Below, piece by piece: positions 1 through 64,000 of a stretch of 64,000 nt of DNA. The position numbers were made by a program, and so were the translations under genes. The notes beneath the pieces are model-generated. The model had not been told where the DNA came from and ran no database searches. It was given only the letters and a program-made list of their open reading frames with translations. The stretch covers positions 1 to 64,000 of the forward strand of contig JAUSLQ010000207.1 in assembly GCA_030645675.1 (NCBI GenBank), in the 5' to 3' direction. The DNA is from Actinomycetota bacterium (lineage in GTDB: Bacteria > Actinomycetota > Acidimicrobiia > Acidimicrobiales > Ilumatobacteraceae). Every line of letters begins with the position of its first letter. Position 1 is the stretch's first letter.

Positions 1-323
1 CGGATGAGCGGATTGGTGACCAACCCGACACCGCCGACGCCGACGGCCCCCATCCCGAGGCGATACTTGGTCGTCCGCGGGTTCTGCTCGACCCAGCCGA
101 CGCTCACCAGCGTCATCAGGATGCGATGAACGCTCGCGCGCGACAGGTTCACGTAGCCCGACAGCTCGAGCAGCCCGAGCGGGTAGGGGTGCTCGGCAAG
201 TGTGGTGAGCACGTGGATAGCCCGCTGGATGGACCTGACCGTTCCTTCCTCGCGACCACCGCCCGCTGCACGCGGCTCGGGCGACGTCCCTTGCACAGCC
301 ACACCGACCTCCTCGACGAGCAT
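1..323 (-). CDS. IclR-family transcriptional regulator, N-terminal part (cut by window edge)
   Basis: Reading the minus strand from an ATG at 323 gives about 107 residues that run off the left edge without a stop. After a 30-residue tail the segment 'RSIQRAIHVLTTLAEHPYPL' followed by 'SRASVHRILMTLVSVGWVEQ' and 'TTKYRLG' matches the winged helix-turn-helix of IclR regulators, in which the first helix is usually preceded by an 'R(S/A)' motif and the wing ends in 'YRLG'. The effector-binding domain lies outside the window. The next gene upstream on this strand (SDR, ends at 416) is 92 bases away, so it may close the long catabolic operon or be read from its own promoter. IclR proteins usually control aromatic or acetate-type catabolic operons, which fits the neighbours. 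The family call is solid; the target is inferred. Confidence 0.8.
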   Translation of the reverse strand, partial: MLVEEVGVAVQGTSPEPRAAGGGREEGTVRSIQRAIHVLTTLAEHPYPLGLLELSGYVNLSRASVHRILMTLVSVGWVEQNPRTTKYRLGMGAVGVGGVGLVTNPLI

Positions 324-415
324 CGTAGCCGGGAAGCCAGGAGGGCTCCCCGACGTGGCCCGTCAAAACCGAAGAATTGTCCGTGAACAGCTCGTCGGCT
401 TTGAACGGGCACTTG

Positions 416-1123
416 TCACCTCAAGACCAGTCCCCCGTCCGGGCAGATGGATTGGCCCGTCACTGCTTGCGCGCCAGGGGTGGCGAGGAAGGCCACCACG
501 ACGGCGACGTCGTCGGGCACCAGGCTTCTCGGCAATGCCTGACGGCGGACGACGCCGTCCGCTATGTCCTTGCCCAGGCCCGGCTCGGGTATCGGCGGCG
601 GGGTCATACCGGGAGCGACGCAGTTCACGGTGATGCCGTCGGCACCCAGCGACCGAGCGAGGGAACGCGCTGCGCCGATCAAGGCGCCCTTGCTCGTGAT
701 GTACGGCAGCATGTCGGACACGGCCGGGGGATCCCAGAACGTGTCCGACACGAGGAAGATGCCGCGGCCGAAGCCACGAGCCTTCATCCCGGGCGTGAAC
801 TCCTGCATCAGCCACAGCGGCGCCTCCACGTTCACCGCCATCACCGTCCGCAGCAGCGACGCATCCAACTGGTCGAGCGTCGACCGTTCGAACGCCACTG
901 CTGCGTGCACCAGCACGTCGCATCGCCCGTACTCGGCCAACACGCGGCGCGCGACGCGACGCACATCGGCCTCTGTGGCGAGGTCCGCGCTGAACTCACC
1001 CTCTCGGTCCACCACCACGACGTCGTGGCCACTGGCCACGAGATGGCAGACGATGGCGCTGCCAATGAAACCGTTTCCACCCGTCACCACGGCGACGGGC
1101 TTGGATTCACCTCCGTCAGGCAC
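416..1123 (-). CDS. SDR-family NAD(P)-dependent oxidoreductase
   Basis: A 235-residue classical short-chain dehydrogenase. The Rossmann motif TGGNGFIG is at residues 14-21, an acidic residue follows beta-2 (VVVVDR), and the catalytic Ser126, Tyr141 and Lys145 are in place (PYITSKGAL). The start is GTG, preceded by CAGGAGAGG, and it overlaps the stop of the SRPBCC reading frame by 8 bases, so the two are translationally coupled. The sequence 'NCVAPGMTPP' and the C-terminal 'PDGGLVL' fit 3-oxoacyl-reductase-like SDRs. In the operon it would oxidise or reduce a hydroxylated intermediate of the imported substrate; substrate unknown. Confidence 0.85.
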   Translation of the reverse strand: MPDGGESKPVAVVTGGNGFIGSAIVCHLVASGHDVVVVDREGEFSADLATEADVRRVARRVLAEYGRCDVLVHAAVAFERSTLDQLDASLLRTVMAVNVEAPLWLMQEFTPGMKARGFGRGIFLVSDTFWDPPAVSDMLPYITSKGALIGAARSLARSLGADGITVNCVAPGMTPPPIPEPGLGKDIADGVVRRQALPRSLVPDDVAVVVAFLATPGAQAVTGQSICPDGGLVLR

Positions 1124-1532
1124 TAAACCTCTCCTGAAGGCCTGCCAAGGCCCCGTCGATGTCGGCGCCGATACCCACCCGCGCCATGTCCTGCATCGGG
1201 TCGGGAACCTCGACGGTGATCGCGTACTCGACTTCCGTGTGGCCGTCGACCGCGCGCACGGTGAAGGCTGCGAGCAGGCTCGCCAGCGGCGTCGCCTGAC
1301 CAGGAACCAGCTCGTACGCCAGGCGCTTGCCGGCCACGTCCAGTTCGGCGATCCGGTCGAACACGCTGTCGCCGCGCGTGAAGTTGACCTTGCGCTCGCC
1401 GTTGCTCTGCATCTCGATCGACTGGATGTGCGGTTGCCACGAGGCGTGACCCGCGAAGTCGCTGACGAACTCCCAGACCTCCTCTGCGTCCGCGTTCAGC
1501 TCGATGGACTTGCTCAGTGCGACCTTTGCCAT
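1116..1532 (-). CDS. SRPBCC-fold (polyketide cyclase/dehydrase-like) protein, in frame with the upstream reductase
   Basis: Residues from 'MAKVALSKSIELNADAEEVW' onward (138 aa) have the START/SRPBCC pattern: beta-strand with 'SIEL', helix 'EEVWEFVSDFAGHASWQPHI', then alternating strands (FDRIAELDVAGKRLAYEL) and a C-terminal helix. Such proteins bind hydrophobic ligands in a helix-grip cavity; they include cyclases and polyketide or aromatic binding proteins. The ATG at 1532 has AAGGAG 7 bases before it, but no stop codon separates it from the reductase frame that begins at 2222, so translation could give a fusion, a separate protein, or both. The 3' end overlaps the GTG of the SDR gene. Confidence 0.75.
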   Translation of the reverse strand: MAKVALSKSIELNADAEEVWEFVSDFAGHASWQPHIQSIEMQSNGERKVNFTRGDSVFDRIAELDVAGKRLAYELVPGQATPLASLLAAFTVRAVDGHTEVEYAITVEVPDPMQDMARVGIGADIDGALAGLQERFSA

Positions 1533-2222
1533 GTTGTTGCTCCTTGTTTCGTTCGAATGGGTAGTGACGCCTGCGTCGAGTGCCGCGCGTGCGGCCTCGA
1601 CCCGGCTCCGGGCGTCGGCGGGGGTGAGCATCTCCATGACGCCCGCGAGGGGTCCGGTCATGCCTTGTAGCCAGCCGCCCGTCGCGAGGTCGCCGGTGTC
1701 GACCGCTTCGCCGCCGATGCTGGCGATGATGTCCGCGACCAACGACTTCGCCGTGGGATCGTCACCTGCGATGTAGACAGCGTTGTTGGCGCCGGCGTTC
1801 GCGCCGAGTGCGGGGGCCAGGATGAAGAGGGGCGTGCTGTTGAATGCCTTCACCACGCGAGCGCCGGGCACGTAGCTCGCAACCAGCACGCTCGACACGT
1901 TGTCGCCGATGTCGATGAGGCCGTCCGGCCCCGGCGCAGAACGGTTGTTCGTGCCGTCGACGACGACGACCCCGGACCAGTCGTCGACGACCGACACCGC
2001 CTCGGCGGTCTTCCCCCAGGGGGTCGCGAGGAACACGACATCAGCCCACGCGACAGCGTCCGTCACCTCCGCGGCATGGCCGTTCGGCCCGAGGGCCGCA
2101 ACCATTTCGTCGAGCGACTCGGGCCCCCGCGAGTTCGACAGCGTGACCTCGTGCCCCGCCTCCACGAACAACGCGCTGAGCGCCTGGCCCATGCGACCGG
2201 ATCCAATGATTGCAATATTCAT
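1116..2222 (-). CDS. NADPH:F420 oxidoreductase-like protein (NpdG type), reading through into SRPBCC domain
   Basis: The ATG at 2222 overlaps the stop of livF by 4 bases (ATGA). Residues 1-225 form a Rossmann domain with GSGRMG at 7-12 and 'LSNSRGPES', the pattern used for the NADP 2'-phosphate in F420-dependent NADP reductases; 'ATPWGKTAEA' and 'VKAFNSTPLFILA' are also typical. These enzymes move hydride between NADPH and coenzyme F420 or related substrates, and could feed a reductive or hydroxylating step here. The frame does not stop at the end of the domain: it continues through a short linker (about residues 216-230) into the SRPBCC domain, ending at 1116. An upstream extension of the open frame beyond 2222 covers livF in another frame and is not used. 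Confidence 0.75.
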   Translation of the reverse strand: MNIAIIGSGRMGQALSALFVEAGHEVTLSNSRGPESLDEMVAALGPNGHAAEVTDAVAWADVVFLATPWGKTAEAVSVVDDWSGVVVVDGTNNRSAPGPDGLIDIGDNVSSVLVASYVPGARVVKAFNSTPLFILAPALGANAGANNAVYIAGDDPTAKSLVADIIASIGGEAVDTGDLATGGWLQGMTGPLAGVMEMLTPADARSRVEAARAALDAGVTTHSNETRSNNMAKVALSKSIELNADAEEVWEFVSDFAGHASWQPHIQSIEMQSNGERKVNFTRGDSVFDRIAELDVAGKRLAYELVPGQATPLASLLAAFTVRAVDGHTEVEYAITVEVPDPMQDMARVGIGADIDGALAGLQERFSA

Positions 2223-2989
2223 TCCTGTGCTTCCTCTCCAATGAACGGCAACTTGCTTTCGTCCTCGAACTCGCTCGCCCACTCGGGACCACCGAGGTAG
2301 CTCGCTTGGACGAGGGTCATGTCGTTGCGCAGCACGTGCGCGTCGTAGCTGCTGGAACTGACTCCGCTCGCCATCAGGTAGGCGCGGTCCGCGATGCCGA
2401 GCGCAAGATGCACGTGCTGCTCGACCAGCAGGACCGCACACTTGTGCTCGGTCGCGTACGTGCGCACGACCGGCAGCAGACGCTCGACGACCAATGGCGC
2501 CAGACCCAGACTCAACTCGTCGAGTAACAGCACGCTGGGCTTGCGCGCAAGGGCCCGGGCCATCGCGAGCATCTGCTGCTCACCGCCCGACAAGACCCCG
2601 GCCATCCGTCCCGAGATCGCCCTGAGCGCCGGGAAGTACTCGTAGGCGGCGTCCGCATCGAGCTTCTCCTTCCGCGGTCCGAGTCGCAGGTGCTCAGCGA
2701 CAGTCATCCCGCGGAAGAGCCCTCGATCCTCGGGAACATGAGCGATTCCAGCGCGCGCGCGTGCGCTGGGAGACAGCGGTGCGAGGTCCGAACCGGCGAG
2801 GCGAACCTGCCCTTCTGTCATTCGGATCAATCCGGAGATCGCACGCAAAGTGGTGGACTTGCCGGCACCGTTCGGTCCCAGCATTGCCACGACCTCACCC
2901 GGCGCCACGTACAACGAGACCCCGTGCAAGACGGGACCGTTGTCGTACCCCGCAGCGAGCCCGTCGACGGAGAGCGCAGAGGTTGTCAA
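2219..2989 (-). CDS. livF: Branched-chain amino-acid-type ABC transporter ATP-binding protein LivF
   Basis: 256 residues with Walker A GPNGAGKST (38-46), signature LSGGEQQ (133-139) and Walker B VLLLDE (153-158), followed by 'LSLGLAPLVVERL', which is characteristic of LivF. It is the second ATPase of a Liv-type importer and acts on the cytoplasmic face of the membrane. The start is TTG, overlapping the livG stop as TTGA and preceded by AGGAGGT, which supports this choice. It sits between livG and the reductase gene in the operon. Liv-type importers in catabolic operons of actinobacteria often carry aromatic acids or other carboxylates rather than leucine; the substrate here is not evident from sequence. 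Confidence 0.93.
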   Translation of the reverse strand: MTTSALSVDGLAAGYDNGPVLHGVSLYVAPGEVVAMLGPNGAGKSTTLRAISGLIRMTEGQVRLAGSDLAPLSPSARARAGIAHVPEDRGLFRGMTVAEHLRLGPRKEKLDADAAYEYFPALRAISGRMAGVLSGGEQQMLAMARALARKPSVLLLDELSLGLAPLVVERLLPVVRTYATEHKCAVLLVEQHVHLALGIADRAYLMASGVSSSSYDAHVLRNDMTLVQASYLGGPEWASEFEDESKLPFIGEEAQE

Positions 2990-3762
2990 CTCGGACCTCC
3001 TGGATCGTTTGTTCGAAGAGCCGACGATCCGAGGTACGCCTCGATCACCCGTTCATTGGCGTAGATCTCGTGCGGCGGTCCCTCGGCGATGACCTCTCCG
3101 AACTCGACCACGACGACGTGATCACACGTGCCGAACACGAAGCCGATGTCGTGGTCGATGAGCAACATGGATGTTCCGCCGGACGTGAGCCCGCGCAACT
3201 GCAGTCCCAGCGCCCGCGTCTCCGACGTGTCGAGGCCAGCTGCCGGCTCGTCCAGGCATACGACGCGGGGGGACCCGGCAAACGCGCGCGCGATGCCGAC
3301 GAGCTTCCGTTGCCCTTCCGACAACTCGGTGGGCATCGCCTCGAAGAGGTGCCCGATCCCCACGGAGTCCAGCACACCGCCGACTCGCGCCTTGTCCAGC
3401 GTCGGCTTGATGAATAGTTCCTTGACGGTGGCCCAGGGCGACGGAGTTCCGATCGCGACAGCCACGTTCTCCGCCACACTGAGATCGTCGAACAGCTCAA
3501 CGGCCTGCCAAGTGCGGCCGAGGCCGCGCCGGACTCGGGCATGAGGCTTCAGCCGTGTCACGTCCTGGCCAGCGATCTCGACCCGTCCGTCGCACGCGAC
3601 GAAGCCTGCGATCGCGTCGACAAGCGTCGTCTTGCCAGCCCCGTTGGGTCCGATCAGTCCCACTATCTTGCCGTCAGGCACTTCAAGGCTCACGTTCGAC
3701 ACTGCCCGCAGGCCGCCGTATCGGACGGACACTCCACGGACTGCGAGGGCGGGGGCGGTCAT
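2986..3762 (-). CDS. livG: Branched-chain amino-acid-type ABC transporter ATP-binding protein LivG
   Basis: 258 residues. Walker A GPNGAGKTT is at 38-46, 'GLGRTWQAVELFDDLSVAENV' is a Q-loop typical of LivG, the signature is LSEGQRK near 155, and Walker B is VVCLDEP with D-loop AAGLD. It is the first ATPase of the importer. The ATG at 3762 overlaps the stop of the LivHM fusion by 4 bases and its own stop overlaps livF, so livHM-livG-livF are translated as one coupled unit. Confidence 0.93.
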   Translation of the reverse strand: MTAPALAVRGVSVRYGGLRAVSNVSLEVPDGKIVGLIGPNGAGKTTLVDAIAGFVACDGRVEIAGQDVTRLKPHARVRRGLGRTWQAVELFDDLSVAENVAVAIGTPSPWATVKELFIKPTLDKARVGGVLDSVGIGHLFEAMPTELSEGQRKLVGIARAFAGSPRVVCLDEPAAGLDTSETRALGLQLRGLTSGGTSMLLIDHDIGFVFGTCDHVVVVEFGEVIAEGPPHEIYANERVIEAYLGSSALRTNDPGGPS

Positions 3763-5753
3763 GCGGCGACCCCCTGCTGGTTCGCTGGCTGCACCGGGGG
3801 CGTGGCCGAGCCCCGGAGACGCTCAACTCGGCGCCGTTCGCGCTTGGTCGCCGAGGCAATGAGGATCCCGTCCGGGTAGAAGCGGAGTTGGAGAAGCAGC
3901 CCAGCTCCGATGAGGAGCTGCACGTACAGCCCCACTTGATTCTGGGGCAGCACCCATTTCTGCAGGATGAGCGGCACCACTGCACCCACCATGCCGAAGC
4001 CTCCGAGTACCGCGCCCTGCACGACCGTCACGCCCAGCACGTAGACGCTGGCGACGACGGAGAGCGCGGTCATCACGTCGAACATCGAAGTGGAGACCGT
4101 GCCGAAGTCGTACGCGAAGAGAACACCGGCGACACCTGCCAACGCGGACGAGATTGCAAAGGCGGCAACCTTCAGCGCCCGGACGTTGACCCCGGCCGCT
4201 GCCGCTGCGCGCTCGTTCGATCGAACCGCCAACATGCGCCGGCCAAGTTCGCCACGTCGCAGATTCGCGACAAAGGCATACAGGGCTGCAGTGACCACGA
4301 GTGCGCACAGGCCGAAGACCGGACTCGGCAGATCGCCTCCGAGGCCTCTGAAGCCGGCGTCCGTGCCCAGGCTGACTCCGAAGATGGAGGGCTGCTCGAC
4401 CGTGACAGCCGTCTGCCCGCCGCCCCAGTCGGGATTCGCGAAGACGAACTTCTCGACCGCCACGGCAGCGGCCAGAGTGACGACCACCAGCGTCACGCCG
4501 CGGACCCGCAAGGCCGAGACACCGACGACCACACCCACGATCAGCGCCATTACGACGGCGATCAGAGGTCCTAGCGGGAAACCAATGCCGTACCTCGAGC
4601 TCAACCGTGCGACACCGAAACCGGCGATTCCGGCCAGCGCCAGCTGCACGACCGACAATTGCCCGACGTACCCCATGATCACGATGAAGGAAAGACACAA
4701 GACGGTGCCGACCAGTCCGGTGACCACGGCCTGCCTGAACTCCGAGGGCAGCACGACGAGCGCGATGGCGCATGCGGCGACCATGGGGACCATTCGTCGT
4801 GCAAGTTGCTCCTGCTTGGGAACGCGAGGCAAGGACCGCTCGCGCAGGTCGCCTCGCTGCGGCAGGCTCGATCCTCGCCACCACAGCGCCACGACGATGA
4901 GGACGAACACGACGAGCGGTTGAACGCCGGACAACGCCACCCCGTTGCGGTTGGGAAACCACGGTTTCGTCGATGCATAGAAGATGAGGGACTCGCCGAC
5001 TCCGATGGCCAAGCCAGCGGCACACGCAATACCGAACGAAGTGAATCGCGCAAAGAGCGCTGCGGCCAGGGCTGGGACGATGAGGAGTGGAATCGTCGTC
5101 GCGCTGATGCCGACGATCGGGGCCGCGGCGATACCTACCATCCCCGCCCCAAGGTTCGCGAGGATCGAGTTCATCACCGAGATCGAGCTCGGCTCGAGCC
5201 CCGCGAGCACCGCCGCGACTTCGTTCTCTGACGATGCGCGTGTCGCCAATCCGAATCGCGTGAAGCGGTAGATCAGCCACAGCCCTGCGGCCAGCAGCGA
5301 GACCCCCGCCGCAAGGATCAGCTGAGCCACCGGCACGGGGACATCGCCGACCACGATGACATCGTCGGGCAAGACCGCTGGACTTGCCAACGGGGCGGTA
5401 CCGAAGATCACCTGGACCAGCGCCTGCGAGAGCAGCAGGACGCCAAGAGACGCCACGAGCTTGGCCAGCGGTGAGGCTGTTCGCAGTGGTCTCACGGCGA
5501 GCAGTTCGATCACCACTGCGTAGAGCACCATGAATGCAAGGGTCGCAATCACCGCTGGCCAAGTGTCGAGTGTGAAACGGAAGAACCCCGTGCGGAACGC
5601 CCAGAACATGTAGCCGGCCACCATGACCGACGCACCCGCGGCCAAGTTGAACGACCCGGTGCCGCGCCAGCTGAGCACGACGCCGATCGCCACTGCGGCG
5701 ATGACGGCGCCGGATCCCAGCCCGAGGAGGGCGAACACGAGGATGGTTTGCAA
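3759..5753 (-). CDS. livHM: LivH-LivM fused permease of a branched-chain-type ABC importer
   Basis: A 664-residue membrane protein that joins the two permeases normally encoded separately. The first half (about 1-290) has the LivH pattern, including 'WRGTGSFNLAAGA'; the second half (about 320-640) is LivM-like with 'GYVGQLSVVQLALAGIAGFG' and 'RRMLAVRSNERAAAAAGVN', the EAA-like loop that contacts the ATPase. I place the start at TTG 5753 because GGAGG stands 5 bases upstream; the open frame continues to 6128, but that part overlaps the monooxygenase gene and is not membrane-like. With livG, livF and the lipoprotein at 7062 it makes a complete importer. Fusion of LivH and LivM is known but is not the usual arrangement. 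Confidence 0.88.
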   Translation of the reverse strand: MQTILVFALLGLGSGAVIAAVAIGVVLSWRGTGSFNLAAGASVMVAGYMFWAFRTGFFRFTLDTWPAVIATLAFMVLYAVVIELLAVRPLRTASPLAKLVASLGVLLLSQALVQVIFGTAPLASPAVLPDDVIVVGDVPVPVAQLILAAGVSLLAAGLWLIYRFTRFGLATRASSENEVAAVLAGLEPSSISVMNSILANLGAGMVGIAAAPIVGISATTIPLLIVPALAAALFARFTSFGIACAAGLAIGVGESLIFYASTKPWFPNRNGVALSGVQPLVVFVLIVVALWWRGSSLPQRGDLRERSLPRVPKQEQLARRMVPMVAACAIALVVLPSEFRQAVVTGLVGTVLCLSFIVIMGYVGQLSVVQLALAGIAGFGVARLSSRYGIGFPLGPLIAVVMALIVGVVVGVSALRVRGVTLVVVTLAAAVAVEKFVFANPDWGGGQTAVTVEQPSIFGVSLGTDAGFRGLGGDLPSPVFGLCALVVTAALYAFVANLRRGELGRRMLAVRSNERAAAAAGVNVRALKVAAFAISSALAGVAGVLFAYDFGTVSTSMFDVMTALSVVASVYVLGVTVVQGAVLGGFGMVGAVVPLILQKWVLPQNQVGLYVQLLIGAGLLLQLRFYPDGILIASATKRERRRVERLRGSATPPVQPANQQGVAA

Positions 5754-5776
5754 GGGTTCCTCCGAGCGCGTGAGCG

Positions 5777-7024
5777 CTAGATCAGTGAGCCGAACTCGAT
5801 GCCGAAGTGTTGCTTGGCGTAGGTCTGCGCGAACGACTCGTACTGCAGGCCGGCGTTCGTGCGGGCTGTCGAGAAGTCGCGCCAGTAGCGCTCCATACGA
5901 CTGCCCTGACGGCCGCTCTCGCTCGTTCCACCAGTACGGAACAGAATCTCGATCGCCTCCCACGCGAGGTTGATCGCGTGGTGGGTGCCGGCGTGGATCG
6001 TCATCAGTTGCTCGGTGTCGTAGCCGGCGCCGTCCTGCACGGACTCCGCGCACAGCTGCGAGTAGTACTCGCTCATGTGCAGGAGAATGGCCTCGGCAGC
6101 CACCAGCTTCCCGCTGGCGAGGCCCCAATGCCGCTGGAAATCCGGGTTCTGGTACCTCGGCACCGGGTTCGGGCCCATGGTCTTGCGCTCGCGGATGATC
6201 CGCTCGTACTCGTCGAGCGCCGCGTACGCAGTGCCGACGAGGATGGAGGTGATCTCCAGCTGGAGGTAGCCCATGGGGTGTCCGGCATACATCGGGTTGC
6301 CGTGCAGTTCGTAGCCGGGAGCGGCGAGGCCGTCACCGAAACCGACGAGGCTGCCGAAGACCATGGACTCGTCCGGGATGACCGCCCCGGTGACCTCGAT
6401 GCTGTTGGACCCGCTCCCGCGCATTCCGACGGCCCAGTCCTTCCAGTCGTCGAGCAGGGCCCAGTCGGCGCGAGGGACGAGGGCGACACCGATCCGTGCA
6501 CCGTTCGCCTCTTCAGGGTCGAGGCGGACCGCCAGCATCGCGTGGGTGGAGTACGGGGAGCCGGAGCAGTAGTCCCACTTGCCGTTGATGGCCCAGCCGC
6601 CTGGCGCACGAACTGCAGTCCCCATCGGGAGCGCCCGCAGCGGGGCCGCGAACTCCCCATCGGGGAGCAGCGCCGACAACTGAGCCGATTCGCCCCACAA
6701 GCCACCGAGCTGGAGGCCGTGCCCGGCCGCGAGGCAAAGGCACCAACCCGTTCCGGGACAGCCGCGAGCGATCTCCACGACCATCTTGACGAAGGTCGGG
6801 ACATCGAACTCGTACCCCCCGAATCGCTGGGGAAGGAGGGTCCGGTAGAAACCGGCCCCACGGAACAACTCGTGAGTCTCCGGCGAATAGGCGCCGCGCT
6901 GCTCCGTGGCGTCCTGTTCCGTCCGAAGATGATCACGGAGCGCTCGTGCCCGGCCGACGAGGGCCTCCGGGGTGAGCTCGGGTTCCGGAACCGGAATCGT
7001 GACGCGGGTTTGGGTGTCGCTCAT
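5777..7024 (-). CDS. Acyl-CoA-dehydrogenase-fold flavin monooxygenase (HsaA/HpaB-like)
   Basis: 415 residues without a CoA-pocket signature. The opening 'LVGRARALRDHLRTEQDATE', 'AYSPETHELFRGAGFYRTLL' and 'GCPGTGWCLCLAAGH' match group D two-component flavin monooxygenases and related dehydrogenases (HsaA, pigment-production hydroxylases). The C-terminal 'RTGGTSESGRQGSRMERYWRD' is the flavin- and tetramer-contact region of this fold. Such enzymes hydroxylate phenols using reduced flavin from a separate reductase; no obvious flavin reductase is in the operon, so one must come from elsewhere, or the protein has a different role. It lies between the lipoprotein and permease genes. Family confident, reaction inferred. 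Confidence 0.82.
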   Translation of the reverse strand: MSDTQTRVTIPVPEPELTPEALVGRARALRDHLRTEQDATEQRGAYSPETHELFRGAGFYRTLLPQRFGGYEFDVPTFVKMVVEIARGCPGTGWCLCLAAGHGLQLGGLWGESAQLSALLPDGEFAAPLRALPMGTAVRAPGGWAINGKWDYCSGSPYSTHAMLAVRLDPEEANGARIGVALVPRADWALLDDWKDWAVGMRGSGSNSIEVTGAVIPDESMVFGSLVGFGDGLAAPGYELHGNPMYAGHPMGYLQLEITSILVGTAYAALDEYERIIRERKTMGPNPVPRYQNPDFQRHWGLASGKLVAAEAILLHMSEYYSQLCAESVQDGAGYDTEQLMTIHAGTHHAINLAWEAIEILFRTGGTSESGRQGSRMERYWRDFSTARTNAGLQYESFAQTYAKQHFGIEFGSLI

Positions 7025-7061
7025 GTCGTCTCCTTGAGTTGGGCTGTGGTGGAGGTCATCG

Positions 7062-8471
7062 TCATTCCACGCCTGTCGGATCGAGCCAGTCGGTCACGGC
7101 GGTGAAGACGTTGCCACCGGTGTTCTCGAACACTCGGGTCTGGAAACCACACAGACCTGCCTGCGTGGGGTACGTGCCGCAAGCGACCACCGCGGGACCC
7201 AGCAGCATGGGGCCGGAGAACGCCACCGCCTCAGCAGCAATGGTCTCCTCGGTGGCGTCGGCGCCTCCAGCGGCATTCAGCAAGCGCGCCGCCGTCATCA
7301 CGAGACCCCAGGCGAGGGCAGCGTTCGAGTCGTTCTGCACGTCGGCCGAGAGACCGGCCTGGGCCGACTGCTCGATGTAGGCCTGCACGTCGGGCTGGGT
7401 CGAGTCGGCGACGTTCACCTGTGTGGACAACTGCATCCACTCGGGCGTCTCGCCGCCCAGTCCCTGGGCGACATCGGCAGTGAAGCAGAAGCTTCCCGTG
7501 GACACCACCGGGGCGGTGACATTGAGTGTCTTGAACGCGCTGGCGGCGGCAACGCATGCAGGCGGGAACGACACGAGCGGAACAATCGCGTCCGTATCGA
7601 GCACTCCAGCAGCGGTAGCGGCGGCCGTCAGGTTCGTCGTCGCCGGATCGAATCCGACACTCTTGACGGTGACGCCAGCCGCTTTGAGTGCACCCGTCAG
7701 CGTCTCGGCGCCACCAATGCTCTGTGCATCCTGCGGGTAGATCAACGAGACGGTCTTGGCCTCCAGAACGTCCACGAGGTACGTCGTGAGGCCGCCGAAG
7801 ATCGAGGACGGGTTGCCGTTGTAGATGTAGACGTTGTCGCCGGCAGCATCGGAAACGCTGATGGAGTTCGCCATCAGGATCGGCTTACTGCCCTGCATCA
7901 CCGCCTGCAGTGCAGCATCGCCGAAGATCGCAGTTCCGTAGAGGACGGTCTTCACCGCTTCGTCGTTCGAGAACTGGAGACCACAGGCGTTGCCGTCCTG
8001 CTCGCTCTGGACGACGAAGCAGGTGCTCAGCTGCAATGGGTGGCCATCGATACCGCCGAGCTCCGAGTTGATGTAGTTGACCGCAGCCTGCGCCCCCTGC
8101 GTGGCGGCCGGCCACGCCAGGCCGCCGCCCTCCTGGTTGAACCAGCCGATCTTGACGGGCTCGAGGCTGTCGTCTGCGGCTCCGGCCGTGCCGCCCGTGT
8201 ACGCAACGAGGTCAGTGACTGCCCCGGTCTCCGGCTCGGTGGTGGTCGGCGCGGCGCTCGTGTCCGGGCTCGAGTTCGCGCTCGTCGCCGGCGCTGAGCT
8301 CGAGTCGGGCGTGGAGTTCGTCTCGGGCGATGACGCCGCGGTGTCCGTCGACGATTCGTCGCCCGAACAGGCAGCGAGGACGAGGGCCGCCACGACGGCG
8401 ATCGCCGACGCCGCACGTCGACCTCGGCGGTTGGTTCGGGTCGAGCCCGGGACTTGGTTGTGTGCACTCAT
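7062..8471 (-). CDS. livK: ABC transporter substrate-binding lipoprotein (Peripla_BP_6/LivK type)
   Basis: 469 residues. A signal peptide ends in lipobox VLAAC with Cys35, followed by a Ser/Thr/Pro/Ala-rich linker to about residue 85. The mature domain begins 'EPVKIGWFNQEGG' and has the leucine-binding-protein pattern, including 'YINSELGGIDGHPLQLSTC' and 'KTVSLIYPQDAQSIGGAE'. It captures the substrate outside the membrane and delivers it to LivHM/LivG/LivF. AAAGGAG stands 7 bases before the ATG. It is separated by 127 bases from the next upstream gene, enough for a promoter of its own. Confidence 0.92.
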   Translation of the reverse strand: MSAHNQVPGSTRTNRRGRRAASAIAVVAALVLAACSGDESSTDTAASSPETNSTPDSSSAPATSANSSPDTSAAPTTTEPETGAVTDLVAYTGGTAGAADDSLEPVKIGWFNQEGGGLAWPAATQGAQAAVNYINSELGGIDGHPLQLSTCFVVQSEQDGNACGLQFSNDEAVKTVLYGTAIFGDAALQAVMQGSKPILMANSISVSDAAGDNVYIYNGNPSSIFGGLTTYLVDVLEAKTVSLIYPQDAQSIGGAETLTGALKAAGVTVKSVGFDPATTNLTAAATAAGVLDTDAIVPLVSFPPACVAAASAFKTLNVTAPVVSTGSFCFTADVAQGLGGETPEWMQLSTQVNVADSTQPDVQAYIEQSAQAGLSADVQNDSNAALAWGLVMTAARLLNAAGGADATEETIAAEAVAFSGPMLLGPAVVACGTYPTQAGLCGFQTRVFENTGGNVFTAVTDWLDPTGVE

Positions 8472-8598
8472 GGACGGCTCCTTTGGGTCATCGATGTTGA
8501 GAACTTGCTTGCCGCCTCGACCGGGGCCGAGGTTCGAACGGATTCCTTGCGGTGATCAACGGCCAGATCTCGGCGCTGCGCCGGATCGGCACGGGTGT
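8472..8598 (-). other. Intergenic spacer before livK
   Basis: 127 bases inside the catabolic operon. It holds the livK ribosome binding site and a short GC-rich inverted repeat (CGGCG around CTG, about 8568-8580). No convincing -35/-10 pair stands out, so whether livK has its own promoter is open. Confidence 0.35.
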
Positions 8599-8880
8599 TC
8601 AGTGATTGCTCTGCTGTACCAGGTCTGCCTTGGCTTCTGTGCTGGCGAGGGCCACTTCGATCGCTCGAACCAGCTCACGGGCCGAGCTGGCACTCAGCTC
8701 GATGCCCACCCGTGCGCCCACACCCTGCGAGGGATTGATGAAGTCGAGCAGGAGCGCGTGGTCGTACGGGGCGCTCACCGGGTGGTCGTACATGACGTTC
8801 ACGGCGGTGACCCGCATCCAGTCGGCGACTCCACGAGCGGCCCCGCTCGCTTCCACTTGTTGGCTCAGCCATGTGCACAT
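8599..8880 (-). CDS. Small conserved protein of unknown function (possibly DUF6295)
   Basis: 93 residues beginning MCTW. The ATG overlaps the stop of the dienelactone hydrolase gene as TGATG, so it is translationally coupled. The core 'TAVNVMYDHPVSAPYDHALL' and 'VGARVGIELSASSARELVRA' suggests an alpha/beta fold; there is no signal peptide or membrane segment. The MCT start with this layout reminds me of DUF6295 proteins, which often accompany dienelactone-hydrolase-like genes, but this is recollection and not a search result. The histidines and Asp/Tyr pairs in the core could form a metal or ligand site. Function unknown; its position argues for a role with the hydrolase and the fused monooxygenase. 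Confidence 0.7.
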   Translation of the reverse strand: MCTWLSQQVEASGAARGVADWMRVTAVNVMYDHPVSAPYDHALLLDFINPSQGVGARVGIELSASSARELVRAIEVALASTEAKADLVQQSNH

Positions 8881-9638
8881 CAGTCGGCTCCTTTGAGCGT
8901 GCGGTCGAGAAACCTGAAGACCTGCTGCCACCCGTCGAGCGCCTGCTCGAGTCGATAGACGGGCTTGTCCGTGACGAAGAAGGCGTGCCCTGCCCCGTCG
9001 TAGCGGTGGAACGTGTGGTCCTTGCCGAGCTCGGTGAGGACACGATCGATCTCGTCCACCTCTGCCCGATCTGGGTTGGAGTCGTCGTTGCCGAAGATTC
9101 CGAGCAGCGGCATCGACATGTCGCCAGCCCGGTGGAGCACACCACGACTGGCCGGCCTGCCTTCGGACTCTGGCTGCGGCAGGATGCTGCCGCCCCAGCA
9201 GTCGACGGCCGCGTCGAGCTCCGGCACCTCGCACGCGGCGAGGAAGGTCTGGCGGCCACCGGAGCAGAAGCCGATGACACCGACCTTGCCGTTGGAACCG
9301 GGCTGCGCCCGGAGGTACGCGGCGGCACCTGCGATGTCGCCCATCACCTGGTCGTTGGGCATCGACTTGGCGAGGCCCTCCGCTCGGCCGGCCGCCGCCA
9401 CGTCGGCCCAGTTCCCGGGCCCGCGACGGTGGTACAGGTGGGGTGCAAGGCACGCATAGCCCTCGGTCGCGAAGCGACGCACGACCTCCTTGCACCACGG
9501 ATCCAGGCCCGGGGCATGGTGCACCAACACCATGCTGGGCACCGGTGTGTCGGAGATCGGGCGCGCCAAGTACCCCTCGATCACGTCGGAGCGATGCCCG
9601 GCGAAACCGACGAACTCGGCGATGAGCGCGTCCTTCAT
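8880..9638 (-). CDS. Dienelactone hydrolase family protein
   Basis: 252 residues of alpha/beta-hydrolase fold. The nucleophile elbow GFCSGG places Cys125 as nucleophile, which distinguishes dienelactone hydrolases from Ser hydrolases; Asp near 186 (FGNDDSNPD) and His218 (GAGHAF) complete the triad. Dienelactone hydrolases open lactones formed after catechol ring cleavage; related proteins act on other esters. Its ATG overlaps the stop of the FAD hydroxylase-VOC gene (TGATG) and its stop overlaps the small downstream gene, so the three form one coupled block. Confidence 0.88.
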   Translation of the reverse strand: MKDALIAEFVGFAGHRSDVIEGYLARPISDTPVPSMVLVHHAPGLDPWCKEVVRRFATEGYACLAPHLYHRRGPGNWADVAAAGRAEGLAKSMPNDQVMGDIAGAAAYLRAQPGSNGKVGVIGFCSGGRQTFLAACEVPELDAAVDCWGGSILPQPESEGRPASRGVLHRAGDMSMPLLGIFGNDDSNPDRAEVDEIDRVLTELGKDHTFHRYDGAGHAFFVTDKPVYRLEQALDGWQQVFRFLDRTLKGAD

Positions 9639-11797
9639 CAGCGACTGGCTCCGGCCGAGACGACCATGTCGCGAAGGATCTGATGGATCTCGCTCTCGGA
9701 CAGGCTGAGGTCGATCCGGTCGCTGTGGGGCTGCGGCCAGTCGATGCCCGTGTGCCAGTACACCTCGACGCGGTTGCCCTCGGGGTCGCGGAAGTAGCAG
9801 CCGATCGCGTTGCCGTGGTTGCTGACGTGATCGATCTCGTACTCGCGCTCGACGATGCGTGCGTAGAAGTCGCGCAACGCCGACAACGAGTCGACGACGA
9901 ACGACATCTGCTGCGGGTCGGTGTGCTTGCTCTCGTGGTACGCCAGCAGGAGCTCGTGATGCTCCGCATCCGGCTGGGCGCTGAGGAACACCTTCTTGTC
10001 GTCCCGGTCGGTGACGGTCAGGCCGAGGAAGTCGCTGTAGAACTCGCGCATCTTCTCGATGTCACGGACGTACAGCCCGATGTGGCCGAGCCGGCTCACC
10101 TTCGGCGCCGCAGCGGTGGAGCCGCCCCGGCTGCCGGCGGCTGCGGCCGGCTGCGAGAAGGAACCCCAGCCGACGATCACGCCCAGGACGGCGCCAGGGT
10201 CCGACGGGGCGACATCGCCGCGCCATGCGACGTGATGATCCGTGCGCACGATGACTGCGTTCGCCGTGTAGAGCTCGCGCAGCGCCTCACGATCGGCCTC
10301 GGCCGGCTCGAAGACCTCGAGCGGGATGCCGCGCTCCGCTGCTGCTGCCACGATGCCGGCGGTGTCGAACTCGCCGACGGTCAGCAGGGTGAACCCCAGG
10401 CCGAAGTGATCGAAGAGCGACGACCCGTCGGCGAGCCACATGTGCGGCGCACGGTTGCCCGGCGAAGCGGAGGGGATGTAATCCTCGAAGTTGGCAGCCG
10501 GCTCGTCGACACCGTCGCGCACGATCACCGGCGAGCTCGAGTAGCGGTAGCCGAGCTGACCGCCCATCCGCTTGAACTGGCGTGCCTTCTGGATGTTGAT
10601 GTCTGCGGCGACCTGCGCTCGCACGGCGTCGCCGGCCGGGCCGGCCTCTTCGATACCGGAACGCACCAGCTCCCGGGAGCCGACGGCCTGGTTGGCCTCG
10701 CATCCGGCGAGGATGAACCGCGCCGCTTCGCCGCGCTCGATGCCATAACTGGGCAACAGCATCGGGCCACCCCAGCCTTCGACGACGGCAGCAATCTTCC
10801 AGCCGAGGTCGGCGGCGTCGCCGATGCCGATGTTCATGCCGAAACCGCCCATCGGCGACACGAGGTGAGCCGCGTCGCCGATGAGGTAGGCCCGGCCGAA
10901 GTCGTAGCGCGGCACCTGCAGCGTGTTGGTGATGAAGGTCCCGCCACCGAGGGGTTCGGCTTCGAACTCCTCGCCGACAGCACGGAAGAGCATCGCCTTG
11001 CACTGCTCCCAATCGTCGCCATCGACGTGCTCGGGGACCGGCGAGCTGAAGTAGGCCCACTCGTCCACACCGGACTGCGGCACCATGCTGTCGCCGTTGC
11101 GGTCCTCGTTGTAGAAGAGGAGCATCGAGGCCATCGGGGTGGCCTTCCAGAATTCGGAGAGCCGCGGTGCCCGGAAGTGCCACAGGAAGCTCCGGGCGAT
11201 ACCGGGGTGGCCCTCCATGCGGACGTTGAGCACGTTGCTGCGCAGATGGCTCCGGCCACCGTCGGCGAGCACGATGTAGTCAGCGCGGGCCGACTTGGGT
11301 CCGACCGGCGTCGTGATGGTGAGATCCACGCCCCAGTCGTCCTGCGTGAAGGTGTCGACGGAATGGTCGAAGCACACCCGGATCAGTTCCGGAAAGGTGG
11401 CCATGCGCTCCCTGAGGGTGCGCTCGATCGCACCATGCGGTGCCCATTCCGCGACCTCGGAGGCGATCGGCTGCCGCTCGTCCCACTCGTAGGCACGAGG
11501 AAAGCGCTCGACCTGGAAGCCGTTGAGCCGTGTCACGAATGCGACATCTCGGAGCACCTCGTTGCTGACCGGATCGTTCTCCCGGAGCGCGTCGGCGATT
11601 CCCCAGCGACGGAAGTGCTCCATCGACCGCACATTCGTCAGGTTGGCGCGAGCCGGATACACCTGCGACTCGGACCGGAGTTCGAACAGCATGCTGCGCA
11701 CGCCGCGCAGCGCCAGGTCGATGGCGAGGGCCATCCCCACCGGGCCCGCGCCGACGATGGCGACCGGGGCTTCGTAGTCAACGACGACTTGGGACAC
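9638..11797 (-). CDS. FAD-dependent aromatic hydroxylase fused to a C-terminal VOC domain
   Basis: 719 residues. The N-terminal 540 residues are a class A flavoprotein monooxygenase: GAGPVG at 16-21, a 'VLADGGRSHLR' motif, and 'GDAAHLVSPMGGFGMNIGIG' near 300 for FAD ribityl binding. After an Ala/Gly linker (about 545-560) comes a full VOC domain with 'GHIGLYVRDIEKMREFYSDF' and 'YFRDPEGNRVEVYW', as in catechol-2,3-dioxygenase-like proteins. The position of the second metal ligand reads QQMSF rather than the usual HxAF, so ring-cleavage activity is uncertain. The start is GTG at 11797 with GAGGAG 5 bases upstream; the open frame runs on to 11965 without protein-like content. It is the first gene after the operon promoter. 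Confidence 0.85.
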   Translation of the reverse strand: MSQVVVDYEAPVAIVGAGPVGMALAIDLALRGVRSMLFELRSESQVYPARANLTNVRSMEHFRRWGIADALRENDPVSNEVLRDVAFVTRLNGFQVERFPRAYEWDERQPIASEVAEWAPHGAIERTLRERMATFPELIRVCFDHSVDTFTQDDWGVDLTITTPVGPKSARADYIVLADGGRSHLRSNVLNVRMEGHPGIARSFLWHFRAPRLSEFWKATPMASMLLFYNEDRNGDSMVPQSGVDEWAYFSSPVPEHVDGDDWEQCKAMLFRAVGEEFEAEPLGGGTFITNTLQVPRYDFGRAYLIGDAAHLVSPMGGFGMNIGIGDAADLGWKIAAVVEGWGGPMLLPSYGIERGEAARFILAGCEANQAVGSRELVRSGIEEAGPAGDAVRAQVAADINIQKARQFKRMGGQLGYRYSSSPVIVRDGVDEPAANFEDYIPSASPGNRAPHMWLADGSSLFDHFGLGFTLLTVGEFDTAGIVAAAAERGIPLEVFEPAEADREALRELYTANAVIVRTDHHVAWRGDVAPSDPGAVLGVIVGWGSFSQPAAAAGSRGGSTAAAPKVSRLGHIGLYVRDIEKMREFYSDFLGLTVTDRDDKKVFLSAQPDAEHHELLLAYHESKHTDPQQMSFVVDSLSALRDFYARIVEREYEIDHVSNHGNAIGCYFRDPEGNRVEVYWHTGIDWPQPHSDRIDLSLSESEIHQILRDMVVSAGASR

Positions 11798-11827
11798 AAC
11801 ATCTCCTCGTGGCCTGAAACGGACGGG

Positions 11828-11846
11828 AGTTCCGCACCTCGGAACT
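11828..11846. promoter_or_regulatory. Perfect inverted repeat, candidate operator downstream of promoter
   Basis: AGTTCCG, 5 bases, CGGAACT: a perfect 7-bp-arm palindrome placed just downstream of the predicted start of transcription, in the leader of the hydroxylase-VOC gene. This position suits a repressor site. The IclR protein at the window start is a natural candidate, unproven. Confidence 0.6.
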
Positions 11847-11855
11847 AGAGTCCGA

Positions 11856-11884
11856 ACTGTAGCAGTGACGATGGTCACTGTCGA
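11856..11884 (-). promoter_or_regulatory. Promoter of the 11.8-0.4 kb catabolic operon
   Basis: On the minus strand TCGACA (11884-11879), 17 bases, TACAGT (11861-11856): near-consensus -35 and -10 for the housekeeping sigma factor. The leader to the GTG at 11797 is about 50 bases. Confidence 0.6.
11863..11880. promoter_or_regulatory. Perfect inverted repeat inside the promoter spacer
   Basis: CAGTGAC, 4 bases, GTCACTG: a perfect 7-bp-arm palindrome lying between the -35 and -10 boxes and touching the -35. A protein bound here would block polymerase, or act like a spacer-bound activator. It differs from the site at 11828, suggesting two regulators. Confidence 0.6.
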
Positions 11885-12104
11885 GTGCTTTCTGGAACAA
11901 CTTCGGCCGTGGTCGGCGGTGGCGATCACCGGGGCCAACCGTGGAACGTGGGAGCATCCGTCCACACCGCCACCTGCTGTAGGAGCGCCTCACGGCGCCT
12001 CGAGTGCCCGGCAGCGCCAGGCGAAGTCGGCTGCAGGACTGGGCCTTGACACCGTCACGCGACTCTGGAACGTCTGACGGGTGCCCAGGAACCGGGCCGC
12101 TGAC

Positions 12105-15100
12105 TCAGCCGTCCTCGCCGAGGACCACGCGGACACGGTGCGTGCGCCCGTCGTCGGCGAGGGGGATCGCCGCTTTGCCGTTCCACAGCACCTCGTTCGC
12201 CAGCACCTCGTCGTCGAGCTCGACCGACACCACCCCGCGGCTCAGGCCACGCGGGTTCTCCACGACGATCTGGTAGCGGGACGAGTGGTAGCGGAAGCTG
12301 ATCTCGAAGCCCGGCCAGGCACGCGGGATGCACGGGTCGATCACGAGCGTCGTGCCGCGAAGCCGGAAGCCCAGGATCGACTCGACGCCGGCCTGGTACA
12401 TCCAGCCCGCCGATCCGGTGTACCAGGTCCACCCGCCGCGGCCCACGTGGGGCGGTTCGGTGTAGACGTCGGCGGCCATCACGTAGGGCTCCACCTTGTA
12501 CCGCAACACGCCGGCCCGGGTGCTGGCGTGGTTGATCGGATTGAGCAACGAGAACAGCTCGCCGGCCCTGTCGCCGTCGCCGAGGGCGGCGAAGGCGAGC
12601 ACAGACCAGATGGCACCGTGCGTGTACTGCCCACCGTTCTCGCGGATGCCCGGCACGTAGCCCTTGATGTAGCCGGGGTCGACGTCGGACCGGTCGAACG
12701 GCGGGGTGAACAGCAGAACCAGACCGTCGCCGCGTCGGATGAGGTACTCGTCCACCGCTGCCATCGCCTGCGCCGCCCGAGCCGGATGGGCGACGCCGGA
12801 CAGGACGCTCCACGACTGGGCGATCGAGTCGATCCTGCATTCGGCGTTCGCGGCCGAGCCGAGCGGGGTGCCGTCGTCGAAGAAGGCACGCCGGTACCAG
12901 TCGCCGTCCCAACCCTCTCGCTCGACCGCCTGCTGCAGCTTCACGATGTGGGCCTTCCAGCGTTCCGCGCGAGTTCTATCGCCGCGCGCCTCTGCGAGCG
13001 GGATGAACGAGCCGAGCGCGCTGGACAGGAACCACGCCAGCCAGACGCTCTCGCCGCGACCCTCGTGACCAACCCGGTTCATGCCGTCGTTCCAGTCGCC
13101 CGACCCGATGAGCGGCAGGCCGTGCTCGCCGACGGCGAGGCTTCGGTCGAGGGCCGCGGCGCAGTGGTCGAACAGTGAGGCCGATCGGTTGGACCGCTTC
13201 GGCTGGAAGTAGTTCTCCATCTGGCCGGGCAGCAGGTTCACCCCGTCGAGGAACGGCACTTGCTCGTCGAGCACAGCCGTGTCGCCGGTGACCTCGAGGT
13301 AACGATCGACCGTGTACGGCAGCCAGAGGAGATCGTCGGAGATCCTGGTCCGCACCCCGCGACCCGTCGGCGGATGCCACCAGTGCTGCACGTCTCCCTC
13401 GACGAACTGACGCGACGCAGCCCGCAGCAGGTGCTCGCGCGCGAGATCGCGCTTCGAGGGGAGCAGGGCGATCACGTCCTGGAGTTGGTCGCGGAACCCA
13501 TAGGCACCACCTGCTTGGTAGAACGCCGACCTCGCCCACATCCTGCACGCGAGCGTCTGGTAGGTGAGCCAGCGGTTGAGCATGATGTCCATCGAGCGAT
13601 CCGGGGTGTGCACCTGGATCGTTCCCTGCGCGTCGTCCCAGAAGGTCGTCACGTCGCGGAGCATCGATTCGTGGTCGGCCAGCCGAGCGCCGTGAATCAG
13701 GTCCACCGCCGCGGCGGCATCGCCGGCCTCGCCGAGCAGCACGACCACTTGCGTCCGTGCCCCGCTCGCGAGCTCGAAACTGGTCTGCAGCGTGCCGCAC
13801 GGGTCCAGGCCTGCGCCGACCGCGCCCTGGAGCCGGTGGCCGCGATCGAGCCCTGCGGGCCGATCGGGCGCGCCGTTCCGGCCGAGGAACTCGGTCCGAT
13901 CGGCGGTCGCTGCGGTCTGCCGCCCGCCGAGATCGAGGAAGCAGACGCGCCCGGCGAACTCGTTGTTCCACGGGTTGCGTGCCAGGAGCGCCCCCGTCTC
14001 GGGTTCGAGTGCGGTGATGATGCGCGCGGCGTTCACCCCGCGCGAGGTGCCCAGCACCCACTCGACGTACGCGGTCACCGACAGACGCCGAGTCTGTCCT
14101 GATCGGTTCTCGATGGTCAGCACCGAAACCTTCACGGCCCGGTCGAGGGGTACGAACTGCAGCAGATCGAGCTGAATGTCGGCGTGAAGGTGCTCGAAGC
14201 GGCTGTACCCGGCTCCGTGACGGGCGACGTACGTCGAGTCGTTGCACCGGATCGGCTGGGTGGTCGGCCCCCACACCTCGCCGGTGTCGTCGTCGCGCAG
14301 GTAGATGGCCTCGCTCACGGGGTCGCTGACAGGGTCGTTGGACCACCCGGTCAGCTGGTTCTCGCGGCTGTTCCCCGACCACGTGTACCCCGAGCCGGAC
14401 TCGGACACCTGGAACCCGAACGACTCGTTGGCGATCACGTTCAACCACGGCGCAGGAGTGGACTGTCCCGGGCCGAGGATCGTGACGTACTCACGGCCGT
14501 CGGCGGTGAAGCCACCGAGACCGTTGAAGAACTCCAACTCCGGTCGTCGAACGATCGGCTCGCCTGCCGACTTCCTCGAGCGGACCGCCGACGGTGGCCG
14601 CGCAATGCGGTCGGGCCGTTCGAGCCGCGTCACCTGGTCGGCGAGACTGCCTCGACGGCTGAGAAGCACCGCACGGGACGCACTTTGGAGGAGCACACGA
14701 TCCTCGCTCGACAGCCGGTCGCCACGCAGGATGTACACCCCTCCGCGACCTGCATGGACATCGTGCTGGAGGACCGACTGGCTCGTACGCACCAGGGCTT
14801 CGAGCGAGTCGTGCAAGTTCTGGGAGTAGGTCGCGCCGTGCTCGTTGAGAATCACGAGGTCGACGTCGAGGAGCTTCAGCCGCCAGTACTCGTGTGCATG
14901 CAGCAACTGGCGGACGATGCCGAGATCCTCTGCTTCGTCGATGCGAACCAGCACGATCGGGAGGTCGCCGGAGATGCCGTAGGCCCACAGCGCCGGGGCT
15001 CCCCGATCGTTGCGGACCAGCAGGCTCTCCGCCGGGCGCAGCGAAGGGTCCGAGTAGAGGACCCGGTTGGCGAGGCGCTGGAAGAGGTGCGCCTCGTCGG

Positions 15101-18100
15101 ACTGGATCCTCAGGTGGTGCAGCTGCACCTGCGCGTGGGTCCACGCCAGCACTGCAGCTCGTTCGAAGGTGGCCGACTCGCGGTACTTGTCGGCCAGGTC
15201 GAGCACCTCCTCGCGCGACCCGGCGACCACCGTGGAGAAGACCGCGTGCGCCGTCGCCCCAGGGGCCAGCGTCACGCGGCAACGGAGGCTGAAGATCGGG
15301 TCCAGTACCGAGCCGACCGTGTTCGACAGCGGGTGCCCGTCGATCACCGAGACGGGCGAGCGGACCGACCGGCCGCGCCCGAGGAACCGCGAGCGATCCG
15401 TCTCGTACTGCACGACCCCACCCGGTTGATCCTCGAGCGCCACCACGTGGGCGGCCCAGATCGGTGCTTCGCCCCGCGACCGCGGTCGCCGGGTGGCGAG
15501 GAGGGCACCGATCTCGGGAACGAACTCGGTCTGCACGAACAGGTTCTGGAATGCGGGGTGCGCCATGTCCGCGGCCTGCGGCGCGAGGGCGATCTCGGCA
15601 TACGACGTGAGCTCGATCTTGCGTTCGTGCGTGCCGAGGTTGGTCAGCGTCACGCGGCGGATCTCCGCGTCGTGCTCGGCCGACACCACGACGGTGAGCC
15701 CCGTGGAGATCGACCCGTCGCGCCGGGAGAACTCGGCGCGATCCTCGGAGTAGGTGACCTCGTAGCTGTCGGCTTCGGCACCGGTCGGCTGATGCCCGGC
15801 CGACCAGACCGTGCCAGTGTCCATGTCGCGCAGGAAGAGGTAGTTGCCCCAGTTGTCCTGGGTGACGTCCTCACGCCAGCGCGTCACCGCGATGTCGCCC
15901 CACCGGCTGTAGCCAGATCCCGCGGTGGTGACCATGACGGCATAGCGGCCGTTCGAAAGCACGTGCGTTCGAGGGATCGCGTCGTGAGGCGATGTGAAGT
16001 GACGCAGGACCGGCGGCACCAGATCACGGGCGTCGGCAGCGCTCTTCACCTCCTCGGCTCGTGGCCGGGCCACGAGCACATCACGCGGCATCCGCTCCTG
16101 CAACAGCAGCTCGGCCGCCTCGACGATGGGGTCGGCGTGGAAGCGCTCCACCATCACCCTGTCGTTGAGGACGTTGCCGATGGCCACCAGCGCCATTCCC
16201 TGGTGATGGGCCATGTAGCTGTTGACGATCGCGACCGACGCCCCTTCCGGGAGCCGGCGCTCGGTGTAGTCGAGCGCCTCGCGGAAGCCGTACCGCCCGG
16301 CGGCACCGGCCGCCCCGAGGCGGACGAGGTTCTTCACCGCGGCCTTCGGTTCGATCATCGCGGCGAGCGCCGTCGCGTAGGGGGCGATGACGACGTCCTC
16401 GCTCAGCCCGCGCTTCAGGCCGAGGCCGGGAACGCCGAAACCCGAGTACTGGTACGTGTTCTCGAGGTCACGCGCGTTGAACCCCGACTCGGAGATCCCC
16501 CATGGCACACCGATCTCGGCGGCGTAGCGGATCTGACGTGCGACCACCAGCCGGTTCGTCTGGTCGAGGAGGCTGTTGGCCGGCGAGCGCATCACCAGCG
16601 CCGGCATGAGGTACTCGAACATCGATCCGGACCAGGAGATGAGGGCCGAGCCGCGACCGACGGGTGTCAGCGCCCGACCGAGCCGGAACCAGTGGTCCGG
16701 CTCGACGTCACCCTTGGCGATCGCGAGGAAGCTGGTGAGGCGGGCCTCGGAGGCGAGCAGGTCGTAGTAGCTCGGGTCCAACGAACCATCACGGACTCTG
16801 AACCCGATCGAGAACAGCATGCGCGTCGGATCGAACAAGAACGAGAAGTCCATCTCGTCGAAGAACTGCTGGGCTCGATCGGCAATCACCCCGAGGCGCC
16901 GGACGAGCCCCGCAGCCGCACGCGCGCCGTCGTCCACGGTGCCGTCGGATGGATCAGACAGTTGTGCGATCGTCGGGAAGGCGCCGAGCTGTGCGGACGG
17001 ACTGAACAACGTCGTGTCGCGGGCGTGGCTGGCGGCGGTGCGTCGTGCCGCCTCGGCCCATGTCACGAGTTCGCTCTCGGCTCCCCCGCCTCGTTCAGCG
17101 TTGAGCGCCACGGCGACATCAGACAGTGTGTCGGTGTACGCGACGAGCCTTGCCAGCTGGGAGGCCCAGTCCCCCAGGGTGAAGGGAGACGTGACCCCGA
17201 CTCCTTCGGGCAGCACCAGCGCTTCGTCGAGGTGCCGCCGAGTGAGAGTGGAGCTGCGCCCGTCGCCGATCGCAGAGGCAGCAACGCGGGTCAAGGTGAG
17301 CGCATCGCCGACGCCGGCGAGCGCGGCTGCCGCAGGCAGGGGTTGGTCGATCATCTGCCGGCAGGCGTTCGACAAGGCCAGCAGGTGTCCGGCGAGATTG
17401 CCGCTGTCGACGGACGACACGTAGTCCGGCTCCAGCCGGCGAAGGTCTCTGGTGTCGTACCAGTTGTACAAGTGCCCGCGGAACCGATCGAGCTCGCCGA
17501 GCGTGGCGAGCGTCTGTTCCAGGCGTTCCACCATCTCGAGCGTCCCGATCCAGCCGAAGTCGCGGGCCGTCACCGTCGACAGCAGGTACATCCCGATGTT
17601 CGTCGGCGAGGTGCGATGGGCGATGAGCGGATCTGGATCGTCCTGGAAGTTGTCGGGCGGCAGCCCATGATCCTCTGGCCCCACGAAGGTCTCGAAGAAC
17701 AGCCAGGTGCGGCGAGCGGTGATGCGCAACGCCTCGACCTCGGCATCCGACAGCAGTTCCGACGCCGATTCGGGAGGGGGCAGGCTGATCCAGAGCGCGA
17801 CCAGCGGTGAGAACGACCACAGGACGACGAAGGGCGCGGCGATCCACACGGCATCGGGCTTCACGGCCAGGACCAGACCGAACGTTCCCGCCCCGATCAT
17901 GACGGCACCGGCCATCTGCCGGGCGAACCCCACAGCGCTGAGGTGGCGGCTGGCCTGGGCGTGCGCTGCGGTGGTCCACTCGAGGAGGTTCCGCCGCGTG
18001 ACGAGCAGCCGGATCAGCGTCCGCAAGATCGCGTCGATCATCATCCACGCCTGGTATGCGAGGAACGTGATGCCCAGTCCGATGTGGGCGGCTGCGGCGA

Positions 18101-20783
18101 CCACATCGGCCCCAACGGCGCGCGCGTGGCTGCGCTTGGAGATGCCCTGCCGGCGCGGCCGCAGTCCCGCCACCGCCGGCAGCACCGCCGGGATCGCCAC
18201 AGCAACGACGACGAACCACGTCCACGGGCCCGCCGAGATGTGCGGCAGGGTCCAGGCCGCGACCAGCGTCGCCAAGGTGAGGGGTGCGGACAGTGTGCGC
18301 CGGAGGTTGTCGACCATCTTCCAGCGGGCAATGCGCGGCAAGGAGCTGCCGCCGCGCTTGCCAGTGGCATCGCGTGCCACGCCGAGGATCCACGGCAACA
18401 GCTGCCAGTCGCCACGCGCCCACCGGTGCTGGCGGCTCGCCGAGACGAGGTAGTTGGAGGGGAACTCGTCGAAGAGCTCGATGTCGGTGACCAGCCCGGC
18501 GCGGGCGAAGACGCCCTCGAAGAGATCGTGGCTCAGCAGTGCGTTGTCCGGGACGCGGTCCGCCATCGCCGTGCCGAACGCGTCGAGGTCGTAGATCCCC
18601 TTGCCGGTGTAGCTCCCCTCCTGGAACAGATCCTGGTACACGTCGGACACCGCCGATGCGTACGGGTCGATCCCCGCCGACCCGGAGAAGATGCGCTGGA
18701 AGACCGAGCCGCCGTGCTCGGCCGCGAGGGTCGGGGTGATCCGCGGTTGCAGCACCCCATAACCCTCGACGACTCGACCCGTCGCTGCATCGATGCGCGG
18801 CCGGTTGAGCGGGTGGGCGATCGTGCCCACGAGGCGTCCGACGGCACCCAACGGAAGCCGTGTGTCGGCGTCGAGCGTGACGACGTACCGCACATCCGGC
18901 GGCGGCGTCGATGCCCGCCGGCTGTTGGTGATGATGCTGGTCGTGGTCGAGCCGCGGAGCAGGTCGTTCAGCTCGTGGAGCTTGCCCCGCTTGCGCTCCC
19001 ACCCCATCCAACAGCCGTCGGCTTCGTTCCAGGTTCTCGTTCGGTGGAACAGCAGGAATCGGGCGCCCCCACCGGGGGCTTCGCCGTATCGATCGTTGAG
19101 CTCGTCGATCGCCGCCGTTGCAGCGGCGTGGAGCTCGTCGTCACCGGGGACGCTCTCGGCTGCGGCGTCGAGCCAGTCCGACAGCAGTGCGAAGCGAACA
19201 TCACCCTCACGATTCCCGAGGAAGTGCACCTCCAGCCCTCTGACCTGCGCCTGCACGTCGGCCTCGCTGGTGAGCAGCATCGGCACCACCACCAGGGTCC
19301 GCAACTCTCCGGGAACGCCGTCATCGAGATCCAGTCGCGGCATCGGGTGCGGACCCACCACCCTCGTCACCAGCCTGTTGACCAGGGCGATCGACAGATC
19401 GGAGGCCGGCACCAGGGCCAGCGCCGCGACGACGAGCAGGGCGGCCAGCGTGCTGCCGTCCCGAGCGAACAGCAGGGGTACGGCGAGGACGGCCGCTGTC
19501 ACCACGGCGATCGTCGACAGATAGCCGATGCCTGCCGCTTCGACGAACGCACGCCGGAGCCGCTCGGCGAGGCGCAGCCGAACCCCGAGGGCCGACTCGA
19601 GCGCGCGGCGGCCGTCGGAGACCAGGAAGTACCCGGGGTCGCGGTGGCGGGCCGAGTGGAGCTGCTCGCCGTCGCCGGCCGGAGGCACCGCCTCCGCCAT
19701 CTCTGCCGCTGCGGTGGCGACTTCGATCTCGTTGCGACCCGAACCGCGCGCGATCTCCTCGATCGCGTCGCGATACCGGTTCCGTGTCGTGAAGTCCATG
19801 TCGGCGAACGCGCTGCGCGCGCGCAGCACTTCGTCGACCTCGCTGACGCTCTCCACGAACTGCGCCCAGTCGAACCAGGAGATCAGGCGCATGCTCATGA
19901 TCACGTTTCGGACCGTCACGTTCATCGTGGACTGCAGCTGGTGCTCGAGGCGCACCATCTCCTCGGCGGTCGTGCCCTGCGCAGCGAGCAGCTCCTCCAG
20001 CCATCGCAAGGCGGGGGTGGTCGCGGGGTCGAAGTCTCGAAGCCGCTGGAACAACTGCACGCGCGCCGCGGTGGGAAGCGTCGCTCGCTTGAGCCGCCTC
20101 AGGGATGCGGCAGCTCGGTCCTCCCCGTCGGCGCCGAGGCCGAGGAGGCCGTCGGCGAGCTCGTCCGCCAGCTGGCGGGCTTCTCGCTTCCGCACGATCT
20201 GCTCCGTCAGCCGGCGGAGGTTCTCCACGAGGAGGATGCGCAGGCTGATCGCGATCGCCCAGAGCTCGCCGATCGTCAGCGGCTGGACCTCCTGATACGC
20301 GCGCAACATTCTCCGCAGGCTCTCCGGGTCGAAGCGACTGTCGGTGTGCGCGATGTACCCCCAGGCGATGCCAACCACCCGCGGGTAGCCGGCCAGCGGG
20401 CCCTCCGCGAGCTTGGGCAGCTCGCGGTAGTAGGTCGGGGGAAGGTCGTCGCGTATCTCGCGGAGCTGCTCGTCGACGATGGGGAAGTTGTCGACCAGCC
20501 ACTCTGCGGCGGGGGTGAGCGATCGCTCGTCCTTGATCGCACGAGCGAGCACCCGGTACGAGTCCACGAGCACGCGACCGTTCTCCGCGATCCGAGAGTG
20601 GACGTCGCGCCCGCGATGAGGCGCGTTCGTGACCGTCTGCGCTGCTGCCAGAGACCGGGCGTGCTGCTCGAGACGTTCGACGCTGAACAGCTCGGCAAGG
20701 ATCGGCTCGTCGAACTCTGCCTCCGAAGGAGCTCGCCGCCGATCACCCTTGAGTTCGTCTCGGTAGGGCTGGTTCGCGTTCAT
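12105..20783 (-). CDS. ndvB: Cyclic beta-1,2-glucan synthase-like protein (NdvB/ChvB family)
   Basis: 2,892 residues, the usual size of the family. In order: a cytoplasmic N-terminal region (1-400); membrane helices about 404-470; a GT84-type glycosyltransferase domain with 'VVTLDADTRLP' near 630 and 'QHRWARGDW' near 780; further membrane helices about 840-1000; a glycoamylase-like domain about 1045-1480 (YNWYDTRDLRRLEPDYVSSV); two carbohydrate-binding/supersandwich-type regions about 1590-2350; and a C-terminal GH94 phosphorylase-like domain with GSGDWNDGMNRVG near 2560, whose Asp is the catalytic acid. In rhizobia and Brucella the enzyme makes and size-controls cyclic glucans in the inner membrane. 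Here it stands alone, with no exporter (ndvA/chvA type) beside it. Long open frames on the opposite strand are GC-driven shadows. Confidence 0.9.
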   Translation of the reverse strand: MNANQPYRDELKGDRRRAPSEAEFDEPILAELFSVERLEQHARSLAAAQTVTNAPHRGRDVHSRIAENGRVLVDSYRVLARAIKDERSLTPAAEWLVDNFPIVDEQLREIRDDLPPTYYRELPKLAEGPLAGYPRVVGIAWGYIAHTDSRFDPESLRRMLRAYQEVQPLTIGELWAIAISLRILLVENLRRLTEQIVRKREARQLADELADGLLGLGADGEDRAAASLRRLKRATLPTAARVQLFQRLRDFDPATTPALRWLEELLAAQGTTAEEMVRLEHQLQSTMNVTVRNVIMSMRLISWFDWAQFVESVSEVDEVLRARSAFADMDFTTRNRYRDAIEEIARGSGRNEIEVATAAAEMAEAVPPAGDGEQLHSARHRDPGYFLVSDGRRALESALGVRLRLAERLRRAFVEAAGIGYLSTIAVVTAAVLAVPLLFARDGSTLAALLVVAALALVPASDLSIALVNRLVTRVVGPHPMPRLDLDDGVPGELRTLVVVPMLLTSEADVQAQVRGLEVHFLGNREGDVRFALLSDWLDAAAESVPGDDELHAAATAAIDELNDRYGEAPGGGARFLLFHRTRTWNEADGCWMGWERKRGKLHELNDLLRGSTTTSIITNSRRASTPPPDVRYVVTLDADTRLPLGAVGRLVGTIAHPLNRPRIDAATGRVVEGYGVLQPRITPTLAAEHGGSVFQRIFSGSAGIDPYASAVSDVYQDLFQEGSYTGKGIYDLDAFGTAMADRVPDNALLSHDLFEGVFARAGLVTDIELFDEFPSNYLVSASRQHRWARGDWQLLPWILGVARDATGKRGGSSLPRIARWKMVDNLRRTLSAPLTLATLVAAWTLPHISAGPWTWFVVVAVAIPAVLPAVAGLRPRRQGISKRSHARAVGADVVAAAAHIGLGITFLAYQAWMMIDAILRTLIRLLVTRRNLLEWTTAAHAQASRHLSAVGFARQMAGAVMIGAGTFGLVLAVKPDAVWIAAPFVVLWSFSPLVALWISLPPPESASELLSDAEVEALRITARRTWLFFETFVGPEDHGLPPDNFQDDPDPLIAHRTSPTNIGMYLLSTVTARDFGWIGTLEMVERLEQTLATLGELDRFRGHLYNWYDTRDLRRLEPDYVSSVDSGNLAGHLLALSNACRQMIDQPLPAAAALAGVGDALTLTRVAASAIGDGRSSTLTRRHLDEALVLPEGVGVTSPFTLGDWASQLARLVAYTDTLSDVAVALNAERGGGAESELVTWAEAARRTAASHARDTTLFSPSAQLGAFPTIAQLSDPSDGTVDDGARAAAGLVRRLGVIADRAQQFFDEMDFSFLFDPTRMLFSIGFRVRDGSLDPSYYDLLASEARLTSFLAIAKGDVEPDHWFRLGRALTPVGRGSALISWSGSMFEYLMPALVMRSPANSLLDQTNRLVVARQIRYAAEIGVPWGISESGFNARDLENTYQYSGFGVPGLGLKRGLSEDVVIAPYATALAAMIEPKAAVKNLVRLGAAGAAGRYGFREALDYTERRLPEGASVAIVNSYMAHHQGMALVAIGNVLNDRVMVERFHADPIVEAAELLLQERMPRDVLVARPRAEEVKSAADARDLVPPVLRHFTSPHDAIPRTHVLSNGRYAVMVTTAGSGYSRWGDIAVTRWREDVTQDNWGNYLFLRDMDTGTVWSAGHQPTGAEADSYEVTYSEDRAEFSRRDGSISTGLTVVVSAEHDAEIRRVTLTNLGTHERKIELTSYAEIALAPQAADMAHPAFQNLFVQTEFVPEIGALLATRRPRSRGEAPIWAAHVVALEDQPGGVVQYETDRSRFLGRGRSVRSPVSVIDGHPLSNTVGSVLDPIFSLRCRVTLAPGATAHAVFSTVVAGSREEVLDLADKYRESATFERAAVLAWTHAQVQLHHLRIQSDEAHLFQRLANRVLYSDPSLRPAESLLVRNDRGAPALWAYGISGDLPIVLVRIDEAEDLGIVRQLLHAHEYWRLKLLDVDLVILNEHGATYSQNLHDSLEALVRTSQSVLQHDVHAGRGGVYILRGDRLSSEDRVLLQSASRAVLLSRRGSLADQVTRLERPDRIARPPSAVRSRKSAGEPIVRRPELEFFNGLGGFTADGREYVTILGPGQSTPAPWLNVIANESFGFQVSESGSGYTWSGNSRENQLTGWSNDPVSDPVSEAIYLRDDDTGEVWGPTTQPIRCNDSTYVARHGAGYSRFEHLHADIQLDLLQFVPLDRAVKVSVLTIENRSGQTRRLSVTAYVEWVLGTSRGVNAARIITALEPETGALLARNPWNNEFAGRVCFLDLGGRQTAATADRTEFLGRNGAPDRPAGLDRGHRLQGAVGAGLDPCGTLQTSFELASGARTQVVVLLGEAGDAAAAVDLIHGARLADHESMLRDVTTFWDDAQGTIQVHTPDRSMDIMLNRWLTYQTLACRMWARSAFYQAGGAYGFRDQLQDVIALLPSKRDLAREHLLRAASRQFVEGDVQHWWHPPTGRGVRTRISDDLLWLPYTVDRYLEVTGDTAVLDEQVPFLDGVNLLPGQMENYFQPKRSNRSASLFDHCAAALDRSLAVGEHGLPLIGSGDWNDGMNRVGHEGRGESVWLAWFLSSALGSFIPLAEARGDRTRAERWKAHIVKLQQAVEREGWDGDWYRRAFFDDGTPLGSAANAECRIDSIAQSWSVLSGVAHPARAAQAMAAVDEYLIRRGDGLVLLFTPPFDRSDVDPGYIKGYVPGIRENGGQYTHGAIWSVLAFAALGDGDRAGELFSLLNPINHASTRAGVLRYKVEPYVMAADVYTEPPHVGRGGWTWYTGSAGWMYQAGVESILGFRLRGTTLVIDPCIPRAWPGFEISFRYHSSRYQIVVENPRGLSRGVVSVELDDEVLANEVLWNGKAAIPLADDGRTHRVRVVLGEDG

Positions 20784-20952
20784 CGACCGCTCTCAACGCA
20801 TTGTGTGCCTCACGTTACCTCAAGCTCAGGGCGGACCTTCCCGCAGATCGAGGACCGCTACGACGTTTGAGACCCCGCACCTGCGGGTACATCCCCGACG
20901 ACGAGTTTGGGTCTCGCAACAACAGAGAACAGGCTCGGCACAGGAGGCACGA
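20784..20952 (+). other. Divergent intergenic region with inverted repeats
   Basis: 169 bases between the ndvB-like and LapA-like genes. It holds CCCGCA-CC-TGCGGG (20874-20887) nested inside a wider pair GAGACCC (20869-20875) and GGGTCTC (20909-20915), which could fold as a branched hairpin in the leader of the plus-strand gene. AGGAGG at 20942-20947 is its ribosome binding site. Confidence 0.45.
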
Positions 20953-21198
20953 ATGGCTCACGATGCAGTAACTGAGAATGCGGGCGCGGTTCACCGCCGG
21001 GACCTCGCGAGGGCGTTGCGGTTCTCGCTCGCGGTCGGAGTCGTGGTCGCGCTGGTGCTTGTCGGTCTCGACAACCGCAGCAAGGTGCGAATCGGATACG
21101 TGATCGGACACGCCCAAGCGCCCGTGTGGGTGGTCGTTGTGGGTGCGGCACTTGCCGGCATGGTCGTCGCAGCCCTCGCCATGCGCGGCCGTTCGTAG
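20953..21198 (+). CDS. LapA-domain (DUF1049-like) small membrane protein
   Basis: 81 residues. Two membrane segments (about 23-40 'FSLAVGVVVALVLVGL' and 57-76 'VWVVVVGAALAGMVVAALAM') flank the loop 'DNRSKVRIGYVIGHAQAP', the pattern of LapA-domain proteins. ATG 20953 is chosen over earlier starts because AGGAGG stands 5 bases upstream. LapA in enterobacteria affects envelope lipid assembly; in actinobacteria the role is not settled. The desaturase gene follows at once. Confidence 0.75.
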   Translation: MAHDAVTENAGAVHRRDLARALRFSLAVGVVVALVLVGLDNRSKVRIGYVIGHAQAPVWVVVVGAALAGMVVAALAMRGRS

Positions 21199-21223
21199 AA
21201 GCCGTTTCGCGGATCGGCAAGAT

Positions 21224-22312
21224 GTGTCAACGCTCTCGCTGCCAGAACACTCTCTGTCAGACGCGGCATCCGCGAGAGCGGAGAACGCCGGCGAGATTGC
21301 CGCGTGCAAGCCAGATCCCGCCGTCGTCCGCCGAGCGGTGCGGCGTCTGCGCGCCAAGACGTTGATGATCGGTTCGATGGTGTTCGGGAGCTACGTCGGG
21401 TTGGTCTTCATCGCCGATCGCCCCGCCATGGCACTGCCGTTCGCAGCGGTCTTGATCGTGGCGCTCGTGGCGACCGGCACGGCGGTGATGCACGACGCCA
21501 ACCATGGGGCCTTCGGCCGCCCGAGGTGGCTCAACCAGACGTTGGCGTTCACCGCCGACGTGCTCGGCGCGAGCTCGTGGTTCTGGCGTCATCAGCACAA
21601 CGGCATCCATCACGGCAACACCAACGTCGTCGGTATCGACGCGGACATCGAGCAGATGCCCTTCGCTCGGCTGGCTCCGGCCCAGCCGTGGAAGCCCTGG
21701 TATCGATTCCAGCACATCTACATGTGGCCGCTGTACGGCTTCCTCACACTGAGAATGCTGCTGTTGGACTTCACCGGGTTGTTCACGCGTCGGATCGGGA
21801 GCCAGGAACTCCCGCGTGGACCGAAGCGACGCGACGTGATCGAACTGTTCGCTGGCAAGGCGTTGCACCTGTCGTGGGCGCTGATCCTGCCGATGCTCTT
21901 CCACCGGTGGTGGATCGTGCTCGTGTTCTACTTCGCGTGCTCGTGGACGGTGGGGCTGGTCCTGGCGACGTTCTTCCAGCTCGCCCACTGCAACGACCTC
22001 GTCGGGTTCGCTGACTTGGATGCACCCCGTCGCGGCCACGACTTCTCGATCCATCAGTTGGAGACCACCGCCAACGTCCACACGGGCGGCATCAGCCGCC
22101 CGGTCGGCTGGCTGATGGGCGGCCTCAACCACCAGATCGAGCATCACCTCGCTCCAGGCGTGCCGCACCCGGCGTACCCGGCGATGGCCGACAGCGTCCG
22201 CAACGTGTGCGAGCGCCGCGGCATCCGGTACCACGTCCACCCCACCTTCCGAGCAGCGGTCGCCTCCCATGCCCGATGGCTGCGGCTGATGGGCACGCCC
22301 GACGCCGGCTGA
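21224..22312 (+). CDS. Membrane fatty-acid desaturase
   Basis: About 362 residues. The three histidine boxes of membrane diiron desaturases are present: HDANH near residue 89, HQHNGIHH near 123-130 and QIEHH near 304. Hydrophobic stretches lie before the first and between the second and third boxes. The order and the 'QIEHHLAPGVPHPAYPAM' ending fit the linoleoyl-CoA/DesA3-like group, which needs an external electron donor; no cytochrome b5 domain is fused. The start is uncertain: GTG 21224 gives a normal length, while the frame is open from 21137 inside the preceding gene. It probably modifies membrane lipids, in keeping with the LapA-like neighbour. Confidence 0.85.
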   Translation: MSTLSLPEHSLSDAASARAENAGEIAACKPDPAVVRRAVRRLRAKTLMIGSMVFGSYVGLVFIADRPAMALPFAAVLIVALVATGTAVMHDANHGAFGRPRWLNQTLAFTADVLGASSWFWRHQHNGIHHGNTNVVGIDADIEQMPFARLAPAQPWKPWYRFQHIYMWPLYGFLTLRMLLLDFTGLFTRRIGSQELPRGPKRRDVIELFAGKALHLSWALILPMLFHRWWIVLVFYFACSWTVGLVLATFFQLAHCNDLVGFADLDAPRRGHDFSIHQLETTANVHTGGISRPVGWLMGGLNHQIEHHLAPGVPHPAYPAMADSVRNVCERRGIRYHVHPTFRAAVASHARWLRLMGTPDAG

Positions 22313-22391
22313 CGGCCGTGACCGTGTCGCGGCCCGGAGTTCGAGATCGGCCCCGGCACGATGAGCACGGGCGACGGATCGGACGCTGATG

Positions 22392-22404
22392 TACGGTCGC
22401 TCGC
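22392..22404 (+). promoter_or_regulatory. -10 box for a leaderless transcript
   Basis: TACGGT at 22392-22397 ends 7 bases before the ATG of the kinase-fold gene and no Shine-Dalgarno sequence is present, so transcription would begin at or next to the start codon. Confidence 0.4.
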
Positions 22405-23811
22405 ATGACAGCGACCGACGAGCAGCGGCTCGCTTCCTGGATCGAGGCGAACATCGGCGGCAGAGTCGTGCGCGTCGAGCACCTGCAGCGGTGGCGGCCA
22501 GGTTGGAACATCGATCTCGAGATCGATGGCGCAGTGCTCGCACTACACGCGCGGGGCGACCGCGAACTGAACTTCGCGATCCCCTGTCGCATCGCCGGTG
22601 AGGTGCCGATCCACGACATGCTCGAGGTCAACGGCCTGCCCGTCCCGCACGCGTACGGGCTGTGCGACGACCCGTACTCGCTGGTGATGGACCGACTGCG
22701 AGGCGATGTCGACCTCACGTTCGCGGCGAGCGACGACGAGCGCACGCAGCTCATCGAGGAATACCTGTCGATGCTGCCGAAAATCTACGGGATCAGCGGC
22801 GACGACCTCGCCCGCGCCGGCTTCGCCGTGCCGACGACGGCTGAAGGGGTCGCGTTGGATTCGTTCGGCCGTTTCGAGAAGGTGCACGACGAGTTGATGG
22901 AGGTGCGCGACCCGGTGGCCGAATTCCTCCGCCGCTGGCTGCACCACAACTACCCGCACGACCGCGACCAGGCAACATTCGTGACGTACGACGCGTTCCA
23001 GTTCATGTTCGAGCACGGACGGATCACCGGCCTGCTCGACTTCGAACTCGCGTGCGTCGGCGATCCGATGATGGATCTCGCGGCGCTGCGCGTGCGCGAC
23101 ACGATCAAGAATCTGGGCGACCTCTCCCTGATCGCCCACGGCTTCGAGGTGGCGACCGGCATGACCGTCGACCACGACGCGGTCGATTACCACTCGGTGA
23201 TGTACAACACGCTCACCGTGCTGTCCGCGGCGCCTCCGATCGTGAGTCCGATCCGCACCACCGACTACGTCTCGCACTGCGCATGGTACGTGAACAGCGC
23301 GCGCTGGGCGTTCGCGGACATCGCCGAGATGCGCGGCTTCACGCTCGACACCGTCGCTGTGCCCGCATCCAAGCCGTCTCGGCACGGCCCGTCGTACACC
23401 CATCTGGCGACGGCGCTGAAGGCACGATCGGCCGAGGCGCCGGACGACTACGAAGTGGCTTCGCTCTACCGGCACGCCCGTCACCTCCGCCGCGTGGACG
23501 AGATCGGTGCGGCCCTGCTCGCCGCCGACCTCGACGACCTCGCCGCGTTGCTGGGCAGACGGGTCGACGCGGCGCACATGGACCTCGCCCTGCTGGACTT
23601 CATCGACGGTTCTGGTGAGGACGAGGCGGAGTCGTTGGTGAAACTGCTTGATCGACGGGTGCAGCGCATGCACCTGCTTCTCGCCCCTACCGGGTCGTTG
23701 CTGTTGCGCCACCCGCCGCTGCGCAACTTGCGCCACGACGTGGAGGACCGCGTCGACGATTCCCAGCGTTGGCCTGCGGGCGCGATCCCCGGCACCCGGA
23801 GCATCGGGTGA
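22405..23811 (+). CDS. Phosphotransferase (APH)-fold protein with degenerate catalytic loop
   Basis: 468 residues. The fold is that of aminoglycoside-phosphotransferase-like kinases: 'HDMLEVNGLPVPHAYGLCDD', 'SLVMDRLRGDVDLTF', and the DFE metal motif in 'GRITGLLDFELACVGDPMMD'. The usual HGDxxxxN catalytic loop, however, reads TYDAFQFMF, so the His is Thr and the Asn is Phe; the ATP-anchoring Lys in the N-lobe is also not obvious (LALHARGDRE). It may therefore be a weak kinase or a pseudokinase. The C-terminal 130 residues extend beyond the normal length of about 340 and are helical. Relatives often act with acyl-CoA metabolism genes. Probably expressed from its own leaderless promoter. Confidence 0.75.
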   Translation: MTATDEQRLASWIEANIGGRVVRVEHLQRWRPGWNIDLEIDGAVLALHARGDRELNFAIPCRIAGEVPIHDMLEVNGLPVPHAYGLCDDPYSLVMDRLRGDVDLTFAASDDERTQLIEEYLSMLPKIYGISGDDLARAGFAVPTTAEGVALDSFGRFEKVHDELMEVRDPVAEFLRRWLHHNYPHDRDQATFVTYDAFQFMFEHGRITGLLDFELACVGDPMMDLAALRVRDTIKNLGDLSLIAHGFEVATGMTVDHDAVDYHSVMYNTLTVLSAAPPIVSPIRTTDYVSHCAWYVNSARWAFADIAEMRGFTLDTVAVPASKPSRHGPSYTHLATALKARSAEAPDDYEVASLYRHARHLRRVDEIGAALLAADLDDLAALLGRRVDAAHMDLALLDFIDGSGEDEAESLVKLLDRRVQRMHLLLAPTGSLLLRHPPLRNLRHDVEDRVDDSQRWPAGAIPGTRSIG

Positions 23812-24274
23812 TCTGAGAGCGCGTCACCGCCTGCTGCGAGCAGCACGTCGGTCGGCACCTCCGAAACAGCGTCGCCTGCTGATCCCCTGTCGCCGACGAG
23901 GGCCAGACGCCGGACCTCGACCTCAGGTCCCGCGGCAGCGGCCTAGCGGGCGTGGCGCTCGACTTCGCTGTTGACCAGTCTGGATCAGGCGACTCAGCTC
24001 CAGATCGAGGGCGTCGGCCAGCCCAGCAGAGGTTGACGCCAAGCCGTCGTCGACGACCAGGGTGACGACTGCCTGGCCAGCGTAGCTGAGCACGCTGATG
24101 CCAATTCCGACCGGTCCGGTGCTCGGGACCCAGAGTTGAGCGGACAGCTCGCACCTCCGGACGCGGCACCGACCGGCGAACTTAGCGACTTGAACCTGAC
24201 GCGGCGACATCGACCATCGTGTCGATACGAGCCATCGGAACGCACGCTCCCGTTGATGCAGCCATTCCGAGCGG
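23812..24274. other. Intergenic region between convergent genes, mostly relic DNA
   Basis: 463 bases between the kinase-fold gene and the ATPase gene, which converge here. Apart from the WS/DGAT relic described separately I see no gene and no strong hairpin-plus-T-run terminator. Confidence 0.6.
23974..24153 (-). pseudogene. Relic of a wax ester synthase/diacylglycerol acyltransferase C-terminus
   Basis: One minus-strand frame reads 'STGPVGIGISVLSYAGQAVV' and then 'TLVVDDGLASTSAGLADALD' and 'LELSRL'. In the C-terminal (DUF1298) region of WS/DGAT enzymes the same order occurs: a 'P...G.GL.I...SY.G' strand followed by 'D...P....L...I..EL..L'. The upstream 400 residues, including the HHxxxDG active site, are missing, and the surrounding frame is not protein-like. 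It is best read as a remnant of a deleted storage-lipid gene. Moderate confidence in the family because only about 55 residues remain. Confidence 0.5.
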
Positions 24275-27133
24275 TCATCGCTCTCCCAGCAAGGCTGCCG
24301 CAGCCGCACCCGCTTCGGCCTGTTGGCCGAGCGGTTTGCCGGGACCCGCGTGACCGGTGGCGTCGGTCCGCCGTCTGGTGACCAGCTTGCGGAGCTCGTC
24401 AGTCCACAGGACGAAACTGGCGAGGCCGATGCACAGCAGCCAGTCCGTGAGGTTCATCGCGGTGGTGTCGAACGCTTCGTTGAGGAACGGGACGTAGACC
24501 ACGGCGACCTGCAGCGCCAGTGAGATGCAGATCGCGATCCACAGCACTGGATTGGTGAACAGGTGGTGGAAGGCGCTGACGCGATCGGAGCGGGCGTTGA
24601 AGCAGTTGAACAGCTGTGCGAGCACGAGGGTGGTGAACGCCATCGTGCGGGCTTCGGTGATCGTGCCCGTGCCGTGCACCAGCCCGCCGGGCAAGGCGAT
24701 GTCGAGTGCGAGCAACGTGACGACGGCCATGACCAGGCCCACGTACACGATGCCGATCTGCATTTCGCGGTCGATGACTCGGTCGTTCAGGCCTCGCGGC
24801 GGACGGTCCATGACGTCGTCCGGGGGTGGGTCGAACCCCATGGCGAGTGCTGGTGCAGTGTCGGTGAGCAGGTTGATCCACAGGATCTGGGTGGCGAGCA
24901 GCGGCACGGCCAAGGTACCTCCGGCGTCGTCGAGGCCGATGACGCCGGCGGCAACGACACCGAGGAGCATCGTCAGGACCTCACCAGCGTTGGATGACAG
25001 CAGGTAGCGCAGGAACTTGCGGATGTTGGCGAAGATCCCCCGTCCTTCGCTGACGGCAGCGACGATGGTGGCGAAGTTGTCGTCGACGAGGATCATCTTC
25101 GCCGCCTCCTTCGTCACGTCGGTTCCGGTGACGCCCATCGCGACGCCGATGTCCGCGCGTTTCAGGGCGGGGGCGTCGTTCACCCCGTCGCCCGTCATGC
25201 ACACGATGTTCCCGTCGGCTTGGAGCGCTTCCACGATGCGCAGCTTGTGCTCGGGAGCGACACGGGCGAAGACCGAGGCCTCTCGCACCGATCGCCGGAA
25301 CGCATCGTCGTCGAGCTGCTCGATCTGCAACCCGGTGACGGTCGGTGCGCCGGCAGGCGCGAGGCCGAGGTCAGCCGCGATGCGCGCGGCCGTCGCCGGG
25401 TGGTCGCCTGTGATCATCACCACGCGCACGCCGGCGCGATGGGCCTCGGCGATGGCAACGCGAGCCTCGGCGCGCGGGGGATCGATGATCCCGACGATCC
25501 CGACGAAGATGAGCCCGTTCTCGACGGCCTCGCTGACGTCGAGCGGAGCGTCACCGTCCAGCGGTAGATAGGCCACCGCCAGCGTACGAAGCGCCTCGCC
25601 GGCAAGCCGCTCGACGGCGGCAAGGATCTCACTGCGCCGATCGTCATCGAGCGGCAACGAGTCGCGACCAGCGCGTTCGTGGGTGCAGCGGGAGAGGAGG
25701 ATGCCAGGAGCGCCCTTGGTGACGACGACCACGCGATCGTCGAGTTCGGCATCGACCTGGAGCGTGCTCATCAGCTTGCGCTCCGAAGTGAAGGGCACCT
25801 CGCCGACGCGCCGGAACCGCGCGTCGCGCGCCTCGGCGAACCCCGCCTTGCGCTCGGCGACGAGGAACGCAGCTTCGGTGGGGTCGCCGTGCACGATCCA
25901 GGTGCCATGTTCCTCACGCAACGACGCGTCGTTGGCGAGGCTGCCCCCCGACAGCACGCCTTGGACCTCGGCGAGCAGCAGATCGCTGGTGATGGGTCGA
26001 CCGCCGACGAGCAACTCGCCCTGGGGCACATAGCCGGTTCCGGTGACGTCGACCTCGCCGCTGCGAGTCACGATGCACTGGATCGTCATCTCGTTCCGGG
26101 TGAGAGTGCCCGTCTTGTCCGTACAGATCACCGAGGTCGAACCGAGCGTCTCGACCGAGGACAGCTTCTTGACGACAGCACGTTTGCGTGCCATGCGCTG
26201 CACGCCGAGCGCCAACACCACCGACAGAATCGCGGGGAGGCCCTCGGGCACCGCGGCAACAGCGAGTGACACCCCGATCAGGAGCACCTCGACCAGGTCG
26301 CCGGCCCCGGAGATGTCCGAGGTGGCCAGGACCGCCGCCATCAGCACCACGGCAATGGCGAGCACCGCGAGTCCGAGTGTTCGGCTGACGAGGGCGATCT
26401 CGCGCTCGAGCGGGGTGGGCTCCTCCTCGGTCGACTCGAGCAGCATGGCGATGTGGCCCATCTCCGTCGCCATGCCGGTGGCGGTGACGACGACGCGGCC
26501 GCGTCCTCGAACCACGGCTGTGCCGCTGAACACCATGTTGAGCCGGTCGCCGATCGCCACCGAACCGTCGAGCGTCGAGACGTCCTTCACCACCGCTTCG
26601 CTCTCACCCGTCAGTGACGCTTCGGCGATCGTCAGCGTCGCCGCAGTCACGAGCCGGCCGTCGGCGCTGACGGCGTCACCCTCGGCGAGGAGCATGATGT
26701 CGCCCGGGACGAGATCCGCAGAACCGATCCGCTGCTCGACGCCGTCACGCACCACCGAGGACGAGAAGGCGACCATGCGCTGGAGGGCGGCCACCGCCTG
26801 CTCGGCCCGAGCTTCTTGTACGAAGCCGAGCACGGCGTTGGCGATGAGGATCGCGACGATGACGAGCCCCTCGAAAGGGATGCCATCGGCTCCCTCGACA
26901 GCCCACGTGATGAACGAGATGATCGCAGCGGCAACGAGCAGATAGACGAGTGGATCTGCGACCTGCGCCAGCAGCTTGCGCCAACCCGAAACGCCAGCGC
27001 GCGCTTCGATCTTGTTGGGACCGACGCGCGCTAGTCGCGCCGCTGCCTCGGTCGTCGTGAGCCCGCTCGCGAGATCGGCGTCGACCTCCCGTGCAACCGC
27101 CGCCGAGTCCGCAAGCCAAGGTTCAACGCTCAC
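24275..27133 (-). CDS. P2-type cation-transporting ATPase (Ca2+/Na+ pump-like)
   Basis: 952 residues, complete. Cation-ATPase N-terminal domain 1-75; actuator domain with TGES at 175-178; 'AVAAVPEGLPA' at 291-301 in helix M4, the motif of P2A calcium pumps; phosphorylation motif DKTGT at 339-343; 'TGDGVNDAPALKRADIG' hinge near 620; and four C-terminal membrane helices. It uses ATP to export cations such as Ca2+ or Na+ across the cytoplasmic membrane; the exact ion cannot be read with certainty. It is a single-gene unit: the upstream 1 kb is relic DNA and the downstream neighbour is convergent. Confidence 0.92.
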   Translation of the reverse strand: MSVEPWLADSAAVAREVDADLASGLTTTEAAARLARVGPNKIEARAGVSGWRKLLAQVADPLVYLLVAAAIISFITWAVEGADGIPFEGLVIVAILIANAVLGFVQEARAEQAVAALQRMVAFSSSVVRDGVEQRIGSADLVPGDIMLLAEGDAVSADGRLVTAATLTIAEASLTGESEAVVKDVSTLDGSVAIGDRLNMVFSGTAVVRGRGRVVVTATGMATEMGHIAMLLESTEEEPTPLEREIALVSRTLGLAVLAIAVVLMAAVLATSDISGAGDLVEVLLIGVSLAVAAVPEGLPAILSVVLALGVQRMARKRAVVKKLSSVETLGSTSVICTDKTGTLTRNEMTIQCIVTRSGEVDVTGTGYVPQGELLVGGRPITSDLLLAEVQGVLSGGSLANDASLREEHGTWIVHGDPTEAAFLVAERKAGFAEARDARFRRVGEVPFTSERKLMSTLQVDAELDDRVVVVTKGAPGILLSRCTHERAGRDSLPLDDDRRSEILAAVERLAGEALRTLAVAYLPLDGDAPLDVSEAVENGLIFVGIVGIIDPPRAEARVAIAEAHRAGVRVVMITGDHPATAARIAADLGLAPAGAPTVTGLQIEQLDDDAFRRSVREASVFARVAPEHKLRIVEALQADGNIVCMTGDGVNDAPALKRADIGVAMGVTGTDVTKEAAKMILVDDNFATIVAAVSEGRGIFANIRKFLRYLLSSNAGEVLTMLLGVVAAGVIGLDDAGGTLAVPLLATQILWINLLTDTAPALAMGFDPPPDDVMDRPPRGLNDRVIDREMQIGIVYVGLVMAVVTLLALDIALPGGLVHGTGTITEARTMAFTTLVLAQLFNCFNARSDRVSAFHHLFTNPVLWIAICISLALQVAVVYVPFLNEAFDTTAMNLTDWLLCIGLASFVLWTDELRKLVTRRRTDATGHAGPGKPLGQQAEAGAAAAALLGER

Positions 27134-27640
27134 GCGTCGATCTCACTCACAACGACGGCGGCTTCGAGGCCGCAGATCAGCTGATCACTCCGATGTCATG
27201 GTGGGCGTCAGCTGCCCGAAATGGTGTGGGCCAGGGCGACCAGCCGACCGACGCAGGCAGAATCGCCGGCGGCCACCGAGTGCTCCCAGCGCGGCGAACA
27301 CCGTCACCAGGTCGGTGGCGTCGGGCGACCGGGACGACGCCATGGAAGGTGACACGTTCGTGGCCAGACGCTGGTGGACTGACGATTTCGACGAATGAAC
27401 TCGAATCCATGCAACACATGGCTTTCGCTGGTCAGCGAACCGCTGGGGCTGGACGGGTCAGGAGAACGAAGGAACGATGATGACCCTAACAGCGTCTCGC
27501 GGCTTCGTTCCTCAGGGTCTCTTCGGTTCGGTAATGGATTGCTGTGGCGTCTGGTGGCGGTTGTGACGGTGGATCTGCAGACGTCTCGGTCGGGCCGGCG
27601 GACCGATCCCGCGGGCTCTGTCTCCGTCGTGCACGTTCGG
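27134..27640. other. Gene-free stretch
   Basis: About 500 bases upstream of the ATPase gene. All open frames look like GC-biased noise. A 12-bp palindrome GATCAGCTGATC is at about 27175-27186; the ATPase promoter is presumably in the first 100 bases but I cannot point to boxes. Confidence 0.55.
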
Positions 27641-28040
27641 CATGGCTGATGCCGCGTGTCGGCAAGACGGCCACCGCGACACAGCGGTGCCGATCGGTCC
27701 GCCGACTCGACGTTGCATCCGAGCGTGAGATCGTCGAGGCCGACCCGGCGATCATCGCGCGAGACCCGGCACCGTTGCTGATCGACGAGTGGCAACGTGT
27801 CCCCGCTGTGTTCGACGCCTTGCGTCGCCTCGTCGACGACGACCGGACAGGCGGCCGCTTCCTGCTCACCGGATCGGCGTCGACCACCCAGACACATTCC
27901 GGGGCATGACGCATCACCACGCGCCTGGCTCCGCAACGAGCTCGGCGACAACTGCATCGACACCGTCGTGCTCAACACCGGCCCCGAGGCCTACCGACGC
28001 ACCGACGGGGTCGCCGTCGTACCGCTCGCCCTGCTCGTCC
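27640..28040 (+). pseudogene. Relic of an AAA ATPase (DUF4143-type) with large internal deletion
   Basis: Two fragments in different frames. The first (to the stop at about 27909) reads 'PRVGKTATATQRCRSVRRLD', 'EADPAIIARDPAPLLIDEWQ' and 'GGRFLLTGSASTTQTHSGA', which is the damaged P-loop, Walker B and sensor region of ATPases with a C-terminal DUF4143. The second (about 27914-28040, shifted frame) reads 'WLRNELGDNCIDTVVLNTGP' and 'GVAVVPLALL', the extreme C-terminus of the same family. About 200 residues between them are gone. Intact proteins of this family have about 400-430 residues and are often horizontally moved. No start codon or ribosome site is evident. Confidence 0.7.
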
Positions 28041-28071
28041 CGCTGCGCGACCTGGAGGGTTCGATCGCCCA

Positions 28072-28111
28072 CGATCCTCCTCCGGTCGGGAAGCCGGCTG
28101 GAGGAGGATCG
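28072..28111 (-). terminator. Stem-loop downstream of the second importer operon
   Basis: CGATCCTCCTCC (28072-28083) and GGAGGAGGATCG (28100-28111) form a perfect 12-bp stem with a 16-base loop, 20 bases past the stop of the substrate-binding protein gene. No T-run follows on the minus strand, so it may stall or protect the 3' end rather than be a classical terminator. Confidence 0.55.
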
Positions 28112-28131
28112 CCGAGTCGAGCAGTGGGAGC

Positions 28132-29415
28132 TCAGATCCCTGCGGCAGGCTTGCCGTCGATCGAAACGATGACGCCGTCCTTGACAACCGCCGGCCAGTA
28201 GGTGCCGTTGTAGAGCGAGGTCAACGGTGCGTTACCAGGCGTCTGCGTCGAGTACGGCGGAGCCAGGTCGAGCAGGTCGATGCCGTCGGCGGCCCTCATC
28301 GCGGCGAGCACCGTGGTCGCCGTGATCTCCGACGGCTGAGCGGCTTCGACCGCACCCGCGAACAGTTGGACGGCGAGCCACGACCCGAGCGCATAGAAGT
28401 TCGGCGCCAACTCGTCGCCGACCTCGCTCACGAACTGCTCGATGCCAGGCCCACCGTCTGCGACGGGTCGGAGGTACGAGGCGACCTGGACACCCTCGGC
28501 AGCGTCGCCGATCGTGCCGATGACGTCGTCGGACAGTCCCGGCGCGCACTGGGGAAGGGTCACACCCTGCTGACCGGCAGCGATCAACCAACGGGCCGCC
28601 ATCTCGGGCTGCAGGACGAGCAGGATCGCATCCGCGTTGTCGGCGGCTGACGACACGAGCGGGTTGTAGTCCACTGCCTCCAGCGGCACGGGCACCGTCC
28701 CTTCGACGACCGCTTCTGTGCCCACCAGGGCCTGTTCGGCGAAGGTGGTCGCGAACGCGCCCGCCGGGAGGTCGAAGTAGACGACGGAGATCTTCTTCGC
28801 GCCTCCCGCGGCCAGCATCTTGGCGCAGCCTGCGATCCATGCCGGCGATCCGCCGATCGGGAACGAGTTGACGCCGAGGAAGTCCGTGACGCCGGCGGCG
28901 AAGCTACCGATGTTGGCCATGCCCTGCTCCTCGAGGACGGGGTTGATCGAGTCCGGGTTCGCGGAGGCGCCACCGACGACCGCCACTGCACCCTGCTCGG
29001 ACGCCTGTCGGGCACAGTCCGCTGCGCCGTTGGGGTCGGACCCGTCGTCGCAGACGATCACCTCGATCGGGCGGCCCATCACACCCCCGCGCTCGTTGAG
29101 GGCCGCCGCGGCCGCCGAAACGGCATCTGCCGCGGCCTGGGTGTTCGACTGCCCTGCCGACTCGGTCCGCACGATCGTCATGATCTTGATCGGCTCACCG
29201 CTCGCCGGCGCCACGGTCTCGGCAGGTGCGTCGGTCTCGGCGGGCGCGTCGGTCTCGGCGGGGGTGTCCGTCGCCGCTGGTGGCTCCGTCGCCGACGTTT
29301 CCTCCGCGCCCGTCGTTGACTGCGTCGACGAGCCGCTGTCGTCGTCGCTCGAGCAGGCGGCGAGGACGAGCGCCACCGCCACTGCAACAGATGTGAGCTT
29401 TCTCCGTGCTGTCAT
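28132..29415 (-). CDS. livK: ABC transporter substrate-binding lipoprotein (LivK type)
   Basis: 427 residues. Signal peptide with lipobox VLAAC (Cys21), then an acidic Thr/Pro/Ala/Glu linker that contains tandem 'APAETD' repeats (about residues 45-72). The mature fold starts 'GEPIKIMTIVRTESAGQSNT' and has 'ERGGVMGRPIEVIVCDDGSD', the hallmark of type-I periplasmic binding proteins of the Liv family. It is the last gene of the operon that begins at 33097, following the ATPase gene with a 4-base overlap. Ligand unknown; the operon's shared promoter element with the Rieske operon argues for an aromatic compound or one of its acids. Confidence 0.92.
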   Translation of the reverse strand: MTARRKLTSVAVAVALVLAACSSDDDSGSSTQSTTGAEETSATEPPAATDTPAETDAPAETDAPAETVAPASGEPIKIMTIVRTESAGQSNTQAAADAVSAAAAALNERGGVMGRPIEVIVCDDGSDPNGAADCARQASEQGAVAVVGGASANPDSINPVLEEQGMANIGSFAAGVTDFLGVNSFPIGGSPAWIAGCAKMLAAGGAKKISVVYFDLPAGAFATTFAEQALVGTEAVVEGTVPVPLEAVDYNPLVSSAADNADAILLVLQPEMAARWLIAAGQQGVTLPQCAPGLSDDVIGTIGDAAEGVQVASYLRPVADGGPGIEQFVSEVGDELAPNFYALGSWLAVQLFAGAVEAAQPSEITATTVLAAMRAADGIDLLDLAPPYSTQTPGNAPLTSLYNGTYWPAVVKDGVIVSIDGKPAAGI

Positions 29416-30170
29416 TGTCTCCCCTGTTGGTCTGAGTCTGCGGTCGCAGACACACTTGTGCGCGTCGGGTCACCGGTCGAGGTGGTGGCGCCGAATGCGA
29501 GGTACAGCTCGGCGAGCGCCGTCGGGTTCGACCGCAGCTCGTCGGCGGAGCCGGAGAGCACGACGCGTCCGCGTACGAGGACCGAGACCCGGTCGACGAC
29601 GGACAACGCCTTGTCAACGTGCTGCTCCACGAGCAGCACGGCCACGCCCCTGTCAGCCGCGGCACGGACAGCGACCAGCAGCCGGTCGACGACGAGTGGT
29701 GCGAGCCCCAACGACAGCTCGTCGGCCAGCAGCACACGCGGACGGCGGGCGAGAGCGCGGGCGAGGGTGAGCATCTGCTGCTGGCCGCCCGACAGCAGGC
29801 CCGCTCGGCGCGCGAGGTGCGGGCCGAGCTCCGGAAAGAGCTCCAGCACGTCCCCGATCGACGCGCCGCCAGCCCGCAGGTTGTCCTTCACGGTCTGGCC
29901 CATGAACACGGATCGCTCCTCCGTGATGAGTGCCATGCCCTGACGGGCGCGACGGTGGAGGGGTGCCGTGGTCTCGCGGCCTGCCACCCGCACCGCGCCG
30001 CGGATCGCGCGCAGCTCACCTGCGAGAGTCAGCAGTGTCGTCGTCTTCCCTGCACCGTTCGGGCCGAGCAGCAGGTGCACCTCGCCGGGTTCGACGGCAA
30101 GGTGCAGGTCACGGACGATCGGCACGCCGGCATACCCGGCATCGACGCCGACGGCTTCGAGGGCGGTCAC
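29412..30170 (-). CDS. livF: ABC transporter ATP-binding protein LivF
   Basis: 252 residues with Walker A GPNGAGKTT near 38-46, signature LSGGQQQ, Walker B VLLADE and 'LSLGLAPLVVDRL', typical of LivF. It is the second ATPase of the importer, partnering the LivG-like domain fused to the permeases. Its start overlaps the stop of the 914-aa fusion by 4 bases and its stop overlaps the lipoprotein gene. Confidence 0.92.
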   Translation of the reverse strand: MTALEAVGVDAGYAGVPIVRDLHLAVEPGEVHLLLGPNGAGKTTTLLTLAGELRAIRGAVRVAGRETTAPLHRRARQGMALITEERSVFMGQTVKDNLRAGGASIGDVLELFPELGPHLARRAGLLSGGQQQMLTLARALARRPRVLLADELSLGLAPLVVDRLLVAVRAAADRGVAVLLVEQHVDKALSVVDRVSVLVRGRVVLSGSADELRSNPTALAELYLAFGATTSTGDPTRTSVSATADSDQQGRQ

Positions 30171-32911
30171 AGCGGCACCTCGTCACGGGTGCATCCATCG
30201 GACGGCGCCACGAGGCTGCCATCTGCGCCCGACTCACCGGCGATCTCCTCCGGGTCGGCCAGCACTCCCAGATATGCAGCCATGACCGCGGGGTCACGCT
30301 GGATCTCCTGCGGGGTGCCGGACGCGATGGTCCGGCCGGCGTCGAGCACCGTGACGCGGTCGCAGATGCTCATCACCACCTCCATGTCGTGCTCGACCAA
30401 GAGGATCGCCAGCCCGGACTCGTCGGCGAGGCGGCGGATCAGCGTCGCGAGCTCCCGGCTCTCGACGTCGTCGAGCCCTGCAGCGGGCTCGTCGAGGAGG
30501 AGAACCGAGGGGGAGGTGCTCACGGCGCGGGCGATGGAGAGGAGCCGGCGCCGGCCGTACGGCAGGTCGGTGGGCAGGCGATCGAGGTCCGGTTCGAGCT
30601 CGAGGATGCGGACCGCTTGGGCCGCCTGCCCGTCCAGCACGCGGCGGGGGCACCAGAACGGATCGGAGAGCCACCGCCACTGCGAGCGACCGTCGGAGGC
30701 GGCGAGCAGGTTCTCGCGCACCGTCAGGTCGTCGAACAGCTCGAGCGACTGGAAGGTCCGGGTGATACCACCGCGCGCCCGTGCGGCCGGCGACATCCTC
30801 GTCAGGTCCTGGTCTCCGAGATGCATCGAGCCCGCGAACGGACGGCTGTAGCCGGTGATCGCGTCGATGAGGGTCGTCTTGCCGGCACCGTTCGGGCCGA
30901 TGAGGCCGACGACGTGACCGGGGGCGACCTCGAGGCTCACCTCGTCCAGGGCACTCACGCCGCCGAACCGCACGGTGACATCCCTGACCGCCAAGGTCCG
31001 TGGCGTACATCGCTGCCAGGTGCCGGGTTCGCCCGAACCGCCCAGACCCGCGGCGGCATGCCGCAACCGGCGGGTCATCCTCGCAGCCAGTGCAGCCGGG
31101 ACGCGTGCAAGTCCGTCCGGGGACCACATCAGCATCAGGACCAGGGCCGAGCTCGTGATCAGCGTTGCCCACTTGTTGAGATCGAGTGTGTGCTGCAACA
31201 GCTCCGTGACCAGCCCACCGGCGAGCAGCGCTCCTCCGATGAGCGCTCCCGTCACGAAGCCGGCGCCACCGAGCACGGTGAGCACGACGGCGTTCATCGA
31301 TGCGAAGACCCCGTATTGGTCGAATCGGACGTTCGGGAGTCGGAACGCGAGCAGCGCTCCTCCCGCTGCGGCGATGAATGAGCCGACGGCGAATGCGTAC
31401 ACCTTCGCCCCCATCACGCTGATGCCGAGCGAGGCAGCGGCGCGTTCGTTGGCCCGGGTGGCGAGCAGTCGCCGTCCCGACGGCGCCCCTCGGAGGTTCA
31501 CCACCCCGAGGGCGAGGAGCGAGAACACCACGAACACCACGACCGCGTAGCGGTTCGGGTGGGTGATCGAGAACACGCTCCAACCGAAGATCGTGGGCTC
31601 GTCGACGACGGTGCCCACGAAGCCGCCGGTCCAGTCCCGGTTGAACAGGATCAGCTGCTCGACGGCAAGCGCCAGACCGAGCGTGGAGATGGCGAGGAAG
31701 AGACCTCGGGTACGCAGGGCGGGCAGGGAGAACACGATCCCGACGGGCACCGCAACGACCATGCCGGCGAGCACGGCGACCGGGAAGGGCAGCCCGTGGG
31801 TGTCGGCCAACCGCGACGCCACGAACGCACCGAGGCCGGCGAGCGCGTACTGGCCGAGGCTCAGTTGGCCCGCGAGGCCGGTGACGACGACGATCGACAG
31901 GCACACGATCGCAGCGAGCAGGCTCGTCGTCGCCGCGATCGCGAGATCCTCCGACGCGAATCCCAGGCCGACGGCGCCGAGCACGACGAGCAGGACGCGC
32001 ACCCAACCCGCAGCGAGCGATCGGCCCACCATCGGCAGCTTCTCGATGATGTGGCCCCGGACCGGGAGCGACCGCCCACGAACGATGAGGACGGCCACGA
32101 TGACGAGGAAGGGGGCGGAGCGGGCCCACCCCTGCTTGGTCACGTAGTTGCCGAGGAGCGACTCTGCGATCCCCAGTCCGAGGCCACCCAGTAGGGTCAA
32201 CGGGAACGACGCGAAGCCGCCGACGAGTGCAGCGGCGAGCGCCGGGACGATGAGCAGCGTGAGGTTCCCCGGCAGTCCGGTGATCGGGACGATCAGCACG
32301 CCGGCGAGTGCGGCGAGCATCGCACCGAGCGCCCAGTTGGCCGTGGCGACGAGGTCCGGGGAGATCCCGAGGGCACCGGCGGCGCGCCGGTTCTCGGCAA
32401 CGGACGACGTCCAGATCCCGAAGGTGGTGAAGCGGTACGCAGCCCACAGGACCATCGCGAGCACGATCGAGATGCCGAGCAGCCAGATCCGGTCGGACGA
32501 CACGACGATCTCGTCCGTCAAGTTGACCGGCGTCGTCGGCAGGAACGAGGGGACCAATCGCATGTCGGTGCCGTAGCGCAGGATCGACGCCGATTGGATG
32601 ATGCCGAGCAGGCCGAGGGTTGCGACCACGCGGGCGAGTGGCGAGGACGTCCGCAGCGGTCGCATCACCACGAGGTGGATCGCTGCCCCGATCACCCCGG
32701 TGATCAGGATGGAGACCATCGCTGCGGGAAGGGCGCTCATGCCCCCGTCGCGCAGCTCGCCGAAGGTGGAGCCGGCGAACAGGGCGAGGGCTCCCTGGGC
32801 GAAGTTCAAGATCCCCGAGCCCCGGTAGATGAGGACCAGGCCCTGGGCGGCGATGGCGTAGATCGCTCCCACGCCGATACCGAGCACGGCGAAGCGCAGC
32901 ACGTCCTGCAT
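30167..32911 (-). CDS. livHMG: LivH-LivM-LivG triple fusion: two permeases and one ATPase in one chain
   Basis: 914 residues. About 1-290 is LivH ('LIYRGSGILNFAQGALALFA'); about 300-610 is LivM ('GLAGQLSLGQYALAGLGAFV', loop 'RRLLATRANERAAASLGISV'); about 635-900 is a LivG ATPase with 'VVGLIGPNGAGKTTLIDAIT', Q-loop 'GGITRTFQSLELFDD' and Walker B VLLLDEP with AAGLD. Separate LivH, LivM and LivG proteins are the norm, and LivHM fusions occur; adding LivG is a further step that fixes a 1:1:1 ratio and implies that the separate LivF fills the second nucleotide site. No stop or frameshift interrupts the frame. GAGGT stands 8 bases before the ATG and the 58-aa gene ends 10 bases upstream. Confidence 0.9.
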   Translation of the reverse strand: MQDVLRFAVLGIGVGAIYAIAAQGLVLIYRGSGILNFAQGALALFAGSTFGELRDGGMSALPAAMVSILITGVIGAAIHLVVMRPLRTSSPLARVVATLGLLGIIQSASILRYGTDMRLVPSFLPTTPVNLTDEIVVSSDRIWLLGISIVLAMVLWAAYRFTTFGIWTSSVAENRRAAGALGISPDLVATANWALGAMLAALAGVLIVPITGLPGNLTLLIVPALAAALVGGFASFPLTLLGGLGLGIAESLLGNYVTKQGWARSAPFLVIVAVLIVRGRSLPVRGHIIEKLPMVGRSLAAGWVRVLLVVLGAVGLGFASEDLAIAATTSLLAAIVCLSIVVVTGLAGQLSLGQYALAGLGAFVASRLADTHGLPFPVAVLAGMVVAVPVGIVFSLPALRTRGLFLAISTLGLALAVEQLILFNRDWTGGFVGTVVDEPTIFGWSVFSITHPNRYAVVVFVVFSLLALGVVNLRGAPSGRRLLATRANERAAASLGISVMGAKVYAFAVGSFIAAAGGALLAFRLPNVRFDQYGVFASMNAVVLTVLGGAGFVTGALIGGALLAGGLVTELLQHTLDLNKWATLITSSALVLMLMWSPDGLARVPAALAARMTRRLRHAAAGLGGSGEPGTWQRCTPRTLAVRDVTVRFGGVSALDEVSLEVAPGHVVGLIGPNGAGKTTLIDAITGYSRPFAGSMHLGDQDLTRMSPAARARGGITRTFQSLELFDDLTVRENLLAASDGRSQWRWLSDPFWCPRRVLDGQAAQAVRILELEPDLDRLPTDLPYGRRRLLSIARAVSTSPSVLLLDEPAAGLDDVESRELATLIRRLADESGLAILLVEHDMEVVMSICDRVTVLDAGRTIASGTPQEIQRDPAVMAAYLGVLADPEEIAGESGADGSLVAPSDGCTRDEVPL

Positions 32912-32920
32912 CGACTGACC

Positions 32921-33097
32921 TCAGCGCCCGGCCGGGAGGTGCAGATCAGCAGCGGAATGCCACGAGCGCGTCGGCACCTCGCGGTAGAGCCCCGGCGCCT
33001 CGAGGAGCCGGTCGAACTGCCGCTGCCCCTTCAGGTCCACCTCGGCGAGCGCGGCGTCGAAGCGCGCCGGCGGATCGTTCGAATCGATGCTCCCCAT
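32921..33097 (-). CDS. 58-aa protein, first cistron of the second importer operon
   Basis: A short open frame, ATG at 33097 to TGA at 32921, ending 10 bases before the permease fusion. The product begins MGSIDSNDPPARF and includes 'VDLKGQRQFDRLLEAP' and 'GLYREVPTRSW'; it has no signal peptide or membrane helix. It lies directly after the predicted transcription start (about 33134), leaving a 37-base leader, so it would be translated first. I do not recognise the family; it could be a genuine small regulator or the truncated N-terminus of a catabolic enzyme such as a cupin. The ribosome site is weak (GGGGGG). Confidence 0.5.
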   Translation of the reverse strand: MGSIDSNDPPARFDAALAEVDLKGQRQFDRLLEAPGLYREVPTRSWHSAADLHLPAGR

Positions 33098-33285
33098 GCC
33101 ACCCCCCGGCGACCGACCCCGGACGGGTCGCTAATGGCACACTATACGAGACTTATGTGACATACAACCCCGAGCGTCGTCCAGGGCCCGATCCGATGCT
33201 CGCCGGCGACGCCAGGCGCATCGGCCGCGGCCACCCCCTCCCGGTCAGGGGCCCGATCGCTCCCGATCAGCGGGAGGACTGTCGC
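33098..33285. other. Intergenic region between the importer operon and the iclR gene
   Basis: 188 bases holding the importer promoter and the shared 30-bp element. The left-hand neighbour starts leftward from here and the IclR gene ends at 33286, so no second promoter is required. Confidence 0.6.
33132..33161. promoter_or_regulatory. 30-bp promoter/operator element shared with the Rieske operon (copy 1)
   Basis: It agrees with 47485-47514 at 25 of 30 positions. It contains CACACTAT, then CGAGACT, then an imperfect inverted copy TTATGTG. On the minus strand TATAGT (33146-33141) is a good -10 box for the importer operon, with TTGTAT 15 bases upstream as a poor -35. The element covers the -10 region, so binding would regulate initiation. 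Confidence 0.7.
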
Positions 33286-34077
33286 TCACGTCGAGCGACT
33301 TCCCGCCCGAGTGTCGTCTGAGTAGCCCAGCTCGGCAGAGATCGTCGACGAGGCGGCAAGGAGGAGGTCGATGATCTGGAGGCGGTCGTCGCCGCCGATG
33401 CTCTTGTGCGGAGTGACGACACCGATCACGAGTGACACGTTCCCGAACGCGTCGAAGACGGGGGCAGCGAAGCCCTCGATCCCAAGCACGGGCGTGTTGG
33501 ACACGACACAGACCCGCCGTTCGCGGATGGTCGCCAACTCGTCGGCGAGGGTGTCGTAACCGACGTCCTCCGGCACACCACCGCCGCGCTGGGCCAGGAG
33601 CACCGGCTCGGTCACGTCGCGCGGGAGAAACGCGAGGAACACCCGACCGACCGACGACCACAGCGGGAGCGAGCCACCCACCCGCACGGTGACGCTCATC
33701 GGGTGACGTCCGATCTCCCATCGGATCAGCACCGGGCCGGCCTCGCCCCAGGCGGCCAGGTTCACCGAGTGGCCGGAGCGGTCGCGCAGATCGGCGATGT
33801 GGGGGCCGGCGATGTTGGCCTCGTCGGTGCGGCGGAACGCCTCGGCACCGAGCCGACGGGCAGCCGGACCGAGGTCGTAGAGGCCCGTCGCTGCCGACTG
33901 GACCACCACACCGACGCGGCACAGGCTGACGAGGTAACGGTGGACCTTGCTGGCCGGCATGCCGGCGAGGCCGGCTATCTTGGAGAGCGACGCCGCTCCG
34001 CCGCAGGCCTCGAGGGCCTCGAGGACCGCCATCGCGATCTCGACCGACTGGATCCCGCGACGCTGAGGTTCGACCAT
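33286..34077 (-). CDS. IclR-family transcriptional regulator
   Basis: 263 residues from ATG 34077. The N-terminal winged HTH starts 'GIQSVEIAMAVLEALEACGG' with recognition helix 'MPASKVHRYLVSLCRVGVV' and 'YDLG'; the C-terminal effector domain begins 'RDRSGHSVNLAAWGEAGPVL' and ends with 'GVVTPHKSIGGDD'. The open frame extends to 34203 but overlaps the ligase gene. CACAAT stands 7 bases before ATG 34077 and there is no Shine-Dalgarno sequence, which fits a leaderless transcript starting at this codon. It probably controls the divergent operons at 36.9/37.1 kb, whose promoter region carries a matching pair of repeats; that link is inferred. Confidence 0.88.
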   Translation of the reverse strand: MVEPQRRGIQSVEIAMAVLEALEACGGAASLSKIAGLAGMPASKVHRYLVSLCRVGVVVQSAATGLYDLGPAARRLGAEAFRRTDEANIAGPHIADLRDRSGHSVNLAAWGEAGPVLIRWEIGRHPMSVTVRVGGSLPLWSSVGRVFLAFLPRDVTEPVLLAQRGGGVPEDVGYDTLADELATIRERRVCVVSNTPVLGIEGFAAPVFDAFGNVSLVIGVVTPHKSIGGDDRLQIIDLLLAASSTISAELGYSDDTRAGSRST

Positions 34078-34126
34078 ACGGCCCATTGTGGCCGCCCCGG
34101 CCGACGTCGCGCCGCTCACCGGCGAG

Positions 34127-36106
34127 CTACCCGTCCAGTTCGGCGCGACTGCGCCACTCCGCCGCGGCAGCGGCGATCGAAATGACCGCTCCGGGGTCGT
34201 CAACAGCGCTCGTGTCGAGGACCTCGTCCACTGCCGAGCCGGCGAACAGGCGCTGGACGGGGATCTCGAGGCGCTTGCCGGTCAGGGTGTGAGGCAGGCG
34301 GTCGACCACGATGACGTGATCCGGGTTGTGGCGGGGGCTGAGCGACGAGCGCAGTCGGGTGCGGATCCGCACCTCCAACCCCTCGATGTCGTGACCTGGA
34401 GAGGGCTGGACGAGGACGATCAGCTCGCCGCGTGGCCTGGCCGCGCTCGTCGTGTCGATCACGAGTGAGTCGGCAACCTCGGGCATGGTGTCCATGACCC
34501 CGTAGAAGTCCGAGGTGCCCATGCGGACACCGCCCCGGTTGAGGGTCGCATCCGAGCGGCCATACACGACGCTCGAGCCGTCGGCGTCGAAGCGGATCCA
34601 GTCACCGTGCCGCCATACACCCGGATACATCTCGAAGTAGGTGCTGCGGTACCTGGCGTCACCCGGGTCGTCCCAGAACTTCACCGGCATCGACGGCATC
34701 GGCTGGCGGACGACCAGCTCGCCGGTGTCTCCGACGATGGGCTGCCCGCCGGGGTCGAAGGACGTCACGTCGACCCCGAGGCACGGCGCCTGCATGGCGC
34801 CCGCCTTCACCGGCAGCCAGGAGGTGGCGCCGACGAACGCGCTCACGACGTCGGTGCCGCCGCAGATCGGAGCGATGAAGAGGTCTGGCCCGAACTGGTC
34901 AGCCAGCCATCCGTACCCGCTCACCGGCAAGGGCGATCCGGAGGAGACCACCGTTCGGAGCCGGGAGAGGTCACGGTCGCGGCACGGTTGGTGCCCGTCG
35001 CGGAGGGCGTTCTGGATGAACCCGGCGCTCAGACCGAGGACCGAGGCCTTCGAGTCGGCGGCGATGTCCCACAGCCGCTCCGGAGACGGGTACGTCGGGC
35101 TGCCGTCGTAGATGACGATGGAGGCCCCGACGAGGAGGCCTCCGACGAGGATGTTCCACACGACCCAGGCGGTGCTGCTCCACCAGAAGAAGCGGTCATC
35201 CGGTGTCATGCCGAGCTGCAGCCGATGGAGCTTGTGGTGCTCGAGCATCACGCCACCGTGGCCGTGGACCATCGACTTCGGACGCCCGGTCGTGCCCGAC
35301 GTGTAGACGATCCAGAGCGGATGGTCGAACGGCACCGGCGTCGGTGAGAGCGGCTCGTCGGTCGGCGCGAGGAGATCCGACCACGCAAGGGCGCCTGGGA
35401 TCTCCTCGCCACCCGGGATCTGGACGACGTGCTGCACGGTGACCAGGTCGGCGTGGAGCTGACGGACCACGTCGCTGCGGTCGTGCCAGACCCCGTGGTA
35501 GCGATACCCGGAGACGGCCAGCAGCACCGTGGGTGTCACCTGGCCCAGGCGGTCGAGCACGCTGCGCTCGCCGAACTCGGGAGGTGTGACCGTCCAGATC
35601 GCTCCGAGCGACGCCGTGGCGAGGAAGGCGACGAGGGTCTCGATCCGGTTCGGGAGGTAGGCCGCGACACGGTCGCCGACACCGACACCGAGCCGGCGCA
35701 ACCCGCCTGCGGCGCGCCGCACCTGGTCGGCGAGATCGTCCCACGAGACGCTGGTCCGATCGAGCTCGGTGTGGACCTCGACGGCGATCTCCGGGCCGCG
35801 CCGCCGCAGAGCCATGTCGACGTAGTTGAGGGTGCCCCCCGGAAACCAGGTCGCGCCAGGCATCGATGCGTCGACGAGGGCCGCGCCCGGCTCGCTGTGC
35901 CAGGCCACGCGGGCGTCCCGAGCCACAGCGGACCAGAACCCGCCGAGGTCGCGGACGGACCAGCGCCAGAGCGCGCCGTAGTCGCCGACGGCGACACCCG
36001 CGGCACCCGGCAGGAAGCGGGCGAACTCCGCCAGCGGAGAGGCCTCGACCGCGGCCGGCCGCGGCGACCACACGACATCGCCCTCTTGGAGCGGGCGCGG
36101 CGACAT
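34127..36106 (-). CDS. aacS: Acetoacetyl-CoA synthetase (acetoacetate-CoA ligase)
   Basis: 659 residues, the normal length. The N-terminus 'FRDLGGFWSAV'-like pattern (here 'VRDLGGFWSAVARDARVAWH') and the P-loop 'YTSGTTGRPKSMVHGHGG' near 265 identify the acyl-adenylate family; 'WYSSTAWV'-type and 'GGTDVVSAFVGA' segments fit AacS rather than acetyl-CoA synthetase. It makes acetoacetyl-CoA from acetoacetate, ATP and CoA in the cytoplasm. Fumarylacetoacetate-type hydrolysis yields acetoacetate, and an FAH-family gene lies immediately upstream with 1 base between them, so the pair makes chemical sense. Confidence 0.88.
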   Translation of the reverse strand: MSPRPLQEGDVVWSPRPAAVEASPLAEFARFLPGAAGVAVGDYGALWRWSVRDLGGFWSAVARDARVAWHSEPGAALVDASMPGATWFPGGTLNYVDMALRRRGPEIAVEVHTELDRTSVSWDDLADQVRRAAGGLRRLGVGVGDRVAAYLPNRIETLVAFLATASLGAIWTVTPPEFGERSVLDRLGQVTPTVLLAVSGYRYHGVWHDRSDVVRQLHADLVTVQHVVQIPGGEEIPGALAWSDLLAPTDEPLSPTPVPFDHPLWIVYTSGTTGRPKSMVHGHGGVMLEHHKLHRLQLGMTPDDRFFWWSSTAWVVWNILVGGLLVGASIVIYDGSPTYPSPERLWDIAADSKASVLGLSAGFIQNALRDGHQPCRDRDLSRLRTVVSSGSPLPVSGYGWLADQFGPDLFIAPICGGTDVVSAFVGATSWLPVKAGAMQAPCLGVDVTSFDPGGQPIVGDTGELVVRQPMPSMPVKFWDDPGDARYRSTYFEMYPGVWRHGDWIRFDADGSSVVYGRSDATLNRGGVRMGTSDFYGVMDTMPEVADSLVIDTTSAARPRGELIVLVQPSPGHDIEGLEVRIRTRLRSSLSPRHNPDHVIVVDRLPHTLTGKRLEIPVQRLFAGSAVDEVLDTSAVDDPGAVISIAAAAAEWRSRAELDG

Positions 36107-36107
36107 C

Positions 36108-36944
36108 TCAGGCCCCGACGAGGCGCGTCGTCATCGAGCCGATGCCATCGATGCTGGTGACGATCTCGTCGCCGGGCTGCAGGTATTCGGGCGGATCCTG
36201 GATCATCCCCACACCACTGCTCGTGCCCGTGAAGATGATGTCCCCCGGCAGCAGGGTCACGATCTTGGACAGCTCGACGATGATGTTCGGCACGCTGAAG
36301 ATCAGCCGGTCGGTCGTGAAGTCCTGACGGGTGCGGCCGTTGATGACGCAACGCACGTGCATGGTGTCGGGGTCCGCGAACTCGTCCGTGGTGACGAGGA
36401 CCGGGCCCGTCGGCCCGAAGCCTGGCAGCGACTTGGCCAGGCTGAACTGCGGCCGGTCGTAGTTCAGCTGCAGCACCCTGTCGGAGAGGTCCTGCCCGAT
36501 CGTGAAGCCGGCGATGGCGTCCCACGCGTGTTCGGGTGGGATCAGATGGCCACCGGTGCCGACGACGATGACCAGCTCCGCCTCCCAGTCGATCGACGCC
36601 GACGGGAGGACGACCACGGTGTTCGGTCCCGTGATGCACGTCGGGAACTTCGTGAACACGACCGGCGTGGTGGGGCGCGTTGCGCGCGCTTCCTCCACAT
36701 GGTCCAGGTAGTTCGCCCCGACACCGAACACCTGGCGCGGCTCGGGTGAGGGCGCGCCGAGCGTTGCCGGATCGACGGTGAGCGGTGTGCCCGTCGCCGA
36801 CGGAACCCAGTCCCGGAACGCCGACCACTGGTCGTAGACGGAGCGCATCGACGGCCCGAACCGCCCTTCACTGGCCATCTCGACGTCGATGACACCGTCG
36901 TCGGTGGCGACAGCGGCACGTCCGTGCACATTGGCGAGCTTCAT
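36108..36944 (-). CDS. Fumarylacetoacetate hydrolase (FAH) family protein
   Basis: 278 residues. The N-terminal 'KLANVHGRAAVATDDGVIDV' and 'VFGVGANYLDHVEEA' lead into the FAH core with the metal-binding Glu in DWEAELVIVVG and 'GFTIGQDLSDR', 'GDIIFTGTSSGVG'. Family members cleave C-C bonds of fumarylacetoacetate, acylpyruvates or hydrate 2-hydroxy-dienoates with Mg2+. GGGGGA stands 5 bases before the ATG. It is the first gene of a leftward operon with the acetoacetyl-CoA synthetase, and divergent from the dioxygenase operon. Confidence 0.88.
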   Translation of the reverse strand: MKLANVHGRAAVATDDGVIDVEMASEGRFGPSMRSVYDQWSAFRDWVPSATGTPLTVDPATLGAPSPEPRQVFGVGANYLDHVEEARATRPTTPVVFTKFPTCITGPNTVVVLPSASIDWEAELVIVVGTGGHLIPPEHAWDAIAGFTIGQDLSDRVLQLNYDRPQFSLAKSLPGFGPTGPVLVTTDEFADPDTMHVRCVINGRTRQDFTTDRLIFSVPNIIVELSKIVTLLPGDIIFTGTSSGVGMIQDPPEYLQPGDEIVTSIDGIGSMTTRLVGA

Positions 36945-36986
36945 GGAATCCCCCGATCCTCGGCCATGGCGCTCGCGATTCGAGCC

Positions 36987-37053
36987 CCATGGTGAATGCC
37001 TCGGTCAATGTACGACCGCCCATCGCCAGATTCAAGGAGAAATTCACCATTGG
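36987..37053. promoter_or_regulatory. Inverted operator-like pair flanking divergent promoters
   Basis: CCATGGTGAAT at 36987-36997 and its near-perfect inverse ATTCACCATTGG at 37042-37053, with centres about 55 bases apart. One copy lies just downstream of the leftward start, the other just upstream of the rightward -35, so a dimeric regulator bound at both could control both operons. The nearby IclR protein is the leading candidate. Confidence 0.55.
37007..37035 (-). promoter_or_regulatory. Leftward promoter of the FAH-acetoacetyl-CoA synthetase operon
   Basis: Minus-strand TTGAAT (37035-37030), 17 bases, TACATT (37012-37007): four to five matches to each consensus box. The leader is about 55 bases. 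Confidence 0.6.
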
Positions 37054-37056
37054 CAC

Positions 37057-37085
37057 TTGATTCGCCCAATGCAGAATCGTAGGGT
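37057..37085 (+). promoter_or_regulatory. Rightward promoter of the extradiol/Rieske operon
   Basis: TTGATT (37057-37062), 17 bases, TAGGGT (37080-37085), a common actinobacterial -10 form. The ATG of the first gene is at 37119, preceded by GAGGGGG. Confidence 0.6.
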
Positions 37086-37118
37086 CTGCGTCTGGGGTAC
37101 ACCGAGGGGGTCCTGCCC

Positions 37119-38027
37119 ATGCCGCTTCACCGTCTGTCCGCCGTCCACGTCCGCGTGGCGCGCTACGCCGAGTTCTGCGACTTCTACCGACGCTTCGGGT
37201 TGGAGGAGATCGCATCAGGGCGCTTCGCGTCGGCGCGTGGCGGCCAGCAGCTCCATGTCGAACCCGGCGACCGGAACACCGTCGTGGAGATCGTCATCGG
37301 CGCCGACGCTCCGTCGGATCTGGACGCCGTGGAGGCCGGGCTGCAGGCCGCAGGCCACACGCCCGAGCGCCCCAGTTCAGAGACCCTGCTCGTGGCCGAG
37401 CCCACGACCGGCATCACCATCAGGGTGACGGTCGAGCCACGCGTGCCGGCCATCAGGCCGCGGGGTGGGATCCCGGAGGTGAACCGCGCCGAGCTGGTGG
37501 GCCGGGCCCGGGTGCGGCCGCAACGGCTGGGCCACATGGTGCTGGGCTGCCCAGACGTCGATGCGGTGAACCGCTTCTTCACCGAGTGCCTCGGGATGCG
37601 GATCAGCGACGAGGTGATCGGCGCCGTGTTCCTCCGGTTCGACACCGACCACCACAACCTCGCGTTCCTCCGCAGCGATCACACGTGGCTGCACCACATG
37701 GCGTGGAAGGTGGGCAGCGTCGACGAGGTGGGGTACGGCGCGATGCAGCTGATCGACCACGACCAGTCCACGAACTGCTACGGGCTCGGCCGGCACGCGG
37801 CCAGCGCCAACTACTTCTGGTACCTGCGCGACCCGTCGGGAAGTCTCGCCGAGTACTACCACTCGGAGTTCGACGACCTCGTCGACGACGCTGAGTTCTG
37901 GAACCCTGTCCCCAACCAGGCGCCGATGCCCGTGGCGTCGTGGGGCCCGAGCCTGCCCCCGACGTTCTTCGCCCCCACCGGCCAGCTGTCGGCAGGCGCC
38001 ACACAACCAGGAGAGGAGGGGCCGTGA
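37119..38027 (+). CDS. Extradiol ring-cleavage dioxygenase (type I, VOC superfamily)
   Basis: 302 residues with two VOC modules. Module 1 (1-105) lacks the metal ligands, as usual for two-domain type I extradiol dioxygenases. Module 2 (about 135-255) has the 2-His-1-Glu triad: His in LGHMVL near 139, His in LHHMAW near 193, and Glu in LAEYYHS near 245. The layout resembles 2,3-dihydroxybiphenyl 1,2-dioxygenase. It would use Fe(II) and O2 to open a catechol made by the Rieske dioxygenase and SDR encoded downstream. Its stop overlaps the Rieske alpha GTG by 4 bases. Confidence 0.87.
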   Translation: MPLHRLSAVHVRVARYAEFCDFYRRFGLEEIASGRFASARGGQQLHVEPGDRNTVVEIVIGADAPSDLDAVEAGLQAAGHTPERPSSETLLVAEPTTGITIRVTVEPRVPAIRPRGGIPEVNRAELVGRARVRPQRLGHMVLGCPDVDAVNRFFTECLGMRISDEVIGAVFLRFDTDHHNLAFLRSDHTWLHHMAWKVGSVDEVGYGAMQLIDHDQSTNCYGLGRHAASANYFWYLRDPSGSLAEYYHSEFDDLVDDAEFWNPVPNQAPMPVASWGPSLPPTFFAPTGQLSAGATQPGEEGP

Positions 38028-39337
38028 CGATCGACCACTCGACGGAGGCGACGAACCTCACCGTCAGACGGACCGGGCGCATGGTCCACGACGTACCGGA
38101 GACCGGCGAGTTCATGGTGCACCGCAGCGCGTTCACCGACGGCGCCGTGCTGGAACGCGAGCGCCGGAACATCCTCTCGCGGTGCTGGGTGTACGTCGGC
38201 CACGCGTCCGAGATCCCGAACGTCGGCGACTACCGGACACGCTCGGTCGTCGGGCGCCAGGTGATCTTCTGCCGCGACCGCAACGACGAGGTCCGCGTGC
38301 TGCTCAACACCTGTCGCCACAGAGGAGCGCTCGTCTGTCGCGAGCCGCAAGGCAACGACACCACGTTCACGTGCTTCTACCACAAGTGGCAGTACCGCAA
38401 CTCGGGTGAGCTGATCGGCGTCCCGGGCAAGATCTCCTTCCCCGAGTCGTTCACCCTCGCCGACAACGGACTGGCCTCTGCGTCGCAGGTCGAGACCTAC
38501 AGGGACTTCGTCTTCGCCAGCTTCGACTCTTCCGCGCCTCCGCTGGTCGAGTACCTCGCCGGCGCCGCCGACTTCATCGACCGGATCGCCGACCAGGGCT
38601 TCCGCGACGGCATGGAGATCGTCGACGGAGCTCATCTGTACAGCATGCGCTGCAACTGGAAGCTCGTCGTCGAGAACTCGATCGACGGTTACCACGGCTT
38701 CCCGGTGCACTCCACGTACTTCCAGTACATCGGATCGCGCGGCGTCGACCTCTCCGTCGGCCTCGACGGAGTGCCGCGCGACCTGGGCAACGGGCACGCG
38801 TGCCTCGACTACCTCGCGCCGTTCGCCCGCACCGTCGCCCGCACCACGGCGCCGATGAGCGACCGCGCCAAGCAGCTCATCACCGACATCCGCGCCGAGG
38901 CCGACGCAGCGCTGGGTGAAGAGCGGGCGGCGCTCGTGGCCGACCGCTCCAAGAACATCTTCGTCTACCCCAACCTCTTGATCATCGATGCTGCATCCCT
39001 GCAGATCCGCGTCCTCGACCCGGTCGCCACGGACTACACGAACATCAGCGCCTGGCTCCTCGCCCCGCGCGGCGAGGATCGTGAGCTCCGCCAGATCAGG
39101 AGCGACTCGTACCAGGAGTTCCTCGGCCCGGGTGGCTTCGCCACCCCAGACGACTGCGAGGCACTGGAGACGTGCCAGATCGGCTACCAGAACATCGCCG
39201 AGGTCGAGTGGAACCTCGTCAACAAGGGTTATGGCGTCGACGCTCCCGAAGCGGTCGACAACGAGACGCAGATCAGGGCGTTCTGGCGGCAGTGGGACAG
39301 CGACATGGCCGGCGGCCCGGATGGAGGAACACGATGA
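38024..39337 (+). CDS. Ring-hydroxylating dioxygenase, Rieske alpha subunit
   Basis: 437 residues from GTG 38024, preceded by GAGAGGAGG. The Rieske [2Fe-2S] ligands are in 'NTCRHRGALVC' (Cys97, His99) and 'TCFYHKW' (about Cys116, His119). The mononuclear iron site is in 'ENSIDGYHGFPVHSTY' (about 217-232; Asp and two His). This is the catalytic large subunit of a two-component aromatic dioxygenase that inserts O2 to give cis-dihydrodiols. The small subunit follows with a 4-base overlap. No ferredoxin or reductase is encoded nearby. Confidence 0.92.
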   Translation: MTIDHSTEATNLTVRRTGRMVHDVPETGEFMVHRSAFTDGAVLERERRNILSRCWVYVGHASEIPNVGDYRTRSVVGRQVIFCRDRNDEVRVLLNTCRHRGALVCREPQGNDTTFTCFYHKWQYRNSGELIGVPGKISFPESFTLADNGLASASQVETYRDFVFASFDSSAPPLVEYLAGAADFIDRIADQGFRDGMEIVDGAHLYSMRCNWKLVVENSIDGYHGFPVHSTYFQYIGSRGVDLSVGLDGVPRDLGNGHACLDYLAPFARTVARTTAPMSDRAKQLITDIRAEADAALGEERAALVADRSKNIFVYPNLLIIDAASLQIRVLDPVATDYTNISAWLLAPRGEDRELRQIRSDSYQEFLGPGGFATPDDCEALETCQIGYQNIAEVEWNLVNKGYGVDAPEAVDNETQIRAFWRQWDSDMAGGPDGGTR

Positions 39338-39846
39338 CCAGCACCGTGACGGACGCACTCCTGCTGCGACTACGCATCGAGGATTTCCTCTTCACGGAGG
39401 CCGAGCTCCTCGACGCCTGGAAGCTCGACGAGTGGCTCGCACTGTTCGAACCGGACGGGCGCTACTTCGTGCCGCCGACCGACAGGCCCGATGCGCGCGA
39501 CACCATCGCCACTGCGTTCATCATCGCCGACGACCACGAGCGCCTCACGGGGCGCGTCCGCCGGCTCGCCACGGACGCAGCGTGGGTGGAGCGCCCGCGA
39601 TCGCGCACGCACCGGGTGGTCGGGAACGTCCGCGTGGAGAGCGGCACGGATTCCGTAGGCGACGACGTCGTTGCCCGCTCGAGCTTCATCGTCCACCGCG
39701 TCCGCCGTGGCGTGACCGACTGCTTCACGGGCCGCTACGAGCACCGGCTGCGCGTCGTCGGCGACTCGTTCCGGATCCGGGAGCGATGGGCCGTCCTCAC
39801 GGCAGAGGCACTCCAGCCCACCGGCAAGATCGGATTCATCCTGTGA
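39334..39846 (+). CDS. Ring-hydroxylating dioxygenase, beta subunit
   Basis: 170 residues with the NTF2-like fold of dioxygenase small subunits: 'IEDFLFTEAELLDAWKLDEW' and 'LALFEPDGRYFVPPTD', then 'RTHRVVGNVRVE' and the C-terminal 'RLRVVGDSFRIRERWAVL'. It stabilises the alpha3beta3 hexamer and has no catalytic iron. It is coupled by overlap to alpha upstream and to the SDR downstream (GTGA). Confidence 0.9.
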   Translation: MTSTVTDALLLRLRIEDFLFTEAELLDAWKLDEWLALFEPDGRYFVPPTDRPDARDTIATAFIIADDHERLTGRVRRLATDAAWVERPRSRTHRVVGNVRVESGTDSVGDDVVARSSFIVHRVRRGVTDCFTGRYEHRLRVVGDSFRIRERWAVLTAEALQPTGKIGFIL

Positions 39847-40586
39847 GCACCGACACTCCCGTGGCCATCGTCACCGGCGCCGGATCCGGCATCGGCGCCG
39901 CCATCTCCCGGCGACTCGCCGCGGACGGCTACCACATGGTCCTGTCCGACCTCGACGACTCGCGGCTCGCACCCGTCGCTGCGTCGATCCCCGGCAGCGT
40001 CGTCCACCTCGGCGACCTCAGCCGCGCCGGCACGGGTGACGCTCTGGTCGCGGTGGCCGTCCAGGCCTGGGGCCGGCTGGACGTGCTCGTCAACAACGCC
40101 GGCGGCGGCGTGATCCTGCCGACGCTGCAGCACACCGAGGAGACGCTCCAGGCCACCATCGACCGGAACCTGTGGACCACGATCCGCTGCACGCTCGCCG
40201 CGATCCCCGTGATGCAGGCGGCCGGATACGGTAGGGTGGTGAACATCGGCGCCGACTCGGTGAAGAGCGGGGTACCCGCGCACGCGATGTACAACGCGGC
40301 CAAGGGCGGTGTGCACGCCATGGTGGGCGGGCTCGCCCGCGAGTTCGCCCGCGACGGCATCACGTTCAACGTGGTGGCCCCCTGCATGGTGCTCACCGAC
40401 GAGGTCCAGGTGATGTGGGACGAGAAACCAGCGTTCATGCAGCCGTTCCTCGACGTCATCCCCGTCGGTCGCCCCGCCAAGATGGAGGAGGTGGCTTCCG
40501 CCGTGGCCTACCTCGCGTCGGCGGAAGCAGCGTTCATCACCGGCCAGGTCATCGGAGTCAACGGTGGCTCCAACTTCCTCGGGTGA
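39843..40586 (+). CDS. SDR oxidoreductase, probable cis-dihydrodiol dehydrogenase
   Basis: 247 residues from GTG 39843. Rossmann motif TGAGSGIG near residues 10-17, NNAGGG, Ser near 137 and the Tyr149/Lys153 pair in 'AMYNAAKGG'. The C-terminus '[16 protein letters not shown]' is usual for 3-oxoacyl-reductase-like SDRs. Its place between the Rieske subunits and later enzymes suggests that it rearomatises the cis-dihydrodiol to a catechol with NAD+; the sequence alone does not fix the substrate. Confidence 0.87.
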
Positions 40587-40590
40587 CGCC

Positions 40591-41397
40591 ATGAGCAACG
40601 CATCCGAGCCGCGATACTCGGCATTCCCCGACCTCACCCTCGACCGACCCGCCGACGGTGTCCTGCGCCTGACGCTCGACGCGCCTGGCCTCAATGCCGT
40701 CACGCCCGCGGTGCACCAGCAGTTCGCGGACATCTGGCCCGTGATCGACAGGGACGACTCCGTGCGGTGCGTGCTGCTGCGCGGCGCCGGTCGGGCGTTC
40801 TCCGCCGGTGGCAGCTTCGAGCTGATCGACAGGGTCATCAACAGTGACGAGGGCCGGCTGCGAACGATGCGCGAGGCACGCGACATGGTCACGAACCTCG
40901 TGAACTGCTCGAAGCCGATCGTCGCTGCGATCCATGGCGTCGCCGTCGGTGCCGGACTCGTCGCGGCGATGCTCGCCGACATCACGGTCGCCGCGAGGAC
41001 GACGCGCATCATCGACGGTCACACCCGGCTCGGCGTGGCGGCCGGCGACCACGCCGCCCTGTGCTGGCCCTTGCTGTGCGGGATGGCGAAGGCGAAGTAC
41101 TACCTCCTCACGTGCGACGAGCTGTCAGGCGAAGAGGCAGAGCGGATCGGGCTGATCTCGATCTGCGTGCCCGACGGCGAGGAGCAGGACCGTGCCATGG
41201 CCATCGCCGTCCAGCTTGCGGCCGGCTCCCAGATGGCGATCCGCCTCACCAAGCACACCTTGAACCACTGGTACCGGGCACAGATGCCGATCTTCGATGC
41301 CAGCCTCGCCTACGAGATGCTCGGGTTCACAGGGGCCGATGCCCGCGAGGGCCTCGCCAGCCACCTCGAGAAACGCCCGCCGAACTTCTCGCGCTGA
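40591..41397 (+). CDS. Enoyl-CoA hydratase/isomerase family protein
   Basis: 268 residues from ATG 40591; a GTG 27 bases earlier lies inside the SDR gene. The oxyanion-hole segments are '[12 protein letters not shown]' and '[20 protein letters not shown]', typical of crotonases. The usual first catalytic Glu position in '[20 protein letters not shown]' is changed, so the reaction may be isomerisation, thioester hydrolysis or C-C cleavage rather than simple hydration. Last gene of the rightward operon, ending 14 bases before the convergent operon. Confidence 0.87.
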
Positions 41398-41411
41398 CCA
41401 TTCCAGGCTGA

Positions 41412-42362
41412 TCAGGCGTCGGCGGCGACGACCGGGTTCGTCATCGTGCCGATGCGATCGCCAGTGATCGTCACCTCGTCGCCGGGCTTCAAGAAGAGGA
41501 ACGGCCGCTCCCCCATCCCGACGCCACCCGGTGTTCCTGTCGAGATCACGTCACCCGGCCGGAAGTGGTACCACTGCGAGTAGTACGACACGAGGTACGC
41601 CAGGCTGAACGCCAAGTCGTCGGTGCAGGCCGACTGCTTGAGAGTCCCGTTCAGCCGCAGCTGGAAGGTCACTCCCGTGGGGTCGAGCTCGTCCTTCGTC
41701 GCAATCGCCGGGCCGAGCGGGCAGAAGCTCGGGAACTGCTTGCCGAGCAGGTTCAGGTCCCATGCCTTCGTCGCGTCGAGCCCTTGGAGCTCGTGCATCG
41801 GCCGTACCCAGTTCCTCGCCGAGACGTCGTTGATCATCGTGTAGCCGACGATGTGATCGAGAGCCTCCGCCTCGGTGACGTTGTGGCAGTGACGTCCGAT
41901 CACGCCGCAGAACTCGGCCTCCCAGTCGACCATGTCGGGCGCCTGTGCAGGGAGGACGATCGGGTCGCCGGGGCCGACGACGGCGGCAGGGCTCTTCAGG
42001 AAGGCAGTGGGTGTGTCCGGCGGTGTCCCACCCATCTCGTGCAGGTGCTGGCGATAGCTCATCCCGCACGACAGGACGTGTGTGGGATCCGGGATCGGCG
42101 CACCGACGACCGCGTCCGTGAACGGCACCAGAGCAGATCGGGCGCGCAGCGCGCCCATCGTGGTGTCGGAGCTGGCCACCTTGTCGATGATCCTGCGGAG
42201 GCGGTCGAGCGCAGCATCGCCACCCTCGATGACACCCTTCAGGGTGGACGGCAGCGGGTCCTCTCCGAGGACTGCGACCGCTTCTGCGAGGTCGAGGACC
42301 TCGTCGTCGACGACGACGCCGGCCGACGAACCCACCTGGGTCTTCAGCGAGACGAGGCGCAT
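41412..42362 (-). CDS. FAH-family hydrolase/hydratase
   Basis: 316 residues from ATG 42362. The FAH core has 'VDWEAEFCGVIGRHCHNV', 'YTMINDVSARNWVRPMHELQ' and 'GDVISTGTPGGVGMG', with the three acidic Mg2+ ligands in order. These enzymes act on 2-hydroxy-6-oxo or 2-hydroxy-dienoate products of ring fission, or on acylpyruvates. It is the last gene of the leftward Rieske operon. The FAH at 36108 is clearly different in sequence, so the region has two such steps. Confidence 0.88.
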   Translation of the reverse strand: MRLVSLKTQVGSSAGVVVDDEVLDLAEAVAVLGEDPLPSTLKGVIEGGDAALDRLRRIIDKVASSDTTMGALRARSALVPFTDAVVGAPIPDPTHVLSCGMSYRQHLHEMGGTPPDTPTAFLKSPAAVVGPGDPIVLPAQAPDMVDWEAEFCGVIGRHCHNVTEAEALDHIVGYTMINDVSARNWVRPMHELQGLDATKAWDLNLLGKQFPSFCPLGPAIATKDELDPTGVTFQLRLNGTLKQSACTDDLAFSLAYLVSYYSQWYHFRPGDVISTGTPGGVGMGERPFLFLKPGDEVTITGDRIGTMTNPVVAADA

Positions 42363-42366
42363 CGGC

Positions 42367-42813
42367 TCAGGGCCACACTGCGGGCACGAACACGGGCGAC
42401 GCGATGCGCTTGGCGAACTTCCACCCCGCAGGGGTGCGGCGGTACTCGTCGTGCATCTCGACCATGCGGCCGTGCGTGGTCGCATACACGAGTGGGGTGC
42501 CCTCGAACGGTCCATGAGCGTGGAAGGTGAGCGCGACAGCGACCCCGGTCGCGATGTCGCTCTCGACGCGGTCGAACCAGAAGTTGGTCATCAGGTGACG
42601 AGTCGTGATCGGCGGGCGCTGCGCCATCCCCTCGCGCAGCTCCGCGTGCCCGCGGTGCACCGGCCCGGCACGGTCGAACACGCAGTCCTCGGTGAAGAGG
42701 TCGATGAGGTCCTCCAACTGGGCGTTGTCGATGTAGCGGGCGAACGCGTAGTTCAGCTGGATGCACTGGTGCTCGATGAGCATCCGCGCTTCGGGGGCCA
42801 GGTCGGCGGCCAT
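42367..42813 (-). CDS. NTF2-like (SnoaL/beta-subunit-like) protein
   Basis: 148 residues. 'IDNAQLEDLIDLFTEDCVFD', 'LREGMAQRP' and 'TRHLMTNFWFDRV' fit the SnoaL-like NTF2 fold; 'YRRTPAGWKFAKRI' is the typical last strand. Members act as small isomerases, cyclases, or as beta subunits of dioxygenases. It could be the non-catalytic partner of the single Rieske oxygenase at 43411 or a separate enzyme. Start overlaps the VOC stop (TGATG). Confidence 0.8.
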   Translation of the reverse strand: MAADLAPEARMLIEHQCIQLNYAFARYIDNAQLEDLIDLFTEDCVFDRAGPVHRGHAELREGMAQRPPITTRHLMTNFWFDRVESDIATGVAVALTFHAHGPFEGTPLVYATTHGRMVEMHDEYRRTPAGWKFAKRIASPVFVPAVWP

Positions 42814-43385
42814 CACGACAGCAGCTCCATCTGCTTGCTGAGGACTGCCATCACGTCGACCTCGCGGTCGGAGTCGAACGCCATGATCTCGGCCTCGCTC
42901 CTGCCATCCGCGCGGGCCGCCACCATGTCGTCGGGATCGATCTCGTAGCCCACCGGGTTCTTCGCGTAAAGCGGTCCCGTCAGGAACGCCGTGGCGTCCG
43001 CCGGCGGCATGGTGTCGACGAAGAACTCGAGCACGTTGCCCTCGGGATCCTTGTAGTAGAAGGAGATCGTCGGGCCGTGGTGCACGGCCGTCGCCGGCGT
43101 CACCGTGTCGGTCCTCAACCGGAGATAGTGATCGAGCAGATCGCCCGCTGTGTCGAAGCCGAAGGCGAGGTGCATCAGGCCGGTGCCAGGGGTCTTCGTC
43201 GACGCGTCCGCGGCGCTCAGCATCGCGGCGACCCGGTGATGCTCTTCGTCGTAGGTCATGAACGAGAAGAACGGCGAGTCGAACACCATCTCGCCACCGA
43301 GCACGTTGCAGTACCACTGCATCAGGCCGGATGGGTTCGTGGAGTGCAGCACGACATGGGAGAGGCGTGCGGGTTTGGTCGTCAT
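42813..43385 (-). CDS. VOC-family extradiol dioxygenase-like protein
   Basis: 190 residues, a single VOC module pair. Metal ligands are visible: His in LSHVVLH, His in LMHLAFGF, Glu in 'DPEGNVLEFFVDT'. The order and the 'YYKDPEGN' motif fit small catechol dioxygenase-like proteins. A C-terminal tail of about 50 residues (GYEIDPDDMVAARADG...) is often seen in biphenyl-2,3-diol dioxygenase III-like proteins. It probably cleaves the ring of the diol made by the Rieske enzymes of this operon. The ribosome site is weak. Confidence 0.83.
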   Translation of the reverse strand: MTTKPARLSHVVLHSTNPSGLMQWYCNVLGGEMVFDSPFFSFMTYDEEHHRVAAMLSAADASTKTPGTGLMHLAFGFDTAGDLLDHYLRLRTDTVTPATAVHHGPTISFYYKDPEGNVLEFFVDTMPPADATAFLTGPLYAKNPVGYEIDPDDMVAARADGRSEAEIMAFDSDREVDVMAVLSKQMELLS

Positions 43386-43410
43386 GTTCGGATCGGATCC
43401 TTTCGGTCGG

Positions 43411-44661
43411 TCACCCTGCGGTGACGGGAGCCTGTTGGGGTTGCACGTGCTTGGGGTTGAAGACCGCTTCGACGTCGGAGACATCGGCGGCCAGGCCCAA
43501 CGCCGGGCCGCCGCTGGCAAACGACTCCACGGCGTCCAGCAGCGCCTTGCGTCCGCGGTGCACGACGATGTCGGTGGCACCGAGGCTCTCGTCTGTACGG
43601 TCGAGCCAGCCCTGGCCCTCCGCGATCGCGATGTCCTCCATCAGGATCGTCAGGGCACCGCGCCCCGTCGCGATCCCGGTGAACGTCTCGCCGGCTTCCT
43701 GGGCAGCCCGGTCCTGCAGCCACTTGTTCTCGGGCGTGTACTCGGAGCGGAAGTTGTTCAGGTCGGGGAACATCCCGAACGTCTTGCGGCCGAAGCCGTC
43801 GGGCTTCATCGGCACGTTGCGGTTGTACATCAGCTGCCAGAACAGCGTGTGGTCGTCGTCGATCGGCACATGGATCTGAACCGCCTTGTCGTCCATCGGG
43901 TCAGGGCTGACCGTGTGGTGCACGTACCACGGCATGATCCACGCGTAGTTGAGCTCCTTCATCTCGTCCGACGACTGGTAGCGAAGGCCCCACTCCGTGC
44001 TCTCCACGCTGAGGTCGGGGAAGTCGTAGAGCATCTTGCTGTTCGGACGCTCCTTGTCGGAGAAGTAGTTGGCGAGTCGCTGCGTGCCGGCGAACGTCTG
44101 CCTGTTCGTGCGGTTGTGCAGGATCTGAGCGTGGAACGTGTCCCACAGACCCTCGAGCATCTGCACCCAGTTGGCACGGACGATGCCCGTCGCGTGCACG
44201 ATCCCGTCGTCGCCGAGACCCGAGAAGGCGAACTGCGGCCGAGCAGGCGGCTCACCGTCACCGATCCACACCCAGACCATGCCGCCGTCCTCGTAGCAGT
44301 GCCGGGCACCGCTGGGCAGCTTGTCGAGCCGCGCCGTTGCCGGGTGGGTCGGCGCCTCGAGCAGGTGGCCGTCGGCGGAGAAGAGCCAGCCGTGGTAGAT
44401 GCAGCGGATGCAATCGGCCTCGACGATCCCCTGCGCCATCGAGGCGCCCCGGTGCGGGCAGGCCTCGTCCATGATGCCGAGCGCGCCGTCCGCGCCTCGC
44501 CAGGCGACGAAGCTCTGGCCGAGCACACGGAACCGGACAGGTGATCGTCCGGGCTCGACCCGGGCGGAGCGCAACGCAGGGATCCAGTACTGCCGCAGCA
44601 GCTCCCCCGTCGGCGTTCCCTTGCCGACGCGCATGATCGTTTCGTTCTCGAGCTCGTTCAC
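43411..44661 (-). CDS. Rieske non-heme iron oxygenase (phthalate/vanillate-type, single subunit)
   Basis: 416 residues. Rieske ligands Cys68/His70 (ACPHRGASM) and Cys87/His90 (CIYHGWLF). The mononuclear iron site is 'LWDTFHAQILHN' with Asp174, His177 and His182. The C-terminal region lacks the alpha/beta dioxygenase pairing surface and resembles phthalate 4,5-dioxygenase or demethylase oxygenases, which are alpha3 trimers and need a separate reductase. It may do O-demethylation, decarboxylative or side-chain oxygenation. No reductase is present in the operon. Confidence 0.9.
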   Translation of the reverse strand: MNELENETIMRVGKGTPTGELLRQYWIPALRSARVEPGRSPVRFRVLGQSFVAWRGADGALGIMDEACPHRGASMAQGIVEADCIRCIYHGWLFSADGHLLEAPTHPATARLDKLPSGARHCYEDGGMVWVWIGDGEPPARPQFAFSGLGDDGIVHATGIVRANWVQMLEGLWDTFHAQILHNRTNRQTFAGTQRLANYFSDKERPNSKMLYDFPDLSVESTEWGLRYQSSDEMKELNYAWIMPWYVHHTVSPDPMDDKAVQIHVPIDDDHTLFWQLMYNRNVPMKPDGFGRKTFGMFPDLNNFRSEYTPENKWLQDRAAQEAGETFTGIATGRGALTILMEDIAIAEGQGWLDRTDESLGATDIVVHRGRKALLDAVESFASGGPALGLAADVSDVEAVFNPKHVQPQQAPVTAG

Positions 44662-44674
44662 AGGTCCCCCGGGG

Positions 44675-45229
44675 TCACAGGTAGACGGCGAGGTTCGACA
44701 CGCCGAGCGCCGTCTGGTCGAAGTAGATGGTCCGCGAGGCCAGCCTGAAGCCGCTGTCGGCCCTGCGCAGGCAGTCGACCCGACGGCCCGACAGGAGGTC
44801 GTAGTGGGTGTCGTCGTAGCGAGACCTCAGCAGGAGGATGCTGCTGTCGACCCGGTACTCACCGTCGACGTCGGTCTCGTGGACGCGGACGTTGCTGACG
44901 ATGCGACGGGTTCGCGAGGCCGGGTTCTCGGCCCACGCACTCGAGGTCTGGGTGAGGCGCATGACCTTCAGGAAGATCGTCATCGCGTTCTCCTCGAAGT
45001 GGGCGGCTTCCTCGTCGAACGGAGAGCCGGAACCACGCTCGGTGAAGCAGCGGATCGGAGCCCGGTACACGAGGTCCTCGGCGAGCAGCTGGATCCAGCC
45101 CATCAGGTCGTCCTCGTCGAGCAGCTGGGCCTCGTCCTCGAGGTGCTCGACGATGTCGCCGTGGAGCGGCTCGGACGCACGGACGCGTCGTCCGGTCGCC
45201 TCCTTGTAGGGCGTGTCAGCAGTCGGCAT
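44675..45229 (-). CDS. Ring-hydroxylating dioxygenase beta subunit
   Basis: 184 residues from ATG 45229, overlapping the alpha stop as TGATG. 'LHGDIVEHLEDEAQLLDEDD', 'MGWIQLLAEDLVYRAPIRCF' and 'RTRRIVSNVRVHETD' match dioxygenase small subunits, ending with 'DQTALGVSNLAVYL'. It pairs with the alpha subunit at 45229-46644. The reading frame stays open far upstream inside the alpha gene, but that part is a shadow. Confidence 0.9.
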   Translation of the reverse strand: MPTADTPYKEATGRRVRASEPLHGDIVEHLEDEAQLLDEDDLMGWIQLLAEDLVYRAPIRCFTERGSGSPFDEEAAHFEENAMTIFLKVMRLTQTSSAWAENPASRTRRIVSNVRVHETDVDGEYRVDSSILLLRSRYDDTHYDLLSGRRVDCLRRADSGFRLASRTIYFDQTALGVSNLAVYL

Positions 45230-46644
45230 CAGAGCCTCCCCGTCAGGTGACCCAGGTACTCGGTCCAGAAGGCCCATTGGGTGTTGTCCTTCGGGAATCC
45301 GTCGTAGATGTCGCCGGGCCCCGGCCATCCCTCGGGCTTCCCCTCCGGCGTGATGGTCTGGTAGCGGAGCTTCTGCCGGCGTCCGAGGGCACCGCGGGCC
45401 GACTTCTGCTGCAGCGGCCAGATGTCGCTGTCGTCGGACTCGACGAAGCCGCTGACGCCGAACGTCGCCGCGGTGAACATGCGGACGTTCTCGCGGAGCT
45501 CGGGCGACGAGTCGCGCTCGGCGACGGTCCAGGACATCACTTCGAAGCGGTCCGGTCCCTTTGGCACCCAGGTGCGCCACGAGATGAACGCGCCGAGCGT
45601 GCCATCCGGCAACGGCTGGTGCATCACGATGCCGCCGATGTTCGGGAAGAACGAACCGACCTGGGGCGGGCGCTTCGCCAGCATCTCCACCTGCTCCGGC
45701 GAGAACTTCTGGACGATCTGGTCGACCATGTCGACCGACATGCCGGGCGGTGGCTGCATGCGCAGACGCTCGACGGCGCTGAGGCTCTTCAGATCCCGGC
45801 CCTTCAGGGCATTGAGGTAGTGCTCCTCCTCCACGTCGAAGCAGCGCACGAACGAGCCGCGGTGCGCAGCGCTCGTCCCCGCCATCGCCGGCTCCTGCAC
45901 CGGCCCGTCCGTCGACAGCATCCCGAGCTCCTGCATCGACTTGTGCAGGCTCAGGGTGTGGAAGATGTCGCCGGCGAACTGCTCGCCGGCCGTCTTCCAG
46001 TTGGCACGGATCGTGAAGCGCTGGGGTGGGCCGATCACCGTCATGCCCGCACTCGTGCGGTCGAACATGAGGTCCCAGTACCAGGTCATCGGTCCGAGGG
46101 TGTCCCGCAGCGACGGGGCGTCCAGATCGAAGTTCACGAAGATCATTCCGGCGTACTGCTCCACGCGCGCTGACTGCAGACTGAGCTCTTCTTTCGAGCG
46201 GAGCTCGCCGTGCATCTTCTCGCGGGCGATCGGCGCGCCGAGGAAGCGACCGTCGGGTCGGAAGGCCCACGCGTGGTACGGACAGGTGAACCTGAGCGCG
46301 TTGCCCTTCTCGTAGCGGCACAGGCGCGCACCGCGGTGGGTGCAGACGTTGAGCGCCGCCGTGATCGAGCCGTCCTCGGCGCGCGAAACGACGATCTCGT
46401 CCTCGCCGACGTAGCGGAGGACGTAGTCACCGGGCAGGCGGATCTCGTCCTCGTGGGCGACGATGTTCCACGTGCGAGGAAAGAGGCGATCCAGCTCGAG
46501 CTGATAGATCTCCGGGTCGCTCAACACGCGCATCGACACCTCGCGGTAGTCGAGGTCGAAGAGCTCGTCGAGGAAGACCCCGTCAGCGAGCACCGGCGAC
46601 GACGCCAACGGCACGTCCTTCAACGGCACGTCCTTCAACGGCAC
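45229..46644 (-). CDS. Ring-hydroxylating dioxygenase, Rieske alpha subunit (second set)
   Basis: 471 residues counted from the first GTG at 46644. Rieske ligands Cys101/His103 (VCTHRGARLC) and Cys121/His124 (TCPYHAW); mononuclear iron in 'GEQFAGDIFHTLSLHKS' with Asp226, His229 and His234. The N-terminus MPLKDVPLKDVPLA comes from a 15-bp tandem repeat that carries a GTG in each copy, so the true start could be 46644, 46629 or 46614. It follows the SDR gene with 3 bases between stop and first GTG. Only about distantly similar to the alpha subunit at 38024, so this is an independent dioxygenase. Confidence 0.9.
   Translation of the reverse strand: MPLKDVPLKDVPLASSPVLADGVFLDELFDLDYREVSMRVLSDPEIYQLELDRLFPRTWNIVAHEDEIRLPGDYVLRYVGEDEIVVSRAEDGSITAALNVCTHRGARLCRYEKGNALRFTCPYHAWAFRPDGRFLGAPIAREKMHGELRSKEELSLQSARVEQYAGMIFVNFDLDAPSLRDTLGPMTWYWDLMFDRTSAGMTVIGPPQRFTIRANWKTAGEQFAGDIFHTLSLHKSMQELGMLSTDGPVQEPAMAGTSAAHRGSFVRCFDVEEEHYLNALKGRDLKSLSAVERLRMQPPPGMSVDMVDQIVQKFSPEQVEMLAKRPPQVGSFFPNIGGIVMHQPLPDGTLGAFISWRTWVPKGPDRFEVMSWTVAERDSSPELRENVRMFTAATFGVSGFVESDDSDIWPLQQKSARGALGRRQKLRYQTITPEGKPEGWPGPGDIYDGFPKDNTQWAFWTEYLGHLTGRL
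46609..46644 (-). repeat. 15-bp tandem repeat spanning the start of a Rieske alpha gene
   Basis: Two full copies and one partial copy of a 15-base unit read on the minus strand as GTGCCGTTGAAGGAC. Each unit encodes V/M-P-L-K-D, contains an in-frame GTG and an AAGGA, and keeps the frame, so slippage would change the N-terminus by five residues and the number of start sites. Confidence 0.8.
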
Positions 46645-46647
46645 GGC

Positions 46648-47448
46648 TCAGCCCTCGAACACAGAGAGGTCGGGTGGGCGGGTGTTGAGCCGCGGCACGT
46701 GGAGGCCACCGTCGACCGGGATGGTCGCCCCAGTGATGTAGCGGGAGCCCTCTCCGGCGAGGAACACGGCGACGGGCGCGATGTCCTCCTCGGGGTCGCC
46801 CATGCGGCCGATGGGGATCATCATCGGGATGGCTTGGAGGATGCCCGGGTTGACCTCCACCATCTTCTGGAAGGCGGCCGACGCTGCGATCGGTGAGATC
46901 GCGTTGACCAGGATCCCGTGCGGGGCCCACTGGATGCCGGCGGTGCGGGTGAGGGCGCCGACCCCCGCCTTCACTGCGTTGTAGTCGCCGTGCAGCCAGT
47001 TCCCGTTGTCGGCGTCGACGGAGTAGAAGTTGATGATGCGGCCGCCACCCTGGGCCTTCATCGGCTCGAGGACGGCCTGCATCGCCCACCACACCGACCA
47101 CAGGCCGACGCCGAGCGTCAGCGCCAGCATCTCGTCGGTCTTCATGTGGAGGGGCACCTCGGGGGTGACCGTGATGGCGTTGTTCACCAGCACGTCGATG
47201 CGGCCGTAGCGCTCGAGCGTCGTCGACACCATGCGCAGGACGTCGTCCTTCTTGCTGACGTCGGTCTGCAGGAACAACCCCGGCGCTCCGAGCTCGGCGA
47301 GCTCGTCGGCGACGCGCTGGCCCGCCTCTGCGTTGAGTTCTGCGACCACCACCGTCGCACCCTCACGCGCATACCGACGGGCGATCCCCCGACCGATGCC
47401 GTCACCGCCGCCGGTGACGATCGCCACCATGCCGTCCATCTGCCCCAT
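46648..47448 (-). CDS. SDR-family oxidoreductase
   Basis: 266 residues from ATG 47448 with GGGAGA upstream. Rossmann TGGGDGIG at 12-19, NNA at 89-91, Ser143, Tyr156 and Lys160 (GDYNAVKAG), ending 'ITGATIPVDGG'. It is the first gene of the leftward operon; by position it may be the dihydrodiol dehydrogenase for the second Rieske dioxygenase. The leader from the predicted transcription start is about 39 bases. Confidence 0.88.
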   Translation of the reverse strand: MGQMDGMVAIVTGGGDGIGRGIARRYAREGATVVVAELNAEAGQRVADELAELGAPGLFLQTDVSKKDDVLRMVSTTLERYGRIDVLVNNAITVTPEVPLHMKTDEMLALTLGVGLWSVWWAMQAVLEPMKAQGGGRIINFYSVDADNGNWLHGDYNAVKAGVGALTRTAGIQWAPHGILVNAISPIAASAAFQKMVEVNPGILQAIPMMIPIGRMGDPEEDIAPVAVFLAGEGSRYITGATIPVDGGLHVPRLNTRPPDLSVFEG

Positions 47449-47484
47449 GTGCCTGTCTCCCTCGATCTCCCCCGCAGGGTTCCC

Positions 47485-47514
47485 TAATGTCACACTATGC
47501 GAGACTAGTGTGTC
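47485..47514. promoter_or_regulatory. 30-bp promoter/operator element shared with the importer operon (copy 2)
   Basis: It agrees with 33132-33161 at 25 of 30 positions. Here the dyad is better: CACACTA, 8 bases, TAGTGTG. On the minus strand CATAGT (47499-47494) is the -10 of the Rieske operon and TTGCGA 16 bases upstream a possible -35. The TetR gene starts 58 bases to the right on the other strand, the usual layout for autoregulated TetR repressors. Confidence 0.72.
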
Positions 47515-47559
47515 GTCGCAACAAAAAGGTTTGACCATCGGCGCCGGTGAGACGGTTGC

Positions 47560-47571
47560 TACTCTCGCCCC
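47560..47571 (+). promoter_or_regulatory. -10 box for a leaderless tetR transcript
   Basis: TACTCT at 47560-47565 ends 6 bases before the GTG of the TetR gene, and no Shine-Dalgarno sequence is present. This spacing is what leaderless actinobacterial promoters show. Confidence 0.5.
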
Positions 47572-48147
47572 GTGGCCCCACCCTTGAACAACCGCGCTGA
47601 GAGCATTCTCGAGGCAGCACTGCGGACGCTCGCACGACAGGGTGCCGACAACTTTTCGATCGTGAACATCGCCCGCGAGGCACACGTCTCGCGCCGCACG
47701 ATCTACCGCTACTACAGCAGCACCGCTGACGTCCTCGCCGGGGTGGCCGCGTACGTCGGCGGCAGCTTCGCTCGGGCGATCGAGGAGGCGGTGAGCGCCA
47801 CACCCGACCTCGACCGGCGCTTCGAGGTCGTGATGACAGCCACCATGCGCTACGGCGACTACCAGCCGGCGGCAATCGCCGTCATGCGCATGGAGCCTGC
47901 ATTCACCATCGAGTTCCTCTCGAACACGATCGGCGACTACGTCGAGGTGGTTCGCGCCGCGATCGCGCCCGTGATCGGCAGCGTGCCCGCCGTGACGGAG
48001 GGTCGCATCTCGGAGGAGCAACTCGCCGAGCTGATCATCCGCATCGGGATCTCCGGCTTCCTGATCCCGTCGCCGGTGCTCGACACCATGCCGGCGGCGA
48101 TGGCGAGCCTGATGGCCGGACCCAAGCCACGTCGCCGTCGCGCTTGA
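47572..48147 (+). CDS. TetR-family transcriptional regulator
   Basis: 191 residues from GTG. The N-terminal HTH is 'ESILEAALRTLARQGADNFS' followed by 'IVNIAREAHVSRRTIYRYYS'. The C-terminal ligand domain has 'PAAIAVMRMEPAFTIEFLSN' and is of normal length. It is divergent from the SDR/Rieske operon and the CACACTA-N8-TAGTGTG palindrome lies between, so it probably represses that operon, itself, and through copy 1 at 33132 the importer. Ligand unknown, likely an aromatic acid or CoA ester. Confidence 0.9.
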   Translation: MAPPLNNRAESILEAALRTLARQGADNFSIVNIAREAHVSRRTIYRYYSSTADVLAGVAAYVGGSFARAIEEAVSATPDLDRRFEVVMTATMRYGDYQPAAIAVMRMEPAFTIEFLSNTIGDYVEVVRAAIAPVIGSVPAVTEGRISEEQLAELIIRIGISGFLIPSPVLDTMPAAMASLMAGPKPRRRRA

Positions 48148-48497
48148 CCGAGTCGAGCACTACGTCGAGCAACTCGTTGCCGGCGCTTCGGCAGCCGCGT
48201 TGCCAAGTTCACCAACGCCCACGAACTCGTCATCGACGGCGATTCCTACCGGCGACGCCAACGACCCACCATTGACGGCGGCCACACCGACGAACCATGA
48301 GCCATGACGACCTTCGGCCCTATCGAGGCCTTCCGTCCGGTGCCGTGGATTATCGGTAACGGTCCTTCCCTACAGGTCCGATGCGACTCGGCAAGCGCCG
48401 GGGCGGGAGAGTCATCAGAGAACGGCGGCTCTCGAAAAGGGTTCGAACGCCAACGCGGGTCCATCTCGCATGGATCCCCCCGGTGAAGGAGAGAGAC
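48148..48497 (+). other. Intergenic region before the secreted repeat protein
   Basis: 350 bases. The left part holds an IstB-like relic (separate entry); the right part is the leader of the secreted protein, with AAGGAG at 48486-48491. I looked for a riboswitch-like fold and could not recognise one. Confidence 0.55.
48208..48300 (+). pseudogene. Possible 3' remnant of an IS21-type IstB ATPase gene
   Basis: One frame reads 'FTNAHELVIDGDSYRRRQRP' and ends with a stop at 48300. IstB helper ATPases end with a similar 'H(A)xxxxxxGDSYR' segment after 'DR..HH'. Only about 30 residues are left and no transposase or terminal inverted repeats are visible, so this is a weak call. Confidence 0.3.
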
Positions 48498-51400
48498 ATG
48501 CGAAGGGTCACTAGAAGTGGCGGGTTCTTCAGCCTGCTGGCAACGTTCTTTCTGATGGTGACGGTCCCGATGGTCGCCGCGGTCCCCGACGATGGCGAAG
48601 GGTCGGGCACGGGTGATGTGTTCGCCGACCTCATCGTCGTTCTCCGTGACGAGGACGGGGTGCCGCTCCTCCGCCAGTTCGTGGTGCCGAGCGACGTCAG
48701 CCCTGGGCTGACCGAAGAGATGTATTGCGTTCAACCCATGTCGACGACCTCGATCCCGGCAGTCTTGCCGGTCGAGAACCCTGCCGACGGCCGTCAGGTG
48801 TACCTGATTCCGCTGATGGGCGATCCTGGCGCACCGCCTCCGCCGGAGGGCGAAGAGGTCGAGGTCTGCGATCCTCAGCCGTCGTACGCGATGTACGTGC
48901 AGGAGGCGGAGCTCGAACGCCTGAACATGGCACGGCAACCGGACGAGGTCAAGGACCGCAAGCTCTCCGACGTCATGGTCAAGCTGCTCACGGCTGACGA
49001 AGTCACCCTCGACGGCGCCGGTCGGATCACGGTGGACGGCGTGCCGATCGATGCCTCGCCCGAGCACGCGGCCATCTACCTGTCGTTGATGTCGAGCGGT
49101 TCGATCCCGGGACTGGGCGTCGAACCCGCTGCGATCAGCCCCTTGGACGCCTGGATGCTCGCTGCCGCTTCGGTGGGGACCGCCTCCGGCAAGGAGACGC
49201 CGATCACCATCGACTCGGTCCAGTACTACAACCGAATCGTCGGCGTCGTCGACGAGTACGTCGAGGTCCCTGGAGTGTGGACCGTCGACTTCCTCCGAAC
49301 GACTCCACCAGGTGGTGAGCAGTTCGTCGATTTCGGCGACTTCAGCTACTCCCGCAGCGATGTGTTCCAGGGCTGTGCGACGTGGCTCGACGTCCCCAGT
49401 CTCACGTGGCAGGTCAGCCCGGTCGCCGAGCTCGCGCAGTTCTCCGACCTTCCGCCGATCGCTGAAGGCGGCACCGTTGCGAACGTCGCCGGCTTCGCAC
49501 AGATGGCCGACGACGTCCGAGAAGTGATCCTGCTGCTGCACGATCACGAGGTCATTCCCGGCTTCTTCATCGACCCGGTGGGCCAGAACACGTGCGCTGA
49601 GCAGACCGCTGCACTCAGCGAGCCTGCGGTGAGCCTGGGAGTCGTTCCCATCGACATCATCCAGACCGATGTCGTTCCCGTCACCACCTCGCTCTACATG
49701 CCGTGGGCGGGTACAACGGTCGACGCCGCACAGCTGCGGCTGACCGTCGACGCGGTCGACGCGTTCTCCGCTGGAACCCAGATCTCCGCTGTCGCAACCG
49801 ACCTGTCGGGTGCGATGGAGTTCGTGGTCGATGTTGACGGCAACCTGGTGGGCACATGGGGCCCGGTGGATGGCTTTGCGGTCACGCCTGGCTACCACCT
49901 CGACACCACGTTCGACCTCAGCATCGCTGACGGCGCGCCGCTGGGCAGCTACACGCTGACCCTCGAGATGATCGATCTCGACGCATCCGATCCTTCGGTC
50001 GAGGTGCTGGCGTCTGAGATGACATCGACCATGGTCCACGACGCAGCGCTCACGGTGCTGTGGACGTCGATGATCGAGTACGCCGCGCAGGGCACGTACC
50101 AGCCGATCACCGCACGTGTGTTCAACCCCGACCTCGGCCAGCCCGAACTGATCGGCACCTCGCTGCGCGTTACAGTTGATGCGCCCGAGGCGTTCCTGCT
50201 CGACACTCAGGTGAGTGCATGGTCGGAGACCGTCGAGATGCAGTTCACGCTCGAGGCCGACGGTGACCTCGTCGGGGCTTGGGCGCTGCCCGATCCGTTG
50301 TCGGTCCCCTATGACCATCTGATCACCTGGTACCTCAACGTCGCCGAAGGCGCACCCACGGGTGTCTATCAGGTGATGATCGAGGTCGTCGATGGAGGCG
50401 GAGCCATCTTGAGCGGTCCCGCCGTCGATGAGTTCATCATTGTCGCGGCACCAGCTCACGGTGGTGGTGGCGGCGGTGGCGGCGGTGGCGAGGAGCCGGC
50501 CCTGCCTCCGGTGGCATCGATCATCGAGAGCCCCCCGGTCGTGACCAACTCGACCTCGGCCACCTTCGTGTTCGAGGCCAATCAGCCCGAGGCAGAGTTC
50601 GGCTGCTCGTTGGACGGGGCGGTGGCCACTCTGTGTTCCAGCCCTGTCACCTCCGAGAACCTGACCGACGGCTCGCACCTGTTCGCGGTATACGCGACGA
50701 CCGACCAGGTCGGCCCGACGGCAGTCGCATCGTGGATCGTCGACACGGTCGCACCAATTGTGTCGCTGACCACAGTGCCTGACGCAGCCACCACCGAGTT
50801 GGACGCCACCTTCGACTTCATCGTCGACGGAGCGGTCACCACGTTGTGTTCGCTCGACGGCGCGGTGCTCGCGGCGTGCACGAGCCCGGCGGACTACAGC
50901 GACCTCGATCTCGGCTCGCACAGCTTCGTCGTCGCCGCGGTGGACAACGCCGGGAATCATGCGTCGGTGAGTCACCGATGGACGATCCACACTGCACCGC
51001 AGGACATCCCGAGTGTCATCCCGATGACACCGGTCAGGCTGGCCGACACCCGCGCCGGATGGGTCGCTGCCGATGGTGAGTTCACCGGCACCGGCCCGGT
51101 CGCCAGCGGGAGTCGGATCCGTGTCCAGATCGCCGGGCGGGCGGGAATCCCAAGCGATGCCGAAGCGGTGATGATGAACCTCACCATCGCCGGTGCGACT
51201 GGGGCAGGGTACGCAACGGCGTATGCCTGCGGCATCCAGCCGCCGACGTCGAGCATCAACTATGTCGCTGGCCACAGCATCGCCAACGAGGTGATGGTGG
51301 ATCTGTCATGGGCAGGCGGTGTGTGCGTGTACGTGCACACCACTGCCGAGGTGATCATCGACGTCGTCGGCTACGCCCCGCCCAGCCTGGACTACTCCGT

Positions 51401-51758
51401 GCTGACACCGGTCAGGTTGGCCGACACCCGCGCCGGTTGGGTTGCTGCCGATGGTGAGTTCACCGGCACCGGCCCGGTCGTGGGTGGCCAGGTGATAGAG
51501 GTTCAGATCGCCGGGCGCGGAGGTGTCCCCGATGATGCCGAAGCGGTGATGATGAACCTCACCATCGCCGGTGCGACTGGGGCAGGGTACGCAACGGCGT
51601 ATGCCTGCGGCATCCAGCCGCCGACGTCGAGCATCAACCTCCTCGCCGGTCACAGCATCGCCAACGAGTTGATGGTCGGTCTGTCGCCCACCGGGACCGT
51701 GTGCGTATACGTGCACACCACTGCCGAGGTGATCATCGACGTCGTCGGCTACTGGTAG
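48498..51758 (+). CDS. Secreted multi-domain surface protein with two 126-aa C-terminal repeats
   Basis: 1,086 residues from ATG 48498 (AAGGAG 6 bases upstream; earlier in-frame starts lack one). Signal peptide about 1-28 (FFSLLATFFLMVTVPMVAA). Residues 30-390 are unrecognised. Two related beta-sandwich-like units follow (about 390-520 and 520-650; both contain 'G.L.G.W..P' and 'GAP.G.Y...E..D'), a run of ten glycines (about 655-665), two 'C-S-L-D-G-A...C-S/T-S-P' units (about 700-750 and 780-830), and two repeats of 126 residues starting 'TPVRLADTRAGW' and ending 'VIIDVVGY'. The last repeat type is common in secreted proteins of Acidimicrobiia. Probably a cell-surface or matrix protein; no catalytic motif seen. 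Confidence 0.85.
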   Translation: MRRVTRSGGFFSLLATFFLMVTVPMVAAVPDDGEGSGTGDVFADLIVVLRDEDGVPLLRQFVVPSDVSPGLTEEMYCVQPMSTTSIPAVLPVENPADGRQVYLIPLMGDPGAPPPPEGEEVEVCDPQPSYAMYVQEAELERLNMARQPDEVKDRKLSDVMVKLLTADEVTLDGAGRITVDGVPIDASPEHAAIYLSLMSSGSIPGLGVEPAAISPLDAWMLAAASVGTASGKETPITIDSVQYYNRIVGVVDEYVEVPGVWTVDFLRTTPPGGEQFVDFGDFSYSRSDVFQGCATWLDVPSLTWQVSPVAELAQFSDLPPIAEGGTVANVAGFAQMADDVREVILLLHDHEVIPGFFIDPVGQNTCAEQTAALSEPAVSLGVVPIDIIQTDVVPVTTSLYMPWAGTTVDAAQLRLTVDAVDAFSAGTQISAVATDLSGAMEFVVDVDGNLVGTWGPVDGFAVTPGYHLDTTFDLSIADGAPLGSYTLTLEMIDLDASDPSVEVLASEMTSTMVHDAALTVLWTSMIEYAAQGTYQPITARVFNPDLGQPELIGTSLRVTVDAPEAFLLDTQVSAWSETVEMQFTLEADGDLVGAWALPDPLSVPYDHLITWYLNVAEGAPTGVYQVMIEVVDGGGAILSGPAVDEFIIVAAPAHGGGGGGGGGGEEPALPPVASIIESPPVVTNSTSATFVFEANQPEAEFGCSLDGAVATLCSSPVTSENLTDGSHLFAVYATTDQVGPTAVASWIVDTVAPIVSLTTVPDAATTELDATFDFIVDGAVTTLCSLDGAVLAACTSPADYSDLDLGSHSFVVAAVDNAGNHASVSHRWTIHTAPQDIPSVIPMTPVRLADTRAGWVAADGEFTGTGPVASGSRIRVQIAGRAGIPSDAEAVMMNLTIAGATGAGYATAYACGIQPPTSSINYVAGHSIANEVMVDLSWAGGVCVYVHTTAEVIIDVVGYAPPSLDYSVLTPVRLADTRAGWVAADGEFTGTGPVVGGQVIEVQIAGRGGVPDDAEAVMMNLTIAGATGAGYATAYACGIQPPTSSINLLAGHSIANELMVGLSPTGTVCVYVHTTAEVIIDVVGYW
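51026..51758 (+). repeat. Tandem 378-bp repeats in the secreted protein gene
   Basis: Unit 1 is 51026-51403, unit 2 is 51404 to the gene end. The blocks 51156-51260 and 51534-51638 are identical over 105 bases, including third codon positions, which points to a recent duplication or ongoing gene conversion. Confidence 0.9.
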
Positions 51759-51859
51759 CAGCGATCACCATCGCAAGATGCACCGGGCCGCGTCCTGCGT
51801 CGGGGGACCTCCACCCCTCTCCCTGCACTGGTGTCGCGTTCACCGCCGTTCGAGTCCAC

Positions 51860-52038
51860 GAAGCGGGATCGATCTCGAGCGCGCCGAGCACCTCGGCCAT
51901 CGCCGTCGGAAAGCGGTGACCACAGCAGACGCCGGAGCGAGCGGCGTCAACACCGGGACGAAGGTCATGGCGTTGACGAACAGCGCCACCTGCGGCCGCC
52001 AGAACAACACGCTCGCGTACCACTCGCCGAGCATGGTC
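51860..52038 (-). pseudogene. Relic of a small uncharacterised protein gene, frameshifted
   Basis: Minus-strand reading gives 'GEWYASVLFWRPQVALFVNA', 'MTFVPVLTPLAPASAVVTAF' and, after a frameshift near 51930, 'PTAMAEVLGALEIDP'. Joined, this looks like one small conserved domain (I am reminded of DUF6933-like proteins) that has lost its N-terminus. It abuts the ChrA relic in a different frame. Confidence 0.45.
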
Positions 52039-52128
52039 GTGGGGTGATCTGCCCGAGGGCGACGCCGTCGAGGAACGTGGTTGATGTCATCCAGTAGTGG
52101 GCGACGAGCGCAGGCGCTCCAAGGGGCA
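52039..52128 (-). pseudogene. Relic of a chromate transporter (chrA) gene
   Basis: One minus-strand frame reads 'GAPALVAHYWMTSTTFLDGV' and then 'ALGQITP'. ChrA proteins carry the very conserved 'W(M/L)....F.D.VALGQITPGP' motif in each half. About 28 residues remain, with nothing membrane-like on either side, so it is a fragment left by a deletion. Confidence 0.6.
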
Positions 52129-52135
52129 CGGTTGG

Positions 52136-52926
52136 TCAGGCTGTGATGTCGCGTCGGGCGAAGGTGGCGGCGGCGAGGACGTAGGCGCCGAGCGCATATG
52201 CCGCGACGAGGCCGAGCGCTGCACCGAAGCCGATGCTCGTGTTCCCGCCCTCGGCGAGCGCCGACATGGCACTGGCGGGGAGCCATTCCTCGGTGGAGGG
52301 CCACAACGAGTTGAGGAGGAGTTGCTCGCCGAGGAGGAAGTAGCCGACACCGGCAGCGATGGCAATCGCCGACGATCTTGTGAGCATGGCGAGCATGGCA
52401 CCGAAGACACCCCACGCGACACAGGACAGGAGCACGTTGATGTACGTCGAGAGCCCTTCGGCGAGTGCACTGGTCGTGGTCCAGGCGGAGGTGTCGAGCC
52501 CTTGACGGGCGGCAAGTGGGAATGCGACCGCGGCGACGACCGCACTGGTGATGACGAGGCCGGCGGCGATGAAGGTGACGAGCGCGATGGTCTTTCCGGC
52601 GAGCACCCTGAGCCGTCGTGGCTCGATGGTGAGGACCGATCGGATGGTGCCGGTGGTGAATTCGCCGGCGACGTTCGACGCGAAGATGGCGAGGGTGACG
52701 AGCCCCAGGAAGGTGGAGGCTGCACCGAGACCCGCAAGCCAGCCGCCGGGGGCAACGAGCTTGTTGAGGGTGAGCTGGCCCATCGGGCCGTGCCGGATGC
52801 CGGTGTCGTTGGCGCGCAGGATGCTGACCGAGGTGATCGCGACGCTGAAGCCAACGAGCGCGGCCAGGGAGCCGGCTGCGAAGTTGCGGCGGGTGAGTTT
52901 GACCCATTCGGATCGGAAGGCGGCGA

Positions 52927-52930
<4 letters not shown>
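52136..52930 (-). CDS. ABC-2 type transporter permease
   Basis: 264 residues with six hydrophobic segments (for example 'LVTFIAAGLVITSAVVAAVA' and 'SIGFGAALGLVAAYALGAYV'). The N-terminus 'IAAFRSEWVKLTRRNFAAGS' and 'FASNVAGEFTTGTIRSVLTI' are typical of ABC-2 permeases of small exporters. It pairs with the ATPase encoded upstream with a 4-base overlap; as a homodimer it would export a lipid, peptide or drug. Substrate unknown. Confidence 0.87.
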
Positions 52931-53844
<914 letters not shown>

Positions 53845-54429
53845 CGTGACTCGTTCCGTCCGGGTTGATCGCCGTGCGCGGTTGGCGGGTCGATGCGGGT
53901 GTTGGTGGGCATGGCTGTTAGTTCGCCTGTTCGCTGTTGAGATCGTCACTGGCAGACGATGTACGGGTGATGGCGGCTCTGGCGCCGGCGGACAAGCGGC
54001 CGAGGGCATCGATGATCAGTAGGCGCTCGCTCACGCCTGATGCTCGCCGTCGGCTGTGGAGGTGGCCTCGCACCCGCTGACGCCTGGACCCTGTCGAGCG
54101 TTGTTCGCGGAGCGCGAACGGCGCGACCGCGGCAGCGGCACCGAGGTACAGGAGGCCAGCAAGGGCGACAGCGCCCACGTTGTCGACGAGCAGTTTGGTT
54201 GCCGGAGTAGCCGCACCGAACAGCACGGCTGCCAGCGCGCACCAAACCCACCCGTTCCTCTGAGTCACATGACGGCGAGTGTCTTCCACGGATAGAAGCT
54301 AGACCCGGCAACGCACCCAACTCGCGCCAGGAGGGGCGAGCAGCGACCTGTTCGCCCCCGCGTCGACCGCAGCACCGAAGGCCGCTCTACGAAGTGATGC
54401 AGGGCCGTAGAGCCGGATAGCTTCTGGCG
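53845..54429. other. Mostly non-coding stretch with one gene fragment
   Basis: 585 bases. Apart from the transporter fragment at 54136-54289 I see no gene. TAGCTT 6 bases before ATG 54430 may be a -10 for the acetyltransferase pseudogene. Confidence 0.5.
54136..54289 (-). pseudogene. N-terminal fragment of a DMT/EamA transporter
   Basis: From the ATG at 54289 the product 'NGWVWCALAAVLFGAATPAT' and 'GAVALAGLLYLGAAAAVAPF' contains the first two membrane helices of an EamA transporter, including the 'FG.A.P..K' motif. The similarity ends abruptly after about 50 residues and the frame runs on as unrelated sequence to a stop at 53918. Eight further helices are missing, so it is a truncated gene. 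Confidence 0.6.
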
Positions 54430-54930
54430 ATGACCAGAATCGAGCAGGTATCGACTGTCACCCACTACGGATCGGCTCGCCGTCTGTTCGGTGCGTATCA
54501 GCGGGCGGTGGAGAGCTTCGCGTCCGACGCGGAGATCTGCGCTTGATTCGATGACATCTCAGCGGAGCTGGTGCAGCTTCGTTCGTTCTACGACACCCCG
54601 GGGTTCCTTCTGCTCGCTGCCGGCGACGATGGGAAGCCGGCAGGGTGTGTCGGCATGCGCGTGCACGCCGAGGGGATCGGTGAGGTGCGCCGCCTGTTCG
54701 TCAATCCTGACTCGCGCGCGTCAGGTGTCGGCAGAGCTTTGGTCGCCGAGTTGGTCAACCGCTCGCGGGCGCAGGGGCTCGATCGTCTGGTGTTGAACAC
54801 GTTGCCGACGATGGTTCAGGCGGTGGGCCTGTACCGGTCTCTTGGGTTCGTGCCGTGCGCGCCGTATGTCGAGGATCCGACTGACGGGGTGCTCTACTTC
54901 GAACTGCTGCTGACGTCGGTTTCAGGCTGA
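54430..54930 (+). pseudogene. GNAT acetyltransferase with in-frame TGA
   Basis: Read from ATG 54430 the frame is GNAT-like throughout: 'GAYQRAVESFASDAEICA', stop TGA at 54544-54546, then 'FDDISAELVQLRSFYDTPGF', 'VRRLFVNPDSRASGVGRALV' (acetyl-CoA loop R/Q-x-x-G-x-G/A, here SRASGVG) and 'VGLYRSLGFV'. The residues on both sides of the TGA fit the same domain, so this is a nonsense mutation at codon 39 and not a gene boundary. A shortened protein from GTG 54571 (119 aa) would keep the acetyl-CoA site but lack the first strand and helix. No selenocysteine element is expected. Confidence 0.75.
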
Positions 54931-55007
54931 CACCGGGTTGGGAACGCGGCGTGCCTGGCTGAGTCGTGCGATGGGTCGGTTGGTCATAGCTGCACTCTTC
55001 TCGGCAG

Positions 55008-56162
55008 TCACAGCCACCGCCGCATGACTTGTTGCTCGAAGGCGACCTTGCCCCAGTGCCAGCGGCGACCGGGATCGTGCAGTGCCACCGTTGGGGCCGG
55101 GTCGCCGTAGAAGTTGCCTGCGCCATAGGCGGCACGCCCGTCTCCGGTCTCGATGAAGCAGCCGCCGTGCCCATCAAAGCCGGTGGGTGTCGGCGCGCCC
55201 GAGATCGATGCGCTGATCGTGTCCGCGACCACGTGTGCCTGCCCGTGTGCGAAGACCCCGGCGCGTGGGAGTGGTTTGCCGATGCCGAGGACGATGTGGG
55301 TGTTGTCCCCGATCGCGTAGACACCGGGGAAGGCGGTGGCCAGCGTGGATCGGTCGGCGTGGATCCAGCCGTCGTCGGCGGCCAGGGCGGAGTTGGCAAT
55401 GGCGGGTGGGGCCACGATCGGGGGCATGTAGACGACCAGGTCGGCTCGCTCGTTGGTGTCGCCGAACTGCAGACTGCCTGGCTCCACAGCGGTGATCTGT
55501 CGACCCGGCTGGTAGTCGATGTTGCGCTGTGCGAGCAGCATCGTGACGGCAGCGGACACGTCGGCTCCCGCGACGGGCATCGGTGCGGGTTCGGCGCTGC
55601 GAACGGCGACCTCGACGCTGCTGCGTACTCCCCTCGCGCGTAGACCGGCTTCGATCAGCAGGGCGGCTTCGTAGGGCGCGGCCGGGCACTTGTAGAGGGG
55701 TGCGGCGGTGACGACGACGATTCGGCCTGTCTCGACGCGTCGGAGCTCTCCGGCAAGTCGTTCCGCGCCGCCCAAGGTGGCGAAGGTCTGACCGTGTTCG
55801 GCCAGCCCGGGGATGCGGTCGGTTGCCCAGTCGGCGCCGAGGCTGACGACCAGGTGGTCGCCAGTCAACCGCTGGTCACCAACGGTGACAGTTCGCGTCG
55901 CAGGGTCGATGTCGGTCACGTCGCCGATGACCACCTCGATGCCACGGCGCTCCAGACGCCGCAGCGGGCGCGTGATCTGGGCAGGGCGGCGCGCTCCGGT
56001 CATCACCCACAGGTAGGACGCGGCGAAGGTGAAGTCGGGGTCGCGGTTGATGAGCACCACACGGTGGCGGCGGTCGAGCCGACGCCGAAGACGATTCGCC
56101 GTGGCGATCCCGCCGATCCCGCCACCGGCCACCAGCACCGTCTGAGATCCGGTCGACACCAT
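55008..56162 (-). CDS. sqr: Sulfide:quinone oxidoreductase-like flavoprotein
   Basis: 384 residues from ATG 56162. FAD-binding 'VLVAGGGIGGIATANRLRRR' at the N-terminus, 'SLGADWATDRIPGL', and 'VYAIGDNTHIVLG' near 300 are the three FAD segments of the SQR/NDH-2 family. A conserved Cys lies in 'LYKCPAAPYEA', the position of the catalytic Cys in SQR. It would oxidise sulfide to persulfide or polysulfide and pass electrons to quinone at the membrane. Its ATG overlaps the stop of the 29-aa gene. It ends the minus-strand operon that starts with the ArsR-rhodanese gene. Other flavoprotein disulfide functions are possible. Confidence 0.82.
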   Translation of the reverse strand: MVSTGSQTVLVAGGGIGGIATANRLRRRLDRRHRVVLINRDPDFTFAASYLWVMTGARRPAQITRPLRRLERRGIEVVIGDVTDIDPATRTVTVGDQRLTGDHLVVSLGADWATDRIPGLAEHGQTFATLGGAERLAGELRRVETGRIVVVTAAPLYKCPAAPYEAALLIEAGLRARGVRSSVEVAVRSAEPAPMPVAGADVSAAVTMLLAQRNIDYQPGRQITAVEPGSLQFGDTNERADLVVYMPPIVAPPAIANSALAADDGWIHADRSTLATAFPGVYAIGDNTHIVLGIGKPLPRAGVFAHGQAHVVADTISASISGAPTPTGFDGHGGCFIETGDGRAAYGAGNFYGDPAPTVALHDPGRRWHWGKVAFEQQVMRRWL

Positions 56163-56251
56163 CACAGGACCTGCGCAGCGTGTCGCACCGTCGCCAACAC
56201 ACGGATGTCGTCGGCGCCGGCGGCAACGTTCGGGATCTTGAAACAAGTCAT
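56162..56251 (-). CDS. 29-aa coupled small protein upstream of sqr
   Basis: ATG 56251 to TGA 56162; product starts MTCFKIPNVAAGADD and ends RHAAQVL. GAGGAG stands 8 bases before the ATG, the best ribosome site in this part of the operon, and the stop overlaps the ATG of the SQR-like gene as TGATG. This makes real translation likely. The single Cys3 could be chemically relevant in a sulfide operon, or the peptide may serve only to couple translation. Too short to place in a family. Confidence 0.55.
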   Translation of the reverse strand: MTCFKIPNVAAGADDIRVLATVRHAAQVL

Positions 56252-56291
56252 CAGTGGTCTCCTCTGAAGCGGTGGCTGGACGGGTCGTTCA

Positions 56292-56987
56292 TCAGGTCGT
56301 GCCCTTTGTGTGGGTCGTCGAGTGAGGTCGCCGCAGGAACCGGAGCGGTTCGATGTCGCCAGTGAGGGCGAGGCGCCGCTCGGGAACCGGGTTCCCGTTG
56401 AACTGGCTGTCGTGGCATCGCATCGCAGCCCGCTGACGGCTGCGCTCGACCGGAAGTCGTACGTGGATCTCATCCTGAACGCGTCCCACGAAGCGACCGT
56501 TGAACTCGCCGTTCAGGGAGTCGGCGACCTGACTGCTGATGGTCCAGGCGAGCACCGGGAGATCGAGATGGTCGGCGACGGCCATCGCCGCCGCCGTTGC
56601 GTGGATGTGGTCGGGATGGCCGGTGATGCCGCCCTCGTCGAACACCAAGATCAGATCGCTGCCGACGGCGAAGGGCTCGATGGCTGCAGCGAGAAGTCCA
56701 ACATCGACCGTGGACAGCTGTCCGTCGGGATGGTCGAACTGGTGGATCGTGCTGATGCCGAGCTCGGTTGCCGCTGCAGCCAGCTCGCGACGTCGCGCTT
56801 CGGCAAGATCGCCGGACGGGGTGACGAGTGTGGACGCCTCACCATGCGTGAGGCACACCAGATCGATCGAGGCTCCGTGGTCGATGAGCGTCGAGATGAT
56901 CGCGCCGAGCCCGAAGCTCTCGTCGTCGGGATGGGCGCAGACGGCGAGGACCTGGTGTGCGGCCGGCATGACGTCGGCGGGGTTCAT
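56292..56987 (-). CDS. PIG-L (LmbE-like) deacetylase
   Basis: 231 residues from ATG 56987, overlapping the methyltransferase stop by 4 bases. Zn-binding HPDDE at 19-23 (AVCAHPDDESFG) and 'GGITGHPDHIHATAAAMA' near 130 are the hallmark of the family that includes MshB and Mca of mycothiol metabolism. It would remove an acyl group from an N-acyl amino sugar or a thiol conjugate. Its place in a sulfide/persulfide operon suggests a link to low-molecular-weight thiols; this is inference. Confidence 0.88.
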   Translation of the reverse strand: MNPADVMPAAHQVLAVCAHPDDESFGLGAIISTLIDHGASIDLVCLTHGEASTLVTPSGDLAEARRRELAAAATELGISTIHQFDHPDGQLSTVDVGLLAAAIEPFAVGSDLILVFDEGGITGHPDHIHATAAAMAVADHLDLPVLAWTISSQVADSLNGEFNGRFVGRVQDEIHVRLPVERSRQRAAMRCHDSQFNGNPVPERRLALTGDIEPLRFLRRPHSTTHTKGTT

Positions 56988-57706
56988 CGCGGAGCCATCC
57001 GGGTGAGATTGTTCGGCCCCGCGGGCGTCAGCTCGATGGTGAGGACCTGGAACGCGCCGAACCTCGTAGCAAAGTGACGACCGAGTCGTTCGAGCGCGGG
57101 TGACCAGCGCTCGATCCCCGGGAGTGCGTCTGGCGAGTACAGCCCGGCACGAAGCGAGCAGCGACCGTGTTGGGTGCCGAGGTCCGTGAGCGTGCGACGG
57201 TCGAGGAGATGCGCCGTGTCCCAGGGCGGCAGGCTGAACTGGCGCCGTTTCCAACAGCCCCATGGGCTGGTCCGGTTGAGCGAGCCGACCACGACGCGAC
57301 CTCCGGGTTTGGTGACCCGGGCCAGTTCAGCGAACACACGAGCGGGGCTGGCCGCGAACTCGCAGACGGTGACGGCGAAGGCGATGTCGACGGAGCCGTC
57401 CGGGAGTGGGATCTGGTGGGTGTCGCCGAGCAGGAGCGCACCCGTTGTCCGGTTGCGGGCGATGGCGAGCGCGTCGGGGTCCCGGTCGATGCCGATGACA
57501 TTGGCGCCCTCGGCTTCGAGGCGGTGCATGAACCGACCGGTCCCGCATCCTGCGTCGAGGGCGGCACGTCCCGAGATCGGTCCGGCGGCGTCGAGCAGCA
57601 GCCGATGTTCGATCGCGGTGGCGTGGTGGCCCCAGGGCCGGTCGAACCAGGCGTCGTACGCGTCGGCTGGGGCGCTCCAGCGTGTCGGCGGCTCAATGGT
57701 GATCAT
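56984..57706 (-). CDS. Class I SAM-dependent methyltransferase
   Basis: 240 residues. SAM-binding motif I 'LDAGCGTGRFMHRLE' at 50-62, motif II 'IGIDRDPDALAIAR', and 'DIAFAVTVCEFAASPARVFA' as in Methyltransf_11 proteins. Substrate unknown; S-methylation of sulfide or thiols would suit the neighbours but small-molecule methyltransferases of this class vary widely. Five bases separate it from the DsrE gene. Confidence 0.88.
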   Translation of the reverse strand: MITIEPPTRWSAPADAYDAWFDRPWGHHATAIEHRLLLDAAGPISGRAALDAGCGTGRFMHRLEAEGANVIGIDRDPDALAIARNRTTGALLLGDTHQIPLPDGSVDIAFAVTVCEFAASPARVFAELARVTKPGGRVVVGSLNRTSPWGCWKRRQFSLPPWDTAHLLDRRTLTDLGTQHGRCSLRAGLYSPDALPGIERWSPALERLGRHFATRFGAFQVLTIELTPAGPNNLTRMAPR

Positions 57707-57711
57707 GAGCG

Positions 57712-58062
57712 TCAGAACGTGATGGTCTTGTCGGCCCAGAGCGTCCAGTCGGTGACCTCGTCGAGGGTCGACCGACGGGTTTCAGGGATGAGCATCTCGT
57801 CGGTGATCCCCCGGGCGTCCATGCACGTGCCGCACAGACCGATCTCGGCGCCGTGGCGGGCGGCGGAGGTGAGCATGCGGTCGAGGTGGTAGTAGCCGTT
57901 GGGGAGTTGCTGGTTGGCGATCGCGCAACCAACTGCGTCGCCGAAGCAGAAGATCTTCACGTCGACGTCGTCACGTTTGGCGAGGTTCCCGGCCAAGCGG
58001 AGGCCGTTGTAGTTGGCCTCGGTGCCATAGGCGGGGCCTTGCAGGATGACCAGGATCTTCAT
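57712..58062 (-). CDS. DsrE-family sulfur carrier-like protein
   Basis: 116 residues from ATG 58062. 'KILVILQGPAYGTEANYNGL' and 'VKIFCFGDAVGCAIANQQLP' match the DsrE/YchN fold, and Cys77/Cys80 in 'GLCGTCMDARGI' is the position of the sulfur-carrying cysteine. Such proteins accept persulfide sulfur and pass it on. Its start overlaps the stop of the ArsR-rhodanese gene by 4 bases. Confidence 0.87.
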   Translation of the reverse strand: MKILVILQGPAYGTEANYNGLRLAGNLAKRDDVDVKIFCFGDAVGCAIANQQLPNGYYHLDRMLTSAARHGAEIGLCGTCMDARGITDEMLIPETRRSTLDEVTDWTLWADKTITF

Positions 58063-58742
58063 GGCGTGATCTCCTCGCTGACGGTGGACTCGATCGGCAG
58101 GCGGGCGTTGCGCCATTCGGGGAAGCCGTCTTCGAGACGGCGTGCGTGGCGACCGCGGCGGCGCAGGAGCTGAACGGCTTCGTCGGCGAACACGCAGTAC
58201 GGCCCACGGCAGTAGGCGACGACATCGACGTCAGCGGGAAGGTTGCGCAGTTGACGAGCGAGTTGTTCGATCGGGATCGAGATCGCGCCGGCGATGTGGC
58301 CGGCGGCGTACTCGGCGCCGGGGCGGACGTCGATGACGATCACGTCGCCGTCGACGAGACGTCGGGCGAGGTCCTCGCGGCGGACCTGTTCGAGGTCGTC
58401 GCGGTGGCCGAGATAGGCGCTGGCGAGATCGTCAATGGCGTCGTGGTGAGTGACCGCGACCGAGCGCAGCGACGCCCACAACGCAGCGACCTGTTCCGAT
58501 GCGAGCCGGTAGTAGATGCGGTTGCCGTCGCGGCGGGTGGTGACGAGACCGACGGTGGCCAGGGTGCGGAGGTGGAACGACGTGTTGGCGACGCTCTGGT
58601 CGATCTCGGTGGCGAGCTCGTCGACGTGCCGTTCGCCCTGGGCAAGCACGTCGATCAGTTCGGCCCGGCGACCGTTGCCGAGCGCCTTGGCAACTTCGGC
58701 AAAGCCGTCGAAGAGTGCATCTTTCTTGCCTCGGCTTGCCAC
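58059..58742 (-). CDS. ArsR-family regulator fused to a rhodanese domain
   Basis: 227 residues from GTG 58742 (GGAGGT 4 bases upstream). Residues 10-95 form an ArsR winged helix ('AKALGNGRRAELIDVLAQGE', recognition 'SVANTSFHLRTLATVGLVTT'). Residues 125-220 are a rhodanese domain with the active-site loop CRGPYC (178-183), giving a sulfur-accepting Cys178 and a second Cys183. The ArsR part has no CxC metal motif. A natural reading is that the rhodanese cysteine takes sulfur from persulfide and alters DNA binding. First gene of the leftward operon; two inverted repeats lie in the 81-base gap before the divergent gene. The ORF extends upstream through that gap but without protein character. Confidence 0.9.
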   Translation of the reverse strand: MASRGKKDALFDGFAEVAKALGNGRRAELIDVLAQGERHVDELATEIDQSVANTSFHLRTLATVGLVTTRRDGNRIYYRLASEQVAALWASLRSVAVTHHDAIDDLASAYLGHRDDLEQVRREDLARRLVDGDVIVIDVRPGAEYAAGHIAGAISIPIEQLARQLRNLPADVDVVAYCRGPYCVFADEAVQLLRRRGRHARRLEDGFPEWRNARLPIESTVSEEITP

Positions 58743-58756
58743 TGCTACCTCCGTGT

Positions 58757-58772
58757 TCAAAGATCTACTTGA
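58757..58772. promoter_or_regulatory. ArsR operator candidate 1 (TCAA-N8-TTGA)
   Basis: TCAA, 8 bases, TTGA. It overlaps the -35 box TTGACA of the rightward promoter and lies 15 bases upstream of the ArsR start codon. Its centre is 42 bases, four helical turns, from candidate 2. Confidence 0.6.
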
Positions 58773-58798
58773 CAAGATAGCGTCATCGCCGCGACTAT
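58769..58798 (+). promoter_or_regulatory. Promoter of the metallo-beta-lactamase-rhodanese gene
   Basis: TTGACA (58769-58774), a perfect -35, with GACTAT 18 bases downstream (58793-58798) as a fair -10. Confidence 0.6.
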
Positions 58799-58814
58799 TC
58801 AAGTTGCTATTTGA
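58799..58814. promoter_or_regulatory. ArsR operator candidate 2 (TCAA-N8-TTGA)
   Basis: Second copy with the same arms and spacing, placed just after the -10 and running into the GAGGAGG ribosome site of the rightward gene. With copy 1 it brackets the promoter. Confidence 0.6.
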
Positions 58815-58823
58815 GGAGGCAGT

Positions 58824-60170
58824 GTGCGTGTTCATGAGTTCGTCGACGAGGGTCTGGGTCATTCGTCGTATGTGATCGACCTCGGTGACGGCACTGCCGC
58901 GGTGGTCGATCCGCCCAGGTTCCCGATCGCCCAGGAGCGCCTCGTCACGGCGTTGGGCCTTCGGCTGGCGTGGACCTTGGATACGCACTCGCACGCCGAT
59001 TACGTGACCGGCAGCCCCGCGCTGGCTGCCCGGTCTGGGGCGACCTTCATCGCCCCCGCTGCGTCCCGTCTCGAGACTCCCCATCGTGCGGTGACCGACC
59101 GCGAACACGTCCGTGTGGGCGATGCTGCCGAACTGGTCGCGTTGGCGACGCCTGGTCACACGCCCGACCATCACGCGTACCTGCTGGTCGAGAACGGCAC
59201 ACCGGTGGCGTTGTTCTCCGGTGGTTCGCTGATGGTCGGCACGGTCGGACGAACAGACCTGTGCGGGCCGGACCTCGCGGTGCCGCTCGCCCACGAGATG
59301 TTCGTCGCGTTGCGACGCTTCGACGAACTTCCCGGCGCACTGCCCGTCTACCCGACGCATGGGGCGGGGTCGTTCTGCTCGGCACCGGGCGCATCGCAAC
59401 GCACCTCGACGCTGGATCACGAACGCAACACCAACCCGTTGTTCTCGATCATCGACGAGGATGAGTTCGTCGATCGTCTGGTCGCCGGGTTCGGCACCTT
59501 CCCCTCCTACTTCGCTCGCCTGCCGGAGCTGAACCGGCGCGGCCCCACCCGCTACGACACGCTGCCCAAGCTTGCCGCCCTCGGCGCTGACGATGTCGAT
59601 CGACACGTCGCCGCGGGCGGTGTCGTGGTCGATGCGCGACCGGTCGCGGCGTTCTCGGCCGGGCATGTTCCTGGGTCGCTGTCCAACACGCTGCGACCGG
59701 TGTTCGCCAGCTGGCTCGGTTGGCTGGTCGGACCAAACCGGCCGCTCGTGTTCGTCCTCGACGACGGCCAAGACCGCAACGACCTCGTTCGACAGTGCCT
59801 CGATGTCGGCCAGGAACTGATCATCGGTGAGCTCGCCGGCGGCATCGGCGCATGGAGCAAGTCCGGGCGAACCATCGGCTCGATCCCGCTCGTCGACCCA
59901 GCCGGGATGATCGGCCAAGTGATCGATGTTCGCCAAGTCAACGAGTACGCAACCGGGCACGTCCCCGGCAGCGTCAACATCGAACTCGGTGCCATCTCGG
60001 GCACTGCCGTCACGTCAGGACCGGTGACCGTGATGTGTGGCCATGGTGAACGCGCAATGACGGGTGCCAGCATCCTCGCCGCGGCCGGACGCGATGATGT
60101 TCTGGTCCTCGACGGCGGACCCGACACCTGGTCGGCAGCGACCGGCCAGGCCTTGGAGACCTCGCAATGA
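58824..60170 (+). CDS. Metallo-beta-lactamase-fold protein with tandem rhodanese domains (persulfide dioxygenase-like)
   Basis: 448 residues from GTG 58824 with GAGGAGG upstream. Residues 1-240 are an ETHE1/Blh-like MBL domain: DTHSHADY (53-60), 'TPGHTPDHHAYLL' with His112, and 'YPTHGAGSFC'. In typical members the motif is HxHxDH; here the last His is Tyr60. Two rhodanese domains follow: the first (about 255-350) lacks its Cys (VFVLDDGQDR), the second (about 365-445) has it in 'VMCGHGERA' (about Cys404). Persulfide dioxygenases convert glutathione or other LMW persulfide to sulfite with Fe(II); the Tyr change leaves metal binding possible because ETHE1 binds one iron through other residues. 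Co-regulated with the ArsR-rhodanese operon. Confidence 0.88.
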   Translation: MRVHEFVDEGLGHSSYVIDLGDGTAAVVDPPRFPIAQERLVTALGLRLAWTLDTHSHADYVTGSPALAARSGATFIAPAASRLETPHRAVTDREHVRVGDAAELVALATPGHTPDHHAYLLVENGTPVALFSGGSLMVGTVGRTDLCGPDLAVPLAHEMFVALRRFDELPGALPVYPTHGAGSFCSAPGASQRTSTLDHERNTNPLFSIIDEDEFVDRLVAGFGTFPSYFARLPELNRRGPTRYDTLPKLAALGADDVDRHVAAGGVVVDARPVAAFSAGHVPGSLSNTLRPVFASWLGWLVGPNRPLVFVLDDGQDRNDLVRQCLDVGQELIIGELAGGIGAWSKSGRTIGSIPLVDPAGMIGQVIDVRQVNEYATGHVPGSVNIELGAISGTAVTSGPVTVMCGHGERAMTGASILAAAGRDDVLVLDGGPDTWSAATGQALETSQ

Positions 60171-61420
60171 GCGCCGAAGTCACCCAGGCACCGTTGCGGC
60201 TCGGCCTCAAGCAGAACATCGCCCAGTTCTCCCTACTCGTCGGCGTCAACGCGCTCGTCGGCGGCATGATCGGCCAGGAACGCACCGTTCTCCCCCTGCT
60301 CGCCAAGCAGGAGTTCGGGCTCACCGCCTTCACCGCAACGCTCACATTCATCGTGGCCTTTGGCGCGGTGAAGGCAGCGACGAACTTCTTCGCCGGCACG
60401 CTGTCCGACCGCTACGGCCGCAAGCCGGTGCTGGTCGCCGGATGGATCATCGCGCTGCCGATCCCACTGCTGCTGATCTGGGCACCGAGCTGGGGGTGGG
60501 TGATCTTCGCCAACGTCCTGCTCGGCATCAACCAAGGGCTCACCTGGTCCACGACGGTGATCATGAAGATCGACCTCGTCGGCCCCGCACGTCGCGGGTT
60601 CGCGATGGGCCTCAACGAAGCCGCCGGCTACGGCGCCGTCGCAGCCACCGCGCTCGCCACCGGCTACATCGCCCAGCGATGGGGACTTCGCCCCGAGCCG
60701 TTCTTCCTCGGCATCGCCTACGCCGGCCTCGGCCTCGGCCTGTCAGTCTTCTTCGTCCGCGAAACACGCGGCCACGCCCACCACGAAGCCGCCAACCACG
60801 TCGCCACCAGCGAAGCCCACCACCAAGACCTCACCACCGGACAGATCTTCCGGCTCACCTCCTTCACCGACAAAGCGCTCTCGTCGTGCTCACAAGCCGG
60901 GCTGGTCAACAACCTCAACGACGGGCTCGCCTGGGGCCTGTTCCCGATCTTCTTCGCCGCCTCCGGGCTCTCGATCGGACGCATCGGTGTCCTCGCCGCG
61001 CTCTACCCAGCGGTGTGGGGCCTCGGGCAGCTCTACACCGGAGGGCTCTCCGACCGCGTCGGGCGCAAACCGCTCATCGTCGGCGGGATGCTCACCCAAG
61101 CCGTTGCCATCGCCTGGATCGCCGCCACCGGCAGCTTCACCGCATGGGCCATTGGCGCAATGGTCCTCGGCGCCGGCACCGCGATGGTCTACCCCACACT
61201 GCTCGCCGCGATCGGCGACGTCGCCCATCCCGCCTGGCGCGCCCGCTCAGTCGGCATCTACCGGCTCTGGCGCGACGGCGGCTTCGCCATCGGCGCCCTC
61301 CTCGCCGGCATCCTCGCCGACCTGATCTCGATCCCCGCCGCCATCTACGCCGTCGCCGCGCTCACCGCGATCTCCGGTCTCGTCGTTGCGGTGCGCATGT
61401 ACGAGACGCACCCGCGATGA
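60167..61420 (+). CDS. MFS transporter
   Basis: 417 residues, twelve predicted membrane helices in two halves, with the MFS loop 'GTLSDRYGRKPVLVAGW' after helix 2 and its counterpart 'GGLSDRVGRKPLIVGGM' in the second half. A His-rich cytoplasmic loop (about 205-220, 'HAHHEAANHVATSEAHHQD') joins the halves and might bind metal. ATGA overlap with the preceding gene means it belongs to the sulfur operon; it may export sulfite, thiosulfate or an organic sulfur compound, which is inference. Confidence 0.88.
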   Translation: MSAEVTQAPLRLGLKQNIAQFSLLVGVNALVGGMIGQERTVLPLLAKQEFGLTAFTATLTFIVAFGAVKAATNFFAGTLSDRYGRKPVLVAGWIIALPIPLLLIWAPSWGWVIFANVLLGINQGLTWSTTVIMKIDLVGPARRGFAMGLNEAAGYGAVAATALATGYIAQRWGLRPEPFFLGIAYAGLGLGLSVFFVRETRGHAHHEAANHVATSEAHHQDLTTGQIFRLTSFTDKALSSCSQAGLVNNLNDGLAWGLFPIFFAASGLSIGRIGVLAALYPAVWGLGQLYTGGLSDRVGRKPLIVGGMLTQAVAIAWIAATGSFTAWAIGAMVLGAGTAMVYPTLLAAIGDVAHPAWRARSVGIYRLWRDGGFAIGALLAGILADLISIPAAIYAVAALTAISGLVVAVRMYETHPR

Positions 61421-61458
61421 ACGCAGCAGACAGCACACATTCTCTGAGAGGTGAACCG

Positions 61459-62070
61459 ATGGAACCCAGGACCCAGCCGTTGCGCGATGAACATCGTGCG
61501 TTGTTGCCCGAGTTGGCAATGCTGCGCGTCGCCGCCGACGCAGTCGGCACTGCGGCGGCGACAGAGCATGTCGCCCGGGCCTACCGGCTCCTGGTACGTC
61601 ACTTGCTTCCCCACATCGACGCCGAGGATGCTGTGCTGTACCCGGCGATCGACCAGATCGCTGGAAGCGGAGCAACCGCGGCGATGCGCCGCGACCACGA
61701 CGAGATGCGACGGTGCACGGTGCAGATCGGAGCTGCGTCACAAGACTCCACGGTCGGGCTCGGGCTCGGGCTCGGGCTCGACAACGAACTACGCGCCACT
61801 CTGTACGGGCTCGGTGCAATCATTCGACTCCACATGGCGAACGAGGAGGAGCTCTACTGCGTACGACACCGACTCGCAGCCCGTCAACGAGCTCGTCGAG
61901 ACCGGCGCCGCCGGGCATCGTGGCGCGCGCCCGGAGCTCGACGCCGAGCAACGCGGGGGCGCGAACGTGCCACCTCTCGCCATCGACATCGCCGACGTGA
62001 ATCAGCCCAGCCTCGATCGCAGCCGGATCAGGTGCGTGTGATGGTGAGAGCTTCAAGCCGGGCGCGGTAG
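61459..62070 (+). CDS. Hemerythrin HHE-domain protein with uncertain C-terminus
   Basis: 203 residues from ATG 61459 (GAGAGGTGA upstream); an earlier ATG at 61417 overlaps the MFS stop. The diiron ligands of a hemerythrin four-helix bundle are present: His in 'RDEHRALLPEL', 'HLLPHIDAEDAVLYPAI', 'MRRDHDEMRR' and 'RLHMANEEELY'. After residue 135 the frame becomes Arg-rich and low in complexity, while another frame reads 'AYDTDSQPVNELVETGAAGH' and ends at 62041, so a one-base indel near 61855 is possible. The tail also overlaps the convergent SHOCT gene. The 'GLGLGLGL' stretch comes from a GGGCTC hexamer repeat. Hemerythrins bind O2 or sense iron/redox. Confidence 0.72.
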   Translation: MEPRTQPLRDEHRALLPELAMLRVAADAVGTAAATEHVARAYRLLVRHLLPHIDAEDAVLYPAIDQIAGSGATAAMRRDHDEMRRCTVQIGAASQDSTVGLGLGLGLDNELRATLYGLGAIIRLHMANEEELYCVRHRLAARQRARRDRRRRASWRAPGARRRATRGRERATSRHRHRRRESAQPRSQPDQVRVMVRASSRAR

Positions 62071-62303
62071 TCGTCGGGTTCGATCTCGCCGCGTGCGAGG
62101 CGTTCGGCGAGGATCTGTTGCGGGTTCGGCGCCTGCGGGGCAGTCGGGCCGGTCACGGCCACATGTTCGTGAGTGCCCGTGCGGCGGAGCAGCGCAACGC
62201 CGAGCCAGATCAGGCTGCCCCACACGAGCAGCATCATGATCGCCATCGGTATCCAGCCCCAGCCGTATCCGTCGTGCATGTCGTTGTTCCAGTTGCCGTG
62301 CAT
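62028..62303 (-). CDS. Small membrane protein with SHOCT domain
   Basis: 91 residues from ATG 62303 (GGAGG upstream). Met/His/Trp-rich N-terminus (MHGNWNNDMHDGYGWGW), one membrane helix (about 18-38, 'PMAIMMLLVWGSLIWLGVAL'), then a SHOCT motif 'PQQILAERLARGEIEPDDYR'. Such proteins are common beside copper and other metal-resistance genes. The first gene reading left of the small-protein cluster 62-63.1 kb. Confidence 0.8.
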   Translation of the reverse strand: MHGNWNNDMHDGYGWGWIPMAIMMLLVWGSLIWLGVALLRRTGTHEHVAVTGPTAPQAPNPQQILAERLARGEIEPDDYRARLEALTITRT

Positions 62304-62364
62304 CACGGCCTCCGTTCGTTGTCGTGTTTGCGTGCTTCGCAGTTGCGATCCATTCGACTGGCCA

Positions 62365-62574
62365 TCAGTCGCGGAAGTCGCCGGTGACGGCCAGGTCGAG
62401 GACCGAGCTGGACCCGTCGGCGTACTGCACCGGTACATGGATCGTCATGTCGTGGGCTCCGTCCATGCCGGGGTGCATCGACAGCTCGAAGGTCAGTTCG
62501 GTGGACTGGTCGGGCTGGAGGGCGGTCGGGCGTTCATCGCGGTCCCGCCGGTACACGCTCCTCGTACGGGTCAC
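62365..62574 (-). CDS. Short protein resembling the C-terminus of a secreted metal-related protein
   Basis: Up to 69 residues; the start could be GTG 62574 or GTG 62556 (GAGGAG just before). The part 'STELTFELSMHPGMDGAHDM' and 'TIHVPVQYADGSSSVLDLAV' looks like the last beta-sandwich strands of a periplasmic protein, but no signal peptide or N-terminal half is present. It overlaps the end of the upstream membrane protein gene by 41 bases. Probably a fragment, possibly still translated. Confidence 0.4.
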   Translation of the reverse strand: MTRTRSVYRRDRDERPTALQPDQSTELTFELSMHPGMDGAHDMTIHVPVQYADGSSSVLDLAVTGDFRD

Positions 62575-62764
62575 CCACGCTCTGGCGAGGTGCCGACTGC
62601 GGTTGGCGCATCAGCAACCACATCACGACGCCCATCACCAGCGGGCAGATCAGTAGGGCGAGGCTCACGCCGGCGAGGGCGGCGCCGCCGTTGCCGGCGA
62701 CAAGGAACCACGCTGCGAGGCCGACAGCTGCGGCGACGCAGACGAGGTGGTGGCGGTGGTTCAT
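62534..62764 (-). CDS. Small two-helix membrane protein (DUF2933-like)
   Basis: 76 residues from ATG 62764. Two membrane helices ('HLVCVAAAVGLAAWFLVAGN' and 'LAGVSLALLICPLVMGVVMW') and a Cys-Pro in the second; a short polar tail. Similar small proteins occur with copper-export and SHOCT genes. It overlaps the stop of the Met/His-rich protein gene by 4 bases. Family assignment tentative. Confidence 0.6.
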   Translation of the reverse strand: MNHRHHLVCVAAAVGLAAWFLVAGNGGAALAGVSLALLICPLVMGVVMWLLMRQPQSAPRQSVGDPYEERVPAGPR

Positions 62765-63144
62765 GACCCTGTCCCCCCGTGATGCGCTTCGTGTTGCGTC
62801 TGCCCCAGCTCGGGTGCGGTCGCCGCCGAGCCGGTCATTGCGGCGTGGGCCTTGTCGCACTGGGCGAGGGCCTCGTCGTCGATGCTGCCCTCCATCATCT
62901 GGTGCATCATCGAGTGCATTGCCGACATGTCGGTCGAGCCCATCATGGTGGCCATCCCGCCGTGGTCGCCGGTCATCATCGAGCCCATGTCGGGCATCTC
63001 ACTCATCGGCATCGAGACCGTTGTTGGGGTGGTCTGGTTGGTGCCAGTGGCAGCGGAGCTACCGGTGAACGAGAGTCCGAGCATCAGTCCTGCGGTCACC
63101 ACCGTGGCGCCGATGGCGCCGAGTGTGCGAGTTCGTGGCTTCAT
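62761..63144 (-). CDS. Secreted Met/His-rich protein, probable metal (copper) binding
   Basis: 127 residues from ATG 63144 with AAGGAGG 6 bases upstream. Signal peptide about 1-32 ('GATVVTAGLMLGLSFTGSSA'). The mature part has many Met and His residues ('MPMSEMPDMGSMMTGDHGGM', 'DMSAMHSMMHQMME') that suit Cu(I)/Cu(II) binding outside the cell, a single Cys in 'ALAQCDKAH', and a His-rich end. First gene of a small operon with the DUF2933-like and SHOCT proteins. Confidence 0.75.
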   Translation of the reverse strand: MKPRTRTLGAIGATVVTAGLMLGLSFTGSSAATGTNQTTPTTVSMPMSEMPDMGSMMTGDHGGMATMMGSTDMSAMHSMMHQMMEGSIDDEALAQCDKAHAAMTGSAATAPELGQTQHEAHHGGTGS

Positions 63145-63242
63145 GGTTTCCTCCTTGGACGAGGACCATGGTGCACCGCAGGTGTGGAGGGCGGATGGAG
63201 GCGACGTGCACGCGACGCGATTTCGACGCACGCTCGCAGCGT

Positions 63243-64000
63243 CTACTCGGCGGGTGCCGCCGGCATCGTCACGGTGAGTCGCGCTCCCCCACCGGGCACG
63301 TTGCCGGCGGCGACCGTGCCGTGGTGCGCGGCAACCAGCTCCGCTACGACCGCGAGACCGATGCCACTGCCGGTCGCCTTGTCGCCGTTCACGCCGCGCC
63401 AGAACCGCTCGAACACGTGGGGCAGGTCCTGTTCGGGGATTCCGGGGCCGTTGTCGAAGACCTCGAGCGACGCTGTGGTTCCGTCCGAGCGGGTGCTGAT
63501 GGTGATCGCACCGCCGGCGGGGGTGAACTTCACTGCGTTGGCGATCAGATTGACGGTGATCTGGTGCAATCGGTCGGCGTCACCGATCACGCCTGCCGGC
63601 TGGGCGTCGACCGTCAGGCTGGTTTCCCGGTCGTCGGCCAACGGGCGCAACAGGTCGGCGGCGGCTGCCGCGACGTCGGCGAGATCGACCGGATCGGTGC
63701 GAGGGCGCAGACCGGCTGCTTCGGCGGCGGCGAGGGTTTCCAGGTCGCCGACGAGGCGACGCAGGCGGGTCACCTCGTCGTTGAGCGAGCCGAGCACTTC
63801 CAGCGTCGGCTGGTCGACGCCGTCGAGGAGTGCCTCGGTCGACCCTTGCAGGATGGCGAGTGGTGTGCGCAGCTCGTGGGCAACGTCGGCAACGAGGTTG
63901 CGGCGGAGCCGGTCCTCGCGGTCGAGGTGGTCGGCCATCCCGTTGAAGGCCTCGGCGAGCGCGCGCAGCTCGCCAGGCCCGTCGGTATCGACCCTCGTGT
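63243..64000 (-). CDS. Sensor histidine kinase, C-terminal part (cut by window edge)
   Basis: The frame is open from the right edge to the stop at 63243, about 252 residues. It begins inside a HAMP domain ('DTDGPGELRALAEAFNGMAD'), then the HisKA box 'VADVAHELRTPLAIL' with the phospho-accepting His, the N box 'LIANAVKF', and G boxes 'DNGPGIP' and 'GSGIGLAVV'. The sensor and membrane helices lie outside the window. It may control the metal-related small operon next to it, 98 bases away on the same strand. Confidence 0.9.
   Translation of the reverse strand, partial: TRVDTDGPGELRALAEAFNGMADHLDREDRLRRNLVADVAHELRTPLAILQGSTEALLDGVDQPTLEVLGSLNDEVTRLRRLVGDLETLAAAEAAGLRPRTDPVDLADVAAAAADLLRPLADDRETSLTVDAQPAGVIGDADRLHQITVNLIANAVKFTPAGGAITISTRSDGTTASLEVFDNGPGIPEQDLPHVFERFWRGVNGDKATGSGIGLAVVAELVAAHHGTVAAGNVPGGGARLTVTMPAAPAE

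Follow-up and report, generated by a model that had tools for sequence, protein, structure and literature searches.

The closest described counterparts of the locus analysed here are two pairs of catabolic proteins, IfcA and IfcB of the isoflavone cluster of Variovorax V35 and FdeE and FdeC of naringenin catabolism in Herbaspirillum, in each of which a group A monooxygenase and then a putative glyoxalase (VOC) protein act on the same ring (PMC11069340). IfcA makes 8-hydroxydaidzein, which accumulates in an ifcB mutant; IfcB is a putative glyoxalase resembling FdeC, to which dioxygenation of the naringenin A-ring is ascribed (PMC11069340). The activity of IfcB in vitro was weak, with 8-hydroxydaidzein remaining (PMC11069340). 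Clusters of the IfcA/IfcB and FdeE/FdeC type also contain an alpha/beta hydrolase gene (PMC11069340), and the operon described below likewise has a hydrolase-family gene.

The locus lies in a stretch of 64,000 nucleotides of an uncultured actinobacterium, referred to here as the window. As in the described clusters, the VOC module adjoins a group A flavin monooxygenase among genes of aromatic catabolism. However, IfcA/IfcB and FdeE/FdeC are encoded by separate genes, whereas the two parts are fused here, and the likeness is drawn from gene context and description. Unlike in the isoflavone cluster, no IfcD-like cupin gene was seen in the fusion operon. A further counterpart is a hydroxylase-VOC-dienelactone hydrolase operon of Streptomyces (L039-L043). 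Its genes are orthologues arranged alike, 57-74% identical and with the same Gln in the metal site, except that the hydroxylase and VOC genes are not joined.

A fused hydroxylase and VOC domain within an operon

The fusion gene is a single open reading frame of 719 amino acids on the minus strand, with a GTG start at 11795-11797 and the stop at 9638-9640. The features of the gene and its operon are as follows.

11803..11808, minus strand: Shine-Dalgarno-like GAGGAG, 5 nt upstream of the GTG (from sequence)
9638..11797, minus strand: fusion gene, group A FAD aromatic hydroxylase plus VOC domain (open reading frame, Pfam, second in-frame copy)
10718..11770, minus strand: FAD_binding_3, residues 10-360, with GxGxxG, DG and GD motifs (Pfam, E 5e-57)
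10205..10465, minus strand: Rng_hyd_C, aromatic-ring hydroxylase C-terminal domain, residues 445-531 (Pfam, E 2e-9)
10100..10174, minus strand: linker, residues 542-566 (comparison with Streptomyces and the second genome)
9761..10093, minus strand: VOC (Glyoxalase/dioxygenase), residues 569-679 (Pfam PF00903, E 3e-16)
8880..9638, minus strand: dienelactone-hydrolase-family gene with a Cys-type GFCSGG nucleophile; third gene in Streptomyces, 71-74% identical (Pfam, synteny)
7062..8471, minus strand: Peripla_BP_6 substrate-binding protein of a Liv-type ABC transporter; Streptomyces 57-66% (Pfam, synteny)
5777..7024, minus strand: acyl-CoA-dehydrogenase-fold (HsaA-like) flavin monooxygenase; Streptomyces 67-68% (family match, synteny)
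3759..5564, minus strand: Liv-type ABC permease, one frame with two BPD_transp_2 matches; Streptomyces 70-71% (Pfam, synteny)
2219..3762, minus strand: two ABC transporter ATPase genes, 2986-3762 and 2219-2989, the end of the transport block (family match)

The original prediction of a class A hydroxylase running on into a complete VOC module was borne out, both parts having Pfam matches in one frame. The match to FAD_binding_3 scores 194 bits against a Pfam cut-off of 22, the hydroxylase half belongs to NCBIfam PRK06126 (469.4 bits, cut-off 445), and its FAD motifs are intact (GAGPVG at 16, LADGGRS at 177 and GDAAHLVSPMGG at 307). Its best solved relative, aligned over the full length, is RebC (E 1e-66); the likeness to RebC and to the PRK06126 group A hydroxylases covers this half of the fusion only. 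From these family assignments the N-terminal half is a group A FAD-dependent aromatic hydroxylase, with ring hydroxylation as its predicted activity. The VOC domain is complete, spanning positions 1-121 of the 121 of the PF00903 model. It is one domain of about 150 amino acids, not the two-domain arrangement of type I extradiol enzymes. A PHROGs search gave no informative match.

The dienelactone-hydrolase-family gene is translationally coupled to the fusion, its ATG overlapping the TGA of the fusion gene (ATGA). In Streptomyces the order hydroxylase, VOC, dienelactone hydrolase, binding protein, flavin monooxygenase, permease is retained. This order and the identities given above indicate that the locus is one conserved uptake-and-degradation operon, two of whose genes have been joined.

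Further features were seen in the window, the first three of them on the minus strand. Just upstream of the operon, a frame of 2892 amino acids (12105-20783) resembles, by reading alone, a cyclic beta-glucan synthase/glycoside phosphorylase. At 1116-2441, F420/NADP oxidoreductase and polyketide cyclase/START-like domains share one frame, possibly another fusion, and a 914-amino-acid frame at 30167-32911 is a multi-part transporter fusion, in which Liv-type permease domains are joined to an ABC ATPase domain. A second aromatic-degradation cluster (36108-46321) contains Rieske and ring-hydroxylating beta subunit genes, a SnoaL-like gene, two FAH-family genes and two VOC genes with the ordinary metal-site His; an AMP-binding gene lies just outside it at 34127-36106.

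Origin of the join

We searched 61 relatives, 395 genomes of the class and 299 Streptomyces-family genomes for further fusions, loci being fetched for the best matches only. Among the 61 relatives, the same in-frame fusion was found in one other genome (G005:C31), at 88% identity; in all loci fetched, both domains in one frame were not found beyond these two genomes. The search for related loci also returned PMCN01000232.1, from an Acidimicrobiaceae metagenome assembly, which appears to be the same contig as G005:C31. In DNA, the hydroxylase parts of the two fused genes are 83.5% identical and the VOC parts 87.1%; the differences fall chiefly at third codon positions in both domains. The linker stretch comprises 39 codons in one copy and 40 in the other, a difference of exactly one codon (3 nt). 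The second copy belongs to a different species of the same genus, and the carriers of the fusion are two related uncultured soil actinobacteria.

In five Streptomyces species the hydroxylase and VOC orthologues are separate adjacent genes, at 69-70% and 70-72% identity, respectively. At their junction the TGA of the hydroxylase is followed by a short spacer of tens of nucleotides with an AAGGA(G) site and then by the ATG of the VOC gene, which begins ATG CCC AAG GTC at the exact place where the fusion reads A-PKV. Separate orthologues with a stop, a spacer and a ribosome site at the junction are what might be expected if the fusion were an artefact, a stop codon having been lost in a draft metagenome assembly, and the original prediction had named separate orthologues together with such an error as grounds for abandoning the fusion. 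The Streptomyces genes are indeed separate, yet the same join is found without interruption in a different species, whose hydroxylase part is 83.5% identical in DNA and whose linker differs by one codon. Because the in-frame fusion recurs in a second genome of the genus, we rejected a sequencing error as its origin, and an artefact appears exceedingly improbable. With the operon order shared with Streptomyces and the two genes separate there, the comparison therefore shows a lineage-specific gene fusion in which two neighbouring operon genes were joined.

The metal site and the Gln-type clade

The feature considered to define extradiol ring cleavage is the 2-His-1-carboxylate triad. In catechol 2,3-dioxygenase, His153, His214 and Glu265 hold the iron, and the other residues compared here form the conserved active site (PMC4664950). 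We mapped the site of the fusion by aligning 17 VOC relatives, as a profile, with this enzyme (1mpy), which placed the residues as follows.

10082..10084, minus strand: His572, at the position of Fe ligand His153 (alignment to 1mpy)
9956..9958, minus strand: His614, at the position of active-site His199 (alignment to 1mpy)
9908..9910, minus strand: Gln630, the second Q of QQMSF, at the position of Fe ligand His214 (alignment to 1mpy)
9815..9817, minus strand: His661, in the HGN motif, at the position of second-sphere His246 (alignment to 1mpy)
9794..9796, minus strand: Tyr668, at the position of Tyr255 (alignment to 1mpy)
9764..9766, minus strand: Glu678, at the position of Fe ligand Glu265 (alignment to 1mpy)

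Two residues of the 2-His-1-Glu iron triad, His572 and Glu678, are kept, and the second His is replaced by Gln630; the second-sphere set is retained, with His614, His661 and Tyr668 for His199, His246 and Tyr255. The original prediction of a replaced second His thus stands as far as QQMSF is present and Gln occupies the His214 position, but the replacement is not peculiar to the fusion, being found throughout a clade. Its suggestion that the His of the HGN motif serves as an alternative ligand did not hold, and we rejected this residue as a special replacement, because it aligns with the second-sphere His246 and occurs in His-type relatives too.

In glyoxalase I and methylmalonyl-CoA epimerase, Gln is known to serve as a metal ligand. 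These VOC enzymes carry a fourth ligand position on the beta-4 strand, and for this reason His614, on beta-4, would be a better candidate than the HGN His for a compensating ligand, should one exist. At the beta-5 metal position, where His is expected in glyoxalase I and methylmalonyl-CoA epimerase, the fusion has Gln630. Next to His614, Glu615 (9953-9955 in the window) gives the subclade of the fusion (18 rows) the motif HHE, versus HHQ in most other Gln-type VOC proteins, so that close to the metal site there is a second change, specific to this subclade.

The VOC half has the paired beta-alpha-beta-beta-beta fold of type I extradiol enzymes according to Pfam, AlphaFold and Foldseek. The AlphaFold model of the VOC domain, made from an eight-sequence alignment, has a pLDDT of 75 and positions the active-site residues within the expected strands or at their ends; that of the full-length fusion, from a shallow alignment, has a pLDDT of 42, too low for use. 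Foldseek matched the VOC model to extradiol dioxygenases at a probability of 1.00, with low overall TM-scores. Some of the similarity lies in the N-terminal, non-catalytic half of extradiol enzymes; L061 and L065, both of the Gln clade, have their match in the catalytic half of HpaD. With type I extradiol dioxygenases such as 1mpy and homoprotocatechuate 2,3-dioxygenase, the fusion shares the VOC fold and equivalents of His153, His199, His246, Tyr255 and Glu265; it differs from them in the Gln for His214, in having one VOC domain instead of two and in the attached hydroxylase. Small one-domain type I extradiol dioxygenases exist.

Gln and the other five active-site positions are invariant in 51 sequences from Actinomycetota and Proteobacteria. 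A sister group (L012-L014, L049, L051), likewise found beside FAD hydroxylases, keeps the usual His. In an unrooted VOC tree built without the His/Gln column, one branch with support 98/89 parts the 51 Gln from 14 His sequences, and the fusion lies deep within the Gln group, next to Streptomyces. Since the His/Gln split maps to this single branch, Gln at the second-His position marks a widespread clade of mostly standalone VOC proteins and not the fusion as such. Considering the wider family, the change would have been from His to Gln. A structure search found no close solved structure from the Gln clade, PDB 9u42 (182 amino acids) being of the His type. In the literature searched, which covered few subscription journals and is therefore weak evidence on this point, we found no report of a Gln-ligand extradiol enzyme.

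Two further arrangements of VOC genes were seen. The genome of the window itself contains an unfused VOC-FAD hydroxylase pair (G000:C72:22253-24840; L002, L003, L060), the VOC protein of which is of the Gln type (GQVSF). The other is on a Caballeronia plasmid, where a gene composed of two VOC-like halves (L153:2966-3709) ends abruptly beside an IS3 transposase, a few genes away from a Gln-type VOC gene.

Function of the VOC half

Gene neighbourhoods of clade members bear on the reaction. In each of the nine annotated plasmid loci with a Gln-type VOC, a gene of the FAH family or for a hydratase (FAH, HpaH, MhpD) is no more than about 5 kb away; a class A hydroxylase is also nearby in five of the nine. 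In Streptomyces NBC_00564, the Gln-type VOC gene is followed by genes for an alpha/beta hydrolase, an HpaH hydratase, an aldolase and an aldehyde dehydrogenase; within 40 kb no further ring-cleaving enzyme is annotated. Given the gene contexts of the clade and the IfcA/IfcB precedent, hydroxylation followed by ring fission is the best reading, held with only moderate certainty, in part because of the weak in vitro activity of IfcB. The original prediction that consecutive hydroxylation and ring cleavage are the logic of the fusion is likewise supported.

We therefore propose, at a probability of roughly 0.6, that the fusion is a bifunctional hydroxylase and ring-fission enzyme with a His-Gln-Glu metal site that performs two steps of aromatic degradation. 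Its N-terminal half would hydroxylate a phenolic ring adjacent to an existing hydroxyl, and the VOC half would bind the dihydroxy product at a metal coordinated by His572, Glu678 and Gln630 and open the ring with O2, His614, His661 and Tyr668 having the roles of their counterparts in catechol 2,3-dioxygenase. The ring-fission product would be taken onward by the coupled dienelactone-hydrolase-family enzyme, the ABC transporter of the operon would bring the compound in, and the second flavin monooxygenase may serve elsewhere in the pathway. In this scheme we infer the ring cleavage by the VOC half, the role of Gln as a metal ligand, the channelling and the order of the pathway; substrate channelling between the halves is plausible. 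The intact motifs of both halves, the five retained catalytic positions, the invariance of the site across the clade and the conserved operon order speak for the proposal. Counting against it are the incomplete 2-His-1-carboxylate triad, the partial likeness to the non-catalytic half of extradiol enzymes, the low overall TM-scores and the weak activity of IfcB.

The fold is common to extradiol dioxygenases and isomerase-type VOC enzymes, and the VOC half might instead be an isomerase, a cyclase or a hydrolase-like enzyme that depends on a metal and takes the hydroxylated product or its quinone form as substrate. His614 would then be a true ligand, and the set His, His, Gln, Glu would contain, in another order, the residues of the His, Gln, His, Glu set of methylmalonyl-CoA epimerase; the placement of His572, His614, Gln630 and Glu678 on beta-1, 4, 5 and 8 agrees with this, as does the metal-binding role of Gln in glyoxalase I and the epimerase. 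However, the extradiol acid-base pair His661 and Tyr668 is invariant, clade members are found in meta-cleavage-type gene sets, and extradiol dioxygenases are the best matches in both sequence and fold, so that such an activity seems rather unlikely.

The loss of one canonical ligand, in a module joined to the enzyme that makes the product, could also be taken to mean that the VOC half is non-catalytic and binds, protects or chaperones an unstable hydroxylated product. A mere binding module had been considered in the original prediction, but six catalytic-type positions, including the Gln, are kept over the 51 sequences, which binding would not need, and the clade occurs in ring-cleavage operons. 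Moreover, the VOC domains of the two fused copies are 90.8% identical, under a constraint equal to that on the hydroxylase. We consider a purely non-catalytic role improbable, more so than an isomerase-type activity, and retain the two-step hydroxylation and ring fission as the preferred interpretation.

It is tempting to extend this interpretation to a natural clade of ring-cleaving VOC oxygenases with a His-Gln-Glu site in place of the triad considered necessary for extradiol chemistry, one lineage of which was fused to its hydroxylase so that an unstable dihydroxy product is passed on directly; we put this forward tentatively, as somewhat short of an even chance. The clade with the invariant Gln, of which at least 51 sequences were sampled, would offer natural enzymes for probing the role of the second His ligand. 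The fusion ties an uncharacterised VOC protein to one specific hydroxylase, whose product should therefore be the VOC substrate. The fused pair and the Streptomyces operon, which is present in cultured strains, make the question of function directly testable.
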